A program made the position numbers and the translations under genes. From Candidatus Izimoplasma sp. HR2 (lineage in GTDB: Bacteria > Bacillota_I > Bacilli_A > Izemoplasmatales > Izemoplasmataceae), in the NCBI GenBank assembly GCA_000753575.1, contig JRFF01000009.1:1-64000 (forward strand): DNA of 64,000 nucleotides. Reading direction: 5' to 3'. Positions 1 to 64,000 of this stretch are shown piece by piece. The notes below the pieces were generated by a model. That model was not told where the DNA came from, ran no database searches, and worked only from the letters and a program-made list of their open reading frames with translations. Positions within the stretch are counted from its first letter, which is position 1; every line of letters starts with the position of its first letter.

Positions 1-111
1 ATCTACACCTTAATTAATACTAGTCCTTTTTTTACAGTGTCCTTGACATTGGGTCCACTTTATTTACTCTAGACTTTTTATTTTATTAATTTATACTCTC
101 CAAATTTTTAA

Positions 112-891
112 CTATTTCTTTGTGATATATAGTAAATGATGGCTAGCACCTAATGCTTCTAGTTTCTCACACATATATAAATGGTATTTCATCCATTTAT
201 CGAATTTATCTTTTGATAATAAATCTATCTTATCTGATAGAAGTTCTGCGTATCCGTCTGATGCAATAAATTTATACTCCTCACATTTGTTTTGCTTCAT
301 TAACTCCCTAATTGATTCTACTGTTAAGACAGTAAATGGATCATCAGAAACCTTATGAGTCTTTTTATTATAAAGATTATTATGATCAGTTAAAAAATTA
401 TCACTATACACTAAAGACTCAGTTACAAAAACCATATCATTATTAATAAAAGCAAAGAATGCAGTTCCACCTTTTTTTAATACTCTCATAGTTTCCTTAA
501 CTACCAAATCTCTATTTTCGTGATTCGAAAAATGATATAAAGGTCCCATATTTAGAACAACATCAAAAGATTCATCTGAAAACTGTGATAAATCTAAGGC
601 ATCTCCTAGTATAGGGTGAATATTATGATTATCTTGAATATTATCTTTTAGCACATCTAAGTTTTTTTCTACATATTCTAAAGCAGTTACTTCATAACCT
701 TCTTCTGCTAACATCATTGTGTATCTACCTGTTGCAGCCCCAAGTTCAAGAATCTTATCACCTGTTTTTAATTCATTCAAAATATACAACTTATTCGTTA
801 AATATTCAATACTAGATGAGTTAGTTCTACATAGTCTAGTATCTTCATTAAACATTTCAGTATAGACTTTATTTACACTAGTTACTTTCAT
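112..891 (-). CDS. Class I SAM-dependent methyltransferase
   Basis: A 259-aa Rossmann-fold methyltransferase. The SAM-binding motif I (ILELGAATGRY) lies near residues 47-57, an acidic motif II follows (VTALE), and motif post-I/IV reads FDVVLNMGPLYHF near residues 108-120. The last motif resembles enzymes that act on small molecules rather than DNA. It starts directly on the stop of the upstream HD gene (TAG then ATG), so the two are probably translated together. The substrate cannot be told from the sequence. Confidence 0.8.
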   Translation of the reverse strand: MKVTSVNKVYTEMFNEDTRLCRTNSSSIEYLTNKLYILNELKTGDKILELGAATGRYTMMLAEEGYEVTALEYVEKNLDVLKDNIQDNHNIHPILGDALDLSQFSDESFDVVLNMGPLYHFSNHENRDLVVKETMRVLKKGGTAFFAFINNDMVFVTESLVYSDNFLTDHNNLYNKKTHKVSDDPFTVLTVESIRELMKQNKCEEYKFIASDGYAELLSDKIDLLSKDKFDKWMKYHLYMCEKLEALGASHHLLYITKK

Positions 892-1407
892 CTACTCCAG
901 CTCCCTCAATTCAAATAAGTCTAACATATTATTTAGATGTGTAAGATGATCTCCTTTTGTTTCAATACCATGCAGATATCTATCTAAAGAATCAATATCT
1001 TTCATTGCTTCTATATATGGATCTTCTGATTTTATATCTTTATCACTATGATTAATTATTGCCTCGTGTATTATATTAATTTCAGATTCATTGATTACTG
1101 GTAAATTTCCTCTCAATGTAGAGTTATATAGTTCAATAATCTCATAAACATATTTACTAGCATTTTTTGCGTGGTTCTCTCTTCTTTTTGTCTTAATTGA
1201 ACCTATATCATGTAACGCAGCTATAATACCAAGAAGTTCTGGATTAAGACCTTTCTTTAATGCAACTAACACTCCTAATTGAGAAGTTGAGTACATATGC
1301 ATAACACTCCATCTCATAGGTAAATCTCTATCTTCATAAGATAGATTCTTTATATCATCAAATAAATAACTAAGTATTCTATTTAATCTCTTCATAGCTA
1401 GCTTCAT
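892..1407 (-). CDS. HD-domain protein (putative phosphohydrolase)
   Basis: About 171 aa from the ATG that has a good ribosome site (GAGGGTGAT just upstream); a longer frame starts at 1437 without one. The HD superfamily signature is visible: a histidine in VMHMYS, then AALHDIG, then a downstream histidine in RRENHAKNA and INHSDKD. Such proteins are metal-dependent phosphohydrolases acting on nucleotides or phosphoesters; the substrate is unknown here. It is directly coupled to the following methyltransferase gene. Confidence 0.7.
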   Translation of the reverse strand: MKLAMKRLNRILSYLFDDIKNLSYEDRDLPMRWSVMHMYSTSQLGVLVALKKGLNPELLGIIAALHDIGSIKTKRRENHAKNASKYVYEIIELYNSTLRGNLPVINESEINIIHEAIINHSDKDIKSEDPYIEAMKDIDSLDRYLHGIETKGDHLTHLNNMLDLFELRELE

Positions 1408-1454
1408 ATTATCACCCTCTAATATATATTTTATCATATGATATTAAAAACTCT

Positions 1455-3077
1455 TCATATTCGTTTTTTAATATATCTATAATAATCATAATCACCTTCA
1501 TAATAATTTATATGATAATCATCAATTTCTCCAACACGGTTGGCGATCTTTTTAATAAAATATCTATCATGAGAAACAAAGAGAATTGTTCCAGTAAATT
1601 CTAATAATAACTCTTCTAAAATTTCTCTTGAATCTATATCTAAGTGATTTGTCGGTTCATCTAAAATCATTAAATTAACCTTATTAAAAGTTAAAGAACA
1701 TAACTTTAATTTACTTTTCTCTCCACCACTTAAATTTCTTATTGATTTAAATACATCATCTCTAATAAATAAAGCCTTAGCCAATTCAGTTCTAGCTCTA
1801 CTTTGATTAACTTCATGTTCTTTCATAAAGTAATCTAGGACACTTAAAGAATCATCTTTAAATTTTACTTCTTGAGCTAAATAACCTATCTTAACTTTGC
1901 TTCCCCATTTATATAGAGGTTCTTCTAAATTATAATCCTCAAGTAAAATCTTAATAAATGTTGATTTACCTGATCCGTTATTTCCTAAGATAGCTAATCT
2001 ATCTTGATATATCAAATCAATCTCTGTATCCATCAATAAGATTAAATCATCAAAACTCTTATCAATATTATAAGCACTTAATACTCTTTTTCCACTTCTT
2101 GAGATATCAATATTATTAACTTTCATTTTTATATTTTCATATTTTGGTTTATCTAGTTTTTCTATTTTACTTAATCTTCTTTCTAGTTCCTTAGCACGTT
2201 TGAACATTTTATCACTATCACGCATTCTACCCCATACACGATATCTTTCTATTTGATCTTCCATTCTCTTTATCTTTTTCTCATGAGCTAAATACACTTT
2301 CAGTTCAAGTAAAAATCTTCTCTCTTTTTCAATAACATAATAACTATAGTTACCATGATAAACATGAGCTTTACTAAAAGTTAATTCAATTATTTTTTTA
2401 CATACATTATCTAAAAAGTATCTATCGTGAGAAATTATTAAAACGGCTCCATCATAGTCTTTAAGATAACTTTCAAGCCACTCAATCGATTCTAAATCTA
2501 AATGATTAGATGGTTCATCTAACATTAAGATTGAAGGCTTTTCTAAAAGAATTCTAGCAAGCATAACTCTTGTCTTTTCTCCTCCACTTAATAAATTGAA
2601 AGTCATTAGTTTCATATTGTCATTTATCTTAAGCCCAGAACAAACTTTTTTTATGTTTGTCTCTATTAAATATCCATCTAGAAGTTCATATTTTTCTATC
2701 ATTGAACTATATCTTTTTAACGCTGTTTCTAATTCAACTTCACTTAAAGAACTAAATGAATTAGTTAAAGAATCAATTTCTCTTTTTAATTTATATACTT
2801 CTTTAAAAGCATTTTCTAATATTTCAATAACAGTTTTATCATCACTAAAATTTGGTATTTGATCTAAATACCCAATTTTAGTCCCTTTTCGAAATGAAAT
2901 AGTACCTAATTGGATATGTTCATCACCAATTAGTATTTTCATTATTGTAGTTTTACCACAACCATTTGGTCCAACAAGTCCAATTCTTTCATTCGTTTTT
3001 ATATCAAATGAAATATTCTCAAATATTAAATCTGCCCCAAATGATTTGGATATGTTATTAATATTACATTCAATCAT
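1455..3077 (-). CDS. ABC-F family ATPase
   Basis: About 540 aa with two ABC nucleotide-binding domains and no membrane segment, the ABC-F layout. The first domain has Walker A GPNGCGKTT, signature LSGGEKTRV and Walker B LMLDEPSNHLD. The second has GNNGSGKST, LSGGEKSKL and LMILDEPTNHLD. A charged linker rich in R/K/E joins them (RMEDQIERYRVWGRMRDSD). ABC-F proteins act on the ribosome, as translation factors or antibiotic-resistance proteins. I chose the ATG at 3077 because an AAGGTGG ribosome site precedes it; GTG starts 9-12 bases further upstream are also open. Without alignment I cannot separate housekeeping from resistance subfamilies. Confidence 0.88.
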   Translation of the reverse strand: MIECNINNISKSFGADLIFENISFDIKTNERIGLVGPNGCGKTTIMKILIGDEHIQLGTISFRKGTKIGYLDQIPNFSDDKTVIEILENAFKEVYKLKREIDSLTNSFSSLSEVELETALKRYSSMIEKYELLDGYLIETNIKKVCSGLKINDNMKLMTFNLLSGGEKTRVMLARILLEKPSILMLDEPSNHLDLESIEWLESYLKDYDGAVLIISHDRYFLDNVCKKIIELTFSKAHVYHGNYSYYVIEKERRFLLELKVYLAHEKKIKRMEDQIERYRVWGRMRDSDKMFKRAKELERRLSKIEKLDKPKYENIKMKVNNIDISRSGKRVLSAYNIDKSFDDLILLMDTEIDLIYQDRLAILGNNGSGKSTFIKILLEDYNLEEPLYKWGSKVKIGYLAQEVKFKDDSLSVLDYFMKEHEVNQSRARTELAKALFIRDDVFKSIRNLSGGEKSKLKLCSLTFNKVNLMILDEPTNHLDIDSREILEELLLEFTGTILFVSHDRYFIKKIANRVGEIDDYHINYYEGDYDYYRYIKKRI

Positions 3078-3297
3078 GACTTTCACCACCTTGTTTAGTC
3101 ATTAAATATTATAACATACTTATACCTGGTTGAAGTATGTAACTAAAAAAGACAAATTACAATAAACATTTAAACAATAGTTCTTTTTTAAAGTTTTAAT
3201 TTATTATTTTTTTAAATTATTTTATGTGTATAATTAAAGTAAAGGTACACCACGACATTGCTTTCGTTTTTTTATAGATATTATTAAGGAGTATGCT

Positions 3298-4590
3298 ATG
3301 TCAAAATCTAAAAGAAAGAAAAACGAAGAATCAAAAAGACGTTTTGAAGCAATCAAAGACTTAATGTCTACTTTTGCTATGTCAACAGTCGCTGTGATTG
3401 CTGCTGTAACCTTAATTCCAGCATCTCCTAAAGCTGAAGTTATTAAAGCAGTTGCTTTAAGTGAAGAAATTGTTTATCAAGTAAATGTTACTGATAAGGA
3501 TAATGCTTTAGACTTATCTACACTTTTTGTAGTGCTTGAAAATCAATTAGAATTTTATGAACAATCTATTAGCTTGGGTGAAAACTCAGGCTATTTTGAT
3601 AGTTTAGAATATGATACTGAATATCGCTTAAGTGTTTACGGTAATAAAGGGTTTGGAAAAGAACGACTGGATACCTTGATGATTACAACTGGGGAGAAAA
3701 TAGGTGGTACGATTTTATCCGTGACACCAGAAACCATTGATTTTTCAACAACTTATATTGTTGATGTGTCTGTGTATGATCCTAATTTAAAATATACTTC
3801 CATTAATCTATATTATGGTTATAGTTGGGAACATGATACCGAAATACAGTATTCATCATTTGCTGTTACTCAATCAAGAATGAATATTGAGTTATCCGAT
3901 ATTTTTACATCAGAGGCCTTTCATATATATCTTGAAGGAACGACATTAGAAGGTACAGAATTGCTTGATGAGATTTGGGTGACACCACCATTTAAGCTAT
4001 ATACATCACTTCATATGAATTATATTAATAGTGAAGAGATTGGTTTCTTTATATATAATGATGTAGATGTCGGAGATATCAGTTACGAAATGAATATTTA
4101 TAAAAACGATTTATTTATAAGAATAGATCAAATCATTTTAGAACAAAGTGATTTTGAAGGCAGTGAATTTGTAATTGGTGAATTATCACCAAATACAACA
4201 TATGCTTTGGAGTGTATTGCAACATACATAAATCCACTAACCTTAAGGCAGGAACAAGATATTATATATCAAGAGGAAATATCTACACTTGATAGTTATA
4301 CATACAGTTATACAATTGAGACATTTAATGATTATATAGAAGTATCAATCATCTTAAATGATCCTAACAATTATTTTGAACTTGCATATTATGAATCCTA
4401 CGATACAAGTGGTGATTATGATATATATTTAAATAGTGAAACTCATTTGTTTAATGATAATGGTAATGATAAATCTATCACGTTCACCATATTCATACCA
4501 ACAACTTCTTCATATCAAATCACAATCGGTATAAGAAATCAGTTTGATTATACAGTAAAACAAATTATTGAAATTATTATATTTGAATAG
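3298..4590 (+). CDS. Membrane-anchored surface protein with fibronectin/Ig-like repeats
   Basis: 430 aa. A very basic N-terminus (KSKRKKNEESKRR) is followed by one hydrophobic segment near residues 26-46 (MSTFAMSTVAVIAAVTLIPAS), consistent with an uncleaved anchor or signal. The rest is extracellular-looking and beta-rich, with repeating phrases such as DTEYRLSVYG and LSPNTTYALECIA that are typical of fibronectin type III strands. No enzyme motif is visible. A ribosome site (AAGGAG) precedes the ATG. It may share a transcript with the channel gene 12 bases downstream. Confidence 0.5.
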   Translation: MSKSKRKKNEESKRRFEAIKDLMSTFAMSTVAVIAAVTLIPASPKAEVIKAVALSEEIVYQVNVTDKDNALDLSTLFVVLENQLEFYEQSISLGENSGYFDSLEYDTEYRLSVYGNKGFGKERLDTLMITTGEKIGGTILSVTPETIDFSTTYIVDVSVYDPNLKYTSINLYYGYSWEHDTEIQYSSFAVTQSRMNIELSDIFTSEAFHIYLEGTTLEGTELLDEIWVTPPFKLYTSLHMNYINSEEIGFFIYNDVDVGDISYEMNIYKNDLFIRIDQIILEQSDFEGSEFVIGELSPNTTYALECIATYINPLTLRQEQDIIYQEEISTLDSYTYSYTIETFNDYIEVSIILNDPNNYFELAYYESYDTSGDYDIYLNSETHLFNDNGNDKSITFTIFIPTTSSYQITIGIRNQFDYTVKQIIEIIIFE

Positions 4591-4602
4591 GGAGGTAACA
4601 TA

Positions 4603-5556
4603 ATGAATGAAAAAGAAAAAATGAATAAATTAGATTTACACAAATGGATTGTTTTAGGTATTATTATTGTATTTATTTTAGTTGGTAGTCTTGCAGGTAT
4701 TCTATTTCCTGGTACTGCTTTCGCAAGTATTATTGATAGTTCAATTGGTAAATTTTTTGATGTTGCTAGTCTAATTAAAAACAATTATATTAATATTTTA
4801 GAAAGTATGGCGGTAATTCTATTTATCGGTATCTTGTTTTATGTTATATCTGTCATTATTAAATTATTTACAAGAAATAATACTAGAAGTGAAACGATAG
4901 GTATTCTTATTACATCAATTGCGAAATTTGGTTGTATTGTTATTGCATTAATTCTTGTACTATCTGCATGGAATGTTCCAACACCTACATTATTAGCTGG
5001 AGCTGGAATTGTTGGTTTAGCTGTATCTTTTGGTGCCCAGGGGTTACTAGAAGATGTTTTTGCTGGATTATCTATAATTTTTGAAAAACAATTTGTTGTA
5101 GGTAACTATGTTGAAGTTGAGGGCTTTAGAGGTGAAGTCATAGAAATAGGTCCTAGAAATACACGTATTAAAAATATTCTTGGAAACATACTAATTATTG
5201 CAAATTCTGATATCCGTGAAATTATTAATTTATCTGAGGATTTATCGGCTGCGATATCTGAAATTTCTATTGAATACAGTGCAGATATTGATAAGGTAGA
5301 AGAGATTATCAAAAATAATTTACAGTCTATTAAAGAAAAAATCCCTGAAATTATTAAAGGCCCTAAATATGATGGAGTAGATCAACTGGGAGATTCTGCA
5401 GTAATTGTAAGAGTTATTGCTCATTGTGAGGAAAAGGATCGTATTAATGTGAGAAGGATTTTAAATAAAGAATTAAAGAGAGTATTAGATGAGAACGGTA
5501 TAAATATTCCATTCCCTCAACTCGTCATTCATCAAGCTATTCAAAATAAAGAATAA
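4603..5556 (+). CDS. MscS-family mechanosensitive ion channel
   Basis: 317 aa with three hydrophobic segments (about residues 12-36, 62-86, 100-150) followed by the MscS pore helix and beta domain. The glycine/alanine-rich pore stretch GIVGLAVSFGAQGLLEDVFAG is diagnostic, as is the VGNYVEVEGFRGEVIEIGPRNTRI segment just after it. It releases solutes on hypo-osmotic shock. The ribosome site GGGAGG sits 8 bases before the ATG. An intrinsic terminator follows the stop codon. Confidence 0.9.
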   Translation: MNEKEKMNKLDLHKWIVLGIIIVFILVGSLAGILFPGTAFASIIDSSIGKFFDVASLIKNNYINILESMAVILFIGILFYVISVIIKLFTRNNTRSETIGILITSIAKFGCIVIALILVLSAWNVPTPTLLAGAGIVGLAVSFGAQGLLEDVFAGLSIIFEKQFVVGNYVEVEGFRGEVIEIGPRNTRIKNILGNILIIANSDIREIINLSEDLSAAISEISIEYSADIDKVEEIIKNNLQSIKEKIPEIIKGPKYDGVDQLGDSAVIVRVIAHCEEKDRINVRRILNKELKRVLDENGINIPFPQLVIHQAIQNKE

Positions 5557-5560
5557 ATAG

Positions 5561-5590
5561 AAAACCACCCGTAAAAACGGGTGGTTTTTA
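5561..5590 (+). terminator. Intrinsic terminator after the MscS gene
   Basis: A 12-bp perfect stem (AAAACCACCCGT with ACGGGTGGTTTT) with an AAAA loop and a T run, starting 5 bases after the stop codon. Confidence 0.9.
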
Positions 5591-5691
5591 ATACTACCTT
5601 TAATGTTAATAAACATTGTAAAAAAGCCTTATTGCAGTCTTTACATTGTTAGTTATAATTAGAGAAAAGAAATTACAAATGCATAGATAGG

Positions 5692-5750
5692 AAAGTTTTG
5701 TTTGCTAAATGTAAAGTTTTGTTTGCATTTATATTTTCTTTATGTATAAT
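5692..5750 (+). promoter_or_regulatory. Promoter with two tandem operator repeats for the XRE regulator
   Basis: The 14-mer AAAGTTTTGTTTGC occurs at 5692-5705 and again at 5713-5726, 21 bp apart, that is two helical turns on one DNA face. The second copy overlaps the -35 candidate TTTGCA (5722-5727), which lies 17 bp from the -10 TATAAT at 5745-5750. Such a layout fits autoregulation by the small XRE protein two genes downstream. The regulator assignment is inference. Confidence 0.6.
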
Positions 5751-5770
5751 AAGAATTGGGAGGTGTTCTT

Positions 5771-6097
5771 ATGAATAGAGAAAAATTAATAAAGGCAATT
5801 GAGAATGATAAAAGTACTATTGATGAAAGAGAAAGAAGTATTAAAAATTCATCATATGTAAAAGGATATGAAGGAGGATATATAGCGATTATACTAATTA
5901 TCCTTATTAGATCCTTCAACTCTGATACATTCCTTCATGACCTAGGTATGGTTATTTCTGGGCAAGCGATATTTATGTGTTATTACTTGTACAAAAGCGG
6001 TCGTAATAGAAGACTTAACTTTTCACTGATTATTTTCGTTAGTATATTATTTATAATCTTTACGTACGGAACTTTAAACCATTATGCCATCATATAA
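5771..6097 (+). CDS. Small membrane protein paired with an XRE regulator
   Basis: 108 aa from the ATG at 5771, which has GGGAGG 7 bases upstream; an in-frame TTG at 5756 overlaps that ribosome site and is unlikely. A charged N-terminus is followed by about three membrane segments (IAIILIILIRSF, LGMVISGQAIFMCYYLY, FSLIIFVSILFIIFTYG). The next gene begins inside its 3' end. Pairs of a small membrane protein and a compact XRE repressor are common in Bacillota; the function is usually unknown. Confidence 0.65.
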   Translation: MNREKLIKAIENDKSTIDERERSIKNSSYVKGYEGGYIAIILIILIRSFNSDTFLHDLGMVISGQAIFMCYYLYKSGRNRRLNFSLIIFVSILFIIFTYGTLNHYAII

Positions 6098-6311
6098 TAA
6101 CAAAGACTCTCTTGAGCTAAAAAACAGATTAAAAATAGCTCGTGTAGAAAAAAGTTTAACACAAGGTGACCTAGCTAAATTAAGTGGTGTCACAAGGCAA
6201 ACAATCGGTGCAATAGAAAGTGGTAGGTTTAACCCAACTGCAAAACTAGCATTAATATTTTGTATAATTCTAGAAAAGAAATTCGAAGATTTATTTTACT
6301 TCAACTATTAG
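6084..6311 (+). CDS. XRE-family helix-turn-helix regulator
   Basis: 75 aa, almost entirely one HTH_3 domain: LKIARVEKSLTQGDLAKLSGVTRQTIGAIESGRFNP, with the recognition helix at about residues 36-46, followed by LALIFCIILEKKFEDLFYF. Single-domain repressors of this type normally regulate their own operon. It overlaps the preceding membrane-protein gene by 14 bases, and two tandem operator-like repeats lie in front of the pair. Confidence 0.88.
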   Translation: MPSYNNKDSLELKNRLKIARVEKSLTQGDLAKLSGVTRQTIGAIESGRFNPTAKLALIFCIILEKKFEDLFYFNY

Positions 6312-6314
6312 AAA

Positions 6315-6357
6315 AGAGCATATTAGGTATTTTTAAATCCAATATGCTCTTTTTTTG
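6315..6357 (+). terminator. Intrinsic terminator after the XRE gene
   Basis: A stem AGAGCATATT/AATATGCTCT with a 16-base loop, followed by seven T residues. Confidence 0.85.
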
Positions 6358-6399
6358 TTAGTAAATACTAAATACGCTATATTCCGTATTCTTTTAGGT

Positions 6400-6447
6400 C
6401 ATTTGTGATACGGCTCGTTGTATCGCAGTTAGTTGCAACTTATTATG
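6400..6447 (+). repeat. Dispersed intergenic repeat, partial copy
   Basis: Contains the core GTGATACGGCTCGTTGTATC and then TTAGTTGCAACTTATTATG. This matches the right-hand part of the longer elements at 27.0, 32.2 and 36.4 kb. It lies between two convergent transcription units (XRE and DUF6933). Confidence 0.75.
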
Positions 6448-6459
6448 TTGTTTATATTA

Positions 6460-7020
6460 TTAGTTATTATTGTAGAAATCATCACCAAGTTTGCAAAGCA
6501 ACTGCTCACTTTCATGTTGTTCTAGTATCTGAATCATTTTTTCATTTGGAGTGAACCAAGTTTTATAATTATCATCTGTAACAAAATTATTGTTAATGAT
6601 TGTTGTGATTTGTGGTTGTTCATGTACATCTGTATAAACTCCATGTTCTTCCATATATGATAAAACATAATCTCTAAGCCATACAATTCTTGAAATCATT
6701 TTTCTATTTTTTGTTTTTCCAAAAGTTACTTTATCAAAATTATCTAAGTATGCTTTTATCATAAATCCACCATAAGCTTCTGATTTCATTGTCACATACA
6801 TAGTTTCTTTAATAATCTTTGTTAAATTCTTTTTATCACTCTTCTTGATGCCATATATTAAAACACAAAAACGAGAGATATCATGCATTAGAATAAGAAG
6901 TTTTTTCCTATTCACTACTTCATAATTTACATGCCATGCATAAATATCATCATCAGTATTCTTATTAATTGGTTCTATACCAAAAAAGTCTAGAACTTTT
7001 TTTGTAGATTGTATATGCAT
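6460..7020 (-). CDS. DUF6933-like protein
   Basis: 186 aa, no membrane segments. The N-terminus MHIQSTKKVLDFFGIEP followed by YAWHVNYEVVNRKKLLILMHDISRFCVLIYGI is the pattern I recall for the DUF6933 family, whose function is unknown. It starts 28 bases after the stop of the DUF4143 ATPase gene with a GGAG ribosome site, so the two probably share a transcript. Confidence 0.6.
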   Translation of the reverse strand: MHIQSTKKVLDFFGIEPINKNTDDDIYAWHVNYEVVNRKKLLILMHDISRFCVLIYGIKKSDKKNLTKIIKETMYVTMKSEAYGGFMIKAYLDNFDKVTFGKTKNRKMISRIVWLRDYVLSYMEEHGVYTDVHEQPQITTIINNNFVTDDNYKTWFTPNEKMIQILEQHESEQLLCKLGDDFYNNN

Positions 7021-7047
7021 AATGAGTCTCCAATCACTTTTTATTTT

Positions 7048-8304
7048 TTATGGTCTTAAGCATCCAATTGGTATTACTAAAACTCCATCTTTTCTCTTAT
7101 AGGCATACTTTGTTGCTGTAATAATTGCTAAGAAAGATGGACCATTCCTCAAGTCAACCTTATCACCAAACTTAATTAGATTTCTTGCTGCTTTATCAAT
7201 CTCACTCGCTCCTAATTTCACTTCTATAGCACCCCATTTGCCGTTATCTAAATGAATTATAGCATCTACTTCTAAATTTGTTTTATCTCTGTAATGATAT
7301 ACTTTCCCATTCAACAACTGTGAGTAAATTCTTAAATCTCGGATCACTAAAGACTCAAAAAGTAGTCCAAAAGTATTTAAGTCATGGATTAAATCTTCTG
7401 GATACGCATCCAACATCCTAGCTGCTATTGCTGGATCAATAAAATGTCTTGTAGGTGAAGTTCTTACAGCTGTTTTAGATCGTAATTTAGGACTCCAAGC
7501 AGGCAAATCCTCTATAACATATAATTTCTCTAAGGCGTCAATATAGCTTGTTATAGTATTAATATTAATTGTTTCATTATTCGACTTTAAGTCATTGAGC
7601 ATAGTTCTGTATGTTGCTTGAGTACTTATATGTCTTGAAAACACTTTTAAAATATTTCTGGTTTTATTTGGATCTCTGTTTACTCCATCCACTGTTTTAA
7701 TTTCAGAATTTGCAATGGATTCACAATACCCCGATATTTGTCTTATTGCTATATTTGTCTTTTTCCCAACACTATTTGGCCAACCACCCCTAACAATAAT
7801 TTTAGCCATATCTTCTATATCTAAATCTGTTTGTGCAGATATATCTTCTTTCCCTTTAAATAACTCTAACAAACTTATGGTTCCATTTGAGTCTCCAGAC
7901 TCATATAAGGACATTGTTCTCATCAAAAGTCTTGATATTCTACCTGCGCCACTATGCATTATTTTACTTTCATCTACAATAGTTGAGCCAGTTAATATGA
8001 ATAAACCCTCTGTACTTCTGTTATCAATGTCAAATCTAATAGCGTCCCATAGTTCAGGAGCAATTTGCCACTCATCTATTAATCTAGGACTAGCTCCTCT
8101 TAATAAGATAGATGGTTTTGTTTTTGCCATTTGAATATTGCTTTCTCTACTATCTTCATCGTGCATAAATAATGAACTATTTGCTAATTGACTAGCTGAA
8201 GTTGTTTTACCACACCATTTAGGTCCAGCAATTAGTACTCCTCCAAAGGCTTCTAATTCTTCTATTAAAACATCATCAATAATTCTCTTCATATATTTTT
8301 TCAT
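7048..8304 (-). CDS. AAA-type ATPase with DUF4143 C-terminal domain
   Basis: About 418 aa. Walker A is GPKWCGKT at residues 27-34, and Walker B and sensor motifs follow (PRLIDEWQIAPELWDAIR, then FILTGST). The C-terminal half carries the DUF4143 nuclease-like region (FGLLFESLVIRDLRIYS, YYRDKTNLEVDAIIHLDNGKWGAIEVKLG in essence), with an E...D...EVK pattern. These ATPases are widespread in mobile and accessory regions and their role is poorly known. I chose the start at 8304 (AGGTGAT before the ATG) because the frame's upstream ATG at 8325 lies inside the predicted -10 box. Confidence 0.85.
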   Translation of the reverse strand: MKKYMKRIIDDVLIEELEAFGGVLIAGPKWCGKTTSASQLANSSLFMHDEDSRESNIQMAKTKPSILLRGASPRLIDEWQIAPELWDAIRFDIDNRSTEGLFILTGSTIVDESKIMHSGAGRISRLLMRTMSLYESGDSNGTISLLELFKGKEDISAQTDLDIEDMAKIIVRGGWPNSVGKKTNIAIRQISGYCESIANSEIKTVDGVNRDPNKTRNILKVFSRHISTQATYRTMLNDLKSNNETININTITSYIDALEKLYVIEDLPAWSPKLRSKTAVRTSPTRHFIDPAIAARMLDAYPEDLIHDLNTFGLLFESLVIRDLRIYSQLLNGKVYHYRDKTNLEVDAIIHLDNGKWGAIEVKLGASEIDKAARNLIKFGDKVDLRNGPSFLAIITATKYAYKRKDGVLVIPIGCLRP

Positions 8305-8320
8305 TTTATCACCTATACAT

Positions 8321-8349
8321 ATCATAACACTAACATATAGTTAACACAA
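8321..8349 (-). promoter_or_regulatory. Promoter of the DUF4143 ATPase gene
   Basis: Reading leftward: -35 TTGTGT (8344-8349), a 17-bp spacer, -10 TATGAT (8321-8326), about 17 bases before the chosen start codon. Confidence 0.5.
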
Positions 8350-8357
8350 GATATTTA

Positions 8358-8416
8358 GTTGAGTTGGACTATATTTATTAGTTGAGTTGGACTATATTTA
8401 TTGATTGAGTTGGACC
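8358..8416. repeat. Three tandem 23-bp repeats upstream of the ATPase promoter
   Basis: Units GTTGAGTTGGACTATATTTA(TTA) at 8358-8380 and 8381-8403, nearly identical, and a third truncated unit (TTGAGTTGGAC) at 8404-8416. The array ends 9 bp from the -35 element, so it may be a regulator-binding array. Confidence 0.8.
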
Positions 8417-8558
8417 GTTAAAAAAAGATGCAAACAAAAAGACTAGAATATTGAGTGAGCCTAATTAGTGAATGCTTATTATGAATTTAATAACAATCGA
8501 TTAAGGGCTTAAATGGTGGAGAATATTCTGGTGCAACCAGTGTCATATCATTTCAATG

Positions 8559-8589
8559 AAAAAACTCCCTATTATATAAGGAGTTTTTT
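8559..8589 (+). terminator. Bidirectional intrinsic terminator
   Basis: Arms AAAAAACTCC/GGAGTTTTTT around an 11-base A/T loop. There is no intact gene directly upstream. A short open stretch ending at about 8556 (reading ...NGGEYSGATSVISFQ stop on the + strand) may be the tail of a lost gene. Confidence 0.7.
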
Positions 8590-8615
8590 ATCTTTACTTA
8601 GTTATCTAGATGAAA

Positions 8616-8775
8616 TTAGTGATTTGCATCAAAAATCTTCTGAATTTCAGACAAATTAATGTCAAAACCATTTCCAATAATCAGTATAACTTTTTCATTA
8701 TTATCATATAAAATTAAACTTGTGATTCCATTCTTATTTTTAGTAGTCTTGTATTTGGAATTAATTGGTGCAATT
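8616..8775 (-). pseudogene. C-terminal gene remnant, about 50 codons
   Basis: Reading leftward, an open stretch with coding-like composition (...KNGITSLILYDNNEKVILIIGNGFDINLSEIQKIF...) ends at a stop at 8616. It has no start codon or ribosome site and is closed upstream by a stop. It looks like the 3' end of a deleted gene. I do not recognise the family. Together with the tandem repeats and terminators it fills the 8326-8926 gap. Confidence 0.4.
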
Positions 8776-8776
8776 T

Positions 8777-8811
8777 AAAACAGCAACCCTAAAGAATAGG
8801 AGTGCTGTTTT
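8777..8811. terminator. Bidirectional intrinsic terminator
   Basis: Arms AAAACAGCA/TGCTGTTTT with a CCCT/AGGA inner pairing; A run on one side and T run on the other. It lies downstream of the FAD protein gene. Confidence 0.7.
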
Positions 8812-8926
8812 TATTTTAATTTTTCTGAATAGTTTCGTTTTATTGCACAATCTGTTCTATAGTGGTAAGTTTACTTCTAATCATCTAATAGTAGTGGATT
8901 TGATTCTAGAATTATTCGTTCATTAG

Positions 8927-10519
8927 TTAATCAATCTTAAGTTCCTCAAGAATTAATGAAGCTACTTTTATTCCATCTATCCCCGCAGATACTATTCCAC
9001 CTGCGTATCCTGCACCTTCACCTGTTGGGTAAAGGTTTTTAAAGTTAGTACTTTGTAATGTATCTTTATCTCTTACAATTCTAACTGGTGATGAAGATCT
9101 TGATTCTACTCCTGTTAGTAAAGCATCTATATTATTAAATCCTTTTAATTTATTTCCCATACTTCTAAATGCTTCTATAAAAGCATTATTAATACTGTCA
9201 GAATATATTGATCTTAAGTTAGAGTATGTAACACCTATACTATAACTAGGTAATACACTTCCTAGTTTTGTAGTTTTTATATTGTTTATAAAATCACCAA
9301 CTGTTTGAATAGGTGCATAGTAGTTACTACCTCCTAAGGCATATGCTTTCTTTTCAATTTCTCTTTGGTATTTTATACCAGCTAGTGGATGATTACTATT
9401 AAAATCCGATTCATTTACAGTGACTAGCAATGCACTATTAGCATTTACTTTATCACGGTTATATTCACTCATTCCGTTTACACAAAGCATTCCAACTTCT
9501 GATGAAGAAGGTACTACTAATCCTCCTGGACACATACAAAATGTATATACACCTTTACCTGATTTAGTTTGGTGTGTTAATTTATATTCTGCGGCTCCTA
9601 GTTTTTCATTATTATAACTTTCACCAAACTGTGATTTATTAATCATAGTTTGCTTGTGTTCTATCCTAAATCCTACTGCGAAAGGTTTTTGAACTATATC
9701 ACAGTTATTATTATATAACATCTCAATAGTGTCTCTAGCACTATGTCCAGTAGCTAAAATAACATAGTCAAAGAACTCTTCTTTTTCATTAACAGTTAAT
9801 AATATACCTGAATCTTTTGGAACAATATTACTTACTTTATGATTGAATTTAATTAATGAACCAAATGATTCAAGTTTTAATCTAATGTTTTTAACAACAT
9901 TAATTAATTTATCAGTACCTATATGAGGATTATGTACATATAGTATTTCATTAGGAGCTCCCGCTTTAACAAACTCTTCAAATAAGTATCTTCCTCTTTT
10001 ATCTTTACTACGGCTAGTTAATTTCCCATCAGAAAATGTTCCTGCGCCACCTTCACCAAACTGAATGTTTGAATCAGTATTTAATTTTCCGTTCAATTGA
10101 AAATCTTCAATAGACTTAATTCTATTTTCTACTTTTTGTCCACGTTCAAATACTGTGACCTTTATTCCTGTTTCCATAAAATGCAGAGCAGAAAACATAC
10201 CAGCTGGACCAAATCCAATAATGGCTATTTTTTTGTTTTTATTATATTTAACATTATCTATGTTTATATTTGTTTTATCTTCTTTATATACTTCTACATT
10301 TACAATATTTTTTGATAATGTAGTTGATTCATTCTTTATATCAACAAAAAGTCTATAAACAAAATAGATATCATGTTTTTTTCTAGCATCAATTGATCGT
10401 TTAATAACTTTATAATGATTTATATTGTCTTTACTTGTTCTTAGTTTTTTAGAAATAGCTATAGATAGATCATCTGTATTATCTTTAATACTTACTTTCA
10501 ATTGATTTATTATTAACAT
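8927..10519 (-). CDS. FAD-dependent oxidoreductase (COG2509-like)
   Basis: 530 aa. An N-terminal domain of about 90 residues (LRTSKDNINHYKVIKRSIDARKKHDIYFVY) precedes the dinucleotide-binding motif IGFGPAGMFSALHF at residues 101-114. The C-terminus LYPTGEGAGYAGGIVSAGIDGIKVA is the usual FAD-contacting segment. The KRSIDARKK phrase and the length match the widely conserved but functionally unassigned FAD-dependent dehydrogenase family. A GAGGT ribosome site precedes the ATG. The substrate is unknown. Confidence 0.82.
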   Translation of the reverse strand: MLIINQLKVSIKDNTDDLSIAISKKLRTSKDNINHYKVIKRSIDARKKHDIYFVYRLFVDIKNESTTLSKNIVNVEVYKEDKTNINIDNVKYNKNKKIAIIGFGPAGMFSALHFMETGIKVTVFERGQKVENRIKSIEDFQLNGKLNTDSNIQFGEGGAGTFSDGKLTSRSKDKRGRYLFEEFVKAGAPNEILYVHNPHIGTDKLINVVKNIRLKLESFGSLIKFNHKVSNIVPKDSGILLTVNEKEEFFDYVILATGHSARDTIEMLYNNNCDIVQKPFAVGFRIEHKQTMINKSQFGESYNNEKLGAAEYKLTHQTKSGKGVYTFCMCPGGLVVPSSSEVGMLCVNGMSEYNRDKVNANSALLVTVNESDFNSNHPLAGIKYQREIEKKAYALGGSNYYAPIQTVGDFINNIKTTKLGSVLPSYSIGVTYSNLRSIYSDSINNAFIEAFRSMGNKLKGFNNIDALLTGVESRSSSPVRIVRDKDTLQSTNFKNLYPTGEGAGYAGGIVSAGIDGIKVASLILEELKID

Positions 10520-10580
10520 ATTATACCTCTTTCTAGCTATAGCTGTTTTTTCACTAAGTAATACTATCTCTTAATATCTA

Positions 10581-11126
10581 TTAGTTAATCTTTTTGTAAA
10601 AATATGATCTTTTATTTTTATTATCAAAAGCCATATTATCATATTTATCAAAAATGCTCATATATTTTTTATTACTTGTTAGTAAATTTATAGTATTACG
10701 AATAATTAATTTCCCATCTTTTTTTAAGACTCTATCTATTTCATAGTGTAATTTATTTTTATCTCGAATCATATAATAAGAATTAAAGATGAAAACTATA
10801 TCTACTGAGTTATCTAGTAACCCTGAATCTAGGTTACTTGTTAAAACTGTATTGATATTCTTAATATCATTAATAACCATTAGCTCTTTTACACTTTTAA
10901 TAGCTAGTGGGTGTATATCTAAAGCAGTTACAATTCCTTTTCTTCCTGTAGCTATGGCCATGTATAATGATAGATGCCCTGGACCACATCCTATATCTAG
11001 TATATTATCCCCTTTTTTGATTATTCCAGAGTTTATCAAATTCATTTCTTTTTTTAGTCTTTTTGGAGAATGATTCTTATACATTATTTTTGCAAAAAAA
11101 TTAGGAACAGGTCTATCTTTAAACAT
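10581..11126 (-). CDS. Class I SAM-dependent methyltransferase
   Basis: 181 aa. SAM motif I is ILDIGCGPGHLSLYMA near residues 42-57, then VTALDIHPLAIKSV, then the catalytic-loop region VDIVFIFNSYYMI. It is shorter than most small-molecule methyltransferases and ends soon after the last strand, but no frameshift is visible. The ribosome site AAAGGTG precedes the ATG. The substrate is unknown; a lipid-linked role is possible given the acyltransferases beside it, but that is only context. Confidence 0.75.
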   Translation of the reverse strand: MFKDRPVPNFFAKIMYKNHSPKRLKKEMNLINSGIIKKGDNILDIGCGPGHLSLYMAIATGRKGIVTALDIHPLAIKSVKELMVINDIKNINTVLTSNLDSGLLDNSVDIVFIFNSYYMIRDKNKLHYEIDRVLKKDGKLIIRNTINLLTSNKKYMSIFDKYDNMAFDNKNKRSYFYKKIN

Positions 11127-11168
11127 AGTAAATCACACCTTTCAAATTTAACAAAATATTATGAGTTA

Positions 11169-12002
11169 TTACACTTCTTTTTGATCTTCTTCCCAATTTA
11201 ACTCACTTTTTATAATTACTCTTACTTTTTCTGATAATTTAGTTGAATTTAAATTTTTATATTCATCATAAGGTAATGGTTGATGTATTACTATAGTGAA
11301 TTTTTTTGGCATTGGCCAAAATCCTTTATTATACTTCTCATCTTTAACTATTGTGACAGGTACAAGAGGAACTCCACTCCCTAAAGCAATTTTAAATGAA
11401 CCTCTTCTAAATTTTAATAACTTCCCAATTTCCTTTTTAATTGTTCCTTCTGGGAAGACAACCATTGTGGACCCATTATTTACATTTTCAGCAACTTGTG
11501 AAACCGCATCAACACCTTTTCGATTATTATCTCTATCTAACATAACGCATCCAATCGATAAAGCCCATTTTCCAATTGATAAATAACCTAGTACTGCTTG
11601 TTTTGCTAAAAAGGCAATAGGATATTCAGGAAGCTTATACATTAATATTGAGATATCTAATTCTGAAGTATGGTTTGCGTAAATTAAAAAGTTATAATCT
11701 TTTGGTAGATTTTCCTTACCAATCACTTTTGTCCTAACGTTAAATAAGTGTATTGGAACACTTACTATTTGTTTGGCTATTTTGTGTTTAAACTTTGAAT
11801 TGTTTGGTTTACCTTTAGCAAAAATAGCATATGATATTTCTAAAAAGATTATCGCACCTATAAATGCTGATATAATTCCTACAACAATACTCAAGAAAAT
11901 GACTAATAGGTTATTAACAGCCCCATCAGGTTGATAATCAAATATATAAATACCTAAAAAGGTAACAACTATATTAATAATTAATAGAAAACTTGTAAGC
12001 AT
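11169..12002 (-). CDS. 1-acyl-glycerol-3-phosphate acyltransferase-like protein (PlsC family)
   Basis: 277 aa. Two N-terminal membrane segments (residues 2-20 and 30-60) precede the acyltransferase domain. The catalytic NHTSELD motif (HX4D) lies near residue 110, and VVFPEGTIKK gives the glycerophosphate-binding motif. Transfers an acyl chain to lysophosphatidic acid in membrane lipid synthesis. A strong ribosome site GAGGTGAT precedes the ATG. It is a close paralogue of the next upstream gene, so the pair arose by tandem duplication. Confidence 0.87.
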   Translation of the reverse strand: MLTSFLLIINIVVTFLGIYIFDYQPDGAVNNLLVIFLSIVVGIISAFIGAIIFLEISYAIFAKGKPNNSKFKHKIAKQIVSVPIHLFNVRTKVIGKENLPKDYNFLIYANHTSELDISILMYKLPEYPIAFLAKQAVLGYLSIGKWALSIGCVMLDRDNNRKGVDAVSQVAENVNNGSTMVVFPEGTIKKEIGKLLKFRRGSFKIALGSGVPLVPVTIVKDEKYNKGFWPMPKKFTIVIHQPLPYDEYKNLNSTKLSEKVRVIIKSELNWEEDQKEV

Positions 12003-12095
12003 TATATCACCTCTATCTTTTTTATAAATTAATGCCTATTTAATTCTCTATAAGTATAACACAATGTATTCTAAACAATCATTATTAAATAAAAA

Positions 12096-12112
12096 AGACC
12101 CTGAATGGATCT
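12096..12112 (-). terminator. Intrinsic terminator between the two acyltransferase genes
   Basis: Reading leftward: AGATCC, loop ATTCA, GGGTCT, followed by a T run (12091-12095). It separates the transcript of the 12.1-12.9 kb gene from the next one. Confidence 0.6.
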
Positions 12113-12119
12113 CTTGTAT

Positions 12120-12938
12120 TTAATCTGATATTTTTAATGGTGTTTCAATTATTTTTTTAACTTTATTAGATAAGTCAAGTGATGTCATACCTCTCAAATC
12201 ATTAAAAGGAATTGGCTTATGAATTACAACAGTAATTTTCTTTGGTAATGGCCACTTCACTTTTTTAAAGTTATTAGGTTTGACAATTGTAATTGGGACA
12301 AGAGGGGCTTTGCTTTTTAAAGCCACTTTAAATGAACCTGGTTTAAATTCAATTAATTCTCCTATTTTATTTGTTCTTGTACCTTCAGGAAAAACTACCA
12401 TTGTTAATCCATTTTTAACATTCTTGATAACATTCACAATTGCTTCAGCACCCTTTCTAGGATTACTTCTATCAATCATTACACATCCAAGCTTAGGTGT
12501 CCATTTACCAACTGCAAATAAATCAAGCACTTCTTGTTTTTGTAAAAAAGCAATGGGATGTTTATTCAATTTATACATTAAGACAGGTATATCCATCATT
12601 GATGTATGATTTACATATATTGAAAATCCAGGATTTTCAGGAAGGTTCTCTTTACCTTTAACTTTTATTCTTGTGTTTGTAAAGACTAATGGAACAGTCA
12701 TAATTTGTTTTGCTAAAAAGTGTTTAAATTTCGAGTTCTGTGGTCTTCTTTTAGCTACCAAGAAGTAAAACACATCTATATATAAAAAGAACACAGCAAG
12801 CATAACTACAGTACCTGCTAGAATACTCAAAATAATCATAATAGGATTATTTATTACACCATCAACTTGGTAATCAAAGAGATAAACTCCTAGAATTGAT
12901 ACAGTTATATTTATAACTAATAATAATATAGCAAACAT
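12120..12938 (-). CDS. 1-acyl-glycerol-3-phosphate acyltransferase-like protein (PlsC family), second copy
   Basis: 272 aa with the same layout as its neighbour: two N-terminal membrane segments, NHTSMMD (HX4D) near residue 109, VVFPEGTRTNK near residue 180, and the same C-terminal phrase KITVVIHKPIPF. The arginine in EGTR matches canonical PlsC better than the neighbour's EGTI, so this copy is the more likely main enzyme. Ribosome site AAAGGTGA. Confidence 0.88.
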   Translation of the reverse strand: MFAILLLVINITVSILGVYLFDYQVDGVINNPIMIILSILAGTVVMLAVFFLYIDVFYFLVAKRRPQNSKFKHFLAKQIMTVPLVFTNTRIKVKGKENLPENPGFSIYVNHTSMMDIPVLMYKLNKHPIAFLQKQEVLDLFAVGKWTPKLGCVMIDRSNPRKGAEAIVNVIKNVKNGLTMVVFPEGTRTNKIGELIEFKPGSFKVALKSKAPLVPITIVKPNNFKKVKWPLPKKITVVIHKPIPFNDLRGMTSLDLSNKVKKIIETPLKISD

Positions 12939-12971
12939 ATATTCACCTTTACACTATCTTTCTTAAATATT

Positions 12972-13568
12972 TTACTCATATGATTCTATTAAAACAGAAT
13001 CTTTTGGTTTCATTATTAGATATACTAGTAAGATAACTTGAATCATACTAAATAGTGAGCTTGTTGGCAACGTTATTGCCCCAGCAGCAAATCCATCTTC
13101 AAGATTCCAATTCAACATGAAATTATATATCTTATTAATAATTAACATATCTATTGTTGTCACTATTACTGCTATAAACGGAATTGATAAAACAACTAAG
13201 AATAATTTATCTATATTATTCTTATATTCCATTGCTAAATATACTACAAACATTATAACTCTTATTAGAACTACTATAAAGGCACCAACTGAATATACCA
13301 TGTATTGATCTTGTGTACTTAATTCACTAGTAATCACTTTTATTCGAATCAAATACATAAACATTCTATACAGCCCTATAATTAAAACCAATATAATATA
13401 ACTATAAGAGAGCTTAGTTAATACTTTTTTAGAATTCCCATATTCAAGTGTTGATATAAAAAGGTACAATAGCATCGCGGTAACTAAATCTGTAATTCTA
13501 GAAAAGTACGCAAATGCTGATACAAAAATCATTATTTTTATTGGGTTTCTTTTTATATAATCATACAT
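12972..13568 (-). CDS. Polytopic membrane protein of unknown function
   Basis: About 198 aa with roughly six hydrophobic segments and a short charged C-terminus (KPKDSVLIESYE). I chose the ATG at 13568 (MYDYIKRNPIKI) because AAAGGG lies 9 bases upstream; the open frame extends to 13607 without support. No family motif is recognised. It precedes the acyltransferase genes by 33 bases and may be co-transcribed. Confidence 0.55.
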   Translation of the reverse strand: MYDYIKRNPIKIMIFVSAFAYFSRITDLVTAMLLYLFISTLEYGNSKKVLTKLSYSYIILVLIIGLYRMFMYLIRIKVITSELSTQDQYMVYSVGAFIVVLIRVIMFVVYLAMEYKNNIDKLFLVVLSIPFIAVIVTTIDMLIINKIYNFMLNWNLEDGFAAGAITLPTSSLFSMIQVILLVYLIMKPKDSVLIESYE

Positions 13569-13727
13569 ATTCATCATCCCTTTTCTTAAAAATAAAAAGC
13601 AATCCACAGAATTAGTTTATTAAAACATATTCAAGTATTGCTATTCACTTATTTACTATAAGTATTATAACATAAATTATACTTTTTAATTATGAATAAA
13701 AATAGAAGACCAAAAAACTCGGTCTAT

Positions 13728-13777
13728 TAACTTATGATGCGGCTCGTTGTAACACTTTTAATTACAACTTATAATGA
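13728..13777 (+). repeat. Dispersed intergenic repeat, partial copy
   Basis: GATGCGGCTCGTTGTAACAC followed by TTTTAATTACAACTTATAATG, a diverged copy of the right-hand part of the island repeat. Confidence 0.65.
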
Positions 13778-13803
13778 ATAGCTTATCAATTGGTTATTGG
13801 TTA

Positions 13804-13908
13804 TTACCAGTGCTTATATTGTTCAGGAAGTCTTCCTATATATTGGAGCGGGAACTTGTGGTGGTACAGGGCCCCATCATGCAAATATAATTCAAAATCT
13901 AGACCCAT
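13804..13908 (-). pseudogene. 34-codon reading frame in a GC-rich patch, probable gene remnant
   Basis: Reading leftward from an ATG at 13908 the frame encodes a protein-like sequence ending ...HHKFPLQYIGRLPEQYKHW. The stretch 13842-13882 is far richer in G+C than its surroundings and uses codons (GCC, CCG, CTC) that are rare in neighbouring genes. No good ribosome site precedes it and a stop lies just upstream in frame. It may be the surviving end of an acquired gene or a small protein. I do not recognise the family. The rest of 13613-14058 holds the repeat copy and the promoter described next. Confidence 0.35.
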
Positions 13909-13926
13909 ACTTTTCTAATCATTATT

Positions 13927-13962
13927 AAAAATGAATGAATATATTAATTTTCATTCATTTTT
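13927..13962. terminator. Inverted repeat, terminator-like
   Basis: A 12-bp perfect inverted repeat AAAAATGAATGA/TCATTCATTTTT with an A/T loop just upstream of the flavin operon promoter. It carries the same TGAATGA word as the operator downstream, so it could be either a terminator or a second regulator site. Confidence 0.45.
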
Positions 13963-13965
13963 ATA

Positions 13966-14026
13966 TTGACATGTTTAAAAATTCGTGTTACAAATAAGTG
14001 AATGAATTCTTATTTATTCACTTATT
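13966..14026 (+). promoter_or_regulatory. Promoter and TetR-type operator of the flavin operon
   Basis: -35 TTGACA at 13966-13971, 17-bp spacer, extended -10 TGTTACAAA at 13986-13994. Overlapping and just downstream is a near-perfect palindrome: arms AATAAGTGAATGAAT (13993-14007) and ATTTATTCACTTATT (14012-14026), one mismatch, 4-bp centre. An operator at the start site fits repression by the TetR protein encoded third in the operon. Confidence 0.7.
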
Positions 14027-14058
14027 ATATAAATTATTCTATTTAAGGAGGGATAAAT

Positions 14059-14478
14059 ATGAAAAAAGTTTTAAAGATCTTTCTAAAATTATTACTAGTC
14101 ACTTTTCTTGTATTAGTGGTTACATTGACAATATTTTGGTTTAGAGGAGCAAGCGAGAGGGAAGATGCACTTCAAGTAGAAATTGTTAATATAGCTATTT
14201 CGACAAAAGCAGATGGTACTTATTATGGTTACTATGAGGGTGGTGTTAATGGTTATAGAGAGAATTCTGTTGAGATTATTATCGAAAACGGACATATTGT
14301 AAGTATTAATAACATTATTAATAAAGAGTTAAAATCAGAGGAATTTCTTGATGAGTTATATGCTTTAGTAATTGATAATCAATCTCTTGAAATTGATATG
14401 ATTACCGGAGCAACTTTAACATCAATAGCATATTTAAAATCAATAGAGATAGCTTTAAATAGTGAATCTATAGAATAA
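14059..14478 (+). CDS. Membrane-anchored FMN-binding domain protein
   Basis: 139 aa. One N-terminal membrane segment (residues 8-30) is followed by an FMN-binding domain with the conserved D-MITGATLTS motif near residues 113-122. In this family the second Thr or Ser of the motif can carry covalently bound FMN, as in RnfG/NqrC and PplA-like extracellular electron-transfer proteins. The domain is predicted to lie outside the membrane. AAGGAGGG ribosome site. First gene of the TetR-controlled operon, 11 bases before a flavodoxin-like gene; both gene products would use FMN. Confidence 0.8.
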   Translation: MKKVLKIFLKLLLVTFLVLVVTLTIFWFRGASEREDALQVEIVNIAISTKADGTYYGYYEGGVNGYRENSVEIIIENGHIVSINNIINKELKSEEFLDELYALVIDNQSLEIDMITGATLTSIAYLKSIEIALNSESIE

Positions 14479-14489
14479 AGGAGGAAATT

Positions 14490-15008
14490 ATGAATATACT
14501 AGTATTATCATACTCGTTCACTGGAAACAATGAAAAATTAGCTAGTGAACTAGCAAAAACTATTAATGCAAATCACATTTCAATCACAGATAAAAGAGAT
14601 GTATCTGTAAAAACAATTACGATGGACTTAATTTTTCATCGGAAATCAAAAAATAACGAAGACCCAAACATTATTAATAATTATGATTTAATTTTGTATG
14701 TCGCTCCATTTTGGTTGGGGAAGATAGCAAGACCACTTAGACCATTTTTTAAAGTACACAGACAATTAGATAAAGAATTTGCTTTTTTAACAGTATCAGG
14801 TGGAGCACTGGGAAAAAATAAAAAATACAAAAGTGAACTCAAAAAAAGAATAAAGAAAGCCCCACTTTTTACTTGCGAATTTTATACTGCTGATTTACTT
14901 GAGAATAAGGATATAAAAATGAAAGAAACAAGTACCTATATAATTGATGAACAAGAAACTAAGACAATGGTATCAATAGTATCTAGTAAAATAGACATGT
15001 ATATGTAA
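14490..15008 (+). CDS. Flavodoxin-like protein
   Basis: 172 aa. The N-terminal phosphate-loop motif is SYSFTGNNEKLA (residues 6-17), typical of flavodoxins that bind FMN. The strand LILYVAPFWLGKIARPLRPFF and FAFLTVSGGALG supply the other flavin-contacting loops. A small soluble electron carrier or quinone/NAD(P)H-linked reductase. AAGGAGG ribosome site. It follows the FMN-binding membrane protein by 11 bases and precedes the TetR gene by 62 bases. Confidence 0.78.
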   Translation: MNILVLSYSFTGNNEKLASELAKTINANHISITDKRDVSVKTITMDLIFHRKSKNNEDPNIINNYDLILYVAPFWLGKIARPLRPFFKVHRQLDKEFAFLTVSGGALGKNKKYKSELKKRIKKAPLFTCEFYTADLLENKDIKMKETSTYIIDEQETKTMVSIVSSKIDMYM

Positions 15009-15070
15009 TGAACTCTTTGATATATATTCACTAATAGTCTATAATGTTTACTAGTTGAGAGGAGTTTATT

Positions 15071-15634
15071 ATGGATAAAAAGACAAAAATATACAATGCT
15101 GCTAAGAAATTATTTGTAGCCCAAGGTTTCAAAAAGACTAAAGTTCCACAAATTACAAAAAGAGCAGGTGTTGCTGTTGGTACTTTTTACAATTACTATG
15201 ATTCAAAAGACTGGCTTTTCATGCAAATATATCTAGATGAAAACAATCAATTAAAAGAAGAAATTAAAAACGATTTAAATATGGATCAAACTCCGATAGA
15301 TATAATTAAGGAATTAATGAAGAAAAACTATGAAGGTATGATTAATAATCCAATCTTAAGAGAATGGTATAATCCAGATGTTTATAGGAAAGTTGAAAAA
15401 ATGTTCAGAGAGAATTATGAAAAAGGCATTCCCGCACACAAAGAATCAACATTGGTGATAATTAAGCAATGGCAAAAAGAAGGAAAAATCAGGAGAGACA
15501 TTGATTCTGACATGGTTTATGGTATTATTTACTCAATTATGAATATTGATATGCATAAGGAAGAAATTGGAGTAGAATATTTCCCTAAAATTATGGACTA
15601 TTTATTTGAGTTTATTATGTCCGGTTTGGAATAA
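15071..15634 (+). CDS. TetR/AcrR-family transcriptional regulator
   Basis: 187 aa. The N-terminal helix-turn-helix is IYNAAKKLFVAQGFKKTKVPQITKRAGVAVGTFYNYYDSKDWL (residues 7-49), a textbook TetR DNA-binding domain. The C-terminal ligand-binding half is unassigned. Ribosome site GAGAGGAG. It is the last gene of the flavin operon and probably binds the 34-bp palindrome over that operon's start site. The inducer is unknown. Confidence 0.9.
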   Translation: MDKKTKIYNAAKKLFVAQGFKKTKVPQITKRAGVAVGTFYNYYDSKDWLFMQIYLDENNQLKEEIKNDLNMDQTPIDIIKELMKKNYEGMINNPILREWYNPDVYRKVEKMFRENYEKGIPAHKESTLVIIKQWQKEGKIRRDIDSDMVYGIIYSIMNIDMHKEEIGVEYFPKIMDYLFEFIMSGLE

Positions 15635-15683
15635 AGTATAAGTTGTATCAATTCATTTTCTTTTAAACATAGTTTAAAGCTAC

Positions 15684-15722
15684 AAAAAAACATAATAGAT
15701 ATTAGATCTATTATGTTTTTTT
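15684..15722 (+). terminator. Intrinsic terminator of the flavin operon
   Basis: A 17-bp perfect stem with arms centred on CATAATAGAT and ATCTATTATG, loop ATTAG, flanked by A and T runs, so it may work in both directions. Confidence 0.85.
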
Positions 15723-15756
15723 TATAGTATTAATTCATCATGTACAGTATACCAAT

Positions 15757-15846
15757 ATTATTGTAAATAACATGTCGTATAAGACCCAAAGAAAAAGCCC
15801 AAAAGGGCTTTGTTATCCCCTGTATGTCATTAGTTGTAATCATTTA
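15757..15846 (+). repeat. Dispersed intergenic repeat, left-hand partial copy
   Basis: Contains TTGTAAATAACATGTCGTAT, AAGACCCAAAGAAAAAGCCC and the AAGCCC/GGGCTT hairpin, then TTAGTTGTAA. It matches the left half of the full-length copies; the GATACGGCTC core is missing. The remaining 15847-15936 stretch is A/T rich without visible features. Confidence 0.75.
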
Positions 15847-15936
15847 TATAATTTAGTATTTCCTCATATAGTTCATTTATAAGTATATTGTTGTTTATTA
15901 TAACTAAATGAATAATAAGTATTAAAAAAGGAAAGT

Positions 15937-16653
15937 TTAACTTTCCTTGATTATGATTTCGTCCAGTAAGATATCAATTGCTTCTCTTACTTGATTTTTG
16001 AATTCTAAAAGTGATTCATCAGAAAATGATTCCATATGTTTATGTTCACTTTTGTTAAGGATGATTACTGATGCAAAGTAAAAAACAAGTGATCTTTTAA
16101 TTGCGTAACCATAAGATTTCCATCCCACTTTATTACGGAAGACCTCAAGATATCTTTTATCTATGAATATTTTTACAAAGCTTAGAATTGCAGCTAGTAT
16201 TATAGTTCCTGTCACAGTATTTATTTCAACTAAATGTGTAATTTCCGTAATCCCAAAGATCAACAAGAAAGCTAGGAAATATGATATAAGTACATTAAAT
16301 AAATAGATACGGTTTACTTTCTTTTCACATAATACTATTTCATCATATATATGTTCATTTATTTTATGTTCTAAGTTGCATAATTTTTCATTATCTCTAA
16401 TCATATCTAGTTTTGTTTCTTGAAAATTATAGAATGTATTTAAATCATTAATTGTTGTTTTAAAGCAAAACTCTAGGTTATACTCTTCTTGATTTTCATA
16501 ATAATTAAAATATTGTACATATTTATCAAGTGCTAAATTTATATTTTTATCATGTTTGTCTAAAATTTCATCAACTTCAATTTCTGAGAAAATATTATCA
16601 TGTATTTGTGATACACCATGTTTGATTTCATCAAATAATATTTCTTTTTGCAT
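15937..16653 (-). CDS. Membrane protein with two central transmembrane segments, unknown function
   Basis: 238 aa. A charged helical N-terminal half (residues 1-110) is followed by two membrane segments (YLFNVLISYFLAFLLIFGI and TGTIILAAILSFVKIFI), then a basic loop, a possible third hydrophobic stretch (SLVFYFASVIIL) and a helical tail. No catalytic motif is visible and I do not recognise the family. It has its own promoter candidate (TGTATAAT about 40 bases upstream) and an AGGTG ribosome site. Confidence 0.6.
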   Translation of the reverse strand: MQKEILFDEIKHGVSQIHDNIFSEIEVDEILDKHDKNINLALDKYVQYFNYYENQEEYNLEFCFKTTINDLNTFYNFQETKLDMIRDNEKLCNLEHKINEHIYDEIVLCEKKVNRIYLFNVLISYFLAFLLIFGITEITHLVEINTVTGTIILAAILSFVKIFIDKRYLEVFRNKVGWKSYGYAIKRSLVFYFASVIILNKSEHKHMESFSDESLLEFKNQVREAIDILLDEIIIKES

Positions 16654-16824
16654 AATAGCACCTACTTTTTATTTATATAGTTAACATTATACACTATAAT
16701 GTATGGTAATTTTTTTAAACTTTATTATTCGAAAGGCAATATCTTATAAATTAATTGTAAGAATATTGCTATATATGTTTTTTTAGCTAGTATATCTACT
16801 TGTTTTCTCCTTTCCATTCAAAAG

Positions 16825-16860
16825 GACTATGATATCTTAATTTTATCATAGTCTCTTTTT
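16825..16860. terminator. Intrinsic terminator downstream of the lipoprotein gene
   Basis: Arms GACTATGATA/TATCATAGTC, followed by a T run on the + strand and a weaker one on the - strand. It sits between the two leftward genes. Confidence 0.6.
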
Positions 16861-16921
16861 TACTTCTGTTTTTATTGTAACACTGAATAAATGGATCTCT
16901 TATATGCGATTTGTTTTATGA

Positions 16922-19060
16922 TTAATAAAGAGGATATTCAATTACATATATTTTATTATATGTCTCTGACAGTATAACTAAATATTCTCCTTCAACTTTC
17001 ATAGTAAAATAATTAGATTCACTGTTCTTGAAAATAAATTTCTCATACAAAGGATCACTTATTTTATATTTGTATATTGCGTATTTAAACATATCATAAT
17101 CTTTTATTATGAATATGTAGTCTCCTTCAACAAAAACATCCGTTTCTGGAACCTCAAAATTCATACAATAAAGACCTATAGGATAACTAACAAGCTTTCT
17201 CTCATATGCAGAATCACTTAATTTATATATGAATATCGTTCCGCTATTATTATCATCAAATGCTGATATAAATATATAATCTCCTTCAACCTGCAAATAA
17301 ATACCAAATCTACTTATTTCCCATAATTCACTTGCTACAATTTTTCTTTCATAAGATGGATCAGTTGTTTTAAATACATAGACTGCCCCTCGTCCATCAT
17401 TAGAATAAAATGCTGATACAATTATATAATCTCCTTCAATCTTAATTTCATTGGCAAATGATTCAAAAGGTAATAAATCACTTGCTACAATTTTTCTTTC
17501 AAAAGATGGGTCACTTAATTTATATAGATGCACAGCACTTTCTACATCATCAGCATAAAATACAGATACAATTATATAATCTCCTTCAATTCCATAATTA
17601 TTACGAAAATAAATAACCTCGTCTTCAGCTCCTGTAATTATTCTCTCATATAGAGGATCACTTAATTTATATACAAATATTCCCCCTAATTCGTTATTAT
17701 AACGCCTTGTATATATAGTTAAATAATCTCCTTCAACCTGCATTTTTAATCCAAATCTACTTAATTCAACTATATCTTTTCCTATAATCTTTCTTTCATA
17801 AGATGGATCACTTATTTTATATACATATACTGCTCCACGTAATTCATTATGTCTATATGCTGATACAATTATATAATCTCCTTCAATTATAATTTCATAT
17901 CCAAAACTATCATTAGGCAATGAATCACTTCCTATAATTATTCTTTCATATAGAAGATCACTTATTTTATACACATATATTCCTTCTTCAAATAAAATAA
18001 ATATATAATCTCCTTTTATTTGTATACTTCTAGCATCTATGTCACCTATCAATCTCTCATATGAAGGATCACTTATTTTATATAAATATGTCTGCCATTG
18101 TAAATCGATGTTTTGTTTAGATACAACGATATAATCTCCTTCTACTTCAATTGTCTCTCCATATATTTCATTATCACCAGCTGAAAATTGTGCATGAATA
18201 GCTAAATATGTTGCAGTAACTATTATATTTTCAGGTGGCATTGTATTTGGTAAGTCATCCCATCCTACAAAAATGAATCCTGCTCTTTCATCAACAATTG
18301 GTATATCTATTTCACTGAAGTGAAATCCATAATAATGTGATTCACTTTGTATCATAGTTCCGTCATAATCTAAATATTGTATTGTGTAAGTATTAATTAT
18401 ATACCTCGCAGTAACTATAATATCTTGTGCTGGCATTGTACTTGGTAACTCTTCAGTCCATTCTATAAATTCATATCCTATCATACTAGGATCTTGAGGT
18501 ATTACAAAATCTTCTAATTCATCTTTATATGCAAATTGTTCAGAAGTAATCTCAGTACCATCAAAATCTAAATACCGTACCATATATTGTCTAGCAGTAT
18601 AAATAGCAATAACTGTAATGTCTTCTGCTGGCATTGTATTTGGTAATTCATCCCAATTTAAAAATACGTATCCTGTCCTAGAAGGATTAATTATATGTAA
18701 TAAATCTAAATCATATCCGTAATCTGTTTTAATGACATATAAAATGCTCCCATCTTTATCCAAAAAAGTAATGTCATATTGATTTGCTTCCCATTTAGCA
18801 AACAAAGTTAAATTATCAGTAATAGGATTAATAAAATCATAAATATGGTTTAAAGAAGAATCACTATACCACCCTAAGAATTCATATTCTTCTTTAATAG
18901 GTATATCTGGTTCTAATACACTTCCCCAACTATCAACACTAACACTTTCTATTACTGTTTCACTATTAGTTTCAAAGCTTACATTGTACTTTTGAGTTGT
19001 ATCTTCGCTACACCCAGTAAGAAAAAGTAATATTACAATACTTATCAATATTCTTTTCAT
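16922..19060 (-). CDS. Large surface lipoprotein with InlB-type repeats and nine propeller-like repeats
   Basis: About 712 aa from the ATG that leads into a lipoprotein signal: MKRILISIVILLFLTGC, lipobox LTGC with Cys at residue 17. The frame opens 33 bases earlier but without a ribosome site. Residues about 22-290 hold four Listeria-Bacteroides (InlB_B/Flg_new) repeats, each ending in phrases like FLGWYSD or TMPAEDITVIA. From about 295 to the end nine repeats follow the pattern EGDYIIVSA...VYKISDPSYERKI, reminiscent of FG-GAP/beta-propeller blades. Likely an adhesin or binding protein held on the outer face of the membrane. It stands alone, with a leader hairpin upstream. Confidence 0.78.
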   Translation of the reverse strand: MKRILISIVILLFLTGCSEDTTQKYNVSFETNSETVIESVSVDSWGSVLEPDIPIKEEYEFLGWYSDSSLNHIYDFINPITDNLTLFAKWEANQYDITFLDKDGSILYVIKTDYGYDLDLLHIINPSRTGYVFLNWDELPNTMPAEDITVIAIYTARQYMVRYLDFDGTEITSEQFAYKDELEDFVIPQDPSMIGYEFIEWTEELPSTMPAQDIIVTARYIINTYTIQYLDYDGTMIQSESHYYGFHFSEIDIPIVDERAGFIFVGWDDLPNTMPPENIIVTATYLAIHAQFSAGDNEIYGETIEVEGDYIVVSKQNIDLQWQTYLYKISDPSYERLIGDIDARSIQIKGDYIFILFEEGIYVYKISDLLYERIIIGSDSLPNDSFGYEIIIEGDYIIVSAYRHNELRGAVYVYKISDPSYERKIIGKDIVELSRFGLKMQVEGDYLTIYTRRYNNELGGIFVYKLSDPLYERIITGAEDEVIYFRNNYGIEGDYIIVSVFYADDVESAVHLYKLSDPSFERKIVASDLLPFESFANEIKIEGDYIIVSAFYSNDGRGAVYVFKTTDPSYERKIVASELWEISRFGIYLQVEGDYIFISAFDDNNSGTIFIYKLSDSAYERKLVSYPIGLYCMNFEVPETDVFVEGDYIFIIKDYDMFKYAIYKYKISDPLYEKFIFKNSESNYFTMKVEGEYLVILSETYNKIYVIEYPLY

Positions 19061-19102
19061 AATTCTAATCACTCTTCCTATCTTTTTTTTCATTTAAATC
19101 AA

Positions 19103-19131
19103 AACAAAAGACTAAAAAAAGATTTAGTCTT
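19103..19131 (-). promoter_or_regulatory. Hairpin with T run in the leader of the lipoprotein gene
   Basis: Reading leftward: AAGACTAAA, loop, TTTAGTCTT, then TTGTTTTGATTT, about 45 bases before the start codon. The terminator of the upstream gene already lies at 19.4 kb, so this may be a leader attenuator rather than an end-of-gene terminator. Confidence 0.4.
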
Positions 19132-19310
19132 TGTGTAATTCTAAGTATTAAAAATTCCTTAAATATCTCTCTCTTTAATATTGTTATCCTTCTAATTTCA
19201 GTATATATTAATATAAATTAAAAATCAATAAGTTTGAATATCGAACTAATATTTATAAAGTAATTATTTATATATTCATTGTTTTGATATAGTATTCGTA
19301 TCGTTAGTTG

Positions 19311-19359
19311 TAATTATTTATGATACGGTTCGTCGTAACACTTTTAATTGCAACTATAT
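19311..19359 (+). repeat. Dispersed intergenic repeat, partial copy
   Basis: TTAGTTGTAATTATTTATGA, then TACGGTTCGTCGTAACAC and TTTTAATTGCAACTATA: the inverted GTTGCAA-type ends with a diverged core. Confidence 0.7.
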
Positions 19360-19375
19360 CTAGTTTACATATCAT

Positions 19376-19412
19376 AAAAAGCAACAGTAATATATCTGCT
19401 ACTGCTTTTTAT
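19376..19412 (-). terminator. Intrinsic terminator of the RecQ operon
   Basis: Arms AAAAAGCA/TGCTTTTT with inner CAGTA/TACTG complementarity, located about 25 bases past the stop of the coiled-coil gene. Confidence 0.65.
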
Positions 19413-19438
19413 AAAATCCTTAATGAATATGATTAAAA

Positions 19439-19855
19439 TTAGAGCAATACATTTAATACAATTGAAGTAATGAATAAAATAATTGTAATTGCACTAAATA
19501 TAGTGAAATTCCTATTGAATGTTTTCTTCAAATCAGCTATTACAGAATTTGTAACTTCAACAACTTTTGAGTTAGATTCTCCCAATGAAATCACTTTGTT
19601 TTCAATTTTTGATACATTTTCATCAAATCTTTTTAATGTATCCTCTACAGTAACTGATGAAACCCTTGCAACTAATTCACTAATCTCTTTAGTAAGGACA
19701 TCTATATCTTTCAATAAATTTCTTAATTCCTCTGATGTTTTCACTAATTCGACCTTACCAGCTGCAAAAGAGATAGCCTCTTGATCTAATTTCTCAATAT
19801 TTTCTAGTGCACTTGCGATTCTATTCTTTACTTCATCCACTTTTGTTTGTTCCAT
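19439..19855 (-). CDS. Coiled-coil protein with C-terminal membrane anchor
   Basis: 138 aa. Residues 1-112 are a long predicted coiled coil with heptad-like leucines (IASALENIEKLDQEAISF, LRNLLKDIDVLTKEISELV), then one C-terminal membrane segment (FTIFSAITIILFITSIVLNVLL). It is tail-anchored with the helix facing the cytoplasm. The start is 2 bases after the stop of the RecQ-like gene and has its own GGGGAG ribosome site, so it is certainly in the same operon. It may tether or sense for the helicase; the role is inference. No family recognised. Confidence 0.7.
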   Translation of the reverse strand: MEQTKVDEVKNRIASALENIEKLDQEAISFAAGKVELVKTSEELRNLLKDIDVLTKEISELVARVSSVTVEDTLKRFDENVSKIENKVISLGESNSKVVEVTNSVIADLKKTFNRNFTIFSAITIILFITSIVLNVLL

Positions 19856-19857
19856 CT

Positions 19858-22800
19858 TTATTTCTCCCCTTTTATAAAATAGTTCAGCTTGGCTGATTGA
19901 TTGTCAACATGTAATAATAATGGAAAATCCCTCATATCATCTTCAATTACATCAGATATTGAAAGCTTGTAATATAGGTCTTCAATTTCAAACATTTCTT
20001 CAATTTGAAGAACTAGATCGTAATAGAGTTTATCATTTCTTTGAAATATTTTTTTCATTACATACATTGTAAATTCAAGTAAAGTATCTTCACCGATTGA
20101 ATAGTTTTCTTTTGAAAACTTAATTCCTGCTATAAAATCATCCATTACTGCTTTTTCATCATACTCCTTAGAATATAATTCAGACATAGATCTTAAGAAT
20201 AGTAGTCCCGGATGATCTGGTGTAGATTCTAACTCTCTTGATACTTGCCCTCTTAATTCAGCTGCATCATTATGAGATTTTATCCCACCTATTCTTTCTC
20301 CAACTTCATTAACATCTCCTTCGAAAAGTTCAATAACCTTTGGAAATCCTGCATCTTTAGTATTTAATATCTCAGTAATCAACTCAGAGAAAGTTGATTC
20401 AAAATACCTAACTACTCTCTCTCTAATGACTTTATCCTTGTCTTCTGTTTTTAGTGCTGCTTGAGATAGTTGAACCATCTCTCTTATACCACGTCTTCTA
20501 CCTCTTTCAATAGTATCATAAATAAATTCCAATAGTACTCGAGACATATGCATAATGAAGTTCTTGTCATTTCCGTCTAAAAGTTTTTCTGCCTTTAATT
20601 TTTCAGATTTAACACGTCCTTCATTATATCCTCTAACATAAGCACAAAACTTTTCTATTACTATCTTTCTATCAGAATGGGCAAATGCCATGATATATTC
20701 ATTTGATGAATAGTCTACAGTATAATCATTTATGATTCCTAAAACTACTAACCTTTGAATTGCTTTTTCAAGATCATTTCTAGCTTCGCCTCTTTTTGTA
20801 GTAATAGTAAAAAACGTTTGATTATTATCTTGGCTACTAAATAAGACTTCAACAACTTTCTCTATTTCATTAAGTTCTTCATCAATTCCTCTAAATGATC
20901 CTACATGAAAGAATAACATTCTTGATATATCATCTGCATTATCACGTTTGAGATCCTTGATGTAATCTTTTATTTCATCTAGTGAAGTATTAACATCCAA
21001 TAAATGATTATTTCTTCTTTCATTATCATTCGAAAAAACTATGACACAATGTGCATCGCTTCTATCTCTTCCAGCTCTTCCTGCTTCTTGATAAAATGAC
21101 TCGATTGAACCAGGAATACCATAATGTATAGTATATCTTATATTGGGTTTATCAATTCCCATCCCAAATGCTTTTGTAGCAACAAGCAATTTTAGATGGT
21201 CTCTCTTAAATTTTATTGCTGTATTTTTTTTAACACTATTCCATTTGTGTTTATCAAAATTCTTTGGTGCAGATCCTGCGTAGAACCCAACAGTAGTTCT
21301 AAGTGTTTTTGATAAATCTTGACTAACAGGAAACACTCCATAGTCCCCGTTGACATGTGGGCAAAATACAATTCCACAGTATGGATTTCTCATTTCTGAG
21401 TTGAGAAATTTATTTGTTGAAACCCCAAAATTTTGCGGTAGAGTTGTTTTTATTACTTGAGATACCAAAATTGATTTACTATCACTTGAGGTACTAAGAA
21501 TAGAAAAAATCAGTTCTTTTCTATCAAATGTTTGAGGAGTGATTATTGCATCAAAATCAGTTATAGAGATTTCTCTTTGAACATCTTTCAATACTGCGGT
21601 CGATGCTGTCCCTGTAAGTGCAAGTATTAATGGTACTTCATTGTTTTTCATAAACACTGTTCTTGCATTCTTTCCTATGTTTAGATATGCTGTTCTAAAA
21701 TCATGGCCCCATTCTGAAACACAATGGGCTTCATCAATAGCAACTGTAAAAACACTATTATTAACAAGTTGAGCTTTTACTTCGTCTCTAAAACTTTTCA
21801 TTTGCAGTCTTTCTGGTGATAGGTATACAAGCGATACGTTATTACTTTTCATCCAATTTAGTTTTGCATCTCTGGTAGCCTTATCAAAAACTGAATATAT
21901 TGCTACTGTATTATCAATCCCCTTAATAAGTAAATTATCTAGTTGATCATCCATTAATGAAGTAATTGGAGATACTACAATTGTTTGTCCAGGAATAATT
22001 AATGAAGTTAACTGATAAATCAAAGATTTCCCGCTGCCAGTAGGTAAGAGAACAATGGAATCTTTCTTATCAATTACTCTTTGAATAGTTTCAAATTGTC
22101 CTTCTTGAAAGATTGTAAATCTGTATATATAATTCATTATCAGTTTCAACGACTCTTCATCCGATCTTTTTGGAGAAAAAGCATCAAAACTATTAATGTC
22201 ACAGAAGTAATTATCTCTAAACGCTATGTCACTGATAATTATTTGTTTTGTAGTTGATACGCTATTCCCGAATGAGATTTCCACACTATCCTCATTAGAA
22301 TTTGAAATTATATTCAAGCACAATTCAAATTTGAAATCATAGATTTCTGAATAGGCACCGAAAAGCTCCTTTAATTTTCCTATTGCAATCCTTGAGATGT
22401 AATTAATCTCTTCTTTTGAGAATGCATCTGTTTGAAGGTTTATATTAATTGCATCTGTTTCAACTATAGATCCTTGTTCAAGTGCTTTTAGAAGTGTAAT
22501 CTGCAACTGATGCACAACTTTCATAGCAATATGATATTTCTGTAACTTAGTAAAAACTGATACTTTACTAGTAACTTTCAGTTCATTTTTAAGTTTTGTC
22601 AATATTTCAGAATCAGCTTTGTTTAATTCCTCATTCTTAATACGGAATACTTGATATCCAGCGTTTTTCAAAGCTTGATCTCTTTTTCTATCTTTATCTA
22701 GATGAAGCAAATGTTCCTCTCCATCTAATTCAATAACAATATTTTTATTATTAACATTAACAAGAAAATCAACTCTTTGAGATGTTAAATCAAAGTCATT

Positions 22801-23451
22801 TGATTCAATTAGCGAACTTATCTCAACTTGGGTTAATACATGAGATGCCCAGTTACTTCCAATCATTTCCTTTAAAAACAAATCTATAAAGTTTTTCTCT
22901 AGTTCACTATCAACAGATTTTTCTACATTAGAAAAATCAATAAAATTATCTAAAATCTCTATTGTGTTAGAATTGCATTTGTTTATTTCCCATTTACGTT
23001 GAAGTCTTTTCTCTAGTTCAAGAGAATTGATTGTAACCCTACCCCTATTTAATAATCTAAGTAATAGTGAGTAAATTTGCCTTCTTTTTGGATCAACTTT
23101 ACTTTGGGTTGACTTTATATCAATTCTAAATTTTGAATACGGGTAAATCATTTCAAGCGACTCATTGAACGCTAGCTCTCTTAGGACACTTTCTGAAACC
23201 CCAAGAGAATTAAAGAAATAGACCTCGTGATTTAGAGTTTTGGGTCTAACAAATAATGGTTTGATTTGATATATATTTTTGCTAATAATTGTATTATCCT
23301 TGTTCGTTTTTTTACTTTCTTTGCCATTTCTAATATCTATTGCATGTTTGCATTTCGGATAGTTTGAACATCCCCAAAATTCATTCCCTATGTTTTTACC
23401 TCTTCTTGCAATTCTTTCTACCATTGGGTTACCACATTTTGGACAAACCAT
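19858..23451 (-). CDS. Zinc-ribbon / DUF559-like nuclease / RecQ-family DNA helicase fusion
   Basis: 1197 aa, about twice the size of normal RecQ. Residues 2-36 form a topoisomerase-type C4 zinc ribbon (CPKC...WGCSNYPKC). Residues about 222-275 carry a DUF559/Vsr-like nuclease signature: QRVDFLVNVNNKNIVIELDG, then KDRKRDQALKNAGYQVFRI. The helicase core follows: Walker A LPTGSGKS near 469, DEAH box AIDEAHCVSEWGHDFR near 570, and motif VI QEAGRAGRDR near 788. The C-terminal 350 residues are not a normal RQC/HRDC region. Predicted to unwind and cut DNA. It heads an operon with a membrane coiled-coil gene and follows an Mrr nuclease carrying two HRDC domains. Probably defence rather than housekeeping repair. 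Confidence 0.82.
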   Translation of the reverse strand: MVCPKCGNPMVERIARRGKNIGNEFWGCSNYPKCKHAIDIRNGKESKKTNKDNTIISKNIYQIKPLFVRPKTLNHEVYFFNSLGVSESVLRELAFNESLEMIYPYSKFRIDIKSTQSKVDPKRRQIYSLLLRLLNRGRVTINSLELEKRLQRKWEINKCNSNTIEILDNFIDFSNVEKSVDSELEKNFIDLFLKEMIGSNWASHVLTQVEISSLIESNDFDLTSQRVDFLVNVNNKNIVIELDGEEHLLHLDKDRKRDQALKNAGYQVFRIKNEELNKADSEILTKLKNELKVTSKVSVFTKLQKYHIAMKVVHQLQITLLKALEQGSIVETDAININLQTDAFSKEEINYISRIAIGKLKELFGAYSEIYDFKFELCLNIISNSNEDSVEISFGNSVSTTKQIIISDIAFRDNYFCDINSFDAFSPKRSDEESLKLIMNYIYRFTIFQEGQFETIQRVIDKKDSIVLLPTGSGKSLIYQLTSLIIPGQTIVVSPITSLMDDQLDNLLIKGIDNTVAIYSVFDKATRDAKLNWMKSNNVSLVYLSPERLQMKSFRDEVKAQLVNNSVFTVAIDEAHCVSEWGHDFRTAYLNIGKNARTVFMKNNEVPLILALTGTASTAVLKDVQREISITDFDAIITPQTFDRKELIFSILSTSSDSKSILVSQVIKTTLPQNFGVSTNKFLNSEMRNPYCGIVFCPHVNGDYGVFPVSQDLSKTLRTTVGFYAGSAPKNFDKHKWNSVKKNTAIKFKRDHLKLLVATKAFGMGIDKPNIRYTIHYGIPGSIESFYQEAGRAGRDRSDAHCVIVFSNDNERRNNHLLDVNTSLDEIKDYIKDLKRDNADDISRMLFFHVGSFRGIDEELNEIEKVVEVLFSSQDNNQTFFTITTKRGEARNDLEKAIQRLVVLGIINDYTVDYSSNEYIMAFAHSDRKIVIEKFCAYVRGYNEGRVKSEKLKAEKLLDGNDKNFIMHMSRVLLEFIYDTIERGRRRGIREMVQLSQAALKTEDKDKVIRERVVRYFESTFSELITEILNTKDAGFPKVIELFEGDVNEVGERIGGIKSHNDAAELRGQVSRELESTPDHPGLLFLRSMSELYSKEYDEKAVMDDFIAGIKFSKENYSIGEDTLLEFTMYVMKKIFQRNDKLYYDLVLQIEEMFEIEDLYYKLSISDVIEDDMRDFPLLLHVDNQSAKLNYFIKGEK

Positions 23452-23519
23452 AATTATTCCCCCTCTGTTAATTTATCTCGTTAACTTCAAATACTTTATT
23501 TTAGAATTTGTATAATAAA

Positions 23520-23542
23520 AAGCAATCCATTGTGAACTGCTT
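23520..23542 (-). promoter_or_regulatory. Leader terminator hairpin in front of the RecQ-like gene
   Basis: Reading leftward: AAGCAGTTC, loop ACAAT, GGATTGCTT (9 bp with G-T pairs), then TTTTTATTATA. It lies between the predicted promoter and the gene, about 70 bases before the start codon. Confidence 0.5.
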
Positions 23543-23567
23543 CATTGCCCTCACAACATAAATAGTA

Positions 23568-23600
23568 TACTGCAGCATACTATTAAAGTAAAGTTTGTGT
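23568..23600 (-). promoter_or_regulatory. Predicted promoter of the RecQ operon within a palindrome
   Basis: Reading leftward: TTTACT, a 17-bp spacer, TATACT. The near-palindrome AGTATGCTGCAGTATACT covers the -10 region and could be an operator. Another hairpin (GTGTGT/ACACAC) lies just upstream. Confidence 0.45.
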
Positions 23601-23670
23601 GTTTTTAACACACTTATAGAAACTTCGTTTTTTTATCAAACACAATATTTAGTTAGCAAAAAAGATAAAA

Positions 23671-23692
23671 AAAGATCGATAATCCGATCTTT
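23671..23692 (-). terminator. Intrinsic terminator of the Mrr-HRDC gene
   Basis: Arms AAAGATCG/CGATCTTT followed on the - strand by a long T run. It means the Mrr-HRDC gene and the RecQ gene are neighbours but have separate transcripts. Confidence 0.8.
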
Positions 23693-23712
23693 CCATTTGT
23701 TTTCATTTTGAC

Positions 23713-24747
23713 TCAACATTTTTCTAAGAATTTTTTTATTTCTCCTACAAGATATTTACCCCATAACTCTGTTTTAGCTGGACCAATTCCTGTTATCGTT
23801 AACAGTTCACTTTCCGTCTTTGGTACCTTTTCCACTATTTGCTCCAAAGTTTTATTATTAAAAACATTATATAATTTATCAATTTTGTTATATGATGCAA
23901 TCTTTTTTCTTGTTTCTTTAAGGAATAGTGTAAATTCTTCTTGTTTAACTTTGGCAACTTCTGTTTCTTGTGGTTTAATTGGATCCAACTTCATAAATAC
24001 TCTTACCCTATTCACCAAGTATTCACCAAACAAATCTACTTTCTTTTGGTCAAAACCTCTTACTTCAAGTAACTTCTCTAAGGTAGTAGGTTTCTTGTTT
24101 ATGATATCCTCTATTGTTTTATCATTGTATACGAGATAAACAGGTGATATCTTGTTATATTTTGAAATATTCATTCTCTCTTTTTTCAGCATACTAACAA
24201 ACTTCGTATTTTCTTTGAATGATCCTTTTTTCTTTTTACTAGTTTCAAATGCAATGTTGCTATAATTTGATTGCATAACATCTCTATTAAGCTTTTCATC
24301 CAAATCCTTAATAAACTCAATAATATCTTCTCTATAATATGTTTGTATATCTTCATTAACAATATAAGCTAACCCTCTACCAGTTAATTGATGTTGCTCA
24401 GCTGAGGTAAATAGATATAAATTTGGTTTTTTAGTATCAAAATCAAATAAGCCATAATGCTTAACACCCTTTTGCATTTTCATTAATTCATTCTCACCTA
24501 ATACAGTTTTTGGACCATATCTTTTACACTGGACTCCAAATCTGTTAGTTGGATTATCCTTATCCCAAAGTATTATGTCAACTCCGTAGTCGTTCTTCTC
24601 TGTTAACTCACCCTCATAACCCTGATACTCTTTCATATACTTGAAAATGAATAATTCAAATTGCTCTCCGGTCATCTCATCTACTTCTTTAATTGATTTT
24701 GGATAATCAAAATCTCTTTTTTTACCTAGTTTAATTTTTATTGCCAT
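23713..24747 (-). CDS. Mrr-type nuclease with two C-terminal HRDC domains
   Basis: 344 aa. The N-terminal restriction-endonuclease fold (Mrr_cat-like) runs from about residue 25 to 150: GEQFELFIFKYMKE, then the metal-binding core YGVDIILWD (Asp57) and FGVQCKRYG (Gln73-x-Lys75). Two HRDC-like domains follow: about 185-255 (KERMNISKYNKISPVYLVYNDKTIEDI...LLEVRGFDQKKVDLFGEYLV) and 268-342 (TRKKIASYNKIDKLYNVFNNKTLEQI...LLTITGIGPAKTELWGKYL). HRDC domains normally sit at the end of RecQ; here the neighbouring RecQ-like helicase lacks them. Likely a DNA-cutting partner of that helicase. Ribosome site GGGGAG. Confidence 0.82.
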   Translation of the reverse strand: MAIKIKLGKKRDFDYPKSIKEVDEMTGEQFELFIFKYMKEYQGYEGELTEKNDYGVDIILWDKDNPTNRFGVQCKRYGPKTVLGENELMKMQKGVKHYGLFDFDTKKPNLYLFTSAEQHQLTGRGLAYIVNEDIQTYYREDIIEFIKDLDEKLNRDVMQSNYSNIAFETSKKKKGSFKENTKFVSMLKKERMNISKYNKISPVYLVYNDKTIEDIINKKPTTLEKLLEVRGFDQKKVDLFGEYLVNRVRVFMKLDPIKPQETEVAKVKQEEFTLFLKETRKKIASYNKIDKLYNVFNNKTLEQIVEKVPKTESELLTITGIGPAKTELWGKYLVGEIKKFLEKC

Positions 24748-24868
24748 AGTAACTCCCCTTTTCGTATATAAAGTCTTTCCAATTATATCATATTATACTA
24801 TATATTATAAAGACACAATGACTCGGTCTCTACACTTTTATCAAGTAAACTCACAAAACTTAAAGATG

Positions 24869-25480
24869 TTAAATTCTTTTTGCATTATTCCTTCTCATTG
24901 GTGATGATAAATCGTAATTGCAAGATTTTCTTCTAACATGAGATTTATTTATTAGAGCTTTCAAAATACCTATATCTGATGAAATTCTATTCCAGTTAAC
25001 AACTGCCATTGGTATATTTGCAACCATATTATCTATTATTCTTGATGGCATAAATGGAAAAACTTTCTCATATTCACTTCGATAAGTGTAGTCAATCCAA
25101 TTAGAATTAGGTGAAACTAACTGTTTTTCTTCATTATCAAATGCACACATACTTTGGTTTGCATTAGGTAGATTGACAATGATGATACCAGATTTTTTAT
25201 TTATTTTACCGTCATACATACTAGAGTATAATTCCCAATCAACATGCTTTCTACCTTTTGTTTCTGAACCTAATAGTAAAATAGTAACAGTAGAATCCTG
25301 CAAATATAAATCTCTAATCTTATTACGGATAACTTCTGAAGGTAAGTTATCATCAATATCTCCAGTATCAACAGAGTAATCTTCAAAGATATCATAAATA
25401 TCGTTCAATCTTAGCAACTCATTCTTATAATTCTGATCATTCCCGTGATGATAACTAATAAATACTTTTCTCTTAATCAT
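24869..25480 (-). CDS. ThsB-like TIR-fold protein (DUF1863 type)
   Basis: 203 aa from the ATG at 25480, which lies 1 base after the stop of the membrane-protein gene; the frame opens further upstream inside that gene. The N-terminus KVFISYHHGNDQNYKNELLRL and STVTILLLGSETKGRKHVDWEL match the TIR-like MTH538/DUF1863 fold of ThsB. The glutamate in DWE (residue 83) occupies the place of the TIR catalytic Glu. ThsB enzymes make an NAD-derived signal on phage infection in Thoeris. No ThsA (SIR2-SLOG) gene is nearby, so the effector must be another protein, perhaps the adjacent membrane protein. Confidence 0.78.
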   Translation of the reverse strand: MIKRKVFISYHHGNDQNYKNELLRLNDIYDIFEDYSVDTGDIDDNLPSEVIRNKIRDLYLQDSTVTILLLGSETKGRKHVDWELYSSMYDGKINKKSGIIIVNLPNANQSMCAFDNEEKQLVSPNSNWIDYTYRSEYEKVFPFMPSRIIDNMVANIPMAVVNWNRISSDIGILKALINKSHVRRKSCNYDLSSPMRRNNAKRI

Positions 25481-25481
25481 T

Positions 25482-26093
25482 TTACACTTCTCCCTTAAAT
25501 ATTTTTTCAAGTACCAAAATGTATATATTGATATTTTTAGATACATTCAACATATCGCAAACTAGTTCATCATATTTGTGAAATCTTTTTTGAATATCTT
25601 GAGGTTTCTCATCGGGATATTTAACAATTTCACTTTTATACCATTTTCTAAATTCACCTTGATATTTAGTAAGATGTGGTCTTAGCCCTTCGTTTAATAC
25701 TTTTGCAGATATATCTATTAACTCTAGGTTGCATTTATATGGTTCGATTTCTTTCATAGATTCTCTAATTTTTAAAAAAGCATCATACCATGAATTGTAT
25801 ATTTCCACAATTATATCATCATTTTCGAACTCTAAAACAATTTTTCTAGTTACAAGTTCAATCCATATTTTATATGCAGCTTGCCTATTAGTTTTATTCA
25901 GTCTAATTTTTACTCCCTTAATGTCAAAATCAATGATATTAATATCTATTTGCTTTTTCAGCTTTTTAAAAATACCAAGTTTTTTTAATAAAAATAATAA
26001 TATACAGGCACATAGTAAAAATATCCAGTTTAATACAACGAAATCTAATAGCAGATTAATTAGTCCCCATGATATTTCCCATAAATTTATCAT
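25482..26093 (-). CDS. Single-pass membrane protein between two TIR genes
   Basis: 203 aa. A hydrophobic N-terminus (residues 8-36, LLLDFVVLNWIFLLCACILLFLL in part) is followed by a basic stretch (KKLGIFKKLKK) and a largely helical cytosolic domain (NRQAAYKIWIELVTRKIVLEFE, RPHLTKYQGEFRKWYKSEI, IQKRFHKYDELVCDMLNVSK). I do not recognise the family. It sits 51 bases after the TIR gene and 1 base before the ThsB-like gene, all in one direction. A membrane effector or scaffold answering a TIR-made signal is a reasonable guess, not a demonstrated role. Confidence 0.65.
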   Translation of the reverse strand: MINLWEISWGLINLLLDFVVLNWIFLLCACILLFLLKKLGIFKKLKKQIDINIIDFDIKGVKIRLNKTNRQAAYKIWIELVTRKIVLEFENDDIIVEIYNSWYDAFLKIRESMKEIEPYKCNLELIDISAKVLNEGLRPHLTKYQGEFRKWYKSEIVKYPDEKPQDIQKRFHKYDELVCDMLNVSKNINIYILVLEKIFKGEV

Positions 26094-26144
26094 TCATCTC
26101 ACCTCTCTCTTTTTTTTGCAAGTCTAGTTTATCGCCTTGTTTCC

Positions 26145-26924
26145 TTAATTTATTCTAGTGATTTTTCCTCTATCTAAATATACAAGTTCATCTTTGTACA
26201 TAAATAGCTCATTGTATATCTTTAGAAATCCCATTCCGCTTTTATCGTCATCGAATTCTTTCCCATGAATTTTTTGAATATATACTTGATTTGATCTACC
26301 ATTAAAATAACCTAATTCCCATGCAATCCATTTAGAAATCGAATAATTTAGTGTTTTTAATAAATTCAAATTAAAGCTACTTCTCATCCGAATTTGAAGA
26401 ATTCTAATATTTCTTTTCGCTACATGACTTCTACTTTGAGATAAAAAAGGATCTACAATCCAATCTACATATACAGTATAACCCAAGTCCTCTGTTAATA
26501 TCAAATATGTACCATAAACAATATACTTGTCTTTCATTGAATGAGATAAAAATATGTCAAATCTGGTTTTCTCAATATTATCAACCAGAGAATTAAAATC
26601 TGAATTATCCAAAGTTGATAATTGCTTATAAGCCTCATTAGTTTTGAAAAAATCACTATTTTTGCTATTGAAAAAACGTGTTAATTCATCGACACTTAAA
26701 TCATCACTACTAGTATTGAAATCCATATTCTTAATATACTCTTTAGTGCTTTTTTTGGATTCATCATCTGTTTTATTAAGCAATTTTGAATATTGATAAT
26801 TTATCCCGAATTTCTCAGTTAATTTATCATCCAAATTTTCTTCTGTAATATTTTTATCTATTAATTTTTTTAATATTTTGCTTATTGTTAGTTCATTTTT
26901 TATACTTAGTTCATCTTTATTCAT
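26145..26924 (-). CDS. TIR-domain protein
   Basis: 259 aa. Residues 1-118 are charged and helical, without a recognised domain. The TIR domain covers about 121-240: RFDIFLSHSMKDKYIVYG at the start (box 1), LGYTVYVDWIVDP, and ISKWIAWELGYFNG with Glu203 in the W-x-x-W-E position used by NAD-hydrolysing TIRs. First gene of the TIR / membrane protein / ThsB-like set and driven by cassette copy B. A likely anti-phage sensor or NADase. Confidence 0.8.
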   Translation of the reverse strand: MNKDELSIKNELTISKILKKLIDKNITEENLDDKLTEKFGINYQYSKLLNKTDDESKKSTKEYIKNMDFNTSSDDLSVDELTRFFNSKNSDFFKTNEAYKQLSTLDNSDFNSLVDNIEKTRFDIFLSHSMKDKYIVYGTYLILTEDLGYTVYVDWIVDPFLSQSRSHVAKRNIRILQIRMRSSFNLNLLKTLNYSISKWIAWELGYFNGRSNQVYIQKIHGKEFDDDKSGMGFLKIYNELFMYKDELVYLDRGKITRIN

Positions 26925-26930
26925 CTTTTC

Positions 26931-27135
26931 CTCCCAAAAAAAATAGTTTAAACAGGGACTATCTATTTTTCTCCCTTGTCTTCTTATTTATATTATATCA
27001 TACATTATTATAAAAAACAGGTCATATAAGATCCAAAAGAAAAAGCCCAATAGGGCTTTGTTATACTGTGCATATCATTAGTTGCAATTACTTATGATAC
27101 GGCTCGTTGTATCGCATTTAGTTGCAACTTATTAT
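26931..27135 (-). promoter_or_regulatory. Terminator-promoter-leader cassette, copy B (TIR operon)
   Basis: In gene direction (leftward): inverted GTTGCAAC-type ends around ACGAGCCGTATC (27084-27130); the terminator AAAGCCC/GGGCTTT-type hairpin with T run (27040-27060); extended -10 promoter TATGATATAAT (about 26990-27002); then a leader hairpin ATAGT...ACTAT with eight T residues directly before GGGAGG and the start codon. The same order recurs at 32.2 and 36.4 kb. Confidence 0.72.
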
Positions 27136-27198
27136 TGTAAACATATGATGTGAAATAAGATTGACTTTTTTATAGACATTGACACCTTTCTTTATTAG

Positions 27199-27750
27199 TC
27201 ACTTTAGCTTATTTACAAATCCAATTCTTTTCTTGAGTAAACTATTCATTCTTTGTACTTGCTGCTGAACTGATTTCATCTTACTTTTCCCATATTTGTT
27301 TATGTAAAATTGATTTATTGTAGTTAGTGCGCTTATCAAAGCAACCTTGTCTTGAGTACAGTCATATGAGAATTTGTCAGCGTCATTTTCCTGTTGTATG
27401 TATGTAGCAAAGTTTGTTGGCGGTTTTATCCCCTTTGTTACATCCAAACAGTGTTTTACTTCATGGCAAATAATAATGTTGAATAAATCGATATCTGTTG
27501 TAAAATAATTTAGTAGTTCTATATCTACATAGATAACCGGCTTTTTACTTGATGTGGTAAAAGCAAAATGTATAGGTTGTGCTTTGGAACTATAAGCTAT
27601 CGTAATATCCTTTTCATATTTTATCTCAAAAGTACTAGTTAAACCTAGACCGATAACTACTACAACTGCTCCTATAAACTGACCTTGTTTAGGAGAACCA
27701 GAAGTATAAATGTAGTCTAAAGTGACACCTTTTTTCATACTATATTTCAT
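27199..27750 (-). CDS. HExxH-type metalloprotease-like protein
   Basis: About 183 aa from the ATG at 27750 (AAAGGAG just upstream); the frame opens 42 bases earlier without support. An N-terminal hydrophobic stretch (FIGAVVVVIGLGL) is followed by LFNIIICHEVKHCLDVTKG, whose HEVKH is a zinc-protease HExxH motif. Further on, QQENDADKFSYDC may give the third ligand (Glu/Asp). Proteases of this kind occur in some defence modules as activators or toxins. Target unknown; it stands as a single gene between two defence-like units. Confidence 0.62.
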   Translation of the reverse strand: MKYSMKKGVTLDYIYTSGSPKQGQFIGAVVVVIGLGLTSTFEIKYEKDITIAYSSKAQPIHFAFTTSSKKPVIYVDIELLNYFTTDIDLFNIIICHEVKHCLDVTKGIKPPTNFATYIQQENDADKFSYDCTQDKVALISALTTINQFYINKYGKSKMKSVQQQVQRMNSLLKKRIGFVNKLK

Positions 27751-27906
27751 AACAATCTCCTTTTTTACTCTAATATATATCAGATAATCCATATTTGTTT
27801 TACTGATAATCTTTTAACATCGATGCTATATGTTATCCCCATTTGTGGTGTGACTTATTAAAACCTTTTAATTGCACTTATTTTTGCTAAAATCACTTAG
27901 GAACAT

Positions 27907-29040
27907 CTATTCTTCAGATTCAAATTTCTCAGCTTTATATAAAATGCTTGTATACTCTTCATGTAGTTTAGCATCATTGAGTGTTTTATATGTTTCAGTA
28001 ATCTCAGGTTGAACTTTAAAGTATAACTCACCTTCACTCATTTTAGTATGTTCTTTTGATGTAAAATACCAATGCATTATAAATTCAGAAAGAATATCAT
28101 CCATATCGTTATAAGTTTCCGGAAATTCAAAATATAATTCTTTGGACTTCAAAATACCCGTATTCAATATTTCAAACTTATCGCTATATCTTTTCGTTCT
28201 ATCTCCAAAACTTAGACCTCCAGAATATACTGAATAGTAGATATCCAAATTATCTTCTTCATCAATGATTACTCCATAGTTGCAGTTAGAAAATGACCCA
28301 CTTCCCTCATTGCTAAACTGAATTTCGAAAACTTGGAAGTTCTGTTTCATTTCTCTACCCGAAGTGGCATAGATAATGCTTTCAGCAATATTTAAGCTTG
28401 TATTAGGAAATTTAATATTTGGAAAATGCAAATCTTTAAGTACATTGCTACTGTTTAAAGCATCCATTCTGCATACATGATTAATAGTCTCTTTTATGTA
28501 CTTAGGTCTTAAAATATAAGGATTAACCTTATCACACAAATTATCATTTACTTTTACTTTAATTGAGTATGAACTAGAATGTAAAATATCATTCACATAC
28601 CAATCATATACGTATTTATCTTCTTCAATCAAGTCTACTAAATCTTCCCATGAGAACAGAACTATTGGGAAAAATCCTAACTTTCTAGATTCTTCATCTT
28701 TTAATCTTATGTATTCTTCAATTTTTACATCTTTATTAGCTGTAGTAGCAAATATAAATTTCTTTAAAGGTGGTTTAAATGTTTTAGACTTTTCTATTTC
28801 TTCATCTATTTCTTTTATAGTTAAAGAAGCATCAGGATTATATGCATCTTTACCTTTACATTGAATACCAAAATAACCATCTAAACTATCCAACCTGCCA
28901 TATACATCTACCCCATGTTGAGCTTGTCCTTGTCTTCCATTCTTCTTTATATCTTCAAAATTATATTTGCTTCCCCAAGTCTTTTTACATAAATCTTCAA
29001 AATCAGTCCAATATATTGGCTTTCTCATGTGTTTCTTCAT
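27907..29040 (-). CDS. Mrr-like restriction-endonuclease-fold protein
   Basis: 377 aa. The N-terminal 160 residues form a PD-(D/E)XK domain: WTDFEDLCKKTWG, then GVDVYGRL (Asp45) and GYFGIQCKGKD (Gln60-x-Lys62), with FIFATTANKDVKIEEYIR typical of Mrr-like enzymes. The C-terminal 200 residues are unassigned and may sense or bind a partner. GAGGTGA precedes the ATG. Probably a stand-alone nuclease defence gene; no DNA methyltransferase is nearby, so this is not a classic restriction-modification pair. Confidence 0.75.
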   Translation of the reverse strand: MKKHMRKPIYWTDFEDLCKKTWGSKYNFEDIKKNGRQGQAQHGVDVYGRLDSLDGYFGIQCKGKDAYNPDASLTIKEIDEEIEKSKTFKPPLKKFIFATTANKDVKIEEYIRLKDEESRKLGFFPIVLFSWEDLVDLIEEDKYVYDWYVNDILHSSSYSIKVKVNDNLCDKVNPYILRPKYIKETINHVCRMDALNSSNVLKDLHFPNIKFPNTSLNIAESIIYATSGREMKQNFQVFEIQFSNEGSGSFSNCNYGVIIDEEDNLDIYYSVYSGGLSFGDRTKRYSDKFEILNTGILKSKELYFEFPETYNDMDDILSEFIMHWYFTSKEHTKMSEGELYFKVQPEITETYKTLNDAKLHEEYTSILYKAEKFESEE

Positions 29041-29098
29041 ATATATTCACCTCAATACATCTTAAATATCAATATAATTGTATCACATAATAAACCAA

Positions 29099-29130
29099 AA
29101 AAAAGACAAGTTTGGTAACTTGTCTTTTTT
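29099..29130. terminator. Intrinsic terminator of the PHP-ATPase operon
   Basis: A 14-bp perfect stem (AAAAAAGACAAGTT with AACTTGTCTTTTTT), loop TGGT. It closes the leftward operon ending at 29171 and may also work in reverse. Confidence 0.85.
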
Positions 29131-29139
29131 CTTTATAGG

Positions 29140-29174
29140 ATAATCCTCGTTGATAGCATTTAATTACAACTTAC
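29140..29174 (+). repeat. Dispersed intergenic repeat, short diverged fragment
   Basis: AATCCTCGTTGATAGCATTT followed by AATTACAACTTAC, a degraded right-hand end of the island repeat overlapping the end of the zinc-ribbon gene. Confidence 0.5.
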
Positions 29175-29359
29175 TTAATCATGATATCATTCTTCATTAC
29201 TTTTATTTCTTCAATAGTAATCTCCACAGTTCTACCACACTTAACACAACTAGCTACATACATTTTCAAAGCATCAGACACAGCAGATGCTCCAAGTGAC
29301 TTCGAAGTAACATAGGCTAATAGCATATCTTTACCACAATCTTTACACTTTACAATCAT
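29171..29359 (-). CDS. Small zinc-ribbon protein
   Basis: 62 aa with two CxxC knuckles: CKDCG at residues 5-9 and CVKCG near 38-42, a compact zinc ribbon. Its ATG overlaps the stop of the preceding 116-aa gene, so translation is coupled. Third gene of the PHP-ATPase operon. Likely a nucleic-acid or protein-binding accessory subunit. Confidence 0.7.
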   Translation of the reverse strand: MIVKCKDCGKDMLLAYVTSKSLGASAVSDALKMYVASCVKCGRTVEITIEEIKVMKNDIMIK

Positions 29360-29706
29360 TCTTCAACCTCAGCTTCATAGTTTGTTTTTACTTCTTTAAG
29401 AGTAATATTAACAACCTCGACTTGCTGCCCAAAGAAATCAGCTAATTTTGTGAAATCCTCATCGTAAAAGTCTTCACTTTTTATTCTCGAGAAATCTAAC
29501 ACATATTCTTCAAAATCGCAATTAATCGAATCTTTTATTATGGCATTTTGAAAAAATGAGTGTACTTTTTGAACTTCTTTTGTCTCGATGTTGACTTTAA
29601 TGTGCTTATCTTCAATTATTTTATTATATTCTAATCCTTCTTGTTCTATAAGCGAGAAGATGCAAACATTTTCTTCACTATAGTAGTACCCAGTTAATTT
29701 CTTCAT
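29356..29706 (-). CDS. Unknown 116-aa protein of the PHP-ATPase operon
   Basis: 116 aa, acidic, no membrane segment or recognised motif (for example IIKDSINCDFEEYVLDFSRI). It overlaps both neighbours by 4 bases at start and stop, so it is translated in step with the ATPase upstream and the zinc-ribbon protein downstream. A dedicated partner is likely; the function is unknown. Confidence 0.6.
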   Translation of the reverse strand: MKKLTGYYYSEENVCIFSLIEQEGLEYNKIIEDKHIKVNIETKEVQKVHSFFQNAIIKDSINCDFEEYVLDFSRIKSEDFYDEDFTKLADFFGQQVEVVNITLKEVKTNYEAEVEE

Positions 29707-32114
29707 TTTGTTATCTCCATTCCCTTCAATATATTAATATTATATTTCACAGCTCTTGTTATTAGTGCATCTTTTCCACCTTCAAGTATTTCACAAACAT
29801 CATCAATAAATTTTTCATCTTCAATACTACTATTTCTGTATTTAAATTCATTCTCATTATTTTCAGCTATAATTATATTTTCGCTATCTGATGTTATACT
29901 GACATTTGCATTATGTGTAACGACTAAAAATTGAATCAAATTTTGCTTATCTTTTATTTTAATTTTTTTAATATGTTCTACAACCAATTTCTTAATATTA
30001 TTATTATCCATGTTATTCTCAGGTTGATCAATAACAACAACTGTTTTTATTCTTTTGTCAATATTTGTGTATATCTTTGAAAATGCCATTTTTAAAACTT
30101 CTTTAGCTCTTCCACCTGCAGATAAACTTATAATGCTTTTATTATTTTTTGTGTCATAAATTAAATCATATTTAGTATTCGATTTATCAAACACTTTCAA
30201 ATACTCACCTTTGTATTTTGATATAAAATCACGAATATTTGTTGAATTAAACTCTTTGGTCCCTCTTAATGTAGACTTATTCATTAAGCTATCAAGAAAA
30301 CGAGTCTCAAAAGTATCTTGCTCTGTCAAATTTGAATACATGTATTTCAAAATAGATTTATAAGTCGAGTTACTTGTATCATACTCAATTACTACTTTAT
30401 ACTTATCAATACTCTCTTCCTTTTTAATACTGATCCATTCATCATATACATCTTTAGTCCAAACACTATCAATTTCTCTCAAACATTTAACTAAGGTTAT
30501 TATAGAATCAGAATAGTCTTTCAATGTATTTTCTGCTAGATTTATGTGTTCTTTATCAGTCGATATATCATTAGCAGCATTAAAATCTCGAATTCCAGCC
30601 TTAAATAACTCATCAATAGTTGAAATTGATTTCTCGAGATTTGTTATTAGCCTTACTTTATTTTTCATTATCTTGTTACTAGTTTTAAAGTCAACAATCT
30701 CTTGAGTATTGAATACTTTATAGCTTCTAATTAATAATTCCGATAATTGAGTTATATTAATCTCATTTTTTTCAATTTTTGAAACAATATCATTTATATT
30801 GAATGTCAAATTCTCCTCTTTTACAAAGTAACCACTATTCTCAATAAATGCCTTGTCATATCTAAATGAGTATGCACTACTACGATTAGAATAATGGTCT
30901 ATTGTCTTATTTAATGAGTATATCAATTTATCTACATTGAAATCTATATCTACTTGATTCAATCTAGGTAAATCAAACCCCAATCTCATTGACAAGTTCT
31001 TCATATACTCATTCTTTATCTCTGAATCATAATAAAGTTCTTCATACTGCTGGATTTCAACAATTTGCTTTATAGCTTCTGCTGATATAGCTTCCTTAAG
31101 AGAACTGTACTTTACCTTATTAATCTCTATTTGAAAAGATGATGTATTCTTATCCACAACACTATTGTATTTTTCTTGTATACCATCTACACCATTAATT
31201 ATTTTATCGATCAGTAAAGACTTCCCTGAACCAAAAGGTCCAATAATAGAGTTCAACCAATTACTAACATTCACTGGAACATCTTCGTTAAAAAATCTAG
31301 ATATCATGTAATTCTCATATTTAGATTTTCTCATTAAATCAACATCTTGAATGCTTATTCTTAATCTAGGTTCTTCAAAAGCTGTTTTCAAAGTATCAAA
31401 AGGGTAATCCAAACTACCTAAAATATCACAAATTAACTTATCATCTTCACCATCTTCACTCTTTGGATATTTACTTATGTCATGGCAATCAGAAAATGCA
31501 ACAAAAGGAAAATCAACATATCCATTTGATAAGTATATTGCCAAAGATTTTTTTATGTTTTCCACATTGTTAGAATCCTCAAATGCATCGAAAATCAAAC
31601 GTGTCAACTGATCAAGTTCCTCAAGACTAGCAGGTAATCCTTGTGACTTATTATTGAAATGGGGTATTAGTATAAAACTACCAAGTTGCTCCTTATTTAT
31701 TTCCCTAAAGAGTTCATATAAATCAGCTATACTATCAGTTTCTTCTTCTAAGCTAAATGATTTAATTACCTTATCAATTTTTTTTATATCTCTTGATTTA
31801 AAAAAACATAGAGTGTGAAATCTATCTTTATAAATTTTTGTATCATGAATATCTAACTCAACACCAATTATATAATTGATTTTATTCTTATACTTGTCTG
31901 TAATTATTAAAGTTTCTATGTCGTTGTATAAATCTACGTTTATGATGTTATGATCAGTCACACTAAACAATCTAACTGGATTCTCTAGTCCACATAGTTT
32001 ATCAAGTAAGTCATTAGCATTATACTCAGGGCCCTTATAGTCACTTCCTTTAACCTCGTTACTTTTTTTTGAATGAATATGTAAGTCTGTTCTTAACCAT
32101 ATTGAATTACTCAT
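29703..32114 (-). CDS. PHP-domain / SMC-like ATPase fusion (TrlF-like)
   Basis: 803 aa from the ATG at 32114, which has GGAGG in the right place; the frame opens 30 bases earlier inside the leader hairpin. The N-terminal PHP phosphoesterase domain shows DLHIHS (residues 10-15) and FSVTDHN. An ABC/SMC-type ATPase is inserted after about residue 280: Walker A GPFGSGKS near 293-300, a long helical middle, signature SLSAGGRAKE near 660, Walker B VVVIDQPENNMD near 690. PHP plus ATPase proteins of the TrlF type are suspected defence nucleases. Two small genes follow with 4-base overlaps. Driven by cassette copy C. Confidence 0.8.
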   Translation of the reverse strand: MSNSIWLRTDLHIHSKKSNEVKGSDYKGPEYNANDLLDKLCGLENPVRLFSVTDHNIINVDLYNDIETLIITDKYKNKINYIIGVELDIHDTKIYKDRFHTLCFFKSRDIKKIDKVIKSFSLEEETDSIADLYELFREINKEQLGSFILIPHFNNKSQGLPASLEELDQLTRLIFDAFEDSNNVENIKKSLAIYLSNGYVDFPFVAFSDCHDISKYPKSEDGEDDKLICDILGSLDYPFDTLKTAFEEPRLRISIQDVDLMRKSKYENYMISRFFNEDVPVNVSNWLNSIIGPFGSGKSLLIDKIINGVDGIQEKYNSVVDKNTSSFQIEINKVKYSSLKEAISAEAIKQIVEIQQYEELYYDSEIKNEYMKNLSMRLGFDLPRLNQVDIDFNVDKLIYSLNKTIDHYSNRSSAYSFRYDKAFIENSGYFVKEENLTFNINDIVSKIEKNEINITQLSELLIRSYKVFNTQEIVDFKTSNKIMKNKVRLITNLEKSISTIDELFKAGIRDFNAANDISTDKEHINLAENTLKDYSDSIITLVKCLREIDSVWTKDVYDEWISIKKEESIDKYKVVIEYDTSNSTYKSILKYMYSNLTEQDTFETRFLDSLMNKSTLRGTKEFNSTNIRDFISKYKGEYLKVFDKSNTKYDLIYDTKNNKSIISLSAGGRAKEVLKMAFSKIYTNIDKRIKTVVVIDQPENNMDNNNIKKLVVEHIKKIKIKDKQNLIQFLVVTHNANVSITSDSENIIIAENNENEFKYRNSSIEDEKFIDDVCEILEGGKDALITRAVKYNINILKGMEITK

Positions 32115-32124
32115 ATAAACCTCC

Positions 32125-32326
32125 ATAAAAAACAGCCCTCGCAAGGACTGTTCATTTTTCTCCCTTGGTTTCTTAATTATATTATATCATAAATTATTAT
32201 AAATAACAGGTCATATAAGACCCAAAAGAAAAAGCCCAAGAGGGCTTTGTTATACTATGCATATCGTTAGTTGCAACTATTTGTGATACGGCTCGTTGTA
32301 ACGCATTTAGTTGCAACTTATTATGA
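32125..32326 (-). promoter_or_regulatory. Terminator-promoter-leader cassette, copy C (PHP-ATPase operon)
   Basis: In gene direction: GTTGCAACTA...TAGTTGCAA inverted ends around ACAACGAGCCGTATCAC (32269-32313); terminator AAAGCCCTCTTGGGCTTT plus T run (32229-32250); promoter TATGATATAAT (32180-32192); leader hairpin AACAGTCCT/AGGGCTGTT with TTTTTT (32127-32152) ending directly at the GGAGG ribosome site. Confidence 0.75.
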
Positions 32327-32394
32327 ATTTTTGAGCAAAAGTATATATCAAGCTGAAAATTGATATGTTTTCTTTATTTCGTTTTTCTTGACAA

Positions 32395-33486
32395 TCACTT
32401 ATTCCACTCGTCCATAAGTAATGCGAATCTATCTTGAACAACACTTTGATTTGCAATTGGTTTTGCTATGTTTAATCTTCTTACAATTGTAGGCTCATTT
32501 TTAGCATCAATCTCAAGACTATTGTTAACCTCTCGGACAACAGTAATATTACTATTGTCAAAAATACTGCTATCAAATGGCACACACGCATTTGGATTAT
32601 GAAAAACAAATAATCCATCTGTTAATTGCTCTTCATTATCTGACTTTACTTCTTGAAATAGATATTGTACCTGATTGTCATTGCTATGTGTATCTCTTAT
32701 TAAATAAACATTATTGTTGGAATATTCTCCAGAACTGATATGTAGCGAAACAAGTTTTCCTATGGTTAAACTTGAACTAAAAATGACTGCAGCTACATCT
32801 TTAAAGTCTGATTTATTAAAAAGATTAACATCAATTTTAGAATCAGATCCAATCTTTTCTACTTCGCTTATTTTACTAAAACTCTTAGATTCAATATCGA
32901 ACGAATATCCATACAATAAAGACAACATTGCATAATAATACTCTTTCCCGTAATTAATATCATCGTATGAAGCAAGTGCAACTAAAAATGGAGCATCATC
33001 CTTTACATGCTCTTTACTCTTGTATGAATTTACGTATTTATTCTTTTTAGATGTCAATGCATTTGAACATCTCACAATGGACTCGTTAATTAGAGTACTA
33101 TAATCATTCAATAACCATGGTGGGTTTAATGATTCTATTACATCTTTAAAGTTTCTTGCTTCTTCCGGTTGTCCACTATGTTTTATATTAGCAACAACCG
33201 CTTCTACATAAAATCTGTTTTCCCCTTTAATGATAAAATCTGGCACTTGTTGTGTAAAATCAATTTCTAATCCACAATCTACAAAAACTCTATACAAAAA
33301 CAATTCCCAAAAAACTGAATGAAATGTAGTCTGAAACTCTTTAACAATTTTATTGTCTCTATCTACAAAGTCTTTTGCCCAATTATTTATAATATATTTA
33401 TATTCGCTTAAGTCATCCTTTATAAATTTAAACTTTTTATGATATTTAGATGGATCTAAATCATCTATTGTCTTAAAAAAATCCAT
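32395..33486 (-). CDS. Putative PD-(D/E)XK nuclease-like protein
   Basis: 363 aa. An early WELFLYRVF helix (Glu61) is followed by QQVPDFII (Asp83) and RFYVEAVVAN (Glu95), the order seen in PD-(D/E)XK nucleases, but the third position is Val instead of Lys, so activity is uncertain. The remaining 250 residues are unassigned. It begins 35 bases after the HerA gene in the same direction with an AAAGGAAG ribosome site and is probably the third gene of that operon. Confidence 0.6.
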   Translation of the reverse strand: MDFFKTIDDLDPSKYHKKFKFIKDDLSEYKYIINNWAKDFVDRDNKIVKEFQTTFHSVFWELFLYRVFVDCGLEIDFTQQVPDFIIKGENRFYVEAVVANIKHSGQPEEARNFKDVIESLNPPWLLNDYSTLINESIVRCSNALTSKKNKYVNSYKSKEHVKDDAPFLVALASYDDINYGKEYYYAMLSLLYGYSFDIESKSFSKISEVEKIGSDSKIDVNLFNKSDFKDVAAVIFSSSLTIGKLVSLHISSGEYSNNNVYLIRDTHSNDNQVQYLFQEVKSDNEEQLTDGLFVFHNPNACVPFDSSIFDNSNITVVREVNNSLEIDAKNEPTIVRRLNIAKPIANQSVVQDRFALLMDEWNK

Positions 33487-33521
33487 AAATAACTTCCTTT
33501 CTTTTTAATTGAAATAAAAAT

Positions 33522-35171
33522 TTATCTTTTCTTCCACGGTTCTAATAATCTATCAAAATCCAAGGTCTCCCATTCTTTTTTCCATTCTTCCAAAAACATA
33601 ATATCATTTGATTTAGGTTGTGGACTACATCTGTCAATTAAAACTAAAGTTGGAAGATTTATTGCTTCACCTATAAGTAAAGCTTCTCCAGATTTCAAAA
33701 CAGGTAGTAGATTAGTAATTGAACCTAGTGTATCAGGAAGTAATTTCTTAACATAATTTTGATCATCTGGATTTGTAAGTCTCATTGACACAAAATTATT
33801 ACATTGTGAAAATATTGTTTCAGATATTTCACTTGGTCTTTGGCTTACAATACCAAGAGTGACACCATATTTTCTTCCCTCTTTCGCGATTCTTTCAATA
33901 GATGTCCTTGATGCTCTGAATCTTTCCAAGTTACTCCTTGGTACATATTTATGAGCCTCCTCGTAAACTAATAGTAAAGGAATTTCATTTGAACCTTCTT
34001 CTCTTACTTTAGAATAATAAAACCCAAACTCAAACAAAATTCTTGAGATTAAAGAAACAGATATACTTAAAACTTCGAATGGTATCCCACTTAAATTAAA
34101 AACTGTAATATTAGAGTTTTGATTTGTTACATAACCTACAAATCTTCGAATAACTTCCTCAAAAGTGATGCTTCTAGTATCTTCACCTAAAATAAACTCT
34201 AGTCTTTTGTCATTTAATTTATTTTCGAGTCTACTAACAAAATTGGATAGTTTACCATTTAAAGGACCAGCTTTAGGACCCCTAGTGCCTTGTATAGTTT
34301 CCTCGTTCTTTGCTTTTATATTTTCATAAACCGCGTAGATATCAAAAAGCAAAGGAGAATCATAATGAATTCGATCCAACTCTTCTTCTGAACCAGTAAA
34401 CAAATTCTTTTTCGACTCTATTACATACTCTTTAAATACGTTCCTTTGATTATGGTCATTTGCCTCAGTATCAATAAATAGTTCTTCAAGTTCTTCACTA
34501 TTTAACATCCAAAATGGTAATACAAGTTCAGAAATATCTATATGATTACCGTTTGGAAATGCACTAGGGTACTCCCCATGTATGTCAAACAAAACTATAT
34601 GAGAATTGTTTAAACCTTCATAACCATCATTTTTCATAGTAATAGCTTTTTGTAGAATTTTTGCAACCGTATGAGATTTTCCTGAACCCGTAGCTCCAAC
34701 TATAGCAAAGTGTTTGTTAAAGAACTTATTTCCATTCATTTGAACAGGTACATTTGAGTTTTTCGGTAATGTCGAAAACTCAAAAATATCATTCACATTT
34801 ATTCCAGATTTATATATCATAGATAATTCCTCATTCGACAAAATAGAAATACCTGTTTGTGGTGGTAAAGGTATCCCATTTATACCTCTATTAAAGGTTA
34901 CATTGCTTTCATCAAACAATAAACTACCAAATAGTTTTACCTTAATTGTGAAAATCACTCTTTCTGCTTCACTTTCTTCAGAATCATTATTAATAGACTT
35001 TATTCTATAATCATCTATGATTCCCACACCAAAATTTATACCATTATCGTCAAAAGGTATCTTGATAAAACTACCTAATGAGAATTGATTCTCAAACTCA
35101 TCAGCATCTAAAATTTCTATTTCAACTTCACTAGAATTTACACCTGAAATTCTAAAATTATCAGAATTCAT
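33522..35171 (-). CDS. HerA-family ATPase
   Basis: 549 aa. The N-terminal 130 residues fit a HAS-barrel. Then come Walker A IVGATGSGKSHTV (residues 157-169), Walker B LLLVYEEAHKYVPR (about 396-409), and the arginine-finger region IERIAKEGRKYGVTLGIVSQRPSEI. HerA is a hexameric DNA translocase that works with a nuclease. Its ATG overlaps the stop of the DUF4297-like gene (ATGA), the same pairing as in the known DUF4297-HerA anti-phage systems. Confidence 0.87.
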   Translation of the reverse strand: MNSDNFRISGVNSSEVEIEILDADEFENQFSLGSFIKIPFDDNGINFGVGIIDDYRIKSINNDSEESEAERVIFTIKVKLFGSLLFDESNVTFNRGINGIPLPPQTGISILSNEELSMIYKSGINVNDIFEFSTLPKNSNVPVQMNGNKFFNKHFAIVGATGSGKSHTVAKILQKAITMKNDGYEGLNNSHIVLFDIHGEYPSAFPNGNHIDISELVLPFWMLNSEELEELFIDTEANDHNQRNVFKEYVIESKKNLFTGSEEELDRIHYDSPLLFDIYAVYENIKAKNEETIQGTRGPKAGPLNGKLSNFVSRLENKLNDKRLEFILGEDTRSITFEEVIRRFVGYVTNQNSNITVFNLSGIPFEVLSISVSLISRILFEFGFYYSKVREEGSNEIPLLLVYEEAHKYVPRSNLERFRASRTSIERIAKEGRKYGVTLGIVSQRPSEISETIFSQCNNFVSMRLTNPDDQNYVKKLLPDTLGSITNLLPVLKSGEALLIGEAINLPTLVLIDRCSPQPKSNDIMFLEEWKKEWETLDFDRLLEPWKKR

Positions 35172-36337
35172 GACAACACCTCCATAATTTGTTTAGTATT
35201 CAATCCTTTTATTGTATATACATCACAACTCTCTTTTGTCTTGTTATCACTCCAATTAAAATATATCATTTTCCAATTAAAATAATCGTCAAGACTTAAT
35301 CGATCAAAGTTTTCTTCTTTTATTATCCTTAAATTATAAGATATTTTACTTAAATAAATAGTAACTGTTCCATTCGCTTTCTTACGTCTATATATCATTG
35401 GAGGTTTTAAAAATTGATTCTTACTAAATAATATATCCTCAAACCCATCATTATATACGTTATTAAGTTGAAGCAATTCACTTTTTATATCAAGTATATT
35501 TAAGCTATTTGATATAACAAAAGTAAGTGGTTTTATTGTGTATGATGCTTTATTATAGTGATTATCATTTATTTCACGTATCATATTCCCTATTGAAAGA
35601 CTAGAATCATCCACATCACCAATAAATACAATGTTTTGCATTCTCCTATTTACTTTTAATACGTTTTTCCTTAAGTGTTTAACATATTTCTCAATACTCT
35701 GGTTTTCAGAGAAAACTTTATTGAAAATCATATTTCTTCCCTTGTTTATATGATTAAACAGTTCTCTTTTTGATGTCTTTCTATTCTTAACTTCATGCAA
35801 ACTATTCTTTGTTATTTTTTTAAAAAGATAATCTACCATCATCGAATAGATGAACTCAACTTCATTATTGCTATAATCTAAATATGGTAAGTTAAGATAT
35901 TGAATAATTGATTTATACTGTTCTTGAATATTAGGTGCGTTAACAAGTTTGAATTTAGTAAGAAACTTCTCTAATATTTCTGTTGAATATTCTGATATAT
36001 CTTTCCCAAGAACTTTTTTTAATTTCACAACACAAAACTCCGAGAAATAATCATCATAGCCATTTTTATTAGCGAAATATGTGAATAGATAGTAACTCTT
36101 CTCTTGGTGTTTTTCAAATTCGTTAATTAATTGCTTTATTGGGTCCCTTAATACACTAGGTACTAATTTTGTTTTTTCTCGATATTTCACCTGCATAACC
36201 CATGAGTCTGCATCTATATCTTGTATATTTTCAAGATATATTTGTTGATTTTGATTTTCACAATGCAATATTTCAAATAAAGCTTTATCAATTTGGTATT
36301 CAAATCCTCTTAAAGCAAAGTATCCTCCATCGTCCAT
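35168..36337 (-). CDS. DUF4297-like nuclease partner of HerA
   Basis: 389 aa from the second ATG (36337), which has GGAGG 6 bases upstream; the first (36349) overlaps that ribosome site. The N-terminus GGYFALRGFEYQIDKALFEIL followed by IYLENIQDID...WVMQVKYRE (Glu36, Asp40/42, Gln49-x-Lys51) is the nuclease core found in DUF4297/Cap4-type proteins. The C-terminal half is unassigned. Predicted to cut DNA when assembled with HerA. First gene of the operon and driven by cassette copy D. Confidence 0.75.
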   Translation of the reverse strand: MDDGGYFALRGFEYQIDKALFEILHCENQNQQIYLENIQDIDADSWVMQVKYREKTKLVPSVLRDPIKQLINEFEKHQEKSYYLFTYFANKNGYDDYFSEFCVVKLKKVLGKDISEYSTEILEKFLTKFKLVNAPNIQEQYKSIIQYLNLPYLDYSNNEVEFIYSMMVDYLFKKITKNSLHEVKNRKTSKRELFNHINKGRNMIFNKVFSENQSIEKYVKHLRKNVLKVNRRMQNIVFIGDVDDSSLSIGNMIREINDNHYNKASYTIKPLTFVISNSLNILDIKSELLQLNNVYNDGFEDILFSKNQFLKPPMIYRRKKANGTVTIYLSKISYNLRIIKEENFDRLSLDDYFNWKMIYFNWSDNKTKESCDVYTIKGLNTKQIMEVLS

Positions 36338-36353
36338 ATAATCCTCCATTAAA

Positions 36354-36527
36354 GACAGTCCAAGGGACTGTCATATTTTTATTCTCTATTCTTATTTATA
36401 TTATATCACATATTATTATAAATAACAGGTCATATAAGGCCCAAAAGAAAAAGCCCAAGAGGGCTTTGTTATGCTATGTATATCATTAGTTGCAACTATT
36501 TGTGATACGGCTCACCGTATCACATTC
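36354..36527 (-). promoter_or_regulatory. Terminator-promoter-leader cassette, copy D (HerA operon)
   Basis: In gene direction: a perfect hairpin GTGATACGG/CCGTATCAC (36501-36522); TAGTTGCAA; terminator AAAGCCC/GGGCTTT with T run (36449-36468); promoter TGTGATATAAT (about 36400-36412); leader hairpin GACAGTCC/GGACTGTC (36354-36372) just before the GGAGG ribosome site. The outer GTTGCAAC end is lost. This copy marks the border with the lysine operon. Confidence 0.74.
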
Positions 36528-36559
36528 TAAATGAACAATACAATCGTTCAAGTATTGTT

Positions 36560-37345
36560 TTACTTATTTTTTTTAATCCTATGTAATAATTCCTGACTAA
36601 AATAAGAAGCAACATCTTCCGCAAATTTCTTAGGTCCAAATCCAGCATCAAACCCAAGTTCCTTAGAAAGTTCATGTGTAATTCTTGGTCCCCCAACAAT
36701 TACAATAAACTTATTTCTTAAATGCTCAGCTTCTAATAGTTCTACTAAGTTTACTAAATTCTTAATATGTACATCTTTCTGAGTCACAGTCTGACTAATA
36801 AGTAAAACATCAGCGTTCATTTCTATCGCTTTTTTTATTAAATCACTATTCTCAACTTGGCTTCCCATATTAAACGCTTCTATATTACGGTATCTTTCTA
36901 AACCGTAATGCCCCGCAAAGCCTTTCATATTCATTATTGCATCAATTCCTACTGTATGTGCATCTGTCCCTGTAGATGCTCCTACAACGACTATATTACG
37001 TTTTATTTCTCTATCAATAAAATCTTCAACTTCATACTTAGTCATAACGTCAGATTCTATCTTTTCTACTTTAATTTCATTATAGTTTATTGTATGTAAA
37101 ACAGATCCATAAACTACATACATTGTAAAGTTATTATCAAGAGTCATACTTTCAGCTACTATTGGATCTGCGATTCCCATTTTCTTAGCTAAAGTAAGTG
37201 CTGCTTCAACACCTTTTTCATCATTCTTTATAGGTAAGGTGAAACTAAGTTGAACCTTACCATCATTCATAGTATCTCCATAAGGAGTAAGTTTAGTTAA
37301 ATCAAGAGCTTTAGAATATTTCTTTTCTTCTAAATCGTATCCCAT
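36560..37345 (-). CDS. kamE: Lysine 5,6-aminomutase, beta subunit
   Basis: 261 aa, the usual size. The C-terminal cobalamin-binding domain shows the DxHxxG motif as DAHTVG (residues 128-133); His130 would replace the base ligand of B12. Lys141, eleven residues later, is the expected pyridoxal-phosphate Schiff-base lysine. With KamD it moves an amino group of beta-lysine (or D-lysine) to give 3,5-diaminohexanoate. It starts 1 base after kamD and is the last gene of the lysine operon. Confidence 0.93.
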   Translation of the reverse strand: MGYDLEEKKYSKALDLTKLTPYGDTMNDGKVQLSFTLPIKNDEKGVEAALTLAKKMGIADPIVAESMTLDNNFTMYVVYGSVLHTINYNEIKVEKIESDVMTKYEVEDFIDREIKRNIVVVGASTGTDAHTVGIDAIMNMKGFAGHYGLERYRNIEAFNMGSQVENSDLIKKAIEMNADVLLISQTVTQKDVHIKNLVNLVELLEAEHLRNKFIVIVGGPRITHELSKELGFDAGFGPKKFAEDVASYFSQELLHRIKKNK

Positions 37346-37346
37346 A

Positions 37347-38909
37347 TTACTTCTCCTCCTTTAACTCTTTAATCATCATATCAAGGACAGGATTAATATA
37401 ATTTTCTTGTTTTAAAGAAACTCCCTTAAGTCCTTTACCACCGTCATATGGTCTTTTAATGCCTGCGAATAATCCTCTTTCAATTGTATTAAATATTCCT
37501 ATATTTGCAATTTCTTTTAATAAATTAATAGAATCATTTAAAACATGGCTAGCTCTAGTTTTAACTATTCCACCATCTTTAAATTCAATCTCTTTACCGA
37601 AATCTTTCATAGTCTTATTAATATATTTAGCATTCTCTATAGCTAAATATCTATCACTCATAAAAGGAGTATGAACAGCTTCAGTTAACATACCTAATAA
37701 ATGGATATTTTGATTAGTAGTTGTAGTTACTATATTGAATAATGTATTTTGAACATATCCTTTAAATATATTACCTGTCATATGTTTAGTTGGAGGCATA
37801 TATTTTAAAGGCGCTTTAGGGAATATTTCTCTCGCCATATAGGCTTGAGAAATTTCAAGTAAAAATCCATTTTCAACTTCAGGATCAATTTCAAAAGCAT
37901 GTCCTAGTCCCATTAATTCTTCTTCCATAAATGCAAGTTTCGCGAACTGTTCATTAATGAACTCTGAAGCAAGCACAGTGTGCGCTTCAGTTACTGCGTC
38001 ACTAGTAGTTAAATAATTATCTTCTCCAGTATTAATGATTATTCCTGAATAAGCATTAATAACTCTTGAAAAGTATTGATCAATAAATGTTCTTTGCATA
38101 TTTATATCTCTAAATAAGATTCCGTATAAAGAATCATTTAACATCATATCTAATCTTTCAAGTGCACCCATTGCAGCTATTTCAGGCATACATAAACCTG
38201 ATGCATAATTCACTAACATAATATATCTTTTAAGTTCTTCTCCAACTTCGTCTAATGCTTCTCTCATTATTCTAAAGTTTTCTTGAGTTGCGTATGTTCC
38301 ACCAAATCCTTCAGTAGTCGCTCCATAAGGTACATAGTCTAATAAACTTTGCCCTGTAGTTCTAATAACTGCGACAATATCCGCTCCGGCTTTAGCCGCA
38401 GCTTTAGCTTGAGTAACATCTTCATAAATATTACCTGTCGCAACTATTACATAAAGCATAGGCCCCTCTGACTGTCCGAATTTATCAAAGTAATCTTCTC
38501 TTTTAAATTTGTTTTCTTTTATTTTATAAAGAGATTCTTCTATAAATGGTTTAAGTATTTTATTAACTTCTGATTTCTTTAATATTGGATATTTAGTAAT
38601 ATCTAATTTGTTATCACAAACAAGTTTAGATATCTCATCTAAACTTAAATTAGTTTCTTTAACTGTACTAGCTAAATAATTACCAATACCAATTCCTAAA
38701 TCACCATTGTTCATTATATAATCAACTAAAATATTTGGATAAGGAACTCCAAATTCATTAACTCCGTCAACACCAAGTAAACGACAAACAGTTCTTTCAA
38801 CTGTCACAGTTGTATGTTTATCTATAAAATCTTGAGTGTCTTTGGCAATTTTTAAAGCGTAATTTCTAGCTTCTTTTATTTTATTTTTATCTAATCCTAA
38901 TTTACTCAT
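37347..38909 (-). CDS. kamD: Lysine 5,6-aminomutase, alpha subunit
   Basis: 520 aa, matching known KamD. Recognisable segments include VERTVCRLLGVDGVNEFGVPYPN near the N-terminus, the GADIVAVIRTTGQSLLDYVPYGATTEGFGGTYATQENFRIMR barrel region around 180-225, and GIFNTIERGLFAGIKRPYDGGKGLKGV near the end. It forms the TIM-barrel that houses adenosylcobalamin and PLP with KamE. GAGG ribosome site; 13 bases after kamB. Confidence 0.94.
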   Translation of the reverse strand: MSKLGLDKNKIKEARNYALKIAKDTQDFIDKHTTVTVERTVCRLLGVDGVNEFGVPYPNILVDYIMNNGDLGIGIGNYLASTVKETNLSLDEISKLVCDNKLDITKYPILKKSEVNKILKPFIEESLYKIKENKFKREDYFDKFGQSEGPMLYVIVATGNIYEDVTQAKAAAKAGADIVAVIRTTGQSLLDYVPYGATTEGFGGTYATQENFRIMREALDEVGEELKRYIMLVNYASGLCMPEIAAMGALERLDMMLNDSLYGILFRDINMQRTFIDQYFSRVINAYSGIIINTGEDNYLTTSDAVTEAHTVLASEFINEQFAKLAFMEEELMGLGHAFEIDPEVENGFLLEISQAYMAREIFPKAPLKYMPPTKHMTGNIFKGYVQNTLFNIVTTTTNQNIHLLGMLTEAVHTPFMSDRYLAIENAKYINKTMKDFGKEIEFKDGGIVKTRASHVLNDSINLLKEIANIGIFNTIERGLFAGIKRPYDGGKGLKGVSLKQENYINPVLDMMIKELKEEK

Positions 38910-38922
38910 ATTATAACCTCGT

Positions 38923-39927
38923 TTATTTTAAGACATTTATTACAGGTAAAGTAACTTTACTTTGTAGTTTACTTCTAAATTCTTCATCATCAAAAGAATA
39001 TCCCGCAGGTGAATATGGGTTATAAGTTAAAGCTATAACTTCTATTCTATTTACTACTCTTAAATCTATATGCATCTTACGTAAACTAATAATCTCACTA
39101 GGTTCCATTAATAACTGTGAAGCGTCATTAATTACCACAGTTAATCTTTCAATCTCATGTCTTTTATTTATTAAGTGTTTAACAAAGTTAGAAGTAAATG
39201 CTCCATTTATATAAATAGCTCTTGTTTTACCTATAACTTGATCAATAATATATTCTTCATTTCCAGCTACACTATCTATTTTTAAAGGTGTACAGAAGAA
39301 ATCAGAATCCATTATAACTACTTTGAAGTTTTTATGAGATTTTGCGATTCTTACAGCTTCGTCATCTATCGTTCTTAAGTTAAAGTTTTTAACTAATATA
39401 ACAGTATCTTCAACCACATCATCAAGTGATATAGAATAACTAGCACCAGTACTAAATATAATCGCATCTGAAATATGGAAACTTGAAATTGATTTTCTAA
39501 ATAAAGCTCCATCAATAAAAATCTTTTCAACTCCATGTTTATTTAATAAAGCTATTATTGAAAGCATTTCATTATTTGTTGATGGTCCTGCGACAAGCGC
39601 AAGACCACTTGAATTAACTTCAATAACAACGATTTTTCCAAGTCCCGTTCTAATATCTGTTTCTTCTAGTATTTCATAATCAAAATAACACTGTTCTAAA
39701 CAGTCTTTAGCCGTTGCTAGAATCATATTCTCATGAACTAATATTCTAGGTTTAGGTTTATAAGTTAAATTATCAAATTTTTCTCCATCTAATCCAATAG
39801 AAGTAATCCCTATTTTAATTCCTTGATACTCTTTAATAATTTGATTTAAGACAGTTGTTTTACCAACGTTTTTAGCGGTTCCAATAATTGATATAGTGTG
39901 ATGGTCTTTTATAAATTTCTTAAGCAT
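38923..39927 (-). CDS. kamB: Lysine 5,6-aminomutase reactivase subunit KamB-like
   Basis: About 334 aa from the ATG at 39927, which has GGAAGGAAG upstream and overlaps the kamA stop; the frame opens 24 bases earlier. A P-loop GTAKNVGKTT lies near residues 16-25. Its place between kamA and kamD, and the GLALVAGPSTNNEMLSIIALLNKHG segment, fit the KamB protein that helps reactivate the aminomutase. The usual partner KamC (MutS-like ATPase), normally next to kamB, is not in this window. Confidence 0.78.
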   Translation of the reverse strand: MLKKFIKDHHTISIIGTAKNVGKTTVLNQIIKEYQGIKIGITSIGLDGEKFDNLTYKPKPRILVHENMILATAKDCLEQCYFDYEILEETDIRTGLGKIVVIEVNSSGLALVAGPSTNNEMLSIIALLNKHGVEKIFIDGALFRKSISSFHISDAIIFSTGASYSISLDDVVEDTVILVKNFNLRTIDDEAVRIAKSHKNFKVVIMDSDFFCTPLKIDSVAGNEEYIIDQVIGKTRAIYINGAFTSNFVKHLINKRHEIERLTVVINDASQLLMEPSEIISLRKMHIDLRVVNRIEVIALTYNPYSPAGYSFDDEEFRSKLQSKVTLPVINVLK

Positions 39928-41179
39928 TATGTTTTCGCTTCCTTCCACCATTAAATTGGTCTAAATGGATTTTAGAACTAATCTCAGGGTCAATTATTCC
40001 TTGAGCTGCTGCAACACAATCTTCACATTCGCATTTATCATCATAACTTTTTGGACCGTAATACGTAGAAATCATACCTTCATAATTTCTAAGTATTGTT
40101 TTTGAAGGAGCTTGAGATAATACATAGTTAGGCATAACTGGAATTTTACCACCACCACCAGGCGCATCAACTACAAAAGTAGGAACTGCGATACCTGAAA
40201 TATGTCCACGTAATCCTTCAATAATTTCTATACCTTTAGAAACAGGAGTTCTAAAGTGTTCAATACCTTTAGATAAATCACATTGATAAATATAATATGG
40301 TCTAACTCTAAGTATAATTAATCTCTTAACTAATTTTTTCATAATGTTTACACAGTCATTAACACCTTTAAGTAATACTGATTGATTCCCAAGAGGAATC
40401 CCAGCGTCAGCCATTAAGTCTAACGCAATTTTTACTTCAGGAGTTAATTCTTTAGAATGATTAAAATGAGTATTAACCCATATTGGGTGATACTTTTTAA
40501 GCATATTAACTAATTCTTTAGTAATACGCTGTGGCATTACCACAGGTGTTCTAGTACCTAGTCTTATAACTCCAACGTGATCTATTTTTCTTAACTCACT
40601 AATAATATATTCTAATCTTGCGTCACTTACTAATAAGGCATCTCCACCTGATAGTAATACATCATTTACTTCAGGATGATTTCTAATATAATCAATTGCC
40701 TTTTCAACATTATCCATTTTAGATCCAGTATCTTGTTGTCCTGCGAATCTACGTCTAGTGCAGTGACGACAATACATACTACACATATCAGTAATTAAGA
40801 ATAGTACTCTATCTGGATATCTATGAGTTAACCCAGGAACTACACTATCTCCATCCTCATGAAGAGGATCATCTAAATCATGTTTACCAACATATAATTC
40901 ATCAAGCGCAGGAACCGCTTGAAGTCTTACAGGGTCTTTCATATTATCTGGATTTATTAAAGTAAAGTAGTAAGGAGTAATCGCCATTCTAAATTGGTTT
41001 AATACACTACCTACTGAGTCTAGTTCACTTTGTTCTAAGTTAAAGTATTTTTTCAAGTCTTCAACACTTGTTAATCTATTCTTTACTTGCCAGTGCCAAC
41101 TATTCCAATCTTCATCAGTTACACCTGGAAAATATAATTCTCTTCGTTCAATATGCTTCATATATAATTTAACTGCCAT
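39920..41179 (-). CDS. kamA: L-lysine 2,3-aminomutase
   Basis: 419 aa. The radical-SAM cluster motif CSMYCRHC lies in LITDMCSMYCRHCTRRRFAGQ (about residues 126-146). The C-terminal GGGGKIPVMPNYV carries the PLP-binding lysine, and CECEDC further on fits the zinc-binding cysteines of Clostridium-type KamA. Converts L-lysine to beta-lysine, the first step of lysine fermentation; PLP, SAM and a 4Fe-4S cluster are needed. AGGAGG ribosome site. Confidence 0.95.
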   Translation of the reverse strand: MAVKLYMKHIERRELYFPGVTDEDWNSWHWQVKNRLTSVEDLKKYFNLEQSELDSVGSVLNQFRMAITPYYFTLINPDNMKDPVRLQAVPALDELYVGKHDLDDPLHEDGDSVVPGLTHRYPDRVLFLITDMCSMYCRHCTRRRFAGQQDTGSKMDNVEKAIDYIRNHPEVNDVLLSGGDALLVSDARLEYIISELRKIDHVGVIRLGTRTPVVMPQRITKELVNMLKKYHPIWVNTHFNHSKELTPEVKIALDLMADAGIPLGNQSVLLKGVNDCVNIMKKLVKRLIILRVRPYYIYQCDLSKGIEHFRTPVSKGIEIIEGLRGHISGIAVPTFVVDAPGGGGKIPVMPNYVLSQAPSKTILRNYEGMISTYYGPKSYDDKCECEDCVAAAQGIIDPEISSKIHLDQFNGGRKRKHNA

Positions 41180-41191
41180 AATTATTACCTC

Positions 41192-42229
41192 CTAAGTGTA
41201 TTTCTTTTCAAATAGTTGTTTAATGAGTGGTGCATTATTTACTAAGTCTAAAGTTAAATCAGCATGTCCCTCTGTATATCCATTACCAATAATCATCTTA
41301 ACGTCACTTCCAATACCTTCAGCGCCAAGAGCCGCTTTAGTAAATGAAGTTGCCATACTAAAGAAATACACAATACCAGTATCTTTAGTACTTAAGATAC
41401 AACCCATCTCAGTATTAGGAACATTAACTACATTAATAGTAACGTCAACTTGTTCACCGTTAATTGCCATAATCTTTTCATATACGTCAAGTGCATCAGT
41501 TGCGTCAGCCATAACTACGTCATCACATAACTCTAAATCTCTAAGTTCTAATATTTGATTAGCTTCATTAACTACACCAATTACAGTTCCGTTAATCCCA
41601 GCTTTTTTCATAGCTTGATAAGCACATAATACTCCGCTCTTTCCAGCGGCACCTATTATAGCTACTGAATCTCCTTCTTTTACTAACTTATCAACTTGAG
41701 CAGGAGCTCCCGCAACATCAAGTGCAGCGAGCACTAGATGTTCATCCATATCACTTGGAACTTTCGCAAATATTCCAGTTTCAAATAATATAGCTGTTCC
41801 ATCAATATTTACTTGATCATTACTTATATTTATATTATTAATTTTATTAATTAAAAGAGGTGTTAAAGATAAAGAAACTAAAGTTGCTATTTTATCTCCT
41901 ACTTTTAAAGATTGATCAGGAAATAACTTCCCTACTTCTTTAACCTTACCAATTAACATCCCACCACTACCAGTAACAGGATTTTGCATTTTACCTCTGT
42001 CTTTTACAATATTTAAAATCATTTCTTCCATTTTTACAACATCACTATTACAAGCATTCTTTATTTGAGTAAAAGAAGCTGAATCAATATTTAATGTAAT
42101 AACATCTATTAATAATTCATTATCTTTAACTACCATTGTATTATCAATCTTAGTCGCTGCTTGAGGTAATACTCCTTTTGGAGTTATTACTCTGTTAGTA
42201 CCGTATTTACATAATTTTTCCATAATCAT
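41192..42229 (-). CDS. kdd: L-erythro-3,5-diaminohexanoate dehydrogenase
   Basis: 345 aa with a quinone-oxidoreductase-like fold: GSGGMLIGKVKEVGKLFPDQ, then the nucleotide-binding AIIGAAGKSGVLCAYQAMKKAG near residues 190-211. Oxidises 3,5-diaminohexanoate to 3-keto-5-aminohexanoate with release of ammonia and reduction of NAD(P). Its start overlaps the kce stop by one base (TAATG), so the two are coupled. Confidence 0.9.
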   Translation of the reverse strand: MIMEKLCKYGTNRVITPKGVLPQAATKIDNTMVVKDNELLIDVITLNIDSASFTQIKNACNSDVVKMEEMILNIVKDRGKMQNPVTGSGGMLIGKVKEVGKLFPDQSLKVGDKIATLVSLSLTPLLINKINNINISNDQVNIDGTAILFETGIFAKVPSDMDEHLVLAALDVAGAPAQVDKLVKEGDSVAIIGAAGKSGVLCAYQAMKKAGINGTVIGVVNEANQILELRDLELCDDVVMADATDALDVYEKIMAINGEQVDVTINVVNVPNTEMGCILSTKDTGIVYFFSMATSFTKAALGAEGIGSDVKMIIGNGYTEGHADLTLDLVNNAPLIKQLFEKKYT

Positions 42230-43050
42230 TACACCTTTAATCCTAATATTTTTCTAGTCTCATTTGGACTCGCTATCTCTCGTCCATAAGTTTTAGCTAT
42301 TCTTACTACTTCTTCTACTAAAGCTTTATTACCGAGGGCTTTTACACCTTTACTTATATATATATTATCTTCAAGTCCAACTCTTACGTGACCTCCATGT
42401 TTAATTGAAAGTTCAGCTAGTTTAAACTCAAATCTTCCAACACCTGCGACACTATATGTCGCATTACTTGGAATACTATCTTTTAAGAATAAGAAATCTC
42501 TTTCTTCACCTGTCATTCCCCCAGGAATTCCAAGCACAAAACTAAAATGAAGATGGTCTTTAATAAGACCTTTTTTATATAATCTTAATACTTGATCTAC
42601 ATGCATTTTCCCAAAACATTCAAGTTCTGGTAAAATACCTTTCTCATAAATCTTTTCAGCAAAATATATAACATCATTTTCACTATTAATAAATACTTCA
42701 TCCCCACCAAAATTCACACTTCCACAGTCAAGAGTGCACATTTCAGGTTTTAAATAAATAGGTTGAAGTCTTTCATCATTACTCATTCCTACTGCCCCAC
42801 CTGTTGAAGGCTGAATAATAACGCCAGGACATAACTCTTTAATAGCAATAATCGCTTCATCAAATCTTTTAACGTTTTGTGTAGGAGTACCGTCATCTTC
42901 TCTAACGTGAAGATGAATAATACTAGCACCAGCTTTATAAGCGTTATAAGCTTCAATAGCCATTTCTTCTACTGTGTAAGGTACATAAGGATTATCTTCT
43001 TTTGTTACTTCTGCGCCAGAGATGGCGCAGGTAATAATTAGCTTTTCCAT
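42229..43050 (-). CDS. kce: 3-keto-5-aminohexanoate cleavage enzyme
   Basis: 273 aa, BKACE (DUF849) family. Metal-binding His residues appear in IIHLHVREDDGTPTQ (about 46-60), Glu/His in later strands (ECFGKMHVDQV, LSIKHGGHVRVGLEDNIYISKG). Condenses 3-keto-5-aminohexanoate with acetyl-CoA to give 3-aminobutyryl-CoA and acetoacetate. Flanked by kal and kdd as in other lysine fermenters, which supports this substrate among the many BKACE activities. Confidence 0.93.
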   Translation of the reverse strand: MEKLIITCAISGAEVTKEDNPYVPYTVEEMAIEAYNAYKAGASIIHLHVREDDGTPTQNVKRFDEAIIAIKELCPGVIIQPSTGGAVGMSNDERLQPIYLKPEMCTLDCGSVNFGGDEVFINSENDVIYFAEKIYEKGILPELECFGKMHVDQVLRLYKKGLIKDHLHFSFVLGIPGGMTGEERDFLFLKDSIPSNATYSVAGVGRFEFKLAELSIKHGGHVRVGLEDNIYISKGVKALGNKALVEEVVRIAKTYGREIASPNETRKILGLKV

Positions 43051-43433
43051 TAGTATCTTTGACTGTCTTTAGGAACAATACACGTCCCACTTGCTTTTGC
43101 TACTAATACTTTTTCCTTAAGTACATGTGCAGCTGAAGCACTAATACTAGGGATAGCTTCAATTACTTTATATGCTTCAAACTCCATTTTGCGGGATGTA
43201 TTACCTAATTCCTTAATCCACCCTGATACTTCTATATAATCTCCCGCATATAACGGAGCTAAAAAATCAACACTTTGATAAGCTCTAAATAATCCTTCAT
43301 CGCCATCATTTCTAATTAACAACTCTGTTGCTACATCTCCAAATATTTGCATTATGAAAGCTCCGTCAACGAGTCCACCACCATAATGCGCTTGATGTGC
43401 ACTAAGTCTCATTCTTAAAGTTACTTTTTCCAT
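43050..43433 (-). CDS. kal: 3-aminobutyryl-CoA ammonia-lyase
   Basis: 127 aa, a single hot-dog fold domain, the normal size for Kal. The segment [59 protein letters not shown] covers the active-site helix and CoA-binding strands. Removes ammonia from 3-aminobutyryl-CoA to give crotonyl-CoA. GGAGG ribosome site; its stop touches the kce start. Confidence 0.92.
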
Positions 43434-43435
43434 AA

Positions 43436-44098
43436 TTAAACCTCCACTTTCATTTTAATTGGTTCATTCACTATTAAATTCGCTTCTGTTGCGTTTTTGA
43501 TCTCTTCTATTGTGTACTCTGGATTATATTCAATTAAATGAATACCGTCCTCTTTTATAGCCATTACGCCCATCTCGGTCACTATCATATTAACTTGATT
43601 CTTTGCAGTTAGAGGTAATGTACATGCTTTTAAGATTTTAGGTCTACCTTTGTTAGTATGTGTCATTGCTATAATTACTTTTTTAGCACCAGTTACTAAG
43701 TCCATAGCTCCACCCATTCCAGGAACCATTTTTCCTGGGATGATCCAGTTAGCAAGGCTACCTGTTTCATCTACTTGTAGACTACCTAATACTGTGACAT
43801 CAACATGTCCTCCTCTTATTATTGAGAAAGATAGTGTTGAATCAAAATACATACCACCTTCCAAGAGTGTAACTGGCTGACCTCCAGCGTTCGTTATATC
43901 TCTATCAAAATTGACTTCATTTGGCTTAGGTCCAAGACCTATAAGTCCATTCTCACTTTGTAAATTTATTGTAATATCGTCAGGTAAGAAATTAGCTACT
44001 AAAGTTGGAAGTCCAATTCCTAAATTTACAACGTCATTATCTTTAAATTCTTTCGCAACTCTCGCTGCGATAAAATTTCTAGTTTGTAGTTTATCCAT
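43436..44098 (-). CDS. atoA: Butyrate/acetoacetate CoA-transferase, beta subunit
   Basis: 220 aa. The catalytic glutamate lies in [12 protein letters not shown] near residues 47-58, and [23 protein letters not shown] and GMGGAMDL are family signatures. With the alpha subunit it activates acetoacetate from the Kce step using butyryl-CoA, feeding acetyl-CoA formation and releasing butyrate. Directly followed by kal. Confidence 0.92.
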
Positions 44099-44746
44099 TT
44101 ATAATTCCTCCTTAATAACGTAGTCCACAAAAATATGAGGAGTCATTACATTGTCAGGATCAATTCTTTTTATTATTTCTCTAGCTCCAACTATTACAAG
44201 GTCTGTCGCTGTTGCCATAACTGGGTTAAAGTTTCTAGTTGTTTTTGTATATACTACATTTCCATATTCATCAACTGTAGTACCTTCTAAAATAGCTAAG
44301 TCAGCGCGCAAAGGTAACTCTAATATAAAGTCTTTACCGTTAGTATTTATAATTTGTTTACCTTCTTCAACGATAGTTCCTATCCCTGTAGGAGTTAAAA
44401 TACCACCAAGTCCTGCACCACCTGCTCTAATTCTTTCAGCTAGTGTTCCTTGAGGAATTAAGATACATTCCATTTTACCAGCACTCATCAATTGTCCCGC
44501 TTCTGGGTTTAAACCAATATGTGAAGCAATTAATGTTTTTACTTGACCATTAGTAATCAGTTTTGCGATTCCTTTTCCAGGTAATCCTGCATCATTACAT
44601 ATTAATGTTAAGTCTTTAACTCCAATATTAACTAATTCATCAACAATAAACTCCGGAGTACCTACAACCATAAATCCTCCAACCATTATACTCATTCCGT
44701 CAAATACGTGATCTTTTAAGTTATTTATATTTAGTAATTTTTTCAT
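44099..44746 (-). CDS. atoD: Butyrate/acetoacetate CoA-transferase, alpha subunit
   Basis: 215 aa. Family signatures are FDGMSIMVGGFMVVGTPE near the start, the CoA-site region QGTLAERIRAGGAGLGGILTPTGIGT (about 98-124), and FILELPLRADLAILEG. It ends immediately before atoA, whose GGAGG ribosome site overlaps its 3' end. An AGGT site precedes its own ATG. Confidence 0.92.
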   Translation of the reverse strand: MKKLLNINNLKDHVFDGMSIMVGGFMVVGTPEFIVDELVNIGVKDLTLICNDAGLPGKGIAKLITNGQVKTLIASHIGLNPEAGQLMSAGKMECILIPQGTLAERIRAGGAGLGGILTPTGIGTIVEEGKQIINTNGKDFILELPLRADLAILEGTTVDEYGNVVYTKTTRNFNPVMATATDLVIVGAREIIKRIDPDNVMTPHIFVDYVIKEEL

Positions 44747-44775
44747 AAAATGTACCTACTTTCTTGAGTATTATA

Positions 44776-45198
44776 TTATTTCTTCTCTGGAGGCATAAGT
44801 TCAGCTTCCCCTATTATTACTACTACATCATTTTGGTTCTTAGCTACACAATCAAACCTAACTCTGTTTTTCATTATATCTACATCGGTCACAGTCACTG
44901 TCGCAGTGATTTCATCTTCAAAATAAACAGGTCTTCTAAAACGTAATGATTGTGTTAAATAGATTGAACCTTCACCAGGTAAATCCATTCCAAACACTTT
45001 ACTAAATAATGAACCTACAAGCATCCCATGACTAATTCTCTTTTTAAACATAGTACCCGCGGCATATTCACTATCAAAATGCGCTGGGTTATAATCATTT
45101 GTAACTTCACCAAAAAGCTCAATATCATGCTCAGTTACTTTCTTTACTTGAAATGCAGTATCTCCGATTTTAATTAAATCAATTGTTTTCCCTTTCAT
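44776..45198 (-). CDS. MaoC-like enoyl-CoA hydratase
   Basis: 140 aa. A hot-dog fold MaoC dehydratase with the hydratase-2 motif region DYNPAHFDSEYA...RISHGMLVGSLFSKVFG (residues 35-70; Asp35 and His40 are the expected catalytic pair). It would hydrate crotonyl-CoA, the product of Kal, to (R)-3-hydroxybutyryl-CoA. It is the first gene after the lysine riboswitch, so it belongs to the pathway, although textbook lysine fermentation reduces crotonyl-CoA instead. GTGAGG ribosome site. Confidence 0.85.
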   Translation of the reverse strand: MKGKTIDLIKIGDTAFQVKKVTEHDIELFGEVTNDYNPAHFDSEYAAGTMFKKRISHGMLVGSLFSKVFGMDLPGEGSIYLTQSLRFRRPVYFEDEITATVTVTDVDIMKNRVRFDCVAKNQNDVVVIIGEAELMPPEKK

Positions 45199-45225
45199 AA
45201 AATCCTCACTTTCTAGAATATAAAA

Positions 45226-45257
45226 GAGCCGTTCATGTCAATAGACATAAACAGCTC
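45226..45257 (-). terminator. Riboswitch-controlled terminator of the lysine operon
   Basis: In the RNA: GAGCUGUUUAUGUC, loop UAUU, GACAUGAACGGCUC, 14 continuous pairs with two G-U, then UUUUAUAUU. The 5' arm contains the 3' strand of the aptamer P1 helix (45246-45254), so P1 and this terminator exclude each other. Confidence 0.85.
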
Positions 45258-45420
45258 ATCATTTATAAAATGACAATGAATAAAGTGTGCCTTTATTCAT
45301 CAAGTATCTACAATAAGGACACTGTAGATCTTTCGGCACGTTACTCCTTCTTAGACAGTATTTAGAGTCCTCTCTATTAACATCTGTCTAATACTCAATA
45401 ATGTGCTCCTCTGTATTTAG
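45246..45420 (-). ncRNA. Lysine riboswitch (L-box) of the lysine fermentation operon
   Basis: Reading leftward, the conserved L-box order is present: AGAGGAGCAC, TTGAGTA, a P2 arm TTAGACAG pairing with CTGTCTAA, GAAGGAG, CGTGCCGAAA, a P3 hairpin ATCTACA/TGTAGAT, ACTTG, a P4 hairpin ATGAATAAAG/CTTTATTCAT, TGTCA, and a closing P5/P1 strand. The loops of P2 (AGGAC) and P3 (GTCCT) are complementary, matching the known kissing-loop contact. P1 pairs CTAAATACAG (45411-45420) with CTGTTTATG (45246-45254), imperfectly. The P1 3' strand doubles as the terminator 5' arm. Confidence 0.9.
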
Positions 45421-45443
45421 TTTTCCCCTACAAAATCACTATA

Positions 45444-45473
45444 ATTATATCTTAATATGTAAGCGTTTGTCAA
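45444..45473 (-). promoter_or_regulatory. Promoter of the lysine operon with a cre-like box
   Basis: Reading leftward: -35 TTGACA (45468-45473), 18-bp spacer, -10 TATAAT (45444-45449); predicted start near 45437. Overlapping the -35 and spacer at 45458-45472, the + strand reads TGTAAGCGTTTGTCA, close to the CcpA cre consensus apart from one extra base near the end. Confidence 0.75.
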
Positions 45474-45512
45474 CCTTATTTATAAGGAGTTTTAAATAAT
45501 CATTAGATAAAG

Positions 45513-45539
45513 AAAAAAGATGGAATTTCCATCTTTTTT
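45513..45539 (-). terminator. Intrinsic terminator of the beta-galactosidase gene
   Basis: Arms AAAAAAGATGG/CCATCTTTTTT with a 5-base loop; it overlaps the stop codon region and can work on both strands. Confidence 0.85.
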
Positions 45540-47886
45540 ACTTAACTTCTATTTCAATTATCTTATTTTTAAAATTGTTTGATGAGACAGTAATTTTAGC
45601 TATTCCAACTGTCCCTTTAGTCTTTAAGAAGAATCCAGTACTCCCACCTAAAAGCGCTAAACTAGGAGGTCCAATTAATTCAAGTGGTCCTGTGACTTTA
45701 ATGTTTATTACTTCAGATGAATAAGTTAAAGGATTCAAAAATTCATCTAAATGTTTAACAATTACTCTAGTAGTTTCATAAGTGTTTATTTCAGTAATAA
45801 CTTTATCATCTTGTTCAAGATATAAATCACTTATATGAGAAGTTCCAATTTCTTTATTTAAAACTAATTTATCATTAAGATATCCTTCAAAACGATAAGT
45901 TGTAGATTCTGCTCCCCATTTACCAACGTATTTTGCATATAATCTTAAAGCATCATCATATGTCATTTTGTTTTTAAATAGAAATCTTTTCAGTTTTATT
46001 TTGTATTTAAGAGGTAAATCTTTACCATGAACCATAATAGCTTTTAAGATATCTTTAATTCGATTTTTATCTCTCTTACTAAATGTTTCATTTTTATGGA
46101 TTTGATTACCAATAAAGTCATCAATAATAACTGGAGGATGTGGTAAATCTTTATACATCTTAGATGGATAAAATTTACCAATTAACTCGTTATCTATAAA
46201 GAATTTTACATAATCAGTATTAGTTAAAACATATACTTGTTTTATTTCACTAGCTTCTTGTTCACCGATATTTAAATTAGATAAAACTTCTAAATATGGA
46301 TTGATATCAGATTGGCTAGAATAAGCTGCTGCAGCGTATTTAGGTATTCTAAACATATCCATAACACCGTGGTAACAAATTCTATCTCCGCTACCAAAAT
46401 CTTTATGAGTATTATAATCAAAAGCACACCAACCAATTGCCCCAGATATACCATTATATTTATATGAATCATTTTGAACTTTCAAATGACGTTTAGCTTG
46501 GTAAACACGATGCCATTCATCATCAAATTTCTTAGTAGGATACATATGTCCATTGTATTCAGTAATTAAATAAGGTACTTTCATTTTAGTAACTTTTTTA
46601 GATTCTTCTAAGCCTTCATTTATACCTCTATGAACGAAGTCATTATATGTATAAACATCTTCAAAAAAGTGACTTCCTTTAAAGTTTCTAACTCCACCTG
46701 TTGGTCTAAACTCATCAAGTGATTTAGCTAAGATATTTGTTTTCTTATAAAACTCATCATTATCTGAAGATTCATTTATTCTTACTCCCCAAATAACTAT
46801 TGATGGATGATTATAATCTCTAAAAATCATTTCTTCAACATTCTTTAAAGCTACTTCTTGCCATTCTTCATTACCTATATGTTGCCATCCAGGCATCTCA
46901 TCAAAGACAAGTAATCCTATCTCATCACATCGATCTAGGAAATGCTTTGAAGGTGGATAGTGACTACTTCTTACTATATTACAACCAAGTTCATACTTAA
47001 GAATATCAGCATCTTTCCTTTGTGCATTTCTTGGCATTGCATAGCCAACATAAGGAAATGATTGATGTCTATTTAATCCTCTTAGTTTAGTATTTTCTCC
47101 GTTAATATAGAATCCTTCAGTTGTAAATTCTACTCTTCTACTTCCAAAAGTTGAAGAGTAAGATAATACATTATCTATTAAAATATCTAAACTATACATA
47201 ACTGGATTATCAATACTCCATCTATCTAAGTCCATTAATTGAGATACTTGAATTTCATCTCTAAAATAGTATTCTCTTTCAAAGCTATTAACTAACTCAT
47301 CACCTTTATAGATATTATAAGTAAATACTTTACTATTCTTTTCATCATAGTTTAAGAACATTTTAATTTCTAAGCTATCTGCGTCGTAATATATAAAAGC
47401 ATGATTAATATAAGATTGTATTTGTTCCTCAATATATACTTCTCTATATATTCCACCATATGTTAAATAATCAACTACAAACCCGTGTGGAGGTATATCT
47501 ATTCTCTCTGTAGAATCAACCATTACAAAAATCTTATTAGATCCATTTATTAAGTTATCAGTTATATCTACATCAAAAGGTGTATACCCACCTTTATGAC
47601 TAATAACATGCTTGTTATTAACATAAACTATAGAATACTCCATAACTCCGTCAAAATGTAAAATGTAGCGTTTACCTTTTTTCTTTTTAAACTCAAAAAC
47701 TTTTTGATAACTACTAATAAATTGGTAAAGTTTTTCAGAGAAATTATTATAAGGTAATTCGATATTTGTATGTGGTATATTTATCTTCTTACTTTTAGGA
47801 AAGTTTTCAATAAATTTCTCGTTATATTTTGGGACATAATCCCAATCATAATTTAAATGAAATACTTTAAGTTTTTGTCTTTTCAT
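45538..47886 (-). CDS. Glycoside hydrolase family 2 beta-galactosidase
   Basis: About 782 aa from the ATG at 47886 (GAGGTGAT upstream); the open frame is 36 bases longer. Sugar-binding and Ig-like N-terminal domains lead to the TIM barrel: RGLNRHQSFPYVGYAMP, then IVWGVRINESSD with the acid/base Glu, then PYLITEYNGHMYP with the nucleophile Glu. It has no signal peptide, so it cleaves lactose or other beta-galactosides in the cytoplasm. It lies downstream of the gal genes and would feed them galactose. Shorter than E. coli LacZ, typical for the GH2 subfamily in Bacillota. Confidence 0.88.
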   Translation of the reverse strand: MKRQKLKVFHLNYDWDYVPKYNEKFIENFPKSKKINIPHTNIELPYNNFSEKLYQFISSYQKVFEFKKKKGKRYILHFDGVMEYSIVYVNNKHVISHKGGYTPFDVDITDNLINGSNKIFVMVDSTERIDIPPHGFVVDYLTYGGIYREVYIEEQIQSYINHAFIYYDADSLEIKMFLNYDEKNSKVFTYNIYKGDELVNSFEREYYFRDEIQVSQLMDLDRWSIDNPVMYSLDILIDNVLSYSSTFGSRRVEFTTEGFYINGENTKLRGLNRHQSFPYVGYAMPRNAQRKDADILKYELGCNIVRSSHYPPSKHFLDRCDEIGLLVFDEMPGWQHIGNEEWQEVALKNVEEMIFRDYNHPSIVIWGVRINESSDNDEFYKKTNILAKSLDEFRPTGGVRNFKGSHFFEDVYTYNDFVHRGINEGLEESKKVTKMKVPYLITEYNGHMYPTKKFDDEWHRVYQAKRHLKVQNDSYKYNGISGAIGWCAFDYNTHKDFGSGDRICYHGVMDMFRIPKYAAAAYSSQSDINPYLEVLSNLNIGEQEASEIKQVYVLTNTDYVKFFIDNELIGKFYPSKMYKDLPHPPVIIDDFIGNQIHKNETFSKRDKNRIKDILKAIMVHGKDLPLKYKIKLKRFLFKNKMTYDDALRLYAKYVGKWGAESTTYRFEGYLNDKLVLNKEIGTSHISDLYLEQDDKVITEINTYETTRVIVKHLDEFLNPLTYSSEVINIKVTGPLELIGPPSLALLGGSTGFFLKTKGTVGIAKITVSSNNFKNKIIEIEVK

Positions 47887-48001
47887 ACTATCACCTCTTA
47901 TTACTTTTAAAAGATTTAACAAATCAAAATTGACATTAAATATTTAAGCTAATATATGTTGCTTAAGGCTATCTAAAACTCTTTATGATATGTATTTATA
48001 G

Positions 48002-48022
48002 CGGTCAAAACTAATTGACCGT
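48002..48022. promoter_or_regulatory. Inverted repeat between galM and the beta-galactosidase gene
   Basis: CGGTCAA/TTGACCG separated by 6 bases, without a strong T run. It could be a weak terminator or operator. The remaining 47887-48217 stretch is extremely A/T rich, with several short inverted repeats (TACATATGTA-like) and no gene. Confidence 0.4.
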
Positions 48023-48217
48023 AATAAATACAATATATTTTTAAATAAATAATAACCTTATTTTACAGTGTTTATTAAGTAAAAATGTCTAATGACCATT
48101 AAATACATAGTTAAATTACATATGTATTAAATAAAATATGTATATTTTCAATATATTTTATATATTTTTGATACATAAAATAGCAATAATTATAGTTGTC
48201 ATTTAATAAATACTTAA

Positions 48218-49258
48218 TTATTTTTTAGATATTTTAAATCTATAAAGAGTCTTATGATAGTACTTTTCATCACTCTTTAAAATACTATTATTTAGTCCCT
48301 TAATATTGATTCCATTTGGCTCGTTTTGTGTCTCAAAACAGATACCTAAATGCTTAACATGTTCTCTACCAAAAAGCAGGTCTTTCATATCAGGATAGTT
48401 ATGTGTATAAACAACAATACAAGGGTAACTTGTATATACTTCTAATTCTCTTTTTGAAATTGGATCTTTTAAAATGATTTGTTTATATTCAAAGCCAACA
48501 TCATCAAGTATAAATGGATGATCTACTCCAAGTGTTGGAATATTATAAACGGCTTCATTTAGGGTTTCTTTAAAATCTCTCTCTTTCTTAAAATCAAATA
48601 TTGTTTCATTTACTGGACTTACTTTATAAGGAACAAACTTATCATCTAGTTCTATATAATTAGATGAATTAACTTGTAATGAATGACTTAATATTTTATC
48701 CTTTATATTTCCTGATAAATTGAAATATGCGTGATTTGTAATATTCAATAATGCATCTTTATCTGTTGTTCCTTCAAACTCTATTAATAGTTGTGTACTT
48801 GAAACTGTATAAGTGATTTTTATTTCTTGATTTCCAGGAAATGAAGATTCACTTTCTTTTTTATGATATTCAAAAATAACTTTAGTAGAATCTTTTAGTT
48901 CTTTCACTTCATAACTAAAGAATTTAAAAGCAAAACAATCACTTCCTGAGTGAAGATTTTCACTTTCTAAAAAGTTCTTTTCTACGTTGATTTCATTATC
49001 ATTTATTACATATTTAGCATCCTTAATGCGACCACTGTTTGGACCTATAGTAGCATTTAAGTACATTTCGTTTTCTATATATGATTCCAAATCATTATAA
49101 GCTAACAATATATTCTCCATAACCCCAGATTCATCAGGAACAAAGATACTCATTATTGTAGCTCCATAATCCATAAAAGTAACTTTTATGTCTTTTTGAT
49201 TTACTTCAATAAAGGTGAACTCTTTATTTCTTACTTTATATTTATTTATTAAGTGCAT
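48218..49258 (-). CDS. galM: Aldose 1-epimerase (mutarotase)
   Basis: 346 aa. Family signatures are NATIGPNSGRIKDAKY, NLHSGSDCFAFKFF, TNHAYFNLSG (catalytic His) and the later Glu in ICFETQNEPNG (catalytic base). Interconverts alpha and beta galactose for GalK. It overlaps the end of galT by 17 bases and belongs to the galK-galE-galT-galM operon. Confidence 0.92.
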   Translation of the reverse strand: MHLINKYKVRNKEFTFIEVNQKDIKVTFMDYGATIMSIFVPDESGVMENILLAYNDLESYIENEMYLNATIGPNSGRIKDAKYVINDNEINVEKNFLESENLHSGSDCFAFKFFSYEVKELKDSTKVIFEYHKKESESSFPGNQEIKITYTVSSTQLLIEFEGTTDKDALLNITNHAYFNLSGNIKDKILSHSLQVNSSNYIELDDKFVPYKVSPVNETIFDFKKERDFKETLNEAVYNIPTLGVDHPFILDDVGFEYKQIILKDPISKRELEVYTSYPCIVVYTHNYPDMKDLLFGREHVKHLGICFETQNEPNGINIKGLNNSILKSDEKYYHKTLYRFKISKK

Positions 49259-50732
49259 TTATTAATAAAGAGATAAACTTGTTAAAATTTTCAATTCCTG
49301 AAGGAGTTTGTTTAAATACTCCAGAATCTTCTAAACATCTCATAAATTTATCTGCGACTTGATCATTGATAAATTTTTCTATCTCTTCACCTTTATATCT
49401 ATCCTTTAATTCTGTTAACCAGTCTTTGTGAATAGCTAATTCTTGAGTCAATTCTACGTTATTTATTAACGCATTTTTAACTGCTTTTAGCTCCTCTTTA
49501 AGTCGAGCAGGTAGTACAGCTAAGCCCATAACCTCTATAAGTCCAATGTTTTCCTTCTTAATATTATGGTGTGTTGGATGAGGATGGAAGATACCTAGTG
49601 GGAACTCACTTGATGTCAAATTGTTTCTTAGTGTCATATCTAGTATATATGTATCCCCATTTTTTCTAGCAATTGGTGTAATTGCGTTATGAGGAACATC
49701 AGTGTTTGAATAAATACCAGATTCTTCATCTGAATAGTTTTCCCAGAATTCAAATAATTTTATTGCTTTATCAATTAATTGTTCTCTATTTGTAGATTCA
49801 AGTCTTATAACACTTAGTGGCCAAACTAAATATTTAAAAGATACTTTTCCAATTTTACTAATAAATACTTCTTTGGCATCTTCGATAGGAAAATGATGTC
49901 TTCCTCCTTGATAATGTTCATGACTTAAAATTGAACCACCAACAATTGGAAGTCCTGCATTAGATCCTAAAAAATAATGAGGGAACATATCTACAAAATC
50001 AAATAATCTTTTAAACGTATTTTCTGAAACATTCATAGGAATATGATCTTTCATTAAAACTATTGAATGTTCATTGTAATATACATAAGGTGAGTACTGA
50101 AGATAGAACTCTTCTTGATTTAAATTTAGTTTAATAATCCTATGATTTGATCTACCAGGATGAGTATTATTTCCATAAAATCCAACGTTCTCTTTGCATA
50201 GTAAACATAGAGGATAATCAGTATCATTTTTACCTGATTGTGCTATGATATCACGAGGATCTTTCTCAGGTTTACTAAGATTAATTGTCATATCTAAAAT
50301 TCCGTATTTAGTAGTTGACTGCCATTTAATATTCTTGGCAATTCTATCATTTTTTATATAATTATTGTCTTGTGACATCTTATAGAAAAAGTCAGTTGCT
50401 TTAACTGGGTTTTCATTGAAAAGGTGGTAAAATGTCTTATTTAAGTCTGATGGAAGTGACGAAAATACGTCCATTAGCTTAGATTCGAATAAATCACGTT
50501 GTTTTGTTGAATTTGGAGTAAAAAGTCTATTATTGTATGCAAAGTCTAAAATTAGGTTAAGTATGATAGACAGTTGTTTTACTCTTTTATTATCATTGCT
50601 TACATAGTGCTGTTGTTTAACCTTTAGTATATCGGTCACGCGATTATACGAATATTCAAAATCCTCGTTTTGAATCAGTCTTTTTTCAATTGCATAGTTA
50701 ATTAGATCAATTATATGATTATTTATCATCAT
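49242..50732 (-). CDS. galT: UDP-glucose:hexose-1-phosphate uridylyltransferase (Firmicutes type)
   Basis: 496 aa, the long class II GalT of Bacillota. The nucleotide-binding and catalytic region includes NTHPGRSNHRIIKL, then ILSHEHYQGGRHHFPIE with the HEH pair. Converts galactose-1-phosphate and UDP-glucose to UDP-galactose and glucose-1-phosphate. Its ATG lies 14 bases inside galE. Confidence 0.94.
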   Translation of the reverse strand: MMINNHIIDLINYAIEKRLIQNEDFEYSYNRVTDILKVKQQHYVSNDNKRVKQLSIILNLILDFAYNNRLFTPNSTKQRDLFESKLMDVFSSLPSDLNKTFYHLFNENPVKATDFFYKMSQDNNYIKNDRIAKNIKWQSTTKYGILDMTINLSKPEKDPRDIIAQSGKNDTDYPLCLLCKENVGFYGNNTHPGRSNHRIIKLNLNQEEFYLQYSPYVYYNEHSIVLMKDHIPMNVSENTFKRLFDFVDMFPHYFLGSNAGLPIVGGSILSHEHYQGGRHHFPIEDAKEVFISKIGKVSFKYLVWPLSVIRLESTNREQLIDKAIKLFEFWENYSDEESGIYSNTDVPHNAITPIARKNGDTYILDMTLRNNLTSSEFPLGIFHPHPTHHNIKKENIGLIEVMGLAVLPARLKEELKAVKNALINNVELTQELAIHKDWLTELKDRYKGEEIEKFINDQVADKFMRCLEDSGVFKQTPSGIENFNKFISLLINALNK

Positions 50733-51717
50733 TTTTGAACCCCTCCTTGTGCAATTGATGGAATCTCCATGCTGACGAGATAATTTCTTTCACATCTTTA
50801 TGTTTCTTTATCCATCCTAGTTCTTTTTCTGCTTTTTGACTAGATGCAATAAGTCTTGCAGGATCTCCAGCTCTTCTATCAGATAATATTGCTGGAATTT
50901 CATGTTTTGTAACCTCTCTTGCAGCTTCGATCATCTCTAGTACACTGTACCCTTCTCCACTACCTAAATTATAGAAATTACTAGTGTTATTTTTCTCTAA
51001 ATTCTTCATTGCAAGAATGTGTGCTTCTATCAAATCTTCTATGTGAATATAGTCTCTAATACATGTCCCATCTGGTGTATCATAATCAGCTCCAAAGATA
51101 CTAATTTTATCTCTTTTTCCAAGAGGAACTTGTAAAATTAATGGAATTAAATGAGTCTCAGGATTATGACTTTCTCCGATTTCTCCAGTGTAATATGCTC
51201 CTGCAACATTGAAATATCTTAGTGCAATATACTTAATTCCGTGTGCAATATCTGCCCATTTCATCATTTTTTCCATAGCTAATTTAGTTTCTCCATACGC
51301 ATTTGTTGGAGTTTCTGTAAATTCTTCAGTTATAGGTGATACATCTTTATCTCCATATACTGCAGCTGTACTACTAAATACTATCCTTTTTACATTAGCT
51401 TGATTCATTGCTTCAAGTAAAACCTTTGTCCCATATACATTATTTTCATAATATTTAAGAGGTACTTGCATACTTTCCCCGACTAAGCTAAAGGCTGCAA
51501 AGTGAATTACTGAATCTATTTTGTTTTTATTAAGAACCTCTACTACTTTATCTAGTTCTCTTATATCGATGTTATAAAAATTAGCTCTTTTATCTATAGC
51601 TTCACTATAACCTGTAGATAAATTATCTATTACTGTAACCTTATATCCTCTTTCAAGTAATATTTTTACTGCATGGCTTCCAATATATCCTGCTCCACCT
51701 GTTACTAATACATTCAT
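50719..51717 (-). CDS. galE: UDP-glucose 4-epimerase
   Basis: 332 aa, short-chain dehydrogenase fold. The NAD-binding motif GGAGYIGSH lies at residues 7-15 and the catalytic YxxxK at YGETK (about 148-152). Interconverts UDP-galactose and UDP-glucose, completing the Leloir cycle. The start overlaps the galK stop (ATGA). Confidence 0.95.
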   Translation of the reverse strand: MNVLVTGGAGYIGSHAVKILLERGYKVTVIDNLSTGYSEAIDKRANFYNIDIRELDKVVEVLNKNKIDSVIHFAAFSLVGESMQVPLKYYENNVYGTKVLLEAMNQANVKRIVFSSTAAVYGDKDVSPITEEFTETPTNAYGETKLAMEKMMKWADIAHGIKYIALRYFNVAGAYYTGEIGESHNPETHLIPLILQVPLGKRDKISIFGADYDTPDGTCIRDYIHIEDLIEAHILAMKNLEKNNTSNFYNLGSGEGYSVLEMIEAAREVTKHEIPAILSDRRAGDPARLIASSQKAEKELGWIKKHKDVKEIISSAWRFHQLHKEGFKNDDK

Positions 51718-52895
51718 AATAAATCCTCACTTTCTAACTTTTTTGCTCCATTACTAGTTTTTACTTTATAGAAATCTGCTTTATGTCCAACTTTATTTAA
51801 GTAATCTTTTTTTACATTTTTAATTACATCATGCACTATATCTGTTTTTACTAGATTTATCGTACAACCGCCAAACCCAGCCCCTGTCATCCTGCTACCA
51901 GCTGCCCCATTTGCTCTAAATGAATCAACTAGAACATCTAATTCTCTACATGAAACTTCATATAAGTCTCTAAGTGAATCATGACTTTCATTCATTAACT
52001 TACCAAATGCTATAAAATCACTTGATCTTAATGCCTCTACTGCTTTCACAGTACGATCATTTTCAAATATTGCATGTTTTATTCTATTGTTAATTATTTT
52101 GTCATCTATAAGATTACTAATCGATTCATAATCTTTCACCAAAATATCACAAAGATTATTAAATTTGATATTTTCATTTTTCAATATCTCAATTCCTTTA
52201 TCACATTCTTCTCTACGTTCATTATATTTAGAATCTGATAAACTCCTTTTTTTATTAGTATTAGCTATAACAAGTGTATATTCCCCTAACTCTAGCGGTA
52301 CAAGCTCATATTCTAAAGTATCAGTATTTAAGTATATTGCTTTATTAACTTCACTCATACCTACTGCGAACTGATCCATTATTCCACAGTTAACTCCTAT
52401 ATACTCATTTTCTACTATTTTAGCTGTTTTTACAATATTAATCATATCAATATCTAAATTATATTCTTCTTTTAGTACAGTCCCAATTAATACCTCTAGT
52501 GAAGCACTAGAAGATAGTCCTGCACCGTTTGGTAAATTACCATATATTAAGATGTTTAATCCACTTTTTATACTATATCCCATATCCACAAAGCTCTCAA
52601 CCATGCCTTTTGCGTAGTTTGCCCAGTTATCTATATTTTTATAACTCATATCTTCTAAAGAAGCTACTCGCTTTCCAAACTTTTTAAAATTTGATGAAAG
52701 AAAATGAAATTCATTATCTTCTCTTTTAGTTACAAATGCGTATGTGCCTAAATTTATTGCAGTAGGGAAAACATTCCCTCCATGATAATCTATATGTTCA
52801 CCAATTAAATTTACTCTTCCTGGTGAAAAATATTTATTTATTTCTTTAGTACCTAGAAAATCTAAATTACTATCTATTATATCTTGAATTTTCAT
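51714..52895 (-). CDS. galK: Galactokinase
   Basis: 393 aa, GHMP kinase. The galactokinase signature FSPGRVNLIGEHIDYHGG lies near residues 23-40, the ATP-binding LPNGAGLSSSASLE near 121-134, and the third motif GSRMTGAGFGGCTINL near 338-353. Phosphorylates galactose. AAGGAG ribosome site; it follows the regulator gene by 21 bases that contain a palindrome. Confidence 0.95.
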   Translation of the reverse strand: MKIQDIIDSNLDFLGTKEINKYFSPGRVNLIGEHIDYHGGNVFPTAINLGTYAFVTKREDNEFHFLSSNFKKFGKRVASLEDMSYKNIDNWANYAKGMVESFVDMGYSIKSGLNILIYGNLPNGAGLSSSASLEVLIGTVLKEEYNLDIDMINIVKTAKIVENEYIGVNCGIMDQFAVGMSEVNKAIYLNTDTLEYELVPLELGEYTLVIANTNKKRSLSDSKYNERREECDKGIEILKNENIKFNNLCDILVKDYESISNLIDDKIINNRIKHAIFENDRTVKAVEALRSSDFIAFGKLMNESHDSLRDLYEVSCRELDVLVDSFRANGAAGSRMTGAGFGGCTINLVKTDIVHDVIKNVKKDYLNKVGHKADFYKVKTSNGAKKLESEDLL

Positions 52896-52907
52896 TATAT
52901 TCTCCTT

Positions 52908-52921
52908 AGTAAAATTTTACT
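52908..52921. promoter_or_regulatory. Palindrome between the LacI-type regulator and galK
   Basis: The perfect 14-bp palindrome AGTAAAATTTTACT spans the regulator's stop codon. It carries the same AGTAAAAT half-site as the larger palindrome at 53.9 kb, so both may bind the regulator. Confidence 0.5.
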
Positions 52922-53915
52922 TTAAAGTTGCTCTATTTACTATTTTAGTTGGAATAACTTTCTTAATCGGAATGATTCTTCCATCAATTTTTTCAAGTAC
53001 AGAATTTAGTGCTTGTTCGCCCATAAATTCTGTGTATACATGTACCGTTGATAATGGCGGATAAGTATATTTAGATGTATGATTATTATTAAATCCAAAT
53101 AACCCTATCTCTTCAGGCACTTTTAGTCCTTTTTCATGTATAGCTCTTAGTGCTCCTATTGCGATTGCATCATTAGCACAAAAGTATACTTCAGCTCTTG
53201 TTTTAGCTTTTAATGCTTCTTTCATTAATTTATATCCAGATTCACTTGAGAATTTACCAACATGAATAAATTTAGTATTTATTAAGCCTTTTTGATATAG
53301 ATAGTCTCTAAATACAAGTTCACGTTTTTCTCCTAGTTTTACACTACTACTTACATGTTCTATACCGCCAATATATCCAATGCGTTTGTAACCTTTTTTT
53401 ATAATTATTTGTAATACATCTCTAACTGCTGTGTTAAAGTCAATAACAACACTATCGAATACATCCTCATTAGGACTAGAATCAACAAATACAATATTAT
53501 TAGTTACTGATTCAAAAGAACTGATTTGAGTTCTAGAGAATTTACCAATACATATCATTCCATTCACTCCAGCAATGGTGTTTAAATCGTACTCTCCATT
53601 ATCTTTGTAGATAAGAACGGTATTTATGTTAGATTTGATAGAAACCTGCTCTATACCTCTTCTAATCTGCATGTAATAAGGATCATCAATTTCTTCGTGT
53701 ATATTGTACCAATGCACAATGGCAATGGTCAACTTATTACTTGATTTAAGTCTTACTCTATTACGAGGAGTTTTGTAGTCCATTTTTATAGCAGTACTAA
53801 TTATCTTTTTCCTGATGTCTTCACTCACACTTAAAGAAGTATCATTGTTTAAAACTCTAGATACAGTTGTTATTGAAACATCAATTTTTTTAGCTATTTC
53901 TTTTAAAGTTGCCAT
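52917..53915 (-). CDS. LacI/GalR-family transcriptional regulator
   Basis: 332 aa. The N-terminal helix-turn-helix and hinge helix read TLKEIAKKIDVSITTVSRVLNND (residues 3-25), followed by a periplasmic-binding-protein-like sugar domain (YIGGIEHVSSSVKLGEKRE, VYFCANDAIAIGALRAI, GLFGFNNNHTSKYTYPPLSTV). Likely the galactose/lactose repressor. It heads the gal gene run, GAGGTGA ribosome site. The ligand (galactose or an allolactose-like sugar) is inferred from its neighbours. Confidence 0.92.
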   Translation of the reverse strand: MATLKEIAKKIDVSITTVSRVLNNDTSLSVSEDIRKKIISTAIKMDYKTPRNRVRLKSSNKLTIAIVHWYNIHEEIDDPYYMQIRRGIEQVSIKSNINTVLIYKDNGEYDLNTIAGVNGMICIGKFSRTQISSFESVTNNIVFVDSSPNEDVFDSVVIDFNTAVRDVLQIIIKKGYKRIGYIGGIEHVSSSVKLGEKRELVFRDYLYQKGLINTKFIHVGKFSSESGYKLMKEALKAKTRAEVYFCANDAIAIGALRAIHEKGLKVPEEIGLFGFNNNHTSKYTYPPLSTVHVYTEFMGEQALNSVLEKIDGRIIPIKKVIPTKIVNRATLK

Positions 53916-53933
53916 AGTTTCACCTCAATTAAA

Positions 53934-53972
53934 AATCTTCAGTAAAATTATACCATAATTTTACTGAAGATT
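53934..53972 (-). promoter_or_regulatory. Long palindrome carrying the gal regulator promoter
   Basis: Perfect 18-bp arms (AATCTTCAGTAAAATTAT and its complement) around a 3-bp centre. On the - strand the centre reads TGGTATAAT, an extended -10 box, with TTTAAT 17 bp upstream. A T run follows, so the same DNA could be operator, promoter and terminator of the upstream exonuclease gene. Confidence 0.6.
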
Positions 53973-53979
53973 AAAGGTT

Positions 53980-54861
53980 TTACCTGAAATTAGATAAATC
54001 TATTTTTAACTTATTGTTTACAACTTTTTTGAATCCTTCGAATATCTCATATGTAACTTTAGCATCTTCTAATGCATTATGAGCTTGAGGATTCTCAATA
54101 TTTGAATAGGTTTTGTAGGCATTAAACAATCCTAAATCATTCTTAAGATTAAAGAAGTTCTTATGAAGTTTTAAAAGATTAATATATCTAGTCCTATTTT
54201 TCAATGTTGGAACATTATTTACTCTATATGAATCTCTTAATGCCAAAAAGTCATTCCTACCCCATACAATGATTGCAGGCTTGTGCGCTTTTACTACCGC
54301 ACTAAAGTGATTATAGAATTCTTTGAATTCTATTCCATTATTAATTTCTTCTTGGGTGATTTTTAAGAATTTTAGTGTTCTTTTTGTAAGTTTAGGATGA
54401 ATCGTTGGTCTTATAAGTTCATTATACTCTTCTATTATATTATTATTCTCATCAACTAGGTAAAATCCAACTTGGATTATTTCTTGAATAAAAGACTTAT
54501 CTACGTTATAAGGATGCATTGACATTTCTAAATCTAGAAACATTTTGCATTTTAGACTATTAATAAGATCTTTAGTACCTTTCTTAATATTCTTGATATC
54601 GTAGTATACTATATTCTTACGGTATCTTATTGCCATTACCTTAATTATATAGTCTACAGTGTATACTTTTGTCTTTTTGTAGATTCTAGGTTCTTCTTCT
54701 ATAACAAATTGGATAAATCTTGATATTTCCAAGTATTTACCAATTCTATTTAATAGTGATCTTTGTAAGTAAAAGAAAGTTTGTCGATCTTTTACTTTTA
54801 ATCCTATTATTCGTTCTTCTTCATTTATGTAGAATATTCTTCCACTTATTATTGTTTTCAT
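53980..54861 (-). CDS. DEDDh 3'-5' exonuclease (DnaQ-like)
   Basis: About 293 aa from the ATG at 54861 (GGTGAT upstream). An N-terminal domain of about 90 residues is unassigned. The exonuclease domain starts at MFLDLEMS (the first Asp and Glu), continues with IIVWGRNDFLALRD, and ends with PQAHNALEDAKVTYEIFEG, which has the His and last Asp of the DEDDh set. Not part of a polymerase III operon. Probably a nucleic-acid proofreading or trimming enzyme. Confidence 0.82.
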   Translation of the reverse strand: MKTIISGRIFYINEEERIIGLKVKDRQTFFYLQRSLLNRIGKYLEISRFIQFVIEEEPRIYKKTKVYTVDYIIKVMAIRYRKNIVYYDIKNIKKGTKDLINSLKCKMFLDLEMSMHPYNVDKSFIQEIIQVGFYLVDENNNIIEEYNELIRPTIHPKLTKRTLKFLKITQEEINNGIEFKEFYNHFSAVVKAHKPAIIVWGRNDFLALRDSYRVNNVPTLKNRTRYINLLKLHKNFFNLKNDLGLFNAYKTYSNIENPQAHNALEDAKVTYEIFEGFKKVVNNKLKIDLSNFR

Positions 54862-54890
54862 GTAATCACCTATCATATTATATCATAGTT

Positions 54891-56648
54891 TTAGTTTTCT
54901 TTTAGTTTTTCGATTAAATTTAATGCTATTTTCTCATTTATACCTAAAGAAGTTAGTTCTTTTATAGATGCAAACTTAATTAGATTCACTGATTTATATT
55001 TTTTAAGTAGTTTTTCTTTTGTTTTTGGACCAATTCCTTCTATTTCATCTAGTATTGAATTGAAAATACCTTTACCTCTGATTTGTCTATGATAATTTAT
55101 AGCAAATCTGTGTGCTTCATCTTGTATTCTAGTAATTAGATGAAATACATCACTTTTCTTATCAATTTCTATCTTATCTAAGTTACCATTTAAGATATGA
55201 TTTGTACTGTGGTTATTGTCTTTTACAATTCCAGCAATAGGAATATTTAAATCTAGTGAATCTAGTATCTCTTTTGCTGCATTTATTTGTTGAATTCCTC
55301 CGTCTACTAGTAATAAGTCTGGTTTTCTAAGATTTTCCATAAGTACTTTGTAATATCTTCTATATATAACTTCTTTCATTGTATGATAATCTGAAGCTTT
55401 ATTATCTAATGATTTAATTCTAAATTTTCTATAATCCTTTTTAGAAGGCTTTCCATTAATAAATACTACCATACTACTTACAGCATCTGTACCAAATAGA
55501 TTTGAGTTATCAAATGCTTCTATTACATAAGGAGTTGGAAGATCTAATAGATTACCAAGCTTATCGATACTATTAATTGTTCTATCTAACTCTCTTTTTA
55601 CTATTTCAGTCTTCTGAATTAATGACTCTTTTGCGTTTATTATGGCCAATTTAAGAAGTTTTTCTTTATCTCCTTTTTGTGGTTTAACTATTTTTGTGTT
55701 TAAGTATTTAGATAATGTCTCTGAATCAAGTTCAAATGGTACAAATATCTCTTTTGGTACTATGTTTTTTTCATAAAATTGTGCGATAAAATCTTCAACA
55801 GATTTTAATGGTTCTGAATAGTATTCAAAAAGCTCTTGATGCCTCGCAGATATTTTTCCATTTCTAATAAAGAATATCTCCATAGATAGTAAATACTCAT
55901 TATAATAGTAACCTATAATATCTCTATCCTTTAGATCACTTAAGTTAATCTTTTGTTTATTAGTTGTTGTTTTAATACTATCTATAACCTTTTTGTACTC
56001 TGAAGCTTTTTCGTATTCCATTAAATCACTTGCTATATGCATCTTTTCTTCAATACTTTTTATAACATCTTTTGTATCACCTTTTAAAAACTTTTTAATA
56101 CTTTTTATAATTTGCTCGTAATCATCAATAGTTACTTGTTTAATACATGGGGCTAAACATTGGCCCATATGATAGTATAAACAAGCTTCTTTTGGCAATC
56201 TAATACACTTTCTAAGTGGATATATATTATTAAGAAGTTTAACTGTTTCCCTGGCAGCTCTTACGTTCGGGTAAGGGCCAAACAGCACTCTAGACTTCTT
56301 AGTGATATTTCTTGTTACTATTAATTTAGGATGTTTTTCTGTAGTTACTTCAATGTATGGATATGTTTTATCATCAGTAAGCATAATATTATATCGAGGG
56401 TTGAATTTCTTAATTAAATTCAATTCTAATAGCAATGCATCTAGCTCACTATGAGTAATTATATATTCAATATCATTTATATTCATAACAAGTCTACTGG
56501 TTTTAGCATTATGACTACCTGTAAAATAAGAAGCAACACGCTTCTTTAGATTTTTAGCTTTACCAACATATATGATAACACCATCTTTGTTTTTAAATTG
56601 ATATGATCCAGGAAGTTCTGGGATAGTTGCTATTTTTTCTTTAAACAA
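54891..56648 (-). CDS. uvrC: UvrABC system protein C
   Basis: About 585 aa. The GIY-YIG domain is at the start (PGSYQFKNKDGVIIYVGKAKNLKKRVASYF). Then come the UVR region (SIEEKMHIASDLMEYEKASEYKKVIDSI), the RNase H-like endonuclease domain (IEAFDNSNLFGTDAVSSMVVF, LLVDGG) and a C-terminal helix-hairpin-helix (LDEIEGIGPKTKEKLLKKY). It makes both cuts in nucleotide excision repair. I prefer the TTG at 56648, which has GAAGGTG upstream; a GTG 9 bases earlier overlaps that site. Confidence 0.95.
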   Translation of the reverse strand: MFKEKIATIPELPGSYQFKNKDGVIIYVGKAKNLKKRVASYFTGSHNAKTSRLVMNINDIEYIITHSELDALLLELNLIKKFNPRYNIMLTDDKTYPYIEVTTEKHPKLIVTRNITKKSRVLFGPYPNVRAARETVKLLNNIYPLRKCIRLPKEACLYYHMGQCLAPCIKQVTIDDYEQIIKSIKKFLKGDTKDVIKSIEEKMHIASDLMEYEKASEYKKVIDSIKTTTNKQKINLSDLKDRDIIGYYYNEYLLSMEIFFIRNGKISARHQELFEYYSEPLKSVEDFIAQFYEKNIVPKEIFVPFELDSETLSKYLNTKIVKPQKGDKEKLLKLAIINAKESLIQKTEIVKRELDRTINSIDKLGNLLDLPTPYVIEAFDNSNLFGTDAVSSMVVFINGKPSKKDYRKFRIKSLDNKASDYHTMKEVIYRRYYKVLMENLRKPDLLLVDGGIQQINAAKEILDSLDLNIPIAGIVKDNNHSTNHILNGNLDKIEIDKKSDVFHLITRIQDEAHRFAINYHRQIRGKGIFNSILDEIEGIGPKTKEKLLKKYKSVNLIKFASIKELTSLGINEKIALNLIEKLKEN

Positions 56649-56660
56649 TATAATCACCTT

Positions 56661-57254
56661 CTAAGCTAGATCTGATTTATCTCCAAACAATGCAATATAT
56701 ACACTTTTAAATGTAACTAAATAAATATTCACTAATTCGGAAGCAGTTTCTTCTTTACCAGTTTTAATCCATCTTGATAGTAATGTCCATGCAGAAGATG
56801 CTACTATTTCCATAGTATATTTTTCTGATTTTTCATTAGGTTTAACAATTTTATAAAACTTATCTCTTTGCATGTTAATTATATCTAAAATACCTTGAAC
56901 CATCAAGTATTCTAGATTAGTTTTTATAACTGTTGAAATTAATTTTTCTTCTTCATCTACACTGTTAAAAAAGTTCTGAATTAGAAAGATTTCATCTTCA
57001 TGGTCAAGCTGTTTATAGCGATTTACTATATCTACATAAAAGAACTCGAAGAACATCTTGACTTTTAACTTAATAATATCATCTTTCGTACTGAAATTAC
57101 GGTAAAATGTTGCTCTAGATATACCTGCTTTAGTGATAATATCAGTTATTTTTATCTTATCGTATTCATTGTTTTCTAGAAGTTTGTATAGAGCTTCAAA
57201 TGTCCACTCTCTTGTATACTTAATTCTCATGTCTAGTTTCTCAATACTGAACAT
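56661..57254 (-). CDS. TetR/AcrR-family regulator of the RND pump
   Basis: 197 aa. Helix-turn-helix at residues 14-58 (TFEALYKLLENNEYDKIKITDIITKAGISRATFYRNFSTKDDII), then a C-terminal ligand-binding domain. AGGAGG ribosome site. Divergent from the RND transporter gene with an inverted repeat between them, the standard layout for a local efflux repressor. Confidence 0.9.
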   Translation of the reverse strand: MFSIEKLDMRIKYTREWTFEALYKLLENNEYDKIKITDIITKAGISRATFYRNFSTKDDIIKLKVKMFFEFFYVDIVNRYKQLDHEDEIFLIQNFFNSVDEEEKLISTVIKTNLEYLMVQGILDIINMQRDKFYKIVKPNEKSEKYTMEIVASSAWTLLSRWIKTGKEETASELVNIYLVTFKSVYIALFGDKSDLA

Positions 57255-57312
57255 AATGTACCTCCTTGTATCATATGATTTTTATTTATTGTGTTCTCTT
57301 TCTATATATTAT

Positions 57313-57346
57313 AACATACAAGTGTAAACGATACAAATGTATGTTA
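57313..57346. promoter_or_regulatory. TetR operator candidate in the divergent intergenic region
   Basis: Inverted repeat with 13-bp arms (ACATACAAGTGTA and TACAAATGTATGT, two mismatches) around AACGA, placed next to a TATTATAAC -10-like sequence. Confidence 0.6.
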
Positions 57347-57378
57347 TTGATATCTATGTATTGAAAGGTGATGATTGT

Positions 57379-60300
57379 ATGAAAATGCTTATTGATTTGA
57401 TTTTTAGTAGAAGAAAGCTAGTTATCCTACTCTTTTCTATGTTCTTGCTTCATGGAATATACAGTTATATAGTAATACCTAAACAAGAAATGCCAACTAT
57501 TGATACTCCTTATATGGTATTAGTAGTTACAGCGCCTAGTTTAAGTGCTAACGACATGAATGAAACTGTTGTTGATGATATTGAAAAAGTTATTTTGACT
57601 TACGCAGACGTAGATAATGTACGTAGTACTGTCTATGATAATTATGCAGTAATCATTTCTGTATATAATTTTAGTGCTGAAGATCCAGATAAGTTAAGTT
57701 ATGATATTTTTACTAAAATTAGTAATCTTTCACTTAATGATAGTGTAACTGATATTTCTTATTCTTCTAACTTTGATGATCCACATATTATATTTTCTGT
57801 TCATTCTAACTCAATGACTGATGAGGAACTGATTAGTTACAGTGAAGAATTTAAAAACGACTTAATGCTACTAGATGAAATACAGACTGTTCAGATTGAT
57901 AGTGTATTTCAAAATGAAGTAGTAATAGTTCTAGATTCAGAGAAGATTGGATTGTACGGTATAGATATTTATGAAGTGTATCAAATACTATATGCTAACT
58001 CTTTAAATTTGCCCCTTGGGGGCATAAGTACAGCATATGGAATTATAAGTATAAATGGTACTATTGAGATTGATGATATTAGTAGTTTAGAGAACATGAT
58101 TATCATACCTGAAATACCATCGATTACTGAAACAATTTACTTAAAAGATATTGCATCTATCTCACTTGAAAATACTAGTGAAAAGATATATAAATTCAAT
58201 GATGAAAAATCTGTATTTCTTAGTTTATATTTTAAAGAAGATGTAGATTTTACAAAAATGGGTGATGAAGTTACGGCTCTAAAAGGTAACTTTTTAGAAG
58301 AAAATAGTAATTTAGACCTCTCTATAGATGATATGCTGTTTTTACCTGATTATGTCAATCAACAGATTAACAATGTTTTTCATAGTCTTTTAATCTGTAT
58401 TTTAGTAGTAATGATTATTGTATTTATAGGTATAGGATTTAGAAATAGTATCCTAATTATTTTAACAATTCCTCTTATAATATTCGCTACAATATCAGTG
58501 CTATATATCTTTGGTTTTGAGTTGCATAAACTTACTATTGTTGGACTCATTGTTGCAATAGGAATACTGGTAGATAATTCTATTGTTATTACTGAAGGAA
58601 TTAAGCGTCACCTAGATCAAGGACTGGATAGATTAACAAGTGCTAAAAAAGCAATTTATGATAATTCTATTCCTGTTTTGAGCTCTACATTGACAACAAT
58701 AGCTGCATTTATAGTATTAGTATTATTACCTGGTTTTCTAGGTGAAATAGTATCTAGCATGCCTCTAACTGTAATAATAGCTATTTCACTCAGTTATATA
58801 GTAAGTATGATTCTAAGTCCTGTACTTGCAACATTGTTCCTAAAGAGGTCTAAAAGTATAAAGAGCAAAAAGAAAAGTATACATGAAAAGAATATAAAAT
58901 CAATGATCAGCTTTACAATTAGATTTCCATTAGTCTGGATTTTCGTTAGTATTATACTTCTGGTTTCAAGTGTATATTTTGCATTTAGTAATCAACAAAT
59001 TGATTTATATCCTAATGATGAAAGAGGAGTTTTGTACATAGATATTGAAAATAACATTTTAGGTAATTTAGAATCAACTAATGAATTAAGCACTGAAATA
59101 ATAGACACTTTTAGAGATAATCCTGATGTAATAAACTATTCTACTAGCATTGGTGGAAACTTACCAAGCTTCCATTTTAGTGCTAAACTAATAAATGAAA
59201 GAAAACATGTTTCAAGAATCTATATAAACTTAGATTTAAATGAAAAAGATCTTCTAATTTACCAAAAAGAATTAGAAGAAATACTTAGTTCCATTGAAGG
59301 TGCAAGAATTACTGTTAATAATATAGAATTAAGCCCTCCACTAGCACCTTTAATAGTATCTTTAAAAGGTGATAACTTAGATCAGTTAGACTTGGCTAGC
59401 GATAAGATATTTGAAGATATAAAAAAATTAGATAGTGTTAAGAGCTATACTGAAACTACTAATATTGAATCATTGAAGTATAACATTGTGTATGATCTTG
59501 AGAATATTAGTAATAAGTTTTTGACCAAAGCAGAGATAGATCAAATCATTGCAATGAATCTAAATGGACTTGATTTAAATGCGTTTATTTATAATAATGA
59601 AACAATTAACATAAGTATCAATAGTGATATTGAAATAGTAGAAGATATTTTAGATTTAGAAATTTATAGCAAAACTTTGGACACTGTTTTTACACTAGAT
59701 GAATTTATAAATATTGAAAGCGACATCGGATATAGTGTAATAAATAAAATAGATAATACTGGAACAAATTACATTGAATTATATTATTCTGAAACTTCAA
59801 GCTTAGCAAAATTAGAAAATGATGTTGAGACAATTATTGGTAATTACTCTCTTGGAAAAATCGAAGTTGAATATGACGGTGAAAATAAAATGTTCGAAGA
59901 GATTAGTGGCGACTTAATTACTGCAAGTTTTATCGCTTTAATCTTAATTTATATAATTATGTTCATACAATTTAATAATTTTGTTAAACCATTGATAGTT
60001 TATTTGACCATTCCACTTAGTTTCACTGGTAGTTTTATGGCATTAATCGTCTTTAACTGTCCAATTACAGCAACTAGTCTAATAGGTATGGTCAGTCTCA
60101 TAGGAGTTACTGTAAATACGGGTATTTTACTTGTTGAGTACATCAGTAGAAATCATGAAAATGGCAGTGATGTTAGGCAAGCATGTGTTGATGCAGTGTA
60201 TATGAGATTTAGACCAATTATACTTACAAGTTTAACTACAATTTTCGGATTAATTCCATTACTTTTAACTGGTGGAAATTTCTTTAGACCATTAGCAATA

Positions 60301-60408
60301 ACATTTATGGGTGGTATGATTACTAGTACGATATTAACGATATTTCTTATACCAAGTGTGTACTATTTAATATATAATAAGCCAAATAAAAAGAAGATTA
60401 GTGAGTAA
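57379..60408 (+). CDS. RND-family transporter (AcrB/HAE1 type)
   Basis: About 1009 aa from the ATG at 57379 (AAAGGTGATG upstream); the frame opens 42 bases earlier. It has the duplicated RND layout: an N-terminal membrane helix (LVILLFSMFLLHGIYSYIVI), a large extracellular loop, a helix bundle with GLIVAIGILVDNSIVITEGIKRHLD near residue 395 (the proton-relay Asp), a second large loop, and a second bundle (LIGMVSLIGVTVNTGILLVEYI). No membrane-fusion protein or outer-membrane channel gene is nearby, so it may act alone in a monoderm. Likely exports hydrophobic compounds. Confidence 0.85.
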   Translation: MKMLIDLIFSRRKLVILLFSMFLLHGIYSYIVIPKQEMPTIDTPYMVLVVTAPSLSANDMNETVVDDIEKVILTYADVDNVRSTVYDNYAVIISVYNFSAEDPDKLSYDIFTKISNLSLNDSVTDISYSSNFDDPHIIFSVHSNSMTDEELISYSEEFKNDLMLLDEIQTVQIDSVFQNEVVIVLDSEKIGLYGIDIYEVYQILYANSLNLPLGGISTAYGIISINGTIEIDDISSLENMIIIPEIPSITETIYLKDIASISLENTSEKIYKFNDEKSVFLSLYFKEDVDFTKMGDEVTALKGNFLEENSNLDLSIDDMLFLPDYVNQQINNVFHSLLICILVVMIIVFIGIGFRNSILIILTIPLIIFATISVLYIFGFELHKLTIVGLIVAIGILVDNSIVITEGIKRHLDQGLDRLTSAKKAIYDNSIPVLSSTLTTIAAFIVLVLLPGFLGEIVSSMPLTVIIAISLSYIVSMILSPVLATLFLKRSKSIKSKKKSIHEKNIKSMISFTIRFPLVWIFVSIILLVSSVYFAFSNQQIDLYPNDERGVLYIDIENNILGNLESTNELSTEIIDTFRDNPDVINYSTSIGGNLPSFHFSAKLINERKHVSRIYINLDLNEKDLLIYQKELEEILSSIEGARITVNNIELSPPLAPLIVSLKGDNLDQLDLASDKIFEDIKKLDSVKSYTETTNIESLKYNIVYDLENISNKFLTKAEIDQIIAMNLNGLDLNAFIYNNETINISINSDIEIVEDILDLEIYSKTLDTVFTLDEFINIESDIGYSVINKIDNTGTNYIELYYSETSSLAKLENDVETIIGNYSLGKIEVEYDGENKMFEEISGDLITASFIALILIYIIMFIQFNNFVKPLIVYLTIPLSFTGSFMALIVFNCPITATSLIGMVSLIGVTVNTGILLVEYISRNHENGSDVRQACVDAVYMRFRPIILTSLTTIFGLIPLLLTGGNFFRPLAITFMGGMITSTILTIFLIPSVYYLIYNKPNKKKISE

Positions 60409-60426
60409 TCACTAGTCTTCTTTTTT
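60393..60426. terminator. Bidirectional terminator shared by convergent genes
   Basis: Arms GAAGATTAGTGA/TCACTAGTCTTC (one G-T pair), loop GTAA, T runs on both strands. The stem contains the stop codons of both the RND gene and rbfA. Confidence 0.85.
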
Positions 60427-60765
60427 CATATCTTTCATTACTTCTTTTAGGCCTCTATCAATTTTATTAGCATAGTCAAGTGTTCCATCATACTTAAAAT
60501 GTAATTGAGGTGTCTTTCTCATATTGATTCTTCTTGCTAAATTTGATCTAATGAAAGCCTTTGACCTATCTAAAGCTTTCCTAGTAGCTTCTTTTTTGTT
60601 ATCTCCACCAAGTATTGTATAGAATATAGTTAAATGACTATAGTCTCCTGCAAGTCTAACCTCAGTTAAAGTAATAAACCCTATAGATGTATCTTTAACT
60701 TCAGTTCTAATTATGTCAGCTAGAGTACGTTGAATTGTGGATTCTAATCTTTTTAGTTTTGACAT
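60412..60765 (-). CDS. rbfA: Ribosome-binding factor A
   Basis: 117 aa, KH-type fold. Signatures are RLESTIQRTLADIIRTEVKD at the start and RINMRKTPQLHFKYDGTLDYANKIDRGL at the end. It helps mature the 30S subunit. The start overlaps the infB stop; last gene of the nusA-infB operon. Confidence 0.93.
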   Translation of the reverse strand: MSKLKRLESTIQRTLADIIRTEVKDTSIGFITLTEVRLAGDYSHLTIFYTILGGDNKKEATRKALDRSKAFIRSNLARRINMRKTPQLHFKYDGTLDYANKIDRGLKEVMKDMKKED

Positions 60766-62594
60766 TATCTTTTAATTTCTCTCTCAACTGACGCTTCGAA
60801 AACGTCACCTTCTTTGATATCATTAAATTTTTCAATCATTATTCCACATTCAAATCCTTCTCTAACTTCTTTAACATCATCTTTAAATCGTTTTAATGAT
60901 GCCATTTTACCTTCATAAACCACAATACCTTCACGTAAAATTCTAACTAAAGAATTTCTCTCTATTGTACCATTAGTAACGTATGATCCAGCAATTGTTC
61001 CTACTTTAGAAATTTTGAATGTTTCACGAACTACTGCTTGTCCTGTTACTACTTCTTCAAATTCTGGGTCTAACATTCCTGTTAGTGCTAATTCAATTTC
61101 TTCTAATGCTTTATAGATAATATTATAAAGTCTTATCTCAATTCCTTTTTCTTTTGCAATATCTCTAACACTTGCCATTGGTCTAACATTGAATCCAATG
61201 ATTAATCCGTTTGACGCTAATGCTAAAGTTACATCAGTTTCAGTAATTGTTCCAACACTTGCTCTAATTATATCTATTTTTGCACCTTCAATATCAATTT
61301 TTTCAATTGAAGCTTTTAATGCTTCGATTGAACCATGAGTATCACCTTTTATGATTAATCTTAATTCTTTAAGGTCACCTTCATTAATTTGATTAAAGAG
61401 ATCTTCAAAAGAAACAGCTTTTCCAACTCCTCTTTCTTCTCTCCATGTTCTATGTGCTCTTTCTTCAGCAATTAATCTTGCTTTTCTTTCGTCAGTAAAG
61501 ACCATAAATGAATCTCCAGCTTGTGGCACGTCATTTAGTCCTGTTACTTCTGCAGCCTTACTAGGCCCTGCAATATCAATTCTAGTATTTGAATCATCAA
61601 CCATTGCTCTTACTTTACCAAATGTATCACCAGCAACTAATATGTCTCCAACTTTTAAAGTTCCGTTTGCAACAAGTAATGTAGCAACAGGTCCTTTTCC
61701 TTTATCTAATTTAGATTCAATTACATTTCCTGAAGCTAATCTGTTTGGATTTGCTTTGTATTCATTCATCTCAGCAGTTAATTGTATCATTTCAAGTAAA
61801 TTGTCTACACCTTCTCCTTTTAAAGCAGAAAGTTCACAGAATATAGTTTGTCCTCCCCATTCTTCAGGAACAAGATCAAAAGCAGAAAGTTCTTGTTTTA
61901 CTTTATCTGGGTTTGCACCTACTAAATCAATTTTATTAACTGCAACTATAATTGGAACTCCTGCAGCATTTGCATGATCTATTGCTTCTCTAGTTTGTGG
62001 CATTACTCCATCATCAGCAGCTACTACTAAAATAGTAATATCTGTAACTTGTGCTCCACGTGCTCTCATCTCTGTAAAAGCAGCATGACCAGGTGTATCA
62101 ATAAACGTTATTAATTTACCGTTTTTCTTTACTTGGTATGCACCAATATGTTGAGTTATACCTCCAGCTTCACCTTCAGTTACTCTTGAATTTCTAATAG
62201 TATCAAGTAAAGTAGTCTTACCATGGTCAACATGTCCCATTATTGTAACAACAGGTGGTCTTTCTACTAAGTCATCTTCTTCATCTTTAATTTCGATTTC
62301 CTCAAATCTTGTTAAATCAGTCATAATTTCGTTTTCCATATCAAACCCAAATTCTATAGCTAATAATTCAACTGTTTCACGATCAACAGTTTGTGTTTGA
62401 GCAGCCATAATACCTAGACCCATTAATTTCTTGATAATTGTTGTTGGTGTTACTTTTAATCCATCAGCAATATCAGCAACAGTCATATCAGGTGCGTAGT
62501 ATAATACTCCTTCACCTTTATCTTGAGTTACTTGAGGAATGTTTGTTACTCTTGTATCTTGCTTTTTAGTTTTTTTGATGTTCTTTTTTGCCAT
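60765..62594 (-). CDS. infB: Translation initiation factor IF-2
   Basis: About 609 aa. A short lysine-rich N-terminus ([12 protein letters not shown]) and one IF2_N-type domain ([28 protein letters not shown]) precede the GTPase: [26 protein letters not shown]. Then beta-barrel domains and the C-terminal initiator-tRNA-binding domain. The N-terminal extension is much shorter than in most Bacillota. I chose the ATG at 62594 with GAGGTGAT upstream. Confidence 0.96.
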
Positions 62595-62612
62595 CAAAAA
62601 TCACCTCTTTCT

Positions 62613-62912
62613 TTAGGAATTCATGTATTCTTTAAATTTATCTATAAATCCCTTATCTGTAACTAATATAACCTTACGGTTCTCTTTACCAATGGCTTTT
62701 GAGAGTTCATCGGTAGTAAATGTATTTATAACTAGAGCTCCGTACGTATCAGTTTTGTTTATTATTTTACCTGAAATATTCTTTCCAGCATCACTTGCTA
62801 AGAACACTAAATTATGTGGTCCCTTAGGAAGTGCTTTTAATACAAATTCTTCTCCTAGTGTTATCATTCTTGCTCTTGCAGCAAGACCTAGAAGGTTTAA
62901 TGTTTTATTCAT
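62613..62912 (-). CDS. ylxQ: L7Ae/L30e-family ribosomal protein YlxQ
   Basis: 99 aa, L7Ae-like RNA-binding fold (LGLAARARMITLGEEFVLKAL, LVFLASDAGKNISGKI). Always found between ylxR and infB in Bacillota; binds RNA, exact role unclear. Overlaps the ylxR stop by 8 bases. Confidence 0.9.
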   Translation of the reverse strand: MNKTLNLLGLAARARMITLGEEFVLKALPKGPHNLVFLASDAGKNISGKIINKTDTYGALVINTFTTDELSKAIGKENRKVILVTDKGFIDKFKEYMNS

Positions 62913-63171
62913 CTTTAAATAGTCCTAATAATTGTTCGTAAATTTCTTCAGGTATTTTAATAGCTAGGTGTCTATCTAATTTTTTTGTTTTAATTGCTTT
63001 TTCAATAACTTTTAAATCACGTTTAAGATATGCTCCACGTCCATTTAACTTTCCAGTTATATCAACATTTACAATACCTTCTTTATTTTTAACAACTCTA
63101 ATCAATTCTTTTTTTGGAAGTTGCTCATTAGATATAATACATTTTCTTAGTGGAACTTTGTGGTTATGCAT
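62905..63171 (-). CDS. ylxR: YlxR (DUF448) RNA-binding protein
   Basis: 88 aa. The YlxR signature is PLRKCIISNEQLPKKELIRVVKNKEG followed by KLNGRGAYL. One cysteine is present where many homologues have two. Encoded between nusA and ylxQ; overlaps the nusA stop by 8 bases. Confidence 0.92.
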   Translation of the reverse strand: MHNHKVPLRKCIISNEQLPKKELIRVVKNKEGIVNVDITGKLNGRGAYLKRDLKVIEKAIKTKKLDRHLAIKIPEEIYEQLLGLFKDE

Positions 63172-64000
63172 TATCTAACCTTCTGTATCTAATACCATCT
63201 TCTTTAGCTTGAGTAATAGATTTAATTTCTATTTTCCATCCACTTGATTGAGCTGCAAGTTTTGCATTTTGTCCTTTAATACCTATTGCACTTGTTAAAT
63301 CTTTATCTTTAACAATAACTAAACCTTGTTTTTTCTTTTTATCAGGGTTTATCGCAATTATTTTAGCTGGCTCTAAAGCGTTTTGAATTAATATCATTGG
63401 ATCTTTACTCCATTCGTAGATATCAATTTTTTCACCTTGTAAAGCTTCTAAAACTTCTAAGATACGAGAACCTTTATATCCTACAACACTACCTACAGGA
63501 TCTACATTAGAATCATGTGAATAAACAGCAACTTTACATCTGTCTCCAGCATCTCTTGCAATTCCCATTATTTCAACAGTACCATCATGAATCTCAGGAC
63601 ATACTTGTTCAATTAATCTCTTAACTAAGTTTTTATCAGTTCTTGATACAAACACTTTTGGTCCCTTAGTAGTCATTTCTACTTTAGTAATATAAACTTT
63701 TAATCTTGAACCAACACTTGCATCATCACTTCTTAATAACTCTTTTCTAGGTAAACTAGTTTCTAAGTTTTGACCTAAATCTAAAGTAACAAAATCTCTA
63801 TTCAGAGAAACGATTTCAGTATTAATCATTTCGTTTTCTTTTTCCTTAAAGATTTCGAATGCTCTTTCTCTTTCTAATTGCTTTAATCCTTGAGTAAGAA
63901 TTTGTTTTGCACTTGAAGCTGCAATTCTACCAAAGTCTTTAAGTTTCTCTTTAACAGTTATTGTATTACCAATCTTAGCACTTTTTCTTCTTAGTTTTGC
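63164..64000 (-). CDS. nusA: Transcription termination/antitermination factor NusA (5' end cut by window)
   Basis: The frame stays open to the window edge, so the N-terminus lies outside; the methionine at 63829 is internal. The visible part has the end of the N-terminal domain (KIGNTITVKEKLKDFGRIAAS...KQILTQGLKQ), the S1 domain (about 63.7-63.8 kb), and KH1 and KH2 (VGSVVGYKGSRILEVLEALQGEKIDIYEW, TSAIGIKGQNAKLAAQSSGWKIEI). It ends soon after KH2 without the acidic repeats of proteobacterial NusA, as in other Bacillota. It pauses RNA polymerase and helps hairpins terminate, relevant to the riboswitch terminator at 45.2 kb. Confidence 0.95.
   Translation of the reverse strand, partial: AKLRRKSAKIGNTITVKEKLKDFGRIAASSAKQILTQGLKQLERERAFEIFKEKENEMINTEIVSLNRDFVTLDLGQNLETSLPRKELLRSDDASVGSRLKVYITKVEMTTKGPKVFVSRTDKNLVKRLIEQVCPEIHDGTVEIMGIARDAGDRCKVAVYSHDSNVDPVGSVVGYKGSRILEVLEALQGEKIDIYEWSKDPMILIQNALEPAKIIAINPDKKKKQGLVIVKDKDLTSAIGIKGQNAKLAAQSSGWKIEIKSITQAKEDGIRYRRLDNA

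Follow-up and report, generated by a model that had tools for sequence, protein, structure and literature searches.

Does the RecQ-type helicase encoded at this locus of Candidatus Izimoplasma sp. HR2 work with both of the genes beside it, and is the unit that it belongs to directed against foreign DNA? The window, by which we mean the whole stretch of 64,000 nucleotides of contig JRFF01000009.1 that was analysed, carries the helicase, a small coiled-coil gene and an Mrr-type nuclease gene in a row, and the initial annotation had joined all three into one machine. The three open reading frames that it named are present, all on the minus strand (Table 1). By the ORF coordinates, the small gene starts 2 bp past the helicase stop. 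The Mrr-type gene is separated from the helicase by a 261-bp gap holding a terminator-like hairpin, and a promoter-like site and an imperfect palindrome overlap upstream of the helicase (region 23556..23592).

Table 1. Features of the locus, with coordinates in the window
Feature	Position	Strand	Basis or remark
Terminator-like hairpin 3' of small gene	19380..19403	-	consensus scan only
Small partner gene	19439..19855	-	ORF, 138 aa, tail-anchored coiled coil
Helicase-nuclease gene	19858..23451	-	ORF, 1197 aa, RecQ-type
Small alpha/beta element, helicase aa 891-923	20683..20781	-	model secondary structure
RecQ helicase core, aa 451-796	21064..22101	-	DEAD and Helicase_C domain matches
DUF559 nuclease domain, helicase aa 227-291	22579..22773	-	E 1.7e-10
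C4 zinc ribbon (Zn_ribbon_Top1), helicase aa 3-40	23332..23445	-	E 6e-11
17+17-nt imperfect palindrome 5' of helicase	23556-23589	-	repeat scan only
Promoter-like site 5' of helicase	23592-23564	-	consensus scan only
Terminator-like hairpin directly after Mrr-HRDC gene	23694-23669	-	consensus scan
Mrr-HRDC nuclease gene, neighbour outside the module	23713..24747	-	ORF, 344 aa

The helicase-nuclease and its relatives

A domain scan of the 1197-aa protein recovered the zinc ribbon, the DUF559 nuclease and the RecQ core described in the initial annotation and, again in agreement with it, no HRDC domain. The core comprises DEAD (aa 451-621) and Helicase_C (aa 739-796) matches with intact Walker A, DEAH and motif VI, and residues G474, K475, D573, E574, H576, R792 and R795 are each present in 42/42 aligned relatives. 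The AlphaFold2 model (pLDDT 82.5, pTM 0.79) has the RecQ catalytic core 6crm as its best PDB match (E 9e-21), and the score with the RecQ family model TIGR00614 exceeds the cut-off (257.6 against 219.8). The family score, the intact SF2 motifs and the fold match together place the protein in the RecQ superfamily. It is not the housekeeping RecQ proper, as the equivalog score is 276.8 against a cut-off of 640.2 and HRDC is missing; it further differs from RecQ by extra N- and C-terminal regions. In the model, an all-helical C-terminal region comes after a small alpha/beta element that resembles the kind found in RecQ winged-helix domains and may itself be a winged helix. A viral fold search returned general helicases and unrelated large enzymes and nothing else, and a single match among 50,697 phage records covered the RecQ core only.

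The DUF559 domain, a predicted PD-(D/E)XK-type nuclease, retains the conserved residues D228, E241, D243 and H247. A sequence search of the PDB with the nuclease part gave no better match than an endonuclease-like protein (3hrl, E 0.18). D228 and E241 occur together in 29 of the 42 aligned relatives. The nuclease is absent or degenerate in 12 (nine Bacteroidota-type proteins, two kinase types and the degenerate L016), and the remaining sequence without the pair, L041, is 5'-truncated. DNA cutting is therefore not a universal output of the family. The zinc ribbon (Zn_ribbon_Top1) was found in 12/36 relatives scanned. Other parts that occur at the N-termini of relatives are a protein kinase, RNase H and HAD-PRTase. 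In the enterobacterial form, DUF559-RecQ is fused to a ShosT-like HAD-PRTase and preceded by a gene for a ShosA-like DprA, and both the DprA and the HAD-PRTase parts were found in enterobacterial copies only. Such varied N-termini on a common helicase and tether look like a chassis with swappable effectors.

A small gene accompanies the helicase

Helicase relatives were collected without using the small gene as a criterion. Before counting, we dropped short generic RecQ matches (L059-L063), the generic helicases of genome G031 (L005, L006), zinc ribbons of a different gene (L002, L003), a locus sharing its contig with L010 (L004), a near copy of L007 (L009) and the window itself (L001). This left 51 loci, four of which have less than 300 nt past the helicase. 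A small coiled-coil gene lies downstream of the helicase at all 47 loci with room for it, 46 by rule and L041 by profile and eye; these are not 47 independent events, since they include near relatives (L014/L015, L048/L052, L034/L043 and L026/L027). Gaps between the two genes range from -74 to +107 nt, and 29/46 pairs overlap. At seven loci (L014, L018, L020, L024, L025, L029 and L031) the helicase is spread over two ORFs. The tie between helicase and coiled-coil membrane protein proposed for the window thus holds far beyond it, at a frequency much above chance, and the two genes almost certainly constitute a real conserved module.

The 138-aa partner of the window is helical (AlphaFold2 helices 2-65 and 70-137, pLDDT 74), and its sole hydrophobic segment, aa 115-133, is a lone C-terminal TM. 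An iterated profile connects it with the partners at other loci: the profile reaches 46/48 partners and gives five matches among 2728 background ORFs, three of which (L009, L041 and L019) are themselves partner genes or pieces of them. At L019 the partner is split over two ORFs, the second carrying the TM. A sequence search of the PDB with the partner alignment returned mostly designed or generic coiled coils. By a simple hydropathy-window rule, a lone C-terminal TM is present in 33/46 partners and in 6/281 other ORFs of 80-350 aa; as 13 partners lack it by this rule, membrane anchoring is perhaps not universal.

The small TM protein could in principle be a killer. In an abortive-infection system the helicase-nuclease would sense phage DNA and the partner would form a pore or disrupt the membrane; alternatively, the partner would restrain a helicase toxin, as in RqlI/RqlH. 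Defence effectors are often small TM proteins, according to PMC9122126, and PMC4670107 describes RqlH, a RecQ-PRTase, as genotoxic without RqlI; the ShosTA-like parts of the enterobacterial form point the same way. However, the window helicase lacks the toxic PRTase of RqlH, the coiled coil is kept in those partners that have no TM by rule, and complete partners range from 90 to 501 aa with highly variable coil length. A coil retained without the TM and a variable length fit a tether better than a pore. We consider abortive infection unlikely, and membrane tethering, rather than membrane killing, is the somewhat better supported role for the small protein.

The Mrr-type nuclease is a bystander

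As the initial annotation had it, the third protein combines an Mrr-type nuclease (Mrr_cat, aa 23-99, E 8.5e-11) with two HRDC stretches (3e-23) in a domain scan. It had proposed that these HRDC domains supply what the helicase lacks and hold helicase, coiled coil and nuclease in one complex. The three genes are adjacent and on the same strand in this one window, but the gene-neighbourhood survey that it suggested shows co-occurrence of the helicase with the small gene only. A phmmer search (E <= 1) of all ORFs of 63 loci found an Mrr-HRDC relative at the window's own locus and at no other. Of 392 genomes from the phylum, eight carry an Mrr-HRDC relative and one, the window's own, carries the helicase; the seven other Mrr-HRDC loci contain neither a helicase nor a coiled-coil relative, and their genomes lack the helicase. 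Within the order, the helicase recurs in a single further genome, G031, which lacks an Mrr relative, and three other Mrr-carrying genomes have no helicase. By consensus scan the Mrr-HRDC gene, with its own terminator-like hairpin, and the helicase are separate transcription units. An HRDC match was found in none of 36 helicase relatives scanned; with no helicase of the family having HRDC, this domain is not provided in trans by the Mrr neighbour, and its lack in the window helicase is no sign of a divided machine. The three-gene complex is hardly tenable, and the Mrr-HRDC gene is an unrelated neighbour of the module.

Spread and surroundings of the module

The module spans many phyla, mostly in genome or MAG contigs, and its tree mixes phyla. 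Its occurrence is extremely patchy: the helicase is found in 1/89 other genomes of the window's order and in 7/5426 E. coli genomes, where four of the seven places are plasmid-borne. As there is no other RecQ-like match (E <= 1e-30) in the order outside G031, the helicase is not the standard housekeeping RecQ there. Plasmid copies occur in Escherichia, Klebsiella, Raoultella and Rhodothermus, as would suit a plasmid or element maintenance function riding with mobile elements and defence genes. The predominance of genome and MAG contigs from many phyla, and the embedding of some copies in BREX, make this explanation very improbable.

The setting bears out the suggestion that the locus is a defence candidate. 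Neighbours of the window copy form a defence island of HerA-DUF4297, PD-T7-5, TrlF-family and ThsB-like TIR genes. Chromosomal copies in E. coli adjoin type I R-M, one of them MZA too. Three Bacteroidota-type copies (L053, L054 and L055) lie within BREX operons, the one at L054 reading PglX, AlkB-type, helicase, partner, PglZ, BrxL, and partial BREX genes are present at L051 and L052. PADLOC was run on 104 of the 176 listed neighbours at other loci, and the 25 of 83 families listed were all reverse-transcriptase models with two members each; with this coverage and no control, the scan is descriptive only.

RecQ is a family of repair helicases, and some neighbours are repair-like: AlkB-type oxygenase genes upstream at 5/9 and DUF1848 genes nearby at 5/9 Bacteroidota-type loci, and MutS_V immediately upstream at one further locus. 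A membrane-associated repair or fork-processing complex would therefore also fit. The patchiness, the plasmid-borne copies, the embedding in BREX operons and defence islands and the departure from housekeeping RecQ argue against it, and we regard it as rather improbable. A defence role of the helicase and coiled-coil pair is likely.

Comparison with known systems

The pair was matched to no named system by PADLOC and NCBIfam scans or in the literature, in line with the initial annotation; the open-access literature, with bioRxiv and most subscription papers outside its scope, yielded neither a name or function for the pair nor a published phage test. The PADLOC PsyrT model matches the helicase core (7.2e-63), and the RecQ-type core is shared with PsyrTA/RqlHI. 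Unlike those systems, the window form has a nuclease, a zinc ribbon and a coiled-coil TM partner; filing it as PsyrT was rejected, as the domain scan gave no Pribosyltran match in the helicase and the genome of the window, which is 92.8% complete, yielded no DprA domain. ShosTA (HAD-PRTase and DprA) shares parts with the enterobacterial form, whereas the window form has neither of them; ShosTA proper is not known to include a helicase or tether. Several PADLOC models of DpdF, from the 7-deazaguanine system Dpd, also match the RecQ-like core, but the NCBIfam DpdF score (144.7 bits) is below the cut-off of 550. The window copy cannot be filed under BREX, as PglZ (PF08665), which does accompany the module elsewhere, was not found in its genome.

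Zorya and Kiwa are membrane-based anti-phage systems and likewise couple a membrane component with a DNA-acting protein. No ZorB/C/D or Kwa matches were found by PADLOC among the ten proteins scanned, and the small protein gave a weak ZorA match of the sort expected from coiled-coil background. The closest published counterpart is a set of three genes, dprA, recQ and hp, that intrude into type 1 BREX of Acinetobacter and are described there without a function (PMC10117892). By gene names and order they fit the enterobacterial trio of dprA, recQ and a hypothetical gene, and, like some copies of the module, they lie inside BREX.

Discussion

Taken together, the initial annotation was right about a helicase and coiled-coil unit in a defence setting with no named match, and wrong to include the Mrr-HRDC nuclease. 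Since the pair co-travels across phyla and sits in anti-virus gene islands, it is probably an undescribed defence system. More specifically, the case is about evenly balanced for a two-gene module against mobile elements, most likely phages, in which a tethered RecQ motor carries an N-terminal effector. The coiled-coil protein would dock on the helicase via its conserved N-terminal part, oligomerise and keep the helicase at the inner membrane. There the motor would load onto foreign or abnormal DNA (ends, gaps or single strands of molecules that enter or are replicated close to the membrane) and unwind it, bringing the effector to bear. In the window copy, the DUF559 PD-(D/E)XK nuclease would cut the DNA under unwinding, and DNA degradation is marginally favoured as its output; relatives would use swapped N-terminal outputs or additions on the same helicase and tether.

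Tentatively, the family may represent a general membrane-tethered chassis for DNA surveillance, with a RecQ motor and a tail-anchored coil of adjustable length at the site of DNA entry. Its swappable outputs would be a nuclease, a nuclease with RNase H, a kinase, or an HAD-PRTase under DprA control, and it would plug into BREX with an AlkB-type/DUF1848 accessory layer.

If this is true, the pair is a new, widespread and unnamed helicase-based defence module, in which motor, tether and swappable effector are easily separable. Two questions could then be put directly: is foreign DNA caught at the bacterial membrane, and by what means does a RecQ motor distinguish it from the cell's own? The recQ and hypothetical genes that lie unexplained within BREX operons would gain a candidate function, and the puzzle of the missing HRDC would become a trait of the family.

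Pairing of the helicase gene with that of a small coiled-coil protein

Loci were collected with the helicase alone as the query (the second helicase lobe and the region following it, alignment A3), yielding 46 loci from the species-genome collection and eight from the viral collection, of which three (L056-L058) were kept at E < 1e-50 over the helicase. After duplicates were dropped, 51 loci remained, including two plasmid loci (L007 and L008); four have too little DNA past the helicase, and pairing was scored in the other 47. In 46 of these, an ORF of at least 60 aa on the same strand starts at an offset of -74 to +107 nt relative to the end of the helicase; in the window its start codon lies 2 bp past the helicase stop. 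The 47th locus, L041, has an overlapping partner recovered by the partner profile, with a C-terminus judged hydrophobic by eye. The pairing proposed in the initial annotation is thereby upheld, and we consider it nearly certain that helicase and small gene form a two-gene unit.

The window partner is modelled as two long helices and has a lone hydrophobic segment at its C-terminus. Exactly one such segment, C-terminal, is present in 33 of the 46 partners; among the 281 other ORFs of 80-350 aa at these loci, 6 show it. Several partners lacking a transmembrane segment (L028-L030, L033, L034, L037, L042, L043) end in a short basic-hydrophobic tail, which we would guess to be a peripheral membrane anchor. 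In one of the main rival readings, the partner would be a membrane-killing protein.

A partner profile seeded with eight partners and extended by iteration recovers 46 of 48 partners, with five matches among 2728 background ORFs: three, in L009, L041 and L019, are partner genes or pieces, one is an ORF in L014, and the last is a further coiled-coil gene, in L008. Because coiled coils inflate profiles of this sort, distant homology among the partners is likely but falls short of proof. This further coiled-coil gene (184 aa) lies next to the module on a Rhodothermus plasmid as part of another pair (L008, 10080-13563, minus), with a 987-aa protein showing weak AAA matches; the tether may also work with a different ATPase.

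Features of the window
Feature	Position	Strand	Basis
Small partner, 138 aa	19439-19855	minus	ORF as initially annotated
Helicase gene, 1197 aa	19858-23451	minus	ORF as initially annotated
C4 zinc ribbon	helicase aa 3-40		domain search
DUF559 nuclease domain	helicase aa 227-291		domain search
RecQ-type helicase core	helicase aa 451-796		domain search
Mrr-type gene, 344 aa	23713-24747	minus	Mrr_cat and two HRDC stretches
TIR gene	24869-25546		ThsB_TIR domain
203-aa gene between the TIR genes, overlapping	25482-26093		hydrophobic N-terminus
TIR gene	26145-26924		PADLOC ThsB models
TrlF-family ATPase	29703-32144		
PD-T7-5	32395-33486		
HerA	33522-35171		
DUF4297	35168-36349		

The helicase and the neighbouring Mrr gene

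The window helicase exceeds the cut-off of the RecQ family model but falls far short of the RecQ equivalog. Its AlphaFold2 model (22 sequences; mean pLDDT 82.5, pTM 0.79) is closest in the PDB to RecQ catalytic cores (6crm, E 9e-21). Beyond the core, around aa 891-923, the model has a small alpha/beta element, probably a winged helix, followed by an all-helical C-terminal region.

Domain search found no HRDC in the window helicase, and the initial annotation had suggested that the neighbouring Mrr nuclease carries this part as a component of the same machine. None of 36 helicases scanned has an HRDC; its absence is therefore normal for the family, and there is no missing domain for the neighbour to supply. 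A further HRDC is encoded in the window genome in a separate 1263-aa frame. The neighbourhood survey of both proteins likewise speaks against a shared machine. Among all ORFs of 63 loci, relatives of Mrr-HRDC (phmmer E <= 1) occur in the window's own locus only. Across 392 genomes of the phylum, Mrr-HRDC relatives (E <= 1e-15) turn up in eight and the helicase (E <= 1e-60) in that of the window alone; stretches of 14-16 kb around the seven other Mrr genes contain no ORF related to the helicase or the coiled coil. In 90 genomes of the order, the helicase occurs in the window genome and G031, Mrr-HRDC in the window genome, G068, G082 and G006, and both together in the window genome only.

Consensus scans place a terminator-like hairpin after the Mrr stop (23694-23669; folding z-score of the region only -1.56) and a promoter-like site ahead of the helicase (23592-23564). 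With its own hairpin, a 261-bp gap and relatives apart from the helicase, the Mrr gene is a neighbour rather than a third component. Mrr nucleases fused to HRDC (the window gene and L074-L080) make up a family of their own, spread over those eight genomes and, outside the window's, without the helicase. In the helicase leader (23519-23592), an imperfect 17+17 palindrome overlaps the promoter-like site. Before the start codon comes another terminator-like hairpin (23543-23519); palindrome and hairpin could be an operator and an attenuator.

Variation across the helicase family

Walker A, DEAH and motif VI residues are conserved in all 42 helicases, and the nuclease pair D228 and E241 (window numbering) in 29. 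The 13 without the pair comprise nine of a Bacteroidota-type group with a different N-terminus, two with a protein kinase in place of the nuclease (L036 and L038), one with a nuclease-like domain whose key residues are altered (L016), and the truncated L041. The L036 kinase also matches L038 and, weakly, L029. Pfam matches in 36 members are DUF559 (23), Zn_ribbon_Top1 (12), DUF2726 (8), protein kinase (3), RNase H (1) and HAD (1). In L030, RNase H stands ahead of the nuclease.

Helicases of Escherichia, Klebsiella and Raoultella (1558 aa where read) have a ShosT-like HAD-PRTase N-terminus and a ShosA-like DprA gene just upstream; their partner is tail-anchored and 162 aa long. DprA/PRTase relatives of this kind were seen in enterobacterial loci only, the one exception being a HAD gene of L026. 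The spread is patchy: phyla intermix in the tree of 42 helicases, where, for instance, one Bacillota and one Stahlbacteria sequence are sisters (support 100/97), with single placements unsure as many rows are MAG contigs.

Genomic setting and possible function

The same strand continues past the Mrr gene with ThsB-like TIR genes, a TrlF-family gene, PD-T7-5 and HerA-DUF4297, and 29703-36349 is a dense defence island. Together with the 203-aa gene, the TIR genes (24869-26924) may make up a Thoeris-like set in which a membrane partner replaces ThsA. The window also holds a 723-aa protein (16922-19093) that, judged by eye, starts like a lipoprotein, has InlB-like repeats and is repetitive in its second half, and a lysine riboswitch (45244-45421, minus; Rfam RF00168, 76.2 bits).

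Defence genes adjoin the module elsewhere. It is present in 7 of 5426 complete E. coli genomes, at four plasmid and three chromosomal places; both chromosomal copies read adjoin type I R-M genes, one also an MZA system. BREX genes occur at five of the nine Bacteroidota-type loci: L054 reads, on one strand, PglX, two genes, AlkB-type, helicase, partner, PglZ, BrxL; L055 and L053 have PglZ and BrxL beside the module, and L051 and L052 have a PglZ fragment and a BrxL piece, respectively. In single cases, L023 has a RecQ-PRTase (PsyrT-like) gene, L013 a dynamin-type gene 3' of the pair, and L016 (1956-7734), the member with key nuclease residues lost, a CARF (Cas_APE2256) gene after the pair. Extending the PADLOC scan, without a control, to 104 neighbour genes yielded little more.

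Our searches of open-access literature found no report of the helicase and coiled-coil pair itself. The portion consulted of PMC10117892 places dprA, recQ and hp in the pglZ-pglX slot of Acinetobacter type 1 BREX and gives no function there. PMC9122126 reports that a DprA-PRTase pair protects from T7 and lambda and connects DprA homologues to shosTA and rqlHI; PMC4670107 locates the toxicity of RqlH in its PRTase domain.

A defence role is probable. The other main rival reading is a repair role, for which the neighbours are real evidence: AlkB-type genes upstream at five of nine Bacteroidota-type loci, DUF1848 genes nearby at five of nine, and MutS_V preceding the pair in L019. Under the defence reading, the tail-anchored coiled coil of the window copy would dock on the RecQ motor and keep it at the membrane, and the motor would engage aberrant or incoming DNA, which the nuclease would cut; we regard this full scheme as evenly balanced between right and wrong. 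Motor and tether are constant while the N-terminal part and the neighbours vary, a pattern that fits a sensor chassis whose outputs can be exchanged.

What the first reader, a model, noticed from the sequence alone, without database searches (positions are those of the whole stretch)
45226..45420. Lysine riboswitch wired as an ON switch for lysine fermentation
The operon leader carries the L-box landmarks (AGAGG, TTGAGTA, GTGCCGAAA, TGTCA) and a P2/P3 kissing-loop pair (AGGAC with GTCCT). The textbook lysine riboswitch shuts off lysine synthesis or uptake. Here the P1 3' strand (45246-45254) is itself part of the 5' arm of the 14-bp terminator (45226-45257). A lysine-bound aptamer that keeps P1 closed should therefore break the terminator and switch the catabolic operon on. 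The arrangement is read from sequence; the aptamer family is established knowledge; the ON polarity is inference. I cannot check how often lysine-catabolic L-boxes have been described.
Basis: partly seen in the sequence, partly recalled or inferred. Interest (0 to 1): 0.88.

Follow-up and report, generated by a model that had tools for sequence, protein, structure and literature searches.

The report
Lysine ON riboswitch for lysine fermentation
A lysine-sensing RNA sits in front of the lysine-fermentation genes of an Izemoplasma-like bacterium, and its layout implies that lysine switches its own breakdown on; this arrangement is already described for other bacteria, but here it is shown to be near-universal among relatives that carry the pathway.

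Summary
RF00168 (lysine riboswitch) matches 45421-45244 on the minus strand at 76.2 bits. It lies between a perfect -35/-10 promoter and a complete lysine-fermentation operon. The 3' strand of P1 (45254-45249) lies inside the 5' arm of the 14-bp terminator (45257-45226), so a closed P1 and the terminator exclude each other.

The ON reading is supported by comparison. In 48 of 48 leaders next to kal/kce operons the terminator's 5' arm includes P1's 3' strand. In 0 of 42 lysine riboswitches before transport or biosynthesis genes does it do so; those have a separate downstream terminator, often with an antiterminator. P1 5', P1 3' and the terminator's 3' arm vary together. The window's own genome holds both kinds. 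All catabolic aptamers group together in a tree, so this is probably one conserved design, not 48 independent events.

It is not new in kind. Barrick & Breaker 2007 describe ON lysine riboswitches that bury terminator pieces, and Mukherjee 2017 lists lysine riboswitches before kal/kce with positive regulation. Lysine binding and antitermination were not tested here.

The parts
45444..45473 (-). sigma-70 type promoter, TTGACA-18-TATAAT (12 of 12 consensus matches)
45244..45421 (-). lysine riboswitch aptamer (RF00168, full length)
   Evidence: 76.2 bits, E 4.1e-18
45411..45416 (-). P1 5' strand AUACAG
   Evidence: model positions 6-11 alignment
45249..45254 (-). P1 3' strand CUGUUU, shared with the terminator 5' arm
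   Evidence: model positions 172-177 alignment
45367..45372 (-). P2 loop GAGGAC of the P2/P3 kissing pair
45315..45320 (-). P3 loop GUCCUU of the P2/P3 kissing pair
45226..45257 (-). intrinsic terminator, 14 pairs, followed by UUUUAUAUU
44776..45198 (-). first operon gene, MaoC-like dehydratase
43436..44746 (-). two CoA-transferase subunits
43050..43433 (-). kal, 3-aminobutyryl-CoA ammonia lyase
   Evidence: NF052388, over cut-off
42229..43050 (-). kce, 3-keto-5-aminohexanoate cleavage enzyme
   Evidence: NF052387, over cut-off
41192..42229 (-). kdd, 3,5-diaminohexanoate dehydrogenase
   Evidence: NF052381
39920..41179 (-). kamA, lysine 2,3-aminomutase
   Evidence: TIGR03820
38923..39951 (-). 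kamB, lysine 5,6-aminomutase reactivase subunit
   Evidence: NF052386
36560..38909 (-). kamD and kamE, lysine 5,6-aminomutase alpha and beta subunits
   Evidence: NF052384, NF052385

Best explanation
A constitutive-looking promoter starts a leader RNA that folds into a lysine aptamer. Without lysine, P1 is short and weak; its 3' strand is taken up by the 14-bp terminator hairpin and RNA polymerase stops before the operon. With lysine bound, P1 is held closed as the nascent RNA emerges, the terminator's 5' arm is buried, and the polymerase reads on into the lysine-fermentation operon. Shown by sequence and comparison: the aptamer, the overlap, the terminator, the operon, the conservation. Inferred: lysine as ligand, the co-transcriptional (kinetic) decision, and the ON response.
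For: RF00168 full-length hit between a perfect promoter and a strong terminator. P1's 3' strand lies wholly within the terminator's 5' arm. Among catabolic leaders, 48 of 48 have this overlap against 0 of 42 transport/biosynthesis leaders; 27 genomes hold both kinds. At the third and fourth P1 columns from the junction the P1 3' base changes together with both partners (C-G-C to U-A-U; A-U-A to G-C-G), both pairings kept in 81 of 82 cells. The own genome's second lysine riboswitch precedes an amino-acid ABC transporter and has the OFF layout. 47 of 49 kce-bearing genomes of the class have a lysine riboswitch before the operon. Step-wise folding forms the inner P1 pairs at 188 nt and the terminator at about 204-212 nt.
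Against: No binding or transcription data. Without ligand the terminator state is about 14.6 kcal/mol better than the P1-closed state in a model that ignores tertiary contacts (-75.6 vs -61.0), so lysine must act kinetically. P1's two outer pairs are often not kept in catabolic leaders (15 and 18 of 41). The catabolic aptamers form one group in a tree, so the 48 cases are not independent.
Confidence: 0.9

Rival explanations
1. Ordinary OFF lysine riboswitch: lysine binding promotes the terminator, as in lysC and transporter leaders, and the operon is shut off by lysine.
For: It is the common logic of the family, and the own genome's transporter copy is built this way.
Against: There is no separate terminator and antiterminator here; P1's 3' strand is itself part of the terminator arm. 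This holds for 48 of 48 catabolic leaders and none of 42 others. OFF control of a degradation pathway by its own substrate would make little physiological sense.
Confidence: 0.03
2. The terminator is strong enough to form whatever P1 does, so the element is an attenuator with little lysine response, and induction comes from another factor.
For: Terminator about -21 kcal/mol, P1 only 5 pairs with a mismatch.
Against: The aptamer core, the kissing pair and the three-way P1/terminator pairing are conserved across 26 genera in seven families, which is not expected of a non-functional sensor.
Confidence: 0.05
3. The aptamer responds to a different ligand, such as a pathway intermediate (beta-lysine, 3,5-diaminohexanoate), rather than lysine.
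For: The catabolic aptamers form their own group, and the base corresponding to A162 of the T. maritima pocket floor is U (45258) in this genus and its near relatives (numbering from PMC3764141, mapped by alignment).
Against: Full-length match to the lysine model well above its cut-off; other core landmarks are kept. The same base also varies in transporter copies.
Confidence: 0.05

Closest known systems
Lysine riboswitch (L box, LYS element), RF00168
   Same: Full-length aptamer with core landmarks and P2/P3 loop-loop pairing.
   Different: Typical members repress biosynthesis or uptake through an antiterminator; this one has none and the terminator overlaps P1 directly.
ON-logic lysine riboswitches before lysine catabolism genes (C. 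sticklandii, F. nucleatum, Thermoanaerobacter; PMC5584792, PMC2258182)
   Same: Same aptamer family, same kind of target genes (kal, kce), same predicted ON logic by burying a terminator piece.
   Different: Different lineage (Izemoplasma-like and related Bacilli) and an operon that starts with a MaoC-like dehydratase and CoA-transferases.
ON-logic adenine and glycine riboswitches
   Same: Ligand binding buries part of a terminator (stated for this group in PMC2258182).
   Different: Different aptamers and ligands.

Membership tests
Lysine riboswitch RF00168 | Covariance-model score above the curated gathering score | tested here: met
   76.2 vs 30 bits, full length
Lysine riboswitch RF00168 | Five-helix junction with conserved core (AGAGG, GAGTA, GCCGAA, TGTCA) | tested here: met
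   one pocket-floor base (A162 equivalent) is U
Lysine riboswitch RF00168 | P2/P3 loop-loop pairing | tested here: met
   6 pairs in the window, covarying among near relatives; not clear in all catabolic members by this alignment
Lysine riboswitch RF00168 | Binds L-lysine | not testable with these tools
   needs in-line probing or similar
ON-logic lysine riboswitch of catabolic operons | Upstream of lysine-degradation genes | tested here: met
   47 of 49 kce genomes of the class
ON-logic lysine riboswitch of catabolic operons | P1 and terminator mutually exclusive, no antiterminator between | tested here: met
   48/48 vs 0/42
ON-logic lysine riboswitch of catabolic operons | Lysine raises read-through | not testable with these tools
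   needs single-round transcription
Classical OFF lysine riboswitch | Terminator downstream of P1 with an antiterminator using P1's 3' strand | tested here: not met
   the layout is seen in the own genome's transporter copy instead

The most novel reading that the evidence does not exclude
The catabolic ON switches form one dedicated lysine-riboswitch lineage that has stayed with the fermentation operon across several families of Bacilli, with a pocket floor retuned in the Izemoplasma group so that it answers only to the high lysine levels worth fermenting.
Probability: 0.25. Interest if true: 0.5.

Novelty: new member of a known kind. Interest (0 to 1): 0.35.

Why it matters
It gives a large, clean natural set in which the same aptamer is wired ON before catabolic genes and OFF before uptake or biosynthesis genes, often in one genome. 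That makes it a good system for testing how riboswitch polarity is set. No experimental test of a natural lysine ON switch turned up in the searches I ran of the held library.

Tried and rejected
The first terminator finder picked long antiterminator-like hairpins in non-catabolic leaders; it was replaced by one that requires a compact stem and an immediate U-tract, then re-run with larger loops and seven added leaders, with the same split. Apparent absence of the riboswitch in eight kce genomes was mostly a filter effect: five were recovered by cmscan and one more when searched alone; two of one genus lack it in the stretch read. Several independent origins of the ON wiring were considered; the tree needs only one change (89/79 support), so the count is not 48 independent events. 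Rodionov 2003 (the source usually cited) and Serganov & Patel 2009 are not held, so their text was not read.

Full report
What is there. The minus strand at 45421-45244 matches the Rfam lysine riboswitch over its full length (76.2 bits, gathering score 30, E 4.1e-18). A promoter-like site that fits the sigma-70 consensus at all 12 positions (TTGACA-18 nt-TATAAT) ends at 45444, just upstream. Downstream lies a run of minus-strand genes that together form the anaerobic lysine-fermentation pathway: a MaoC-like dehydratase, two CoA-transferase subunits, kal, kce, kdd, kamA, kamB, kamD and kamE. The nearest named relatives of its Kce are Izemoplasma-like and other Mycoplasmatota/Bacilli assemblies.

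The key geometry. The covariance-model alignment puts P1 at AUACAG (45416-45411) with CUGUUU (45254-45249): five pairs and one U-U mismatch. The terminator 45257-45226 has 14 pairs, a 4-nt loop and a U-tract; all six bases of P1's 3' strand lie in its 5' arm. The two structures cannot coexist. Folding the growing transcript forms the inner P1 pairs at 188 nt, and the terminator replaces them at about 204-212 nt. At equilibrium without ligand the terminator state is about 14.6 kcal/mol better, so if lysine acts it most likely does so while the RNA is being made (inference).

Comparison across relatives. Forty-nine genomes of the same class carry kce above its cut-off. Forty-seven have a lysine riboswitch in front of the operon: 41 from the first search, five more by direct cmscan, one more when its leader was searched alone. 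I extracted the leaders and found the best terminator in each with one rule for all. In all 46 class leaders scored, plus one Caloramator and one Defluviitaleaceae leader found by cmscan, the terminator's 5' arm includes at least three bases of P1's 3' strand. In none of 42 other lysine riboswitches from these and neighbouring genomes does it do so (Fisher p about 1e-26). By inspection of their translations those 42 precede amino-acid ABC transporter binding proteins (26), diaminopimelate-decarboxylase-like genes (11) and M20-type amidohydrolases (5) (clusters; the names are my reading of one representative each, not a family search). Their terminators start 7-52 nt after P1. Many of the transporter leaders show pairing between P1's 3' region and the terminator's 5' arm better than shuffles, the classical OFF layout; the decarboxylase and amidohydrolase leaders mostly do not show it clearly by this test. 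Twenty-seven genomes hold both kinds, the window's own among them: its second lysine riboswitch, on another contig, precedes a transporter operon in the OFF layout.

Covariation. In 41 catabolic leaders, at the third and fourth P1 columns from the junction, the 3'-strand base changes together with both its P1 partner and its terminator partner (C-G-C 25, U-A-U 10, C-G-U 5; A-U-A 27, G-C-G 8, A-U-G 5, G-U-A 1), so that both pairings are kept in 81 of 82 cells. The outer two P1 pairs are kept in fewer than half, while the terminator pairs there are kept in 39 of 41. The P2/P3 kissing pair also covaries among near relatives.

Caveat on counting. A tree of the aptamers without P1's strands puts all 41 catabolic aptamers on one side of a branch (89/79; 91% of bootstrap trees). 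The perfect split is therefore best read as one ON design conserved over 26 genera in seven families, not as 48 independent inventions. The p-value above ignores this.

What is known. Barrick and Breaker (PMC2258182) state that certain lysine riboswitches with ON logic bury pieces of terminator stems upon ligand binding, citing Rodionov et al. 2003 (not held here). Mukherjee et al. (PMC5584792) list lysine riboswitches before kal and kce in C. sticklandii, F. nucleatum and two Thermoanaerobacter species and say these genes are positively regulated. The finding is thus a new member of a known kind. My searches of the held library found no experimental test of a natural lysine ON riboswitch; that library omits most subscription journals.

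Open points. In this genus and near relatives the base corresponding to A162 of the T. maritima pocket floor (PMC3764141) is U (45258); other catabolic leaders keep A and transporter copies often have G. Whether this shifts affinity is unknown; the mapping between numbering schemes rests on the alignment and on my own recollection of the T. maritima sequence.

Noticed in passing
window 33522-36349, minus strand: DUF4297-family protein followed by a HerA-type helicase, a known anti-phage pair, right after the lysine operon; scores are below NCBIfam's curated cut-offs but strong.
   Followed up: partly
window 32395-33486, minus strand: Protein with no Pfam or NCBIfam match but a strong PADLOC match to PD-T7-5 (2.6e-71), making this a likely defence island.
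   Followed up: partly
window 29703-32144, 24869-25546 and 23713-24747, minus strand: Weaker defence-like matches: mad3-like large protein, TIR-like ThsB match, DpdF-like C-terminal match.
   Followed up: partly
window 45258: Base corresponding to the lysine pocket-floor A162 is U in this genus and close relatives' catabolic riboswitches.
   Followed up: partly
L114 1801-2196 and L154 1631-3209: Two lysine riboswitches close together in one genome (G062, about 80 nt apart in tandem; G208, about 1.3 kb apart) before biosynthesis-type genes.
   Followed up: no
L165 125-294 and L166 5986-6155: Cobalamin riboswitch about 3 kb upstream of the lysine riboswitch in two relatives; the pathway's lysine 5,6-aminomutase is B12-dependent.
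   Followed up: no
window 57337-60408, plus strand: AcrB/AcrD/AcrF-type RND transporter (1023 aa) in an Izemoplasma-like genome, next to a TetR-family regulator.
   Followed up: no
window 45538-53915, minus strand: Galactose gene cluster (GH2 glycosidase, aldose epimerase, galT, epimerase, galactokinase, LacI regulator) directly upstream of the lysine operon.
   Followed up: partly
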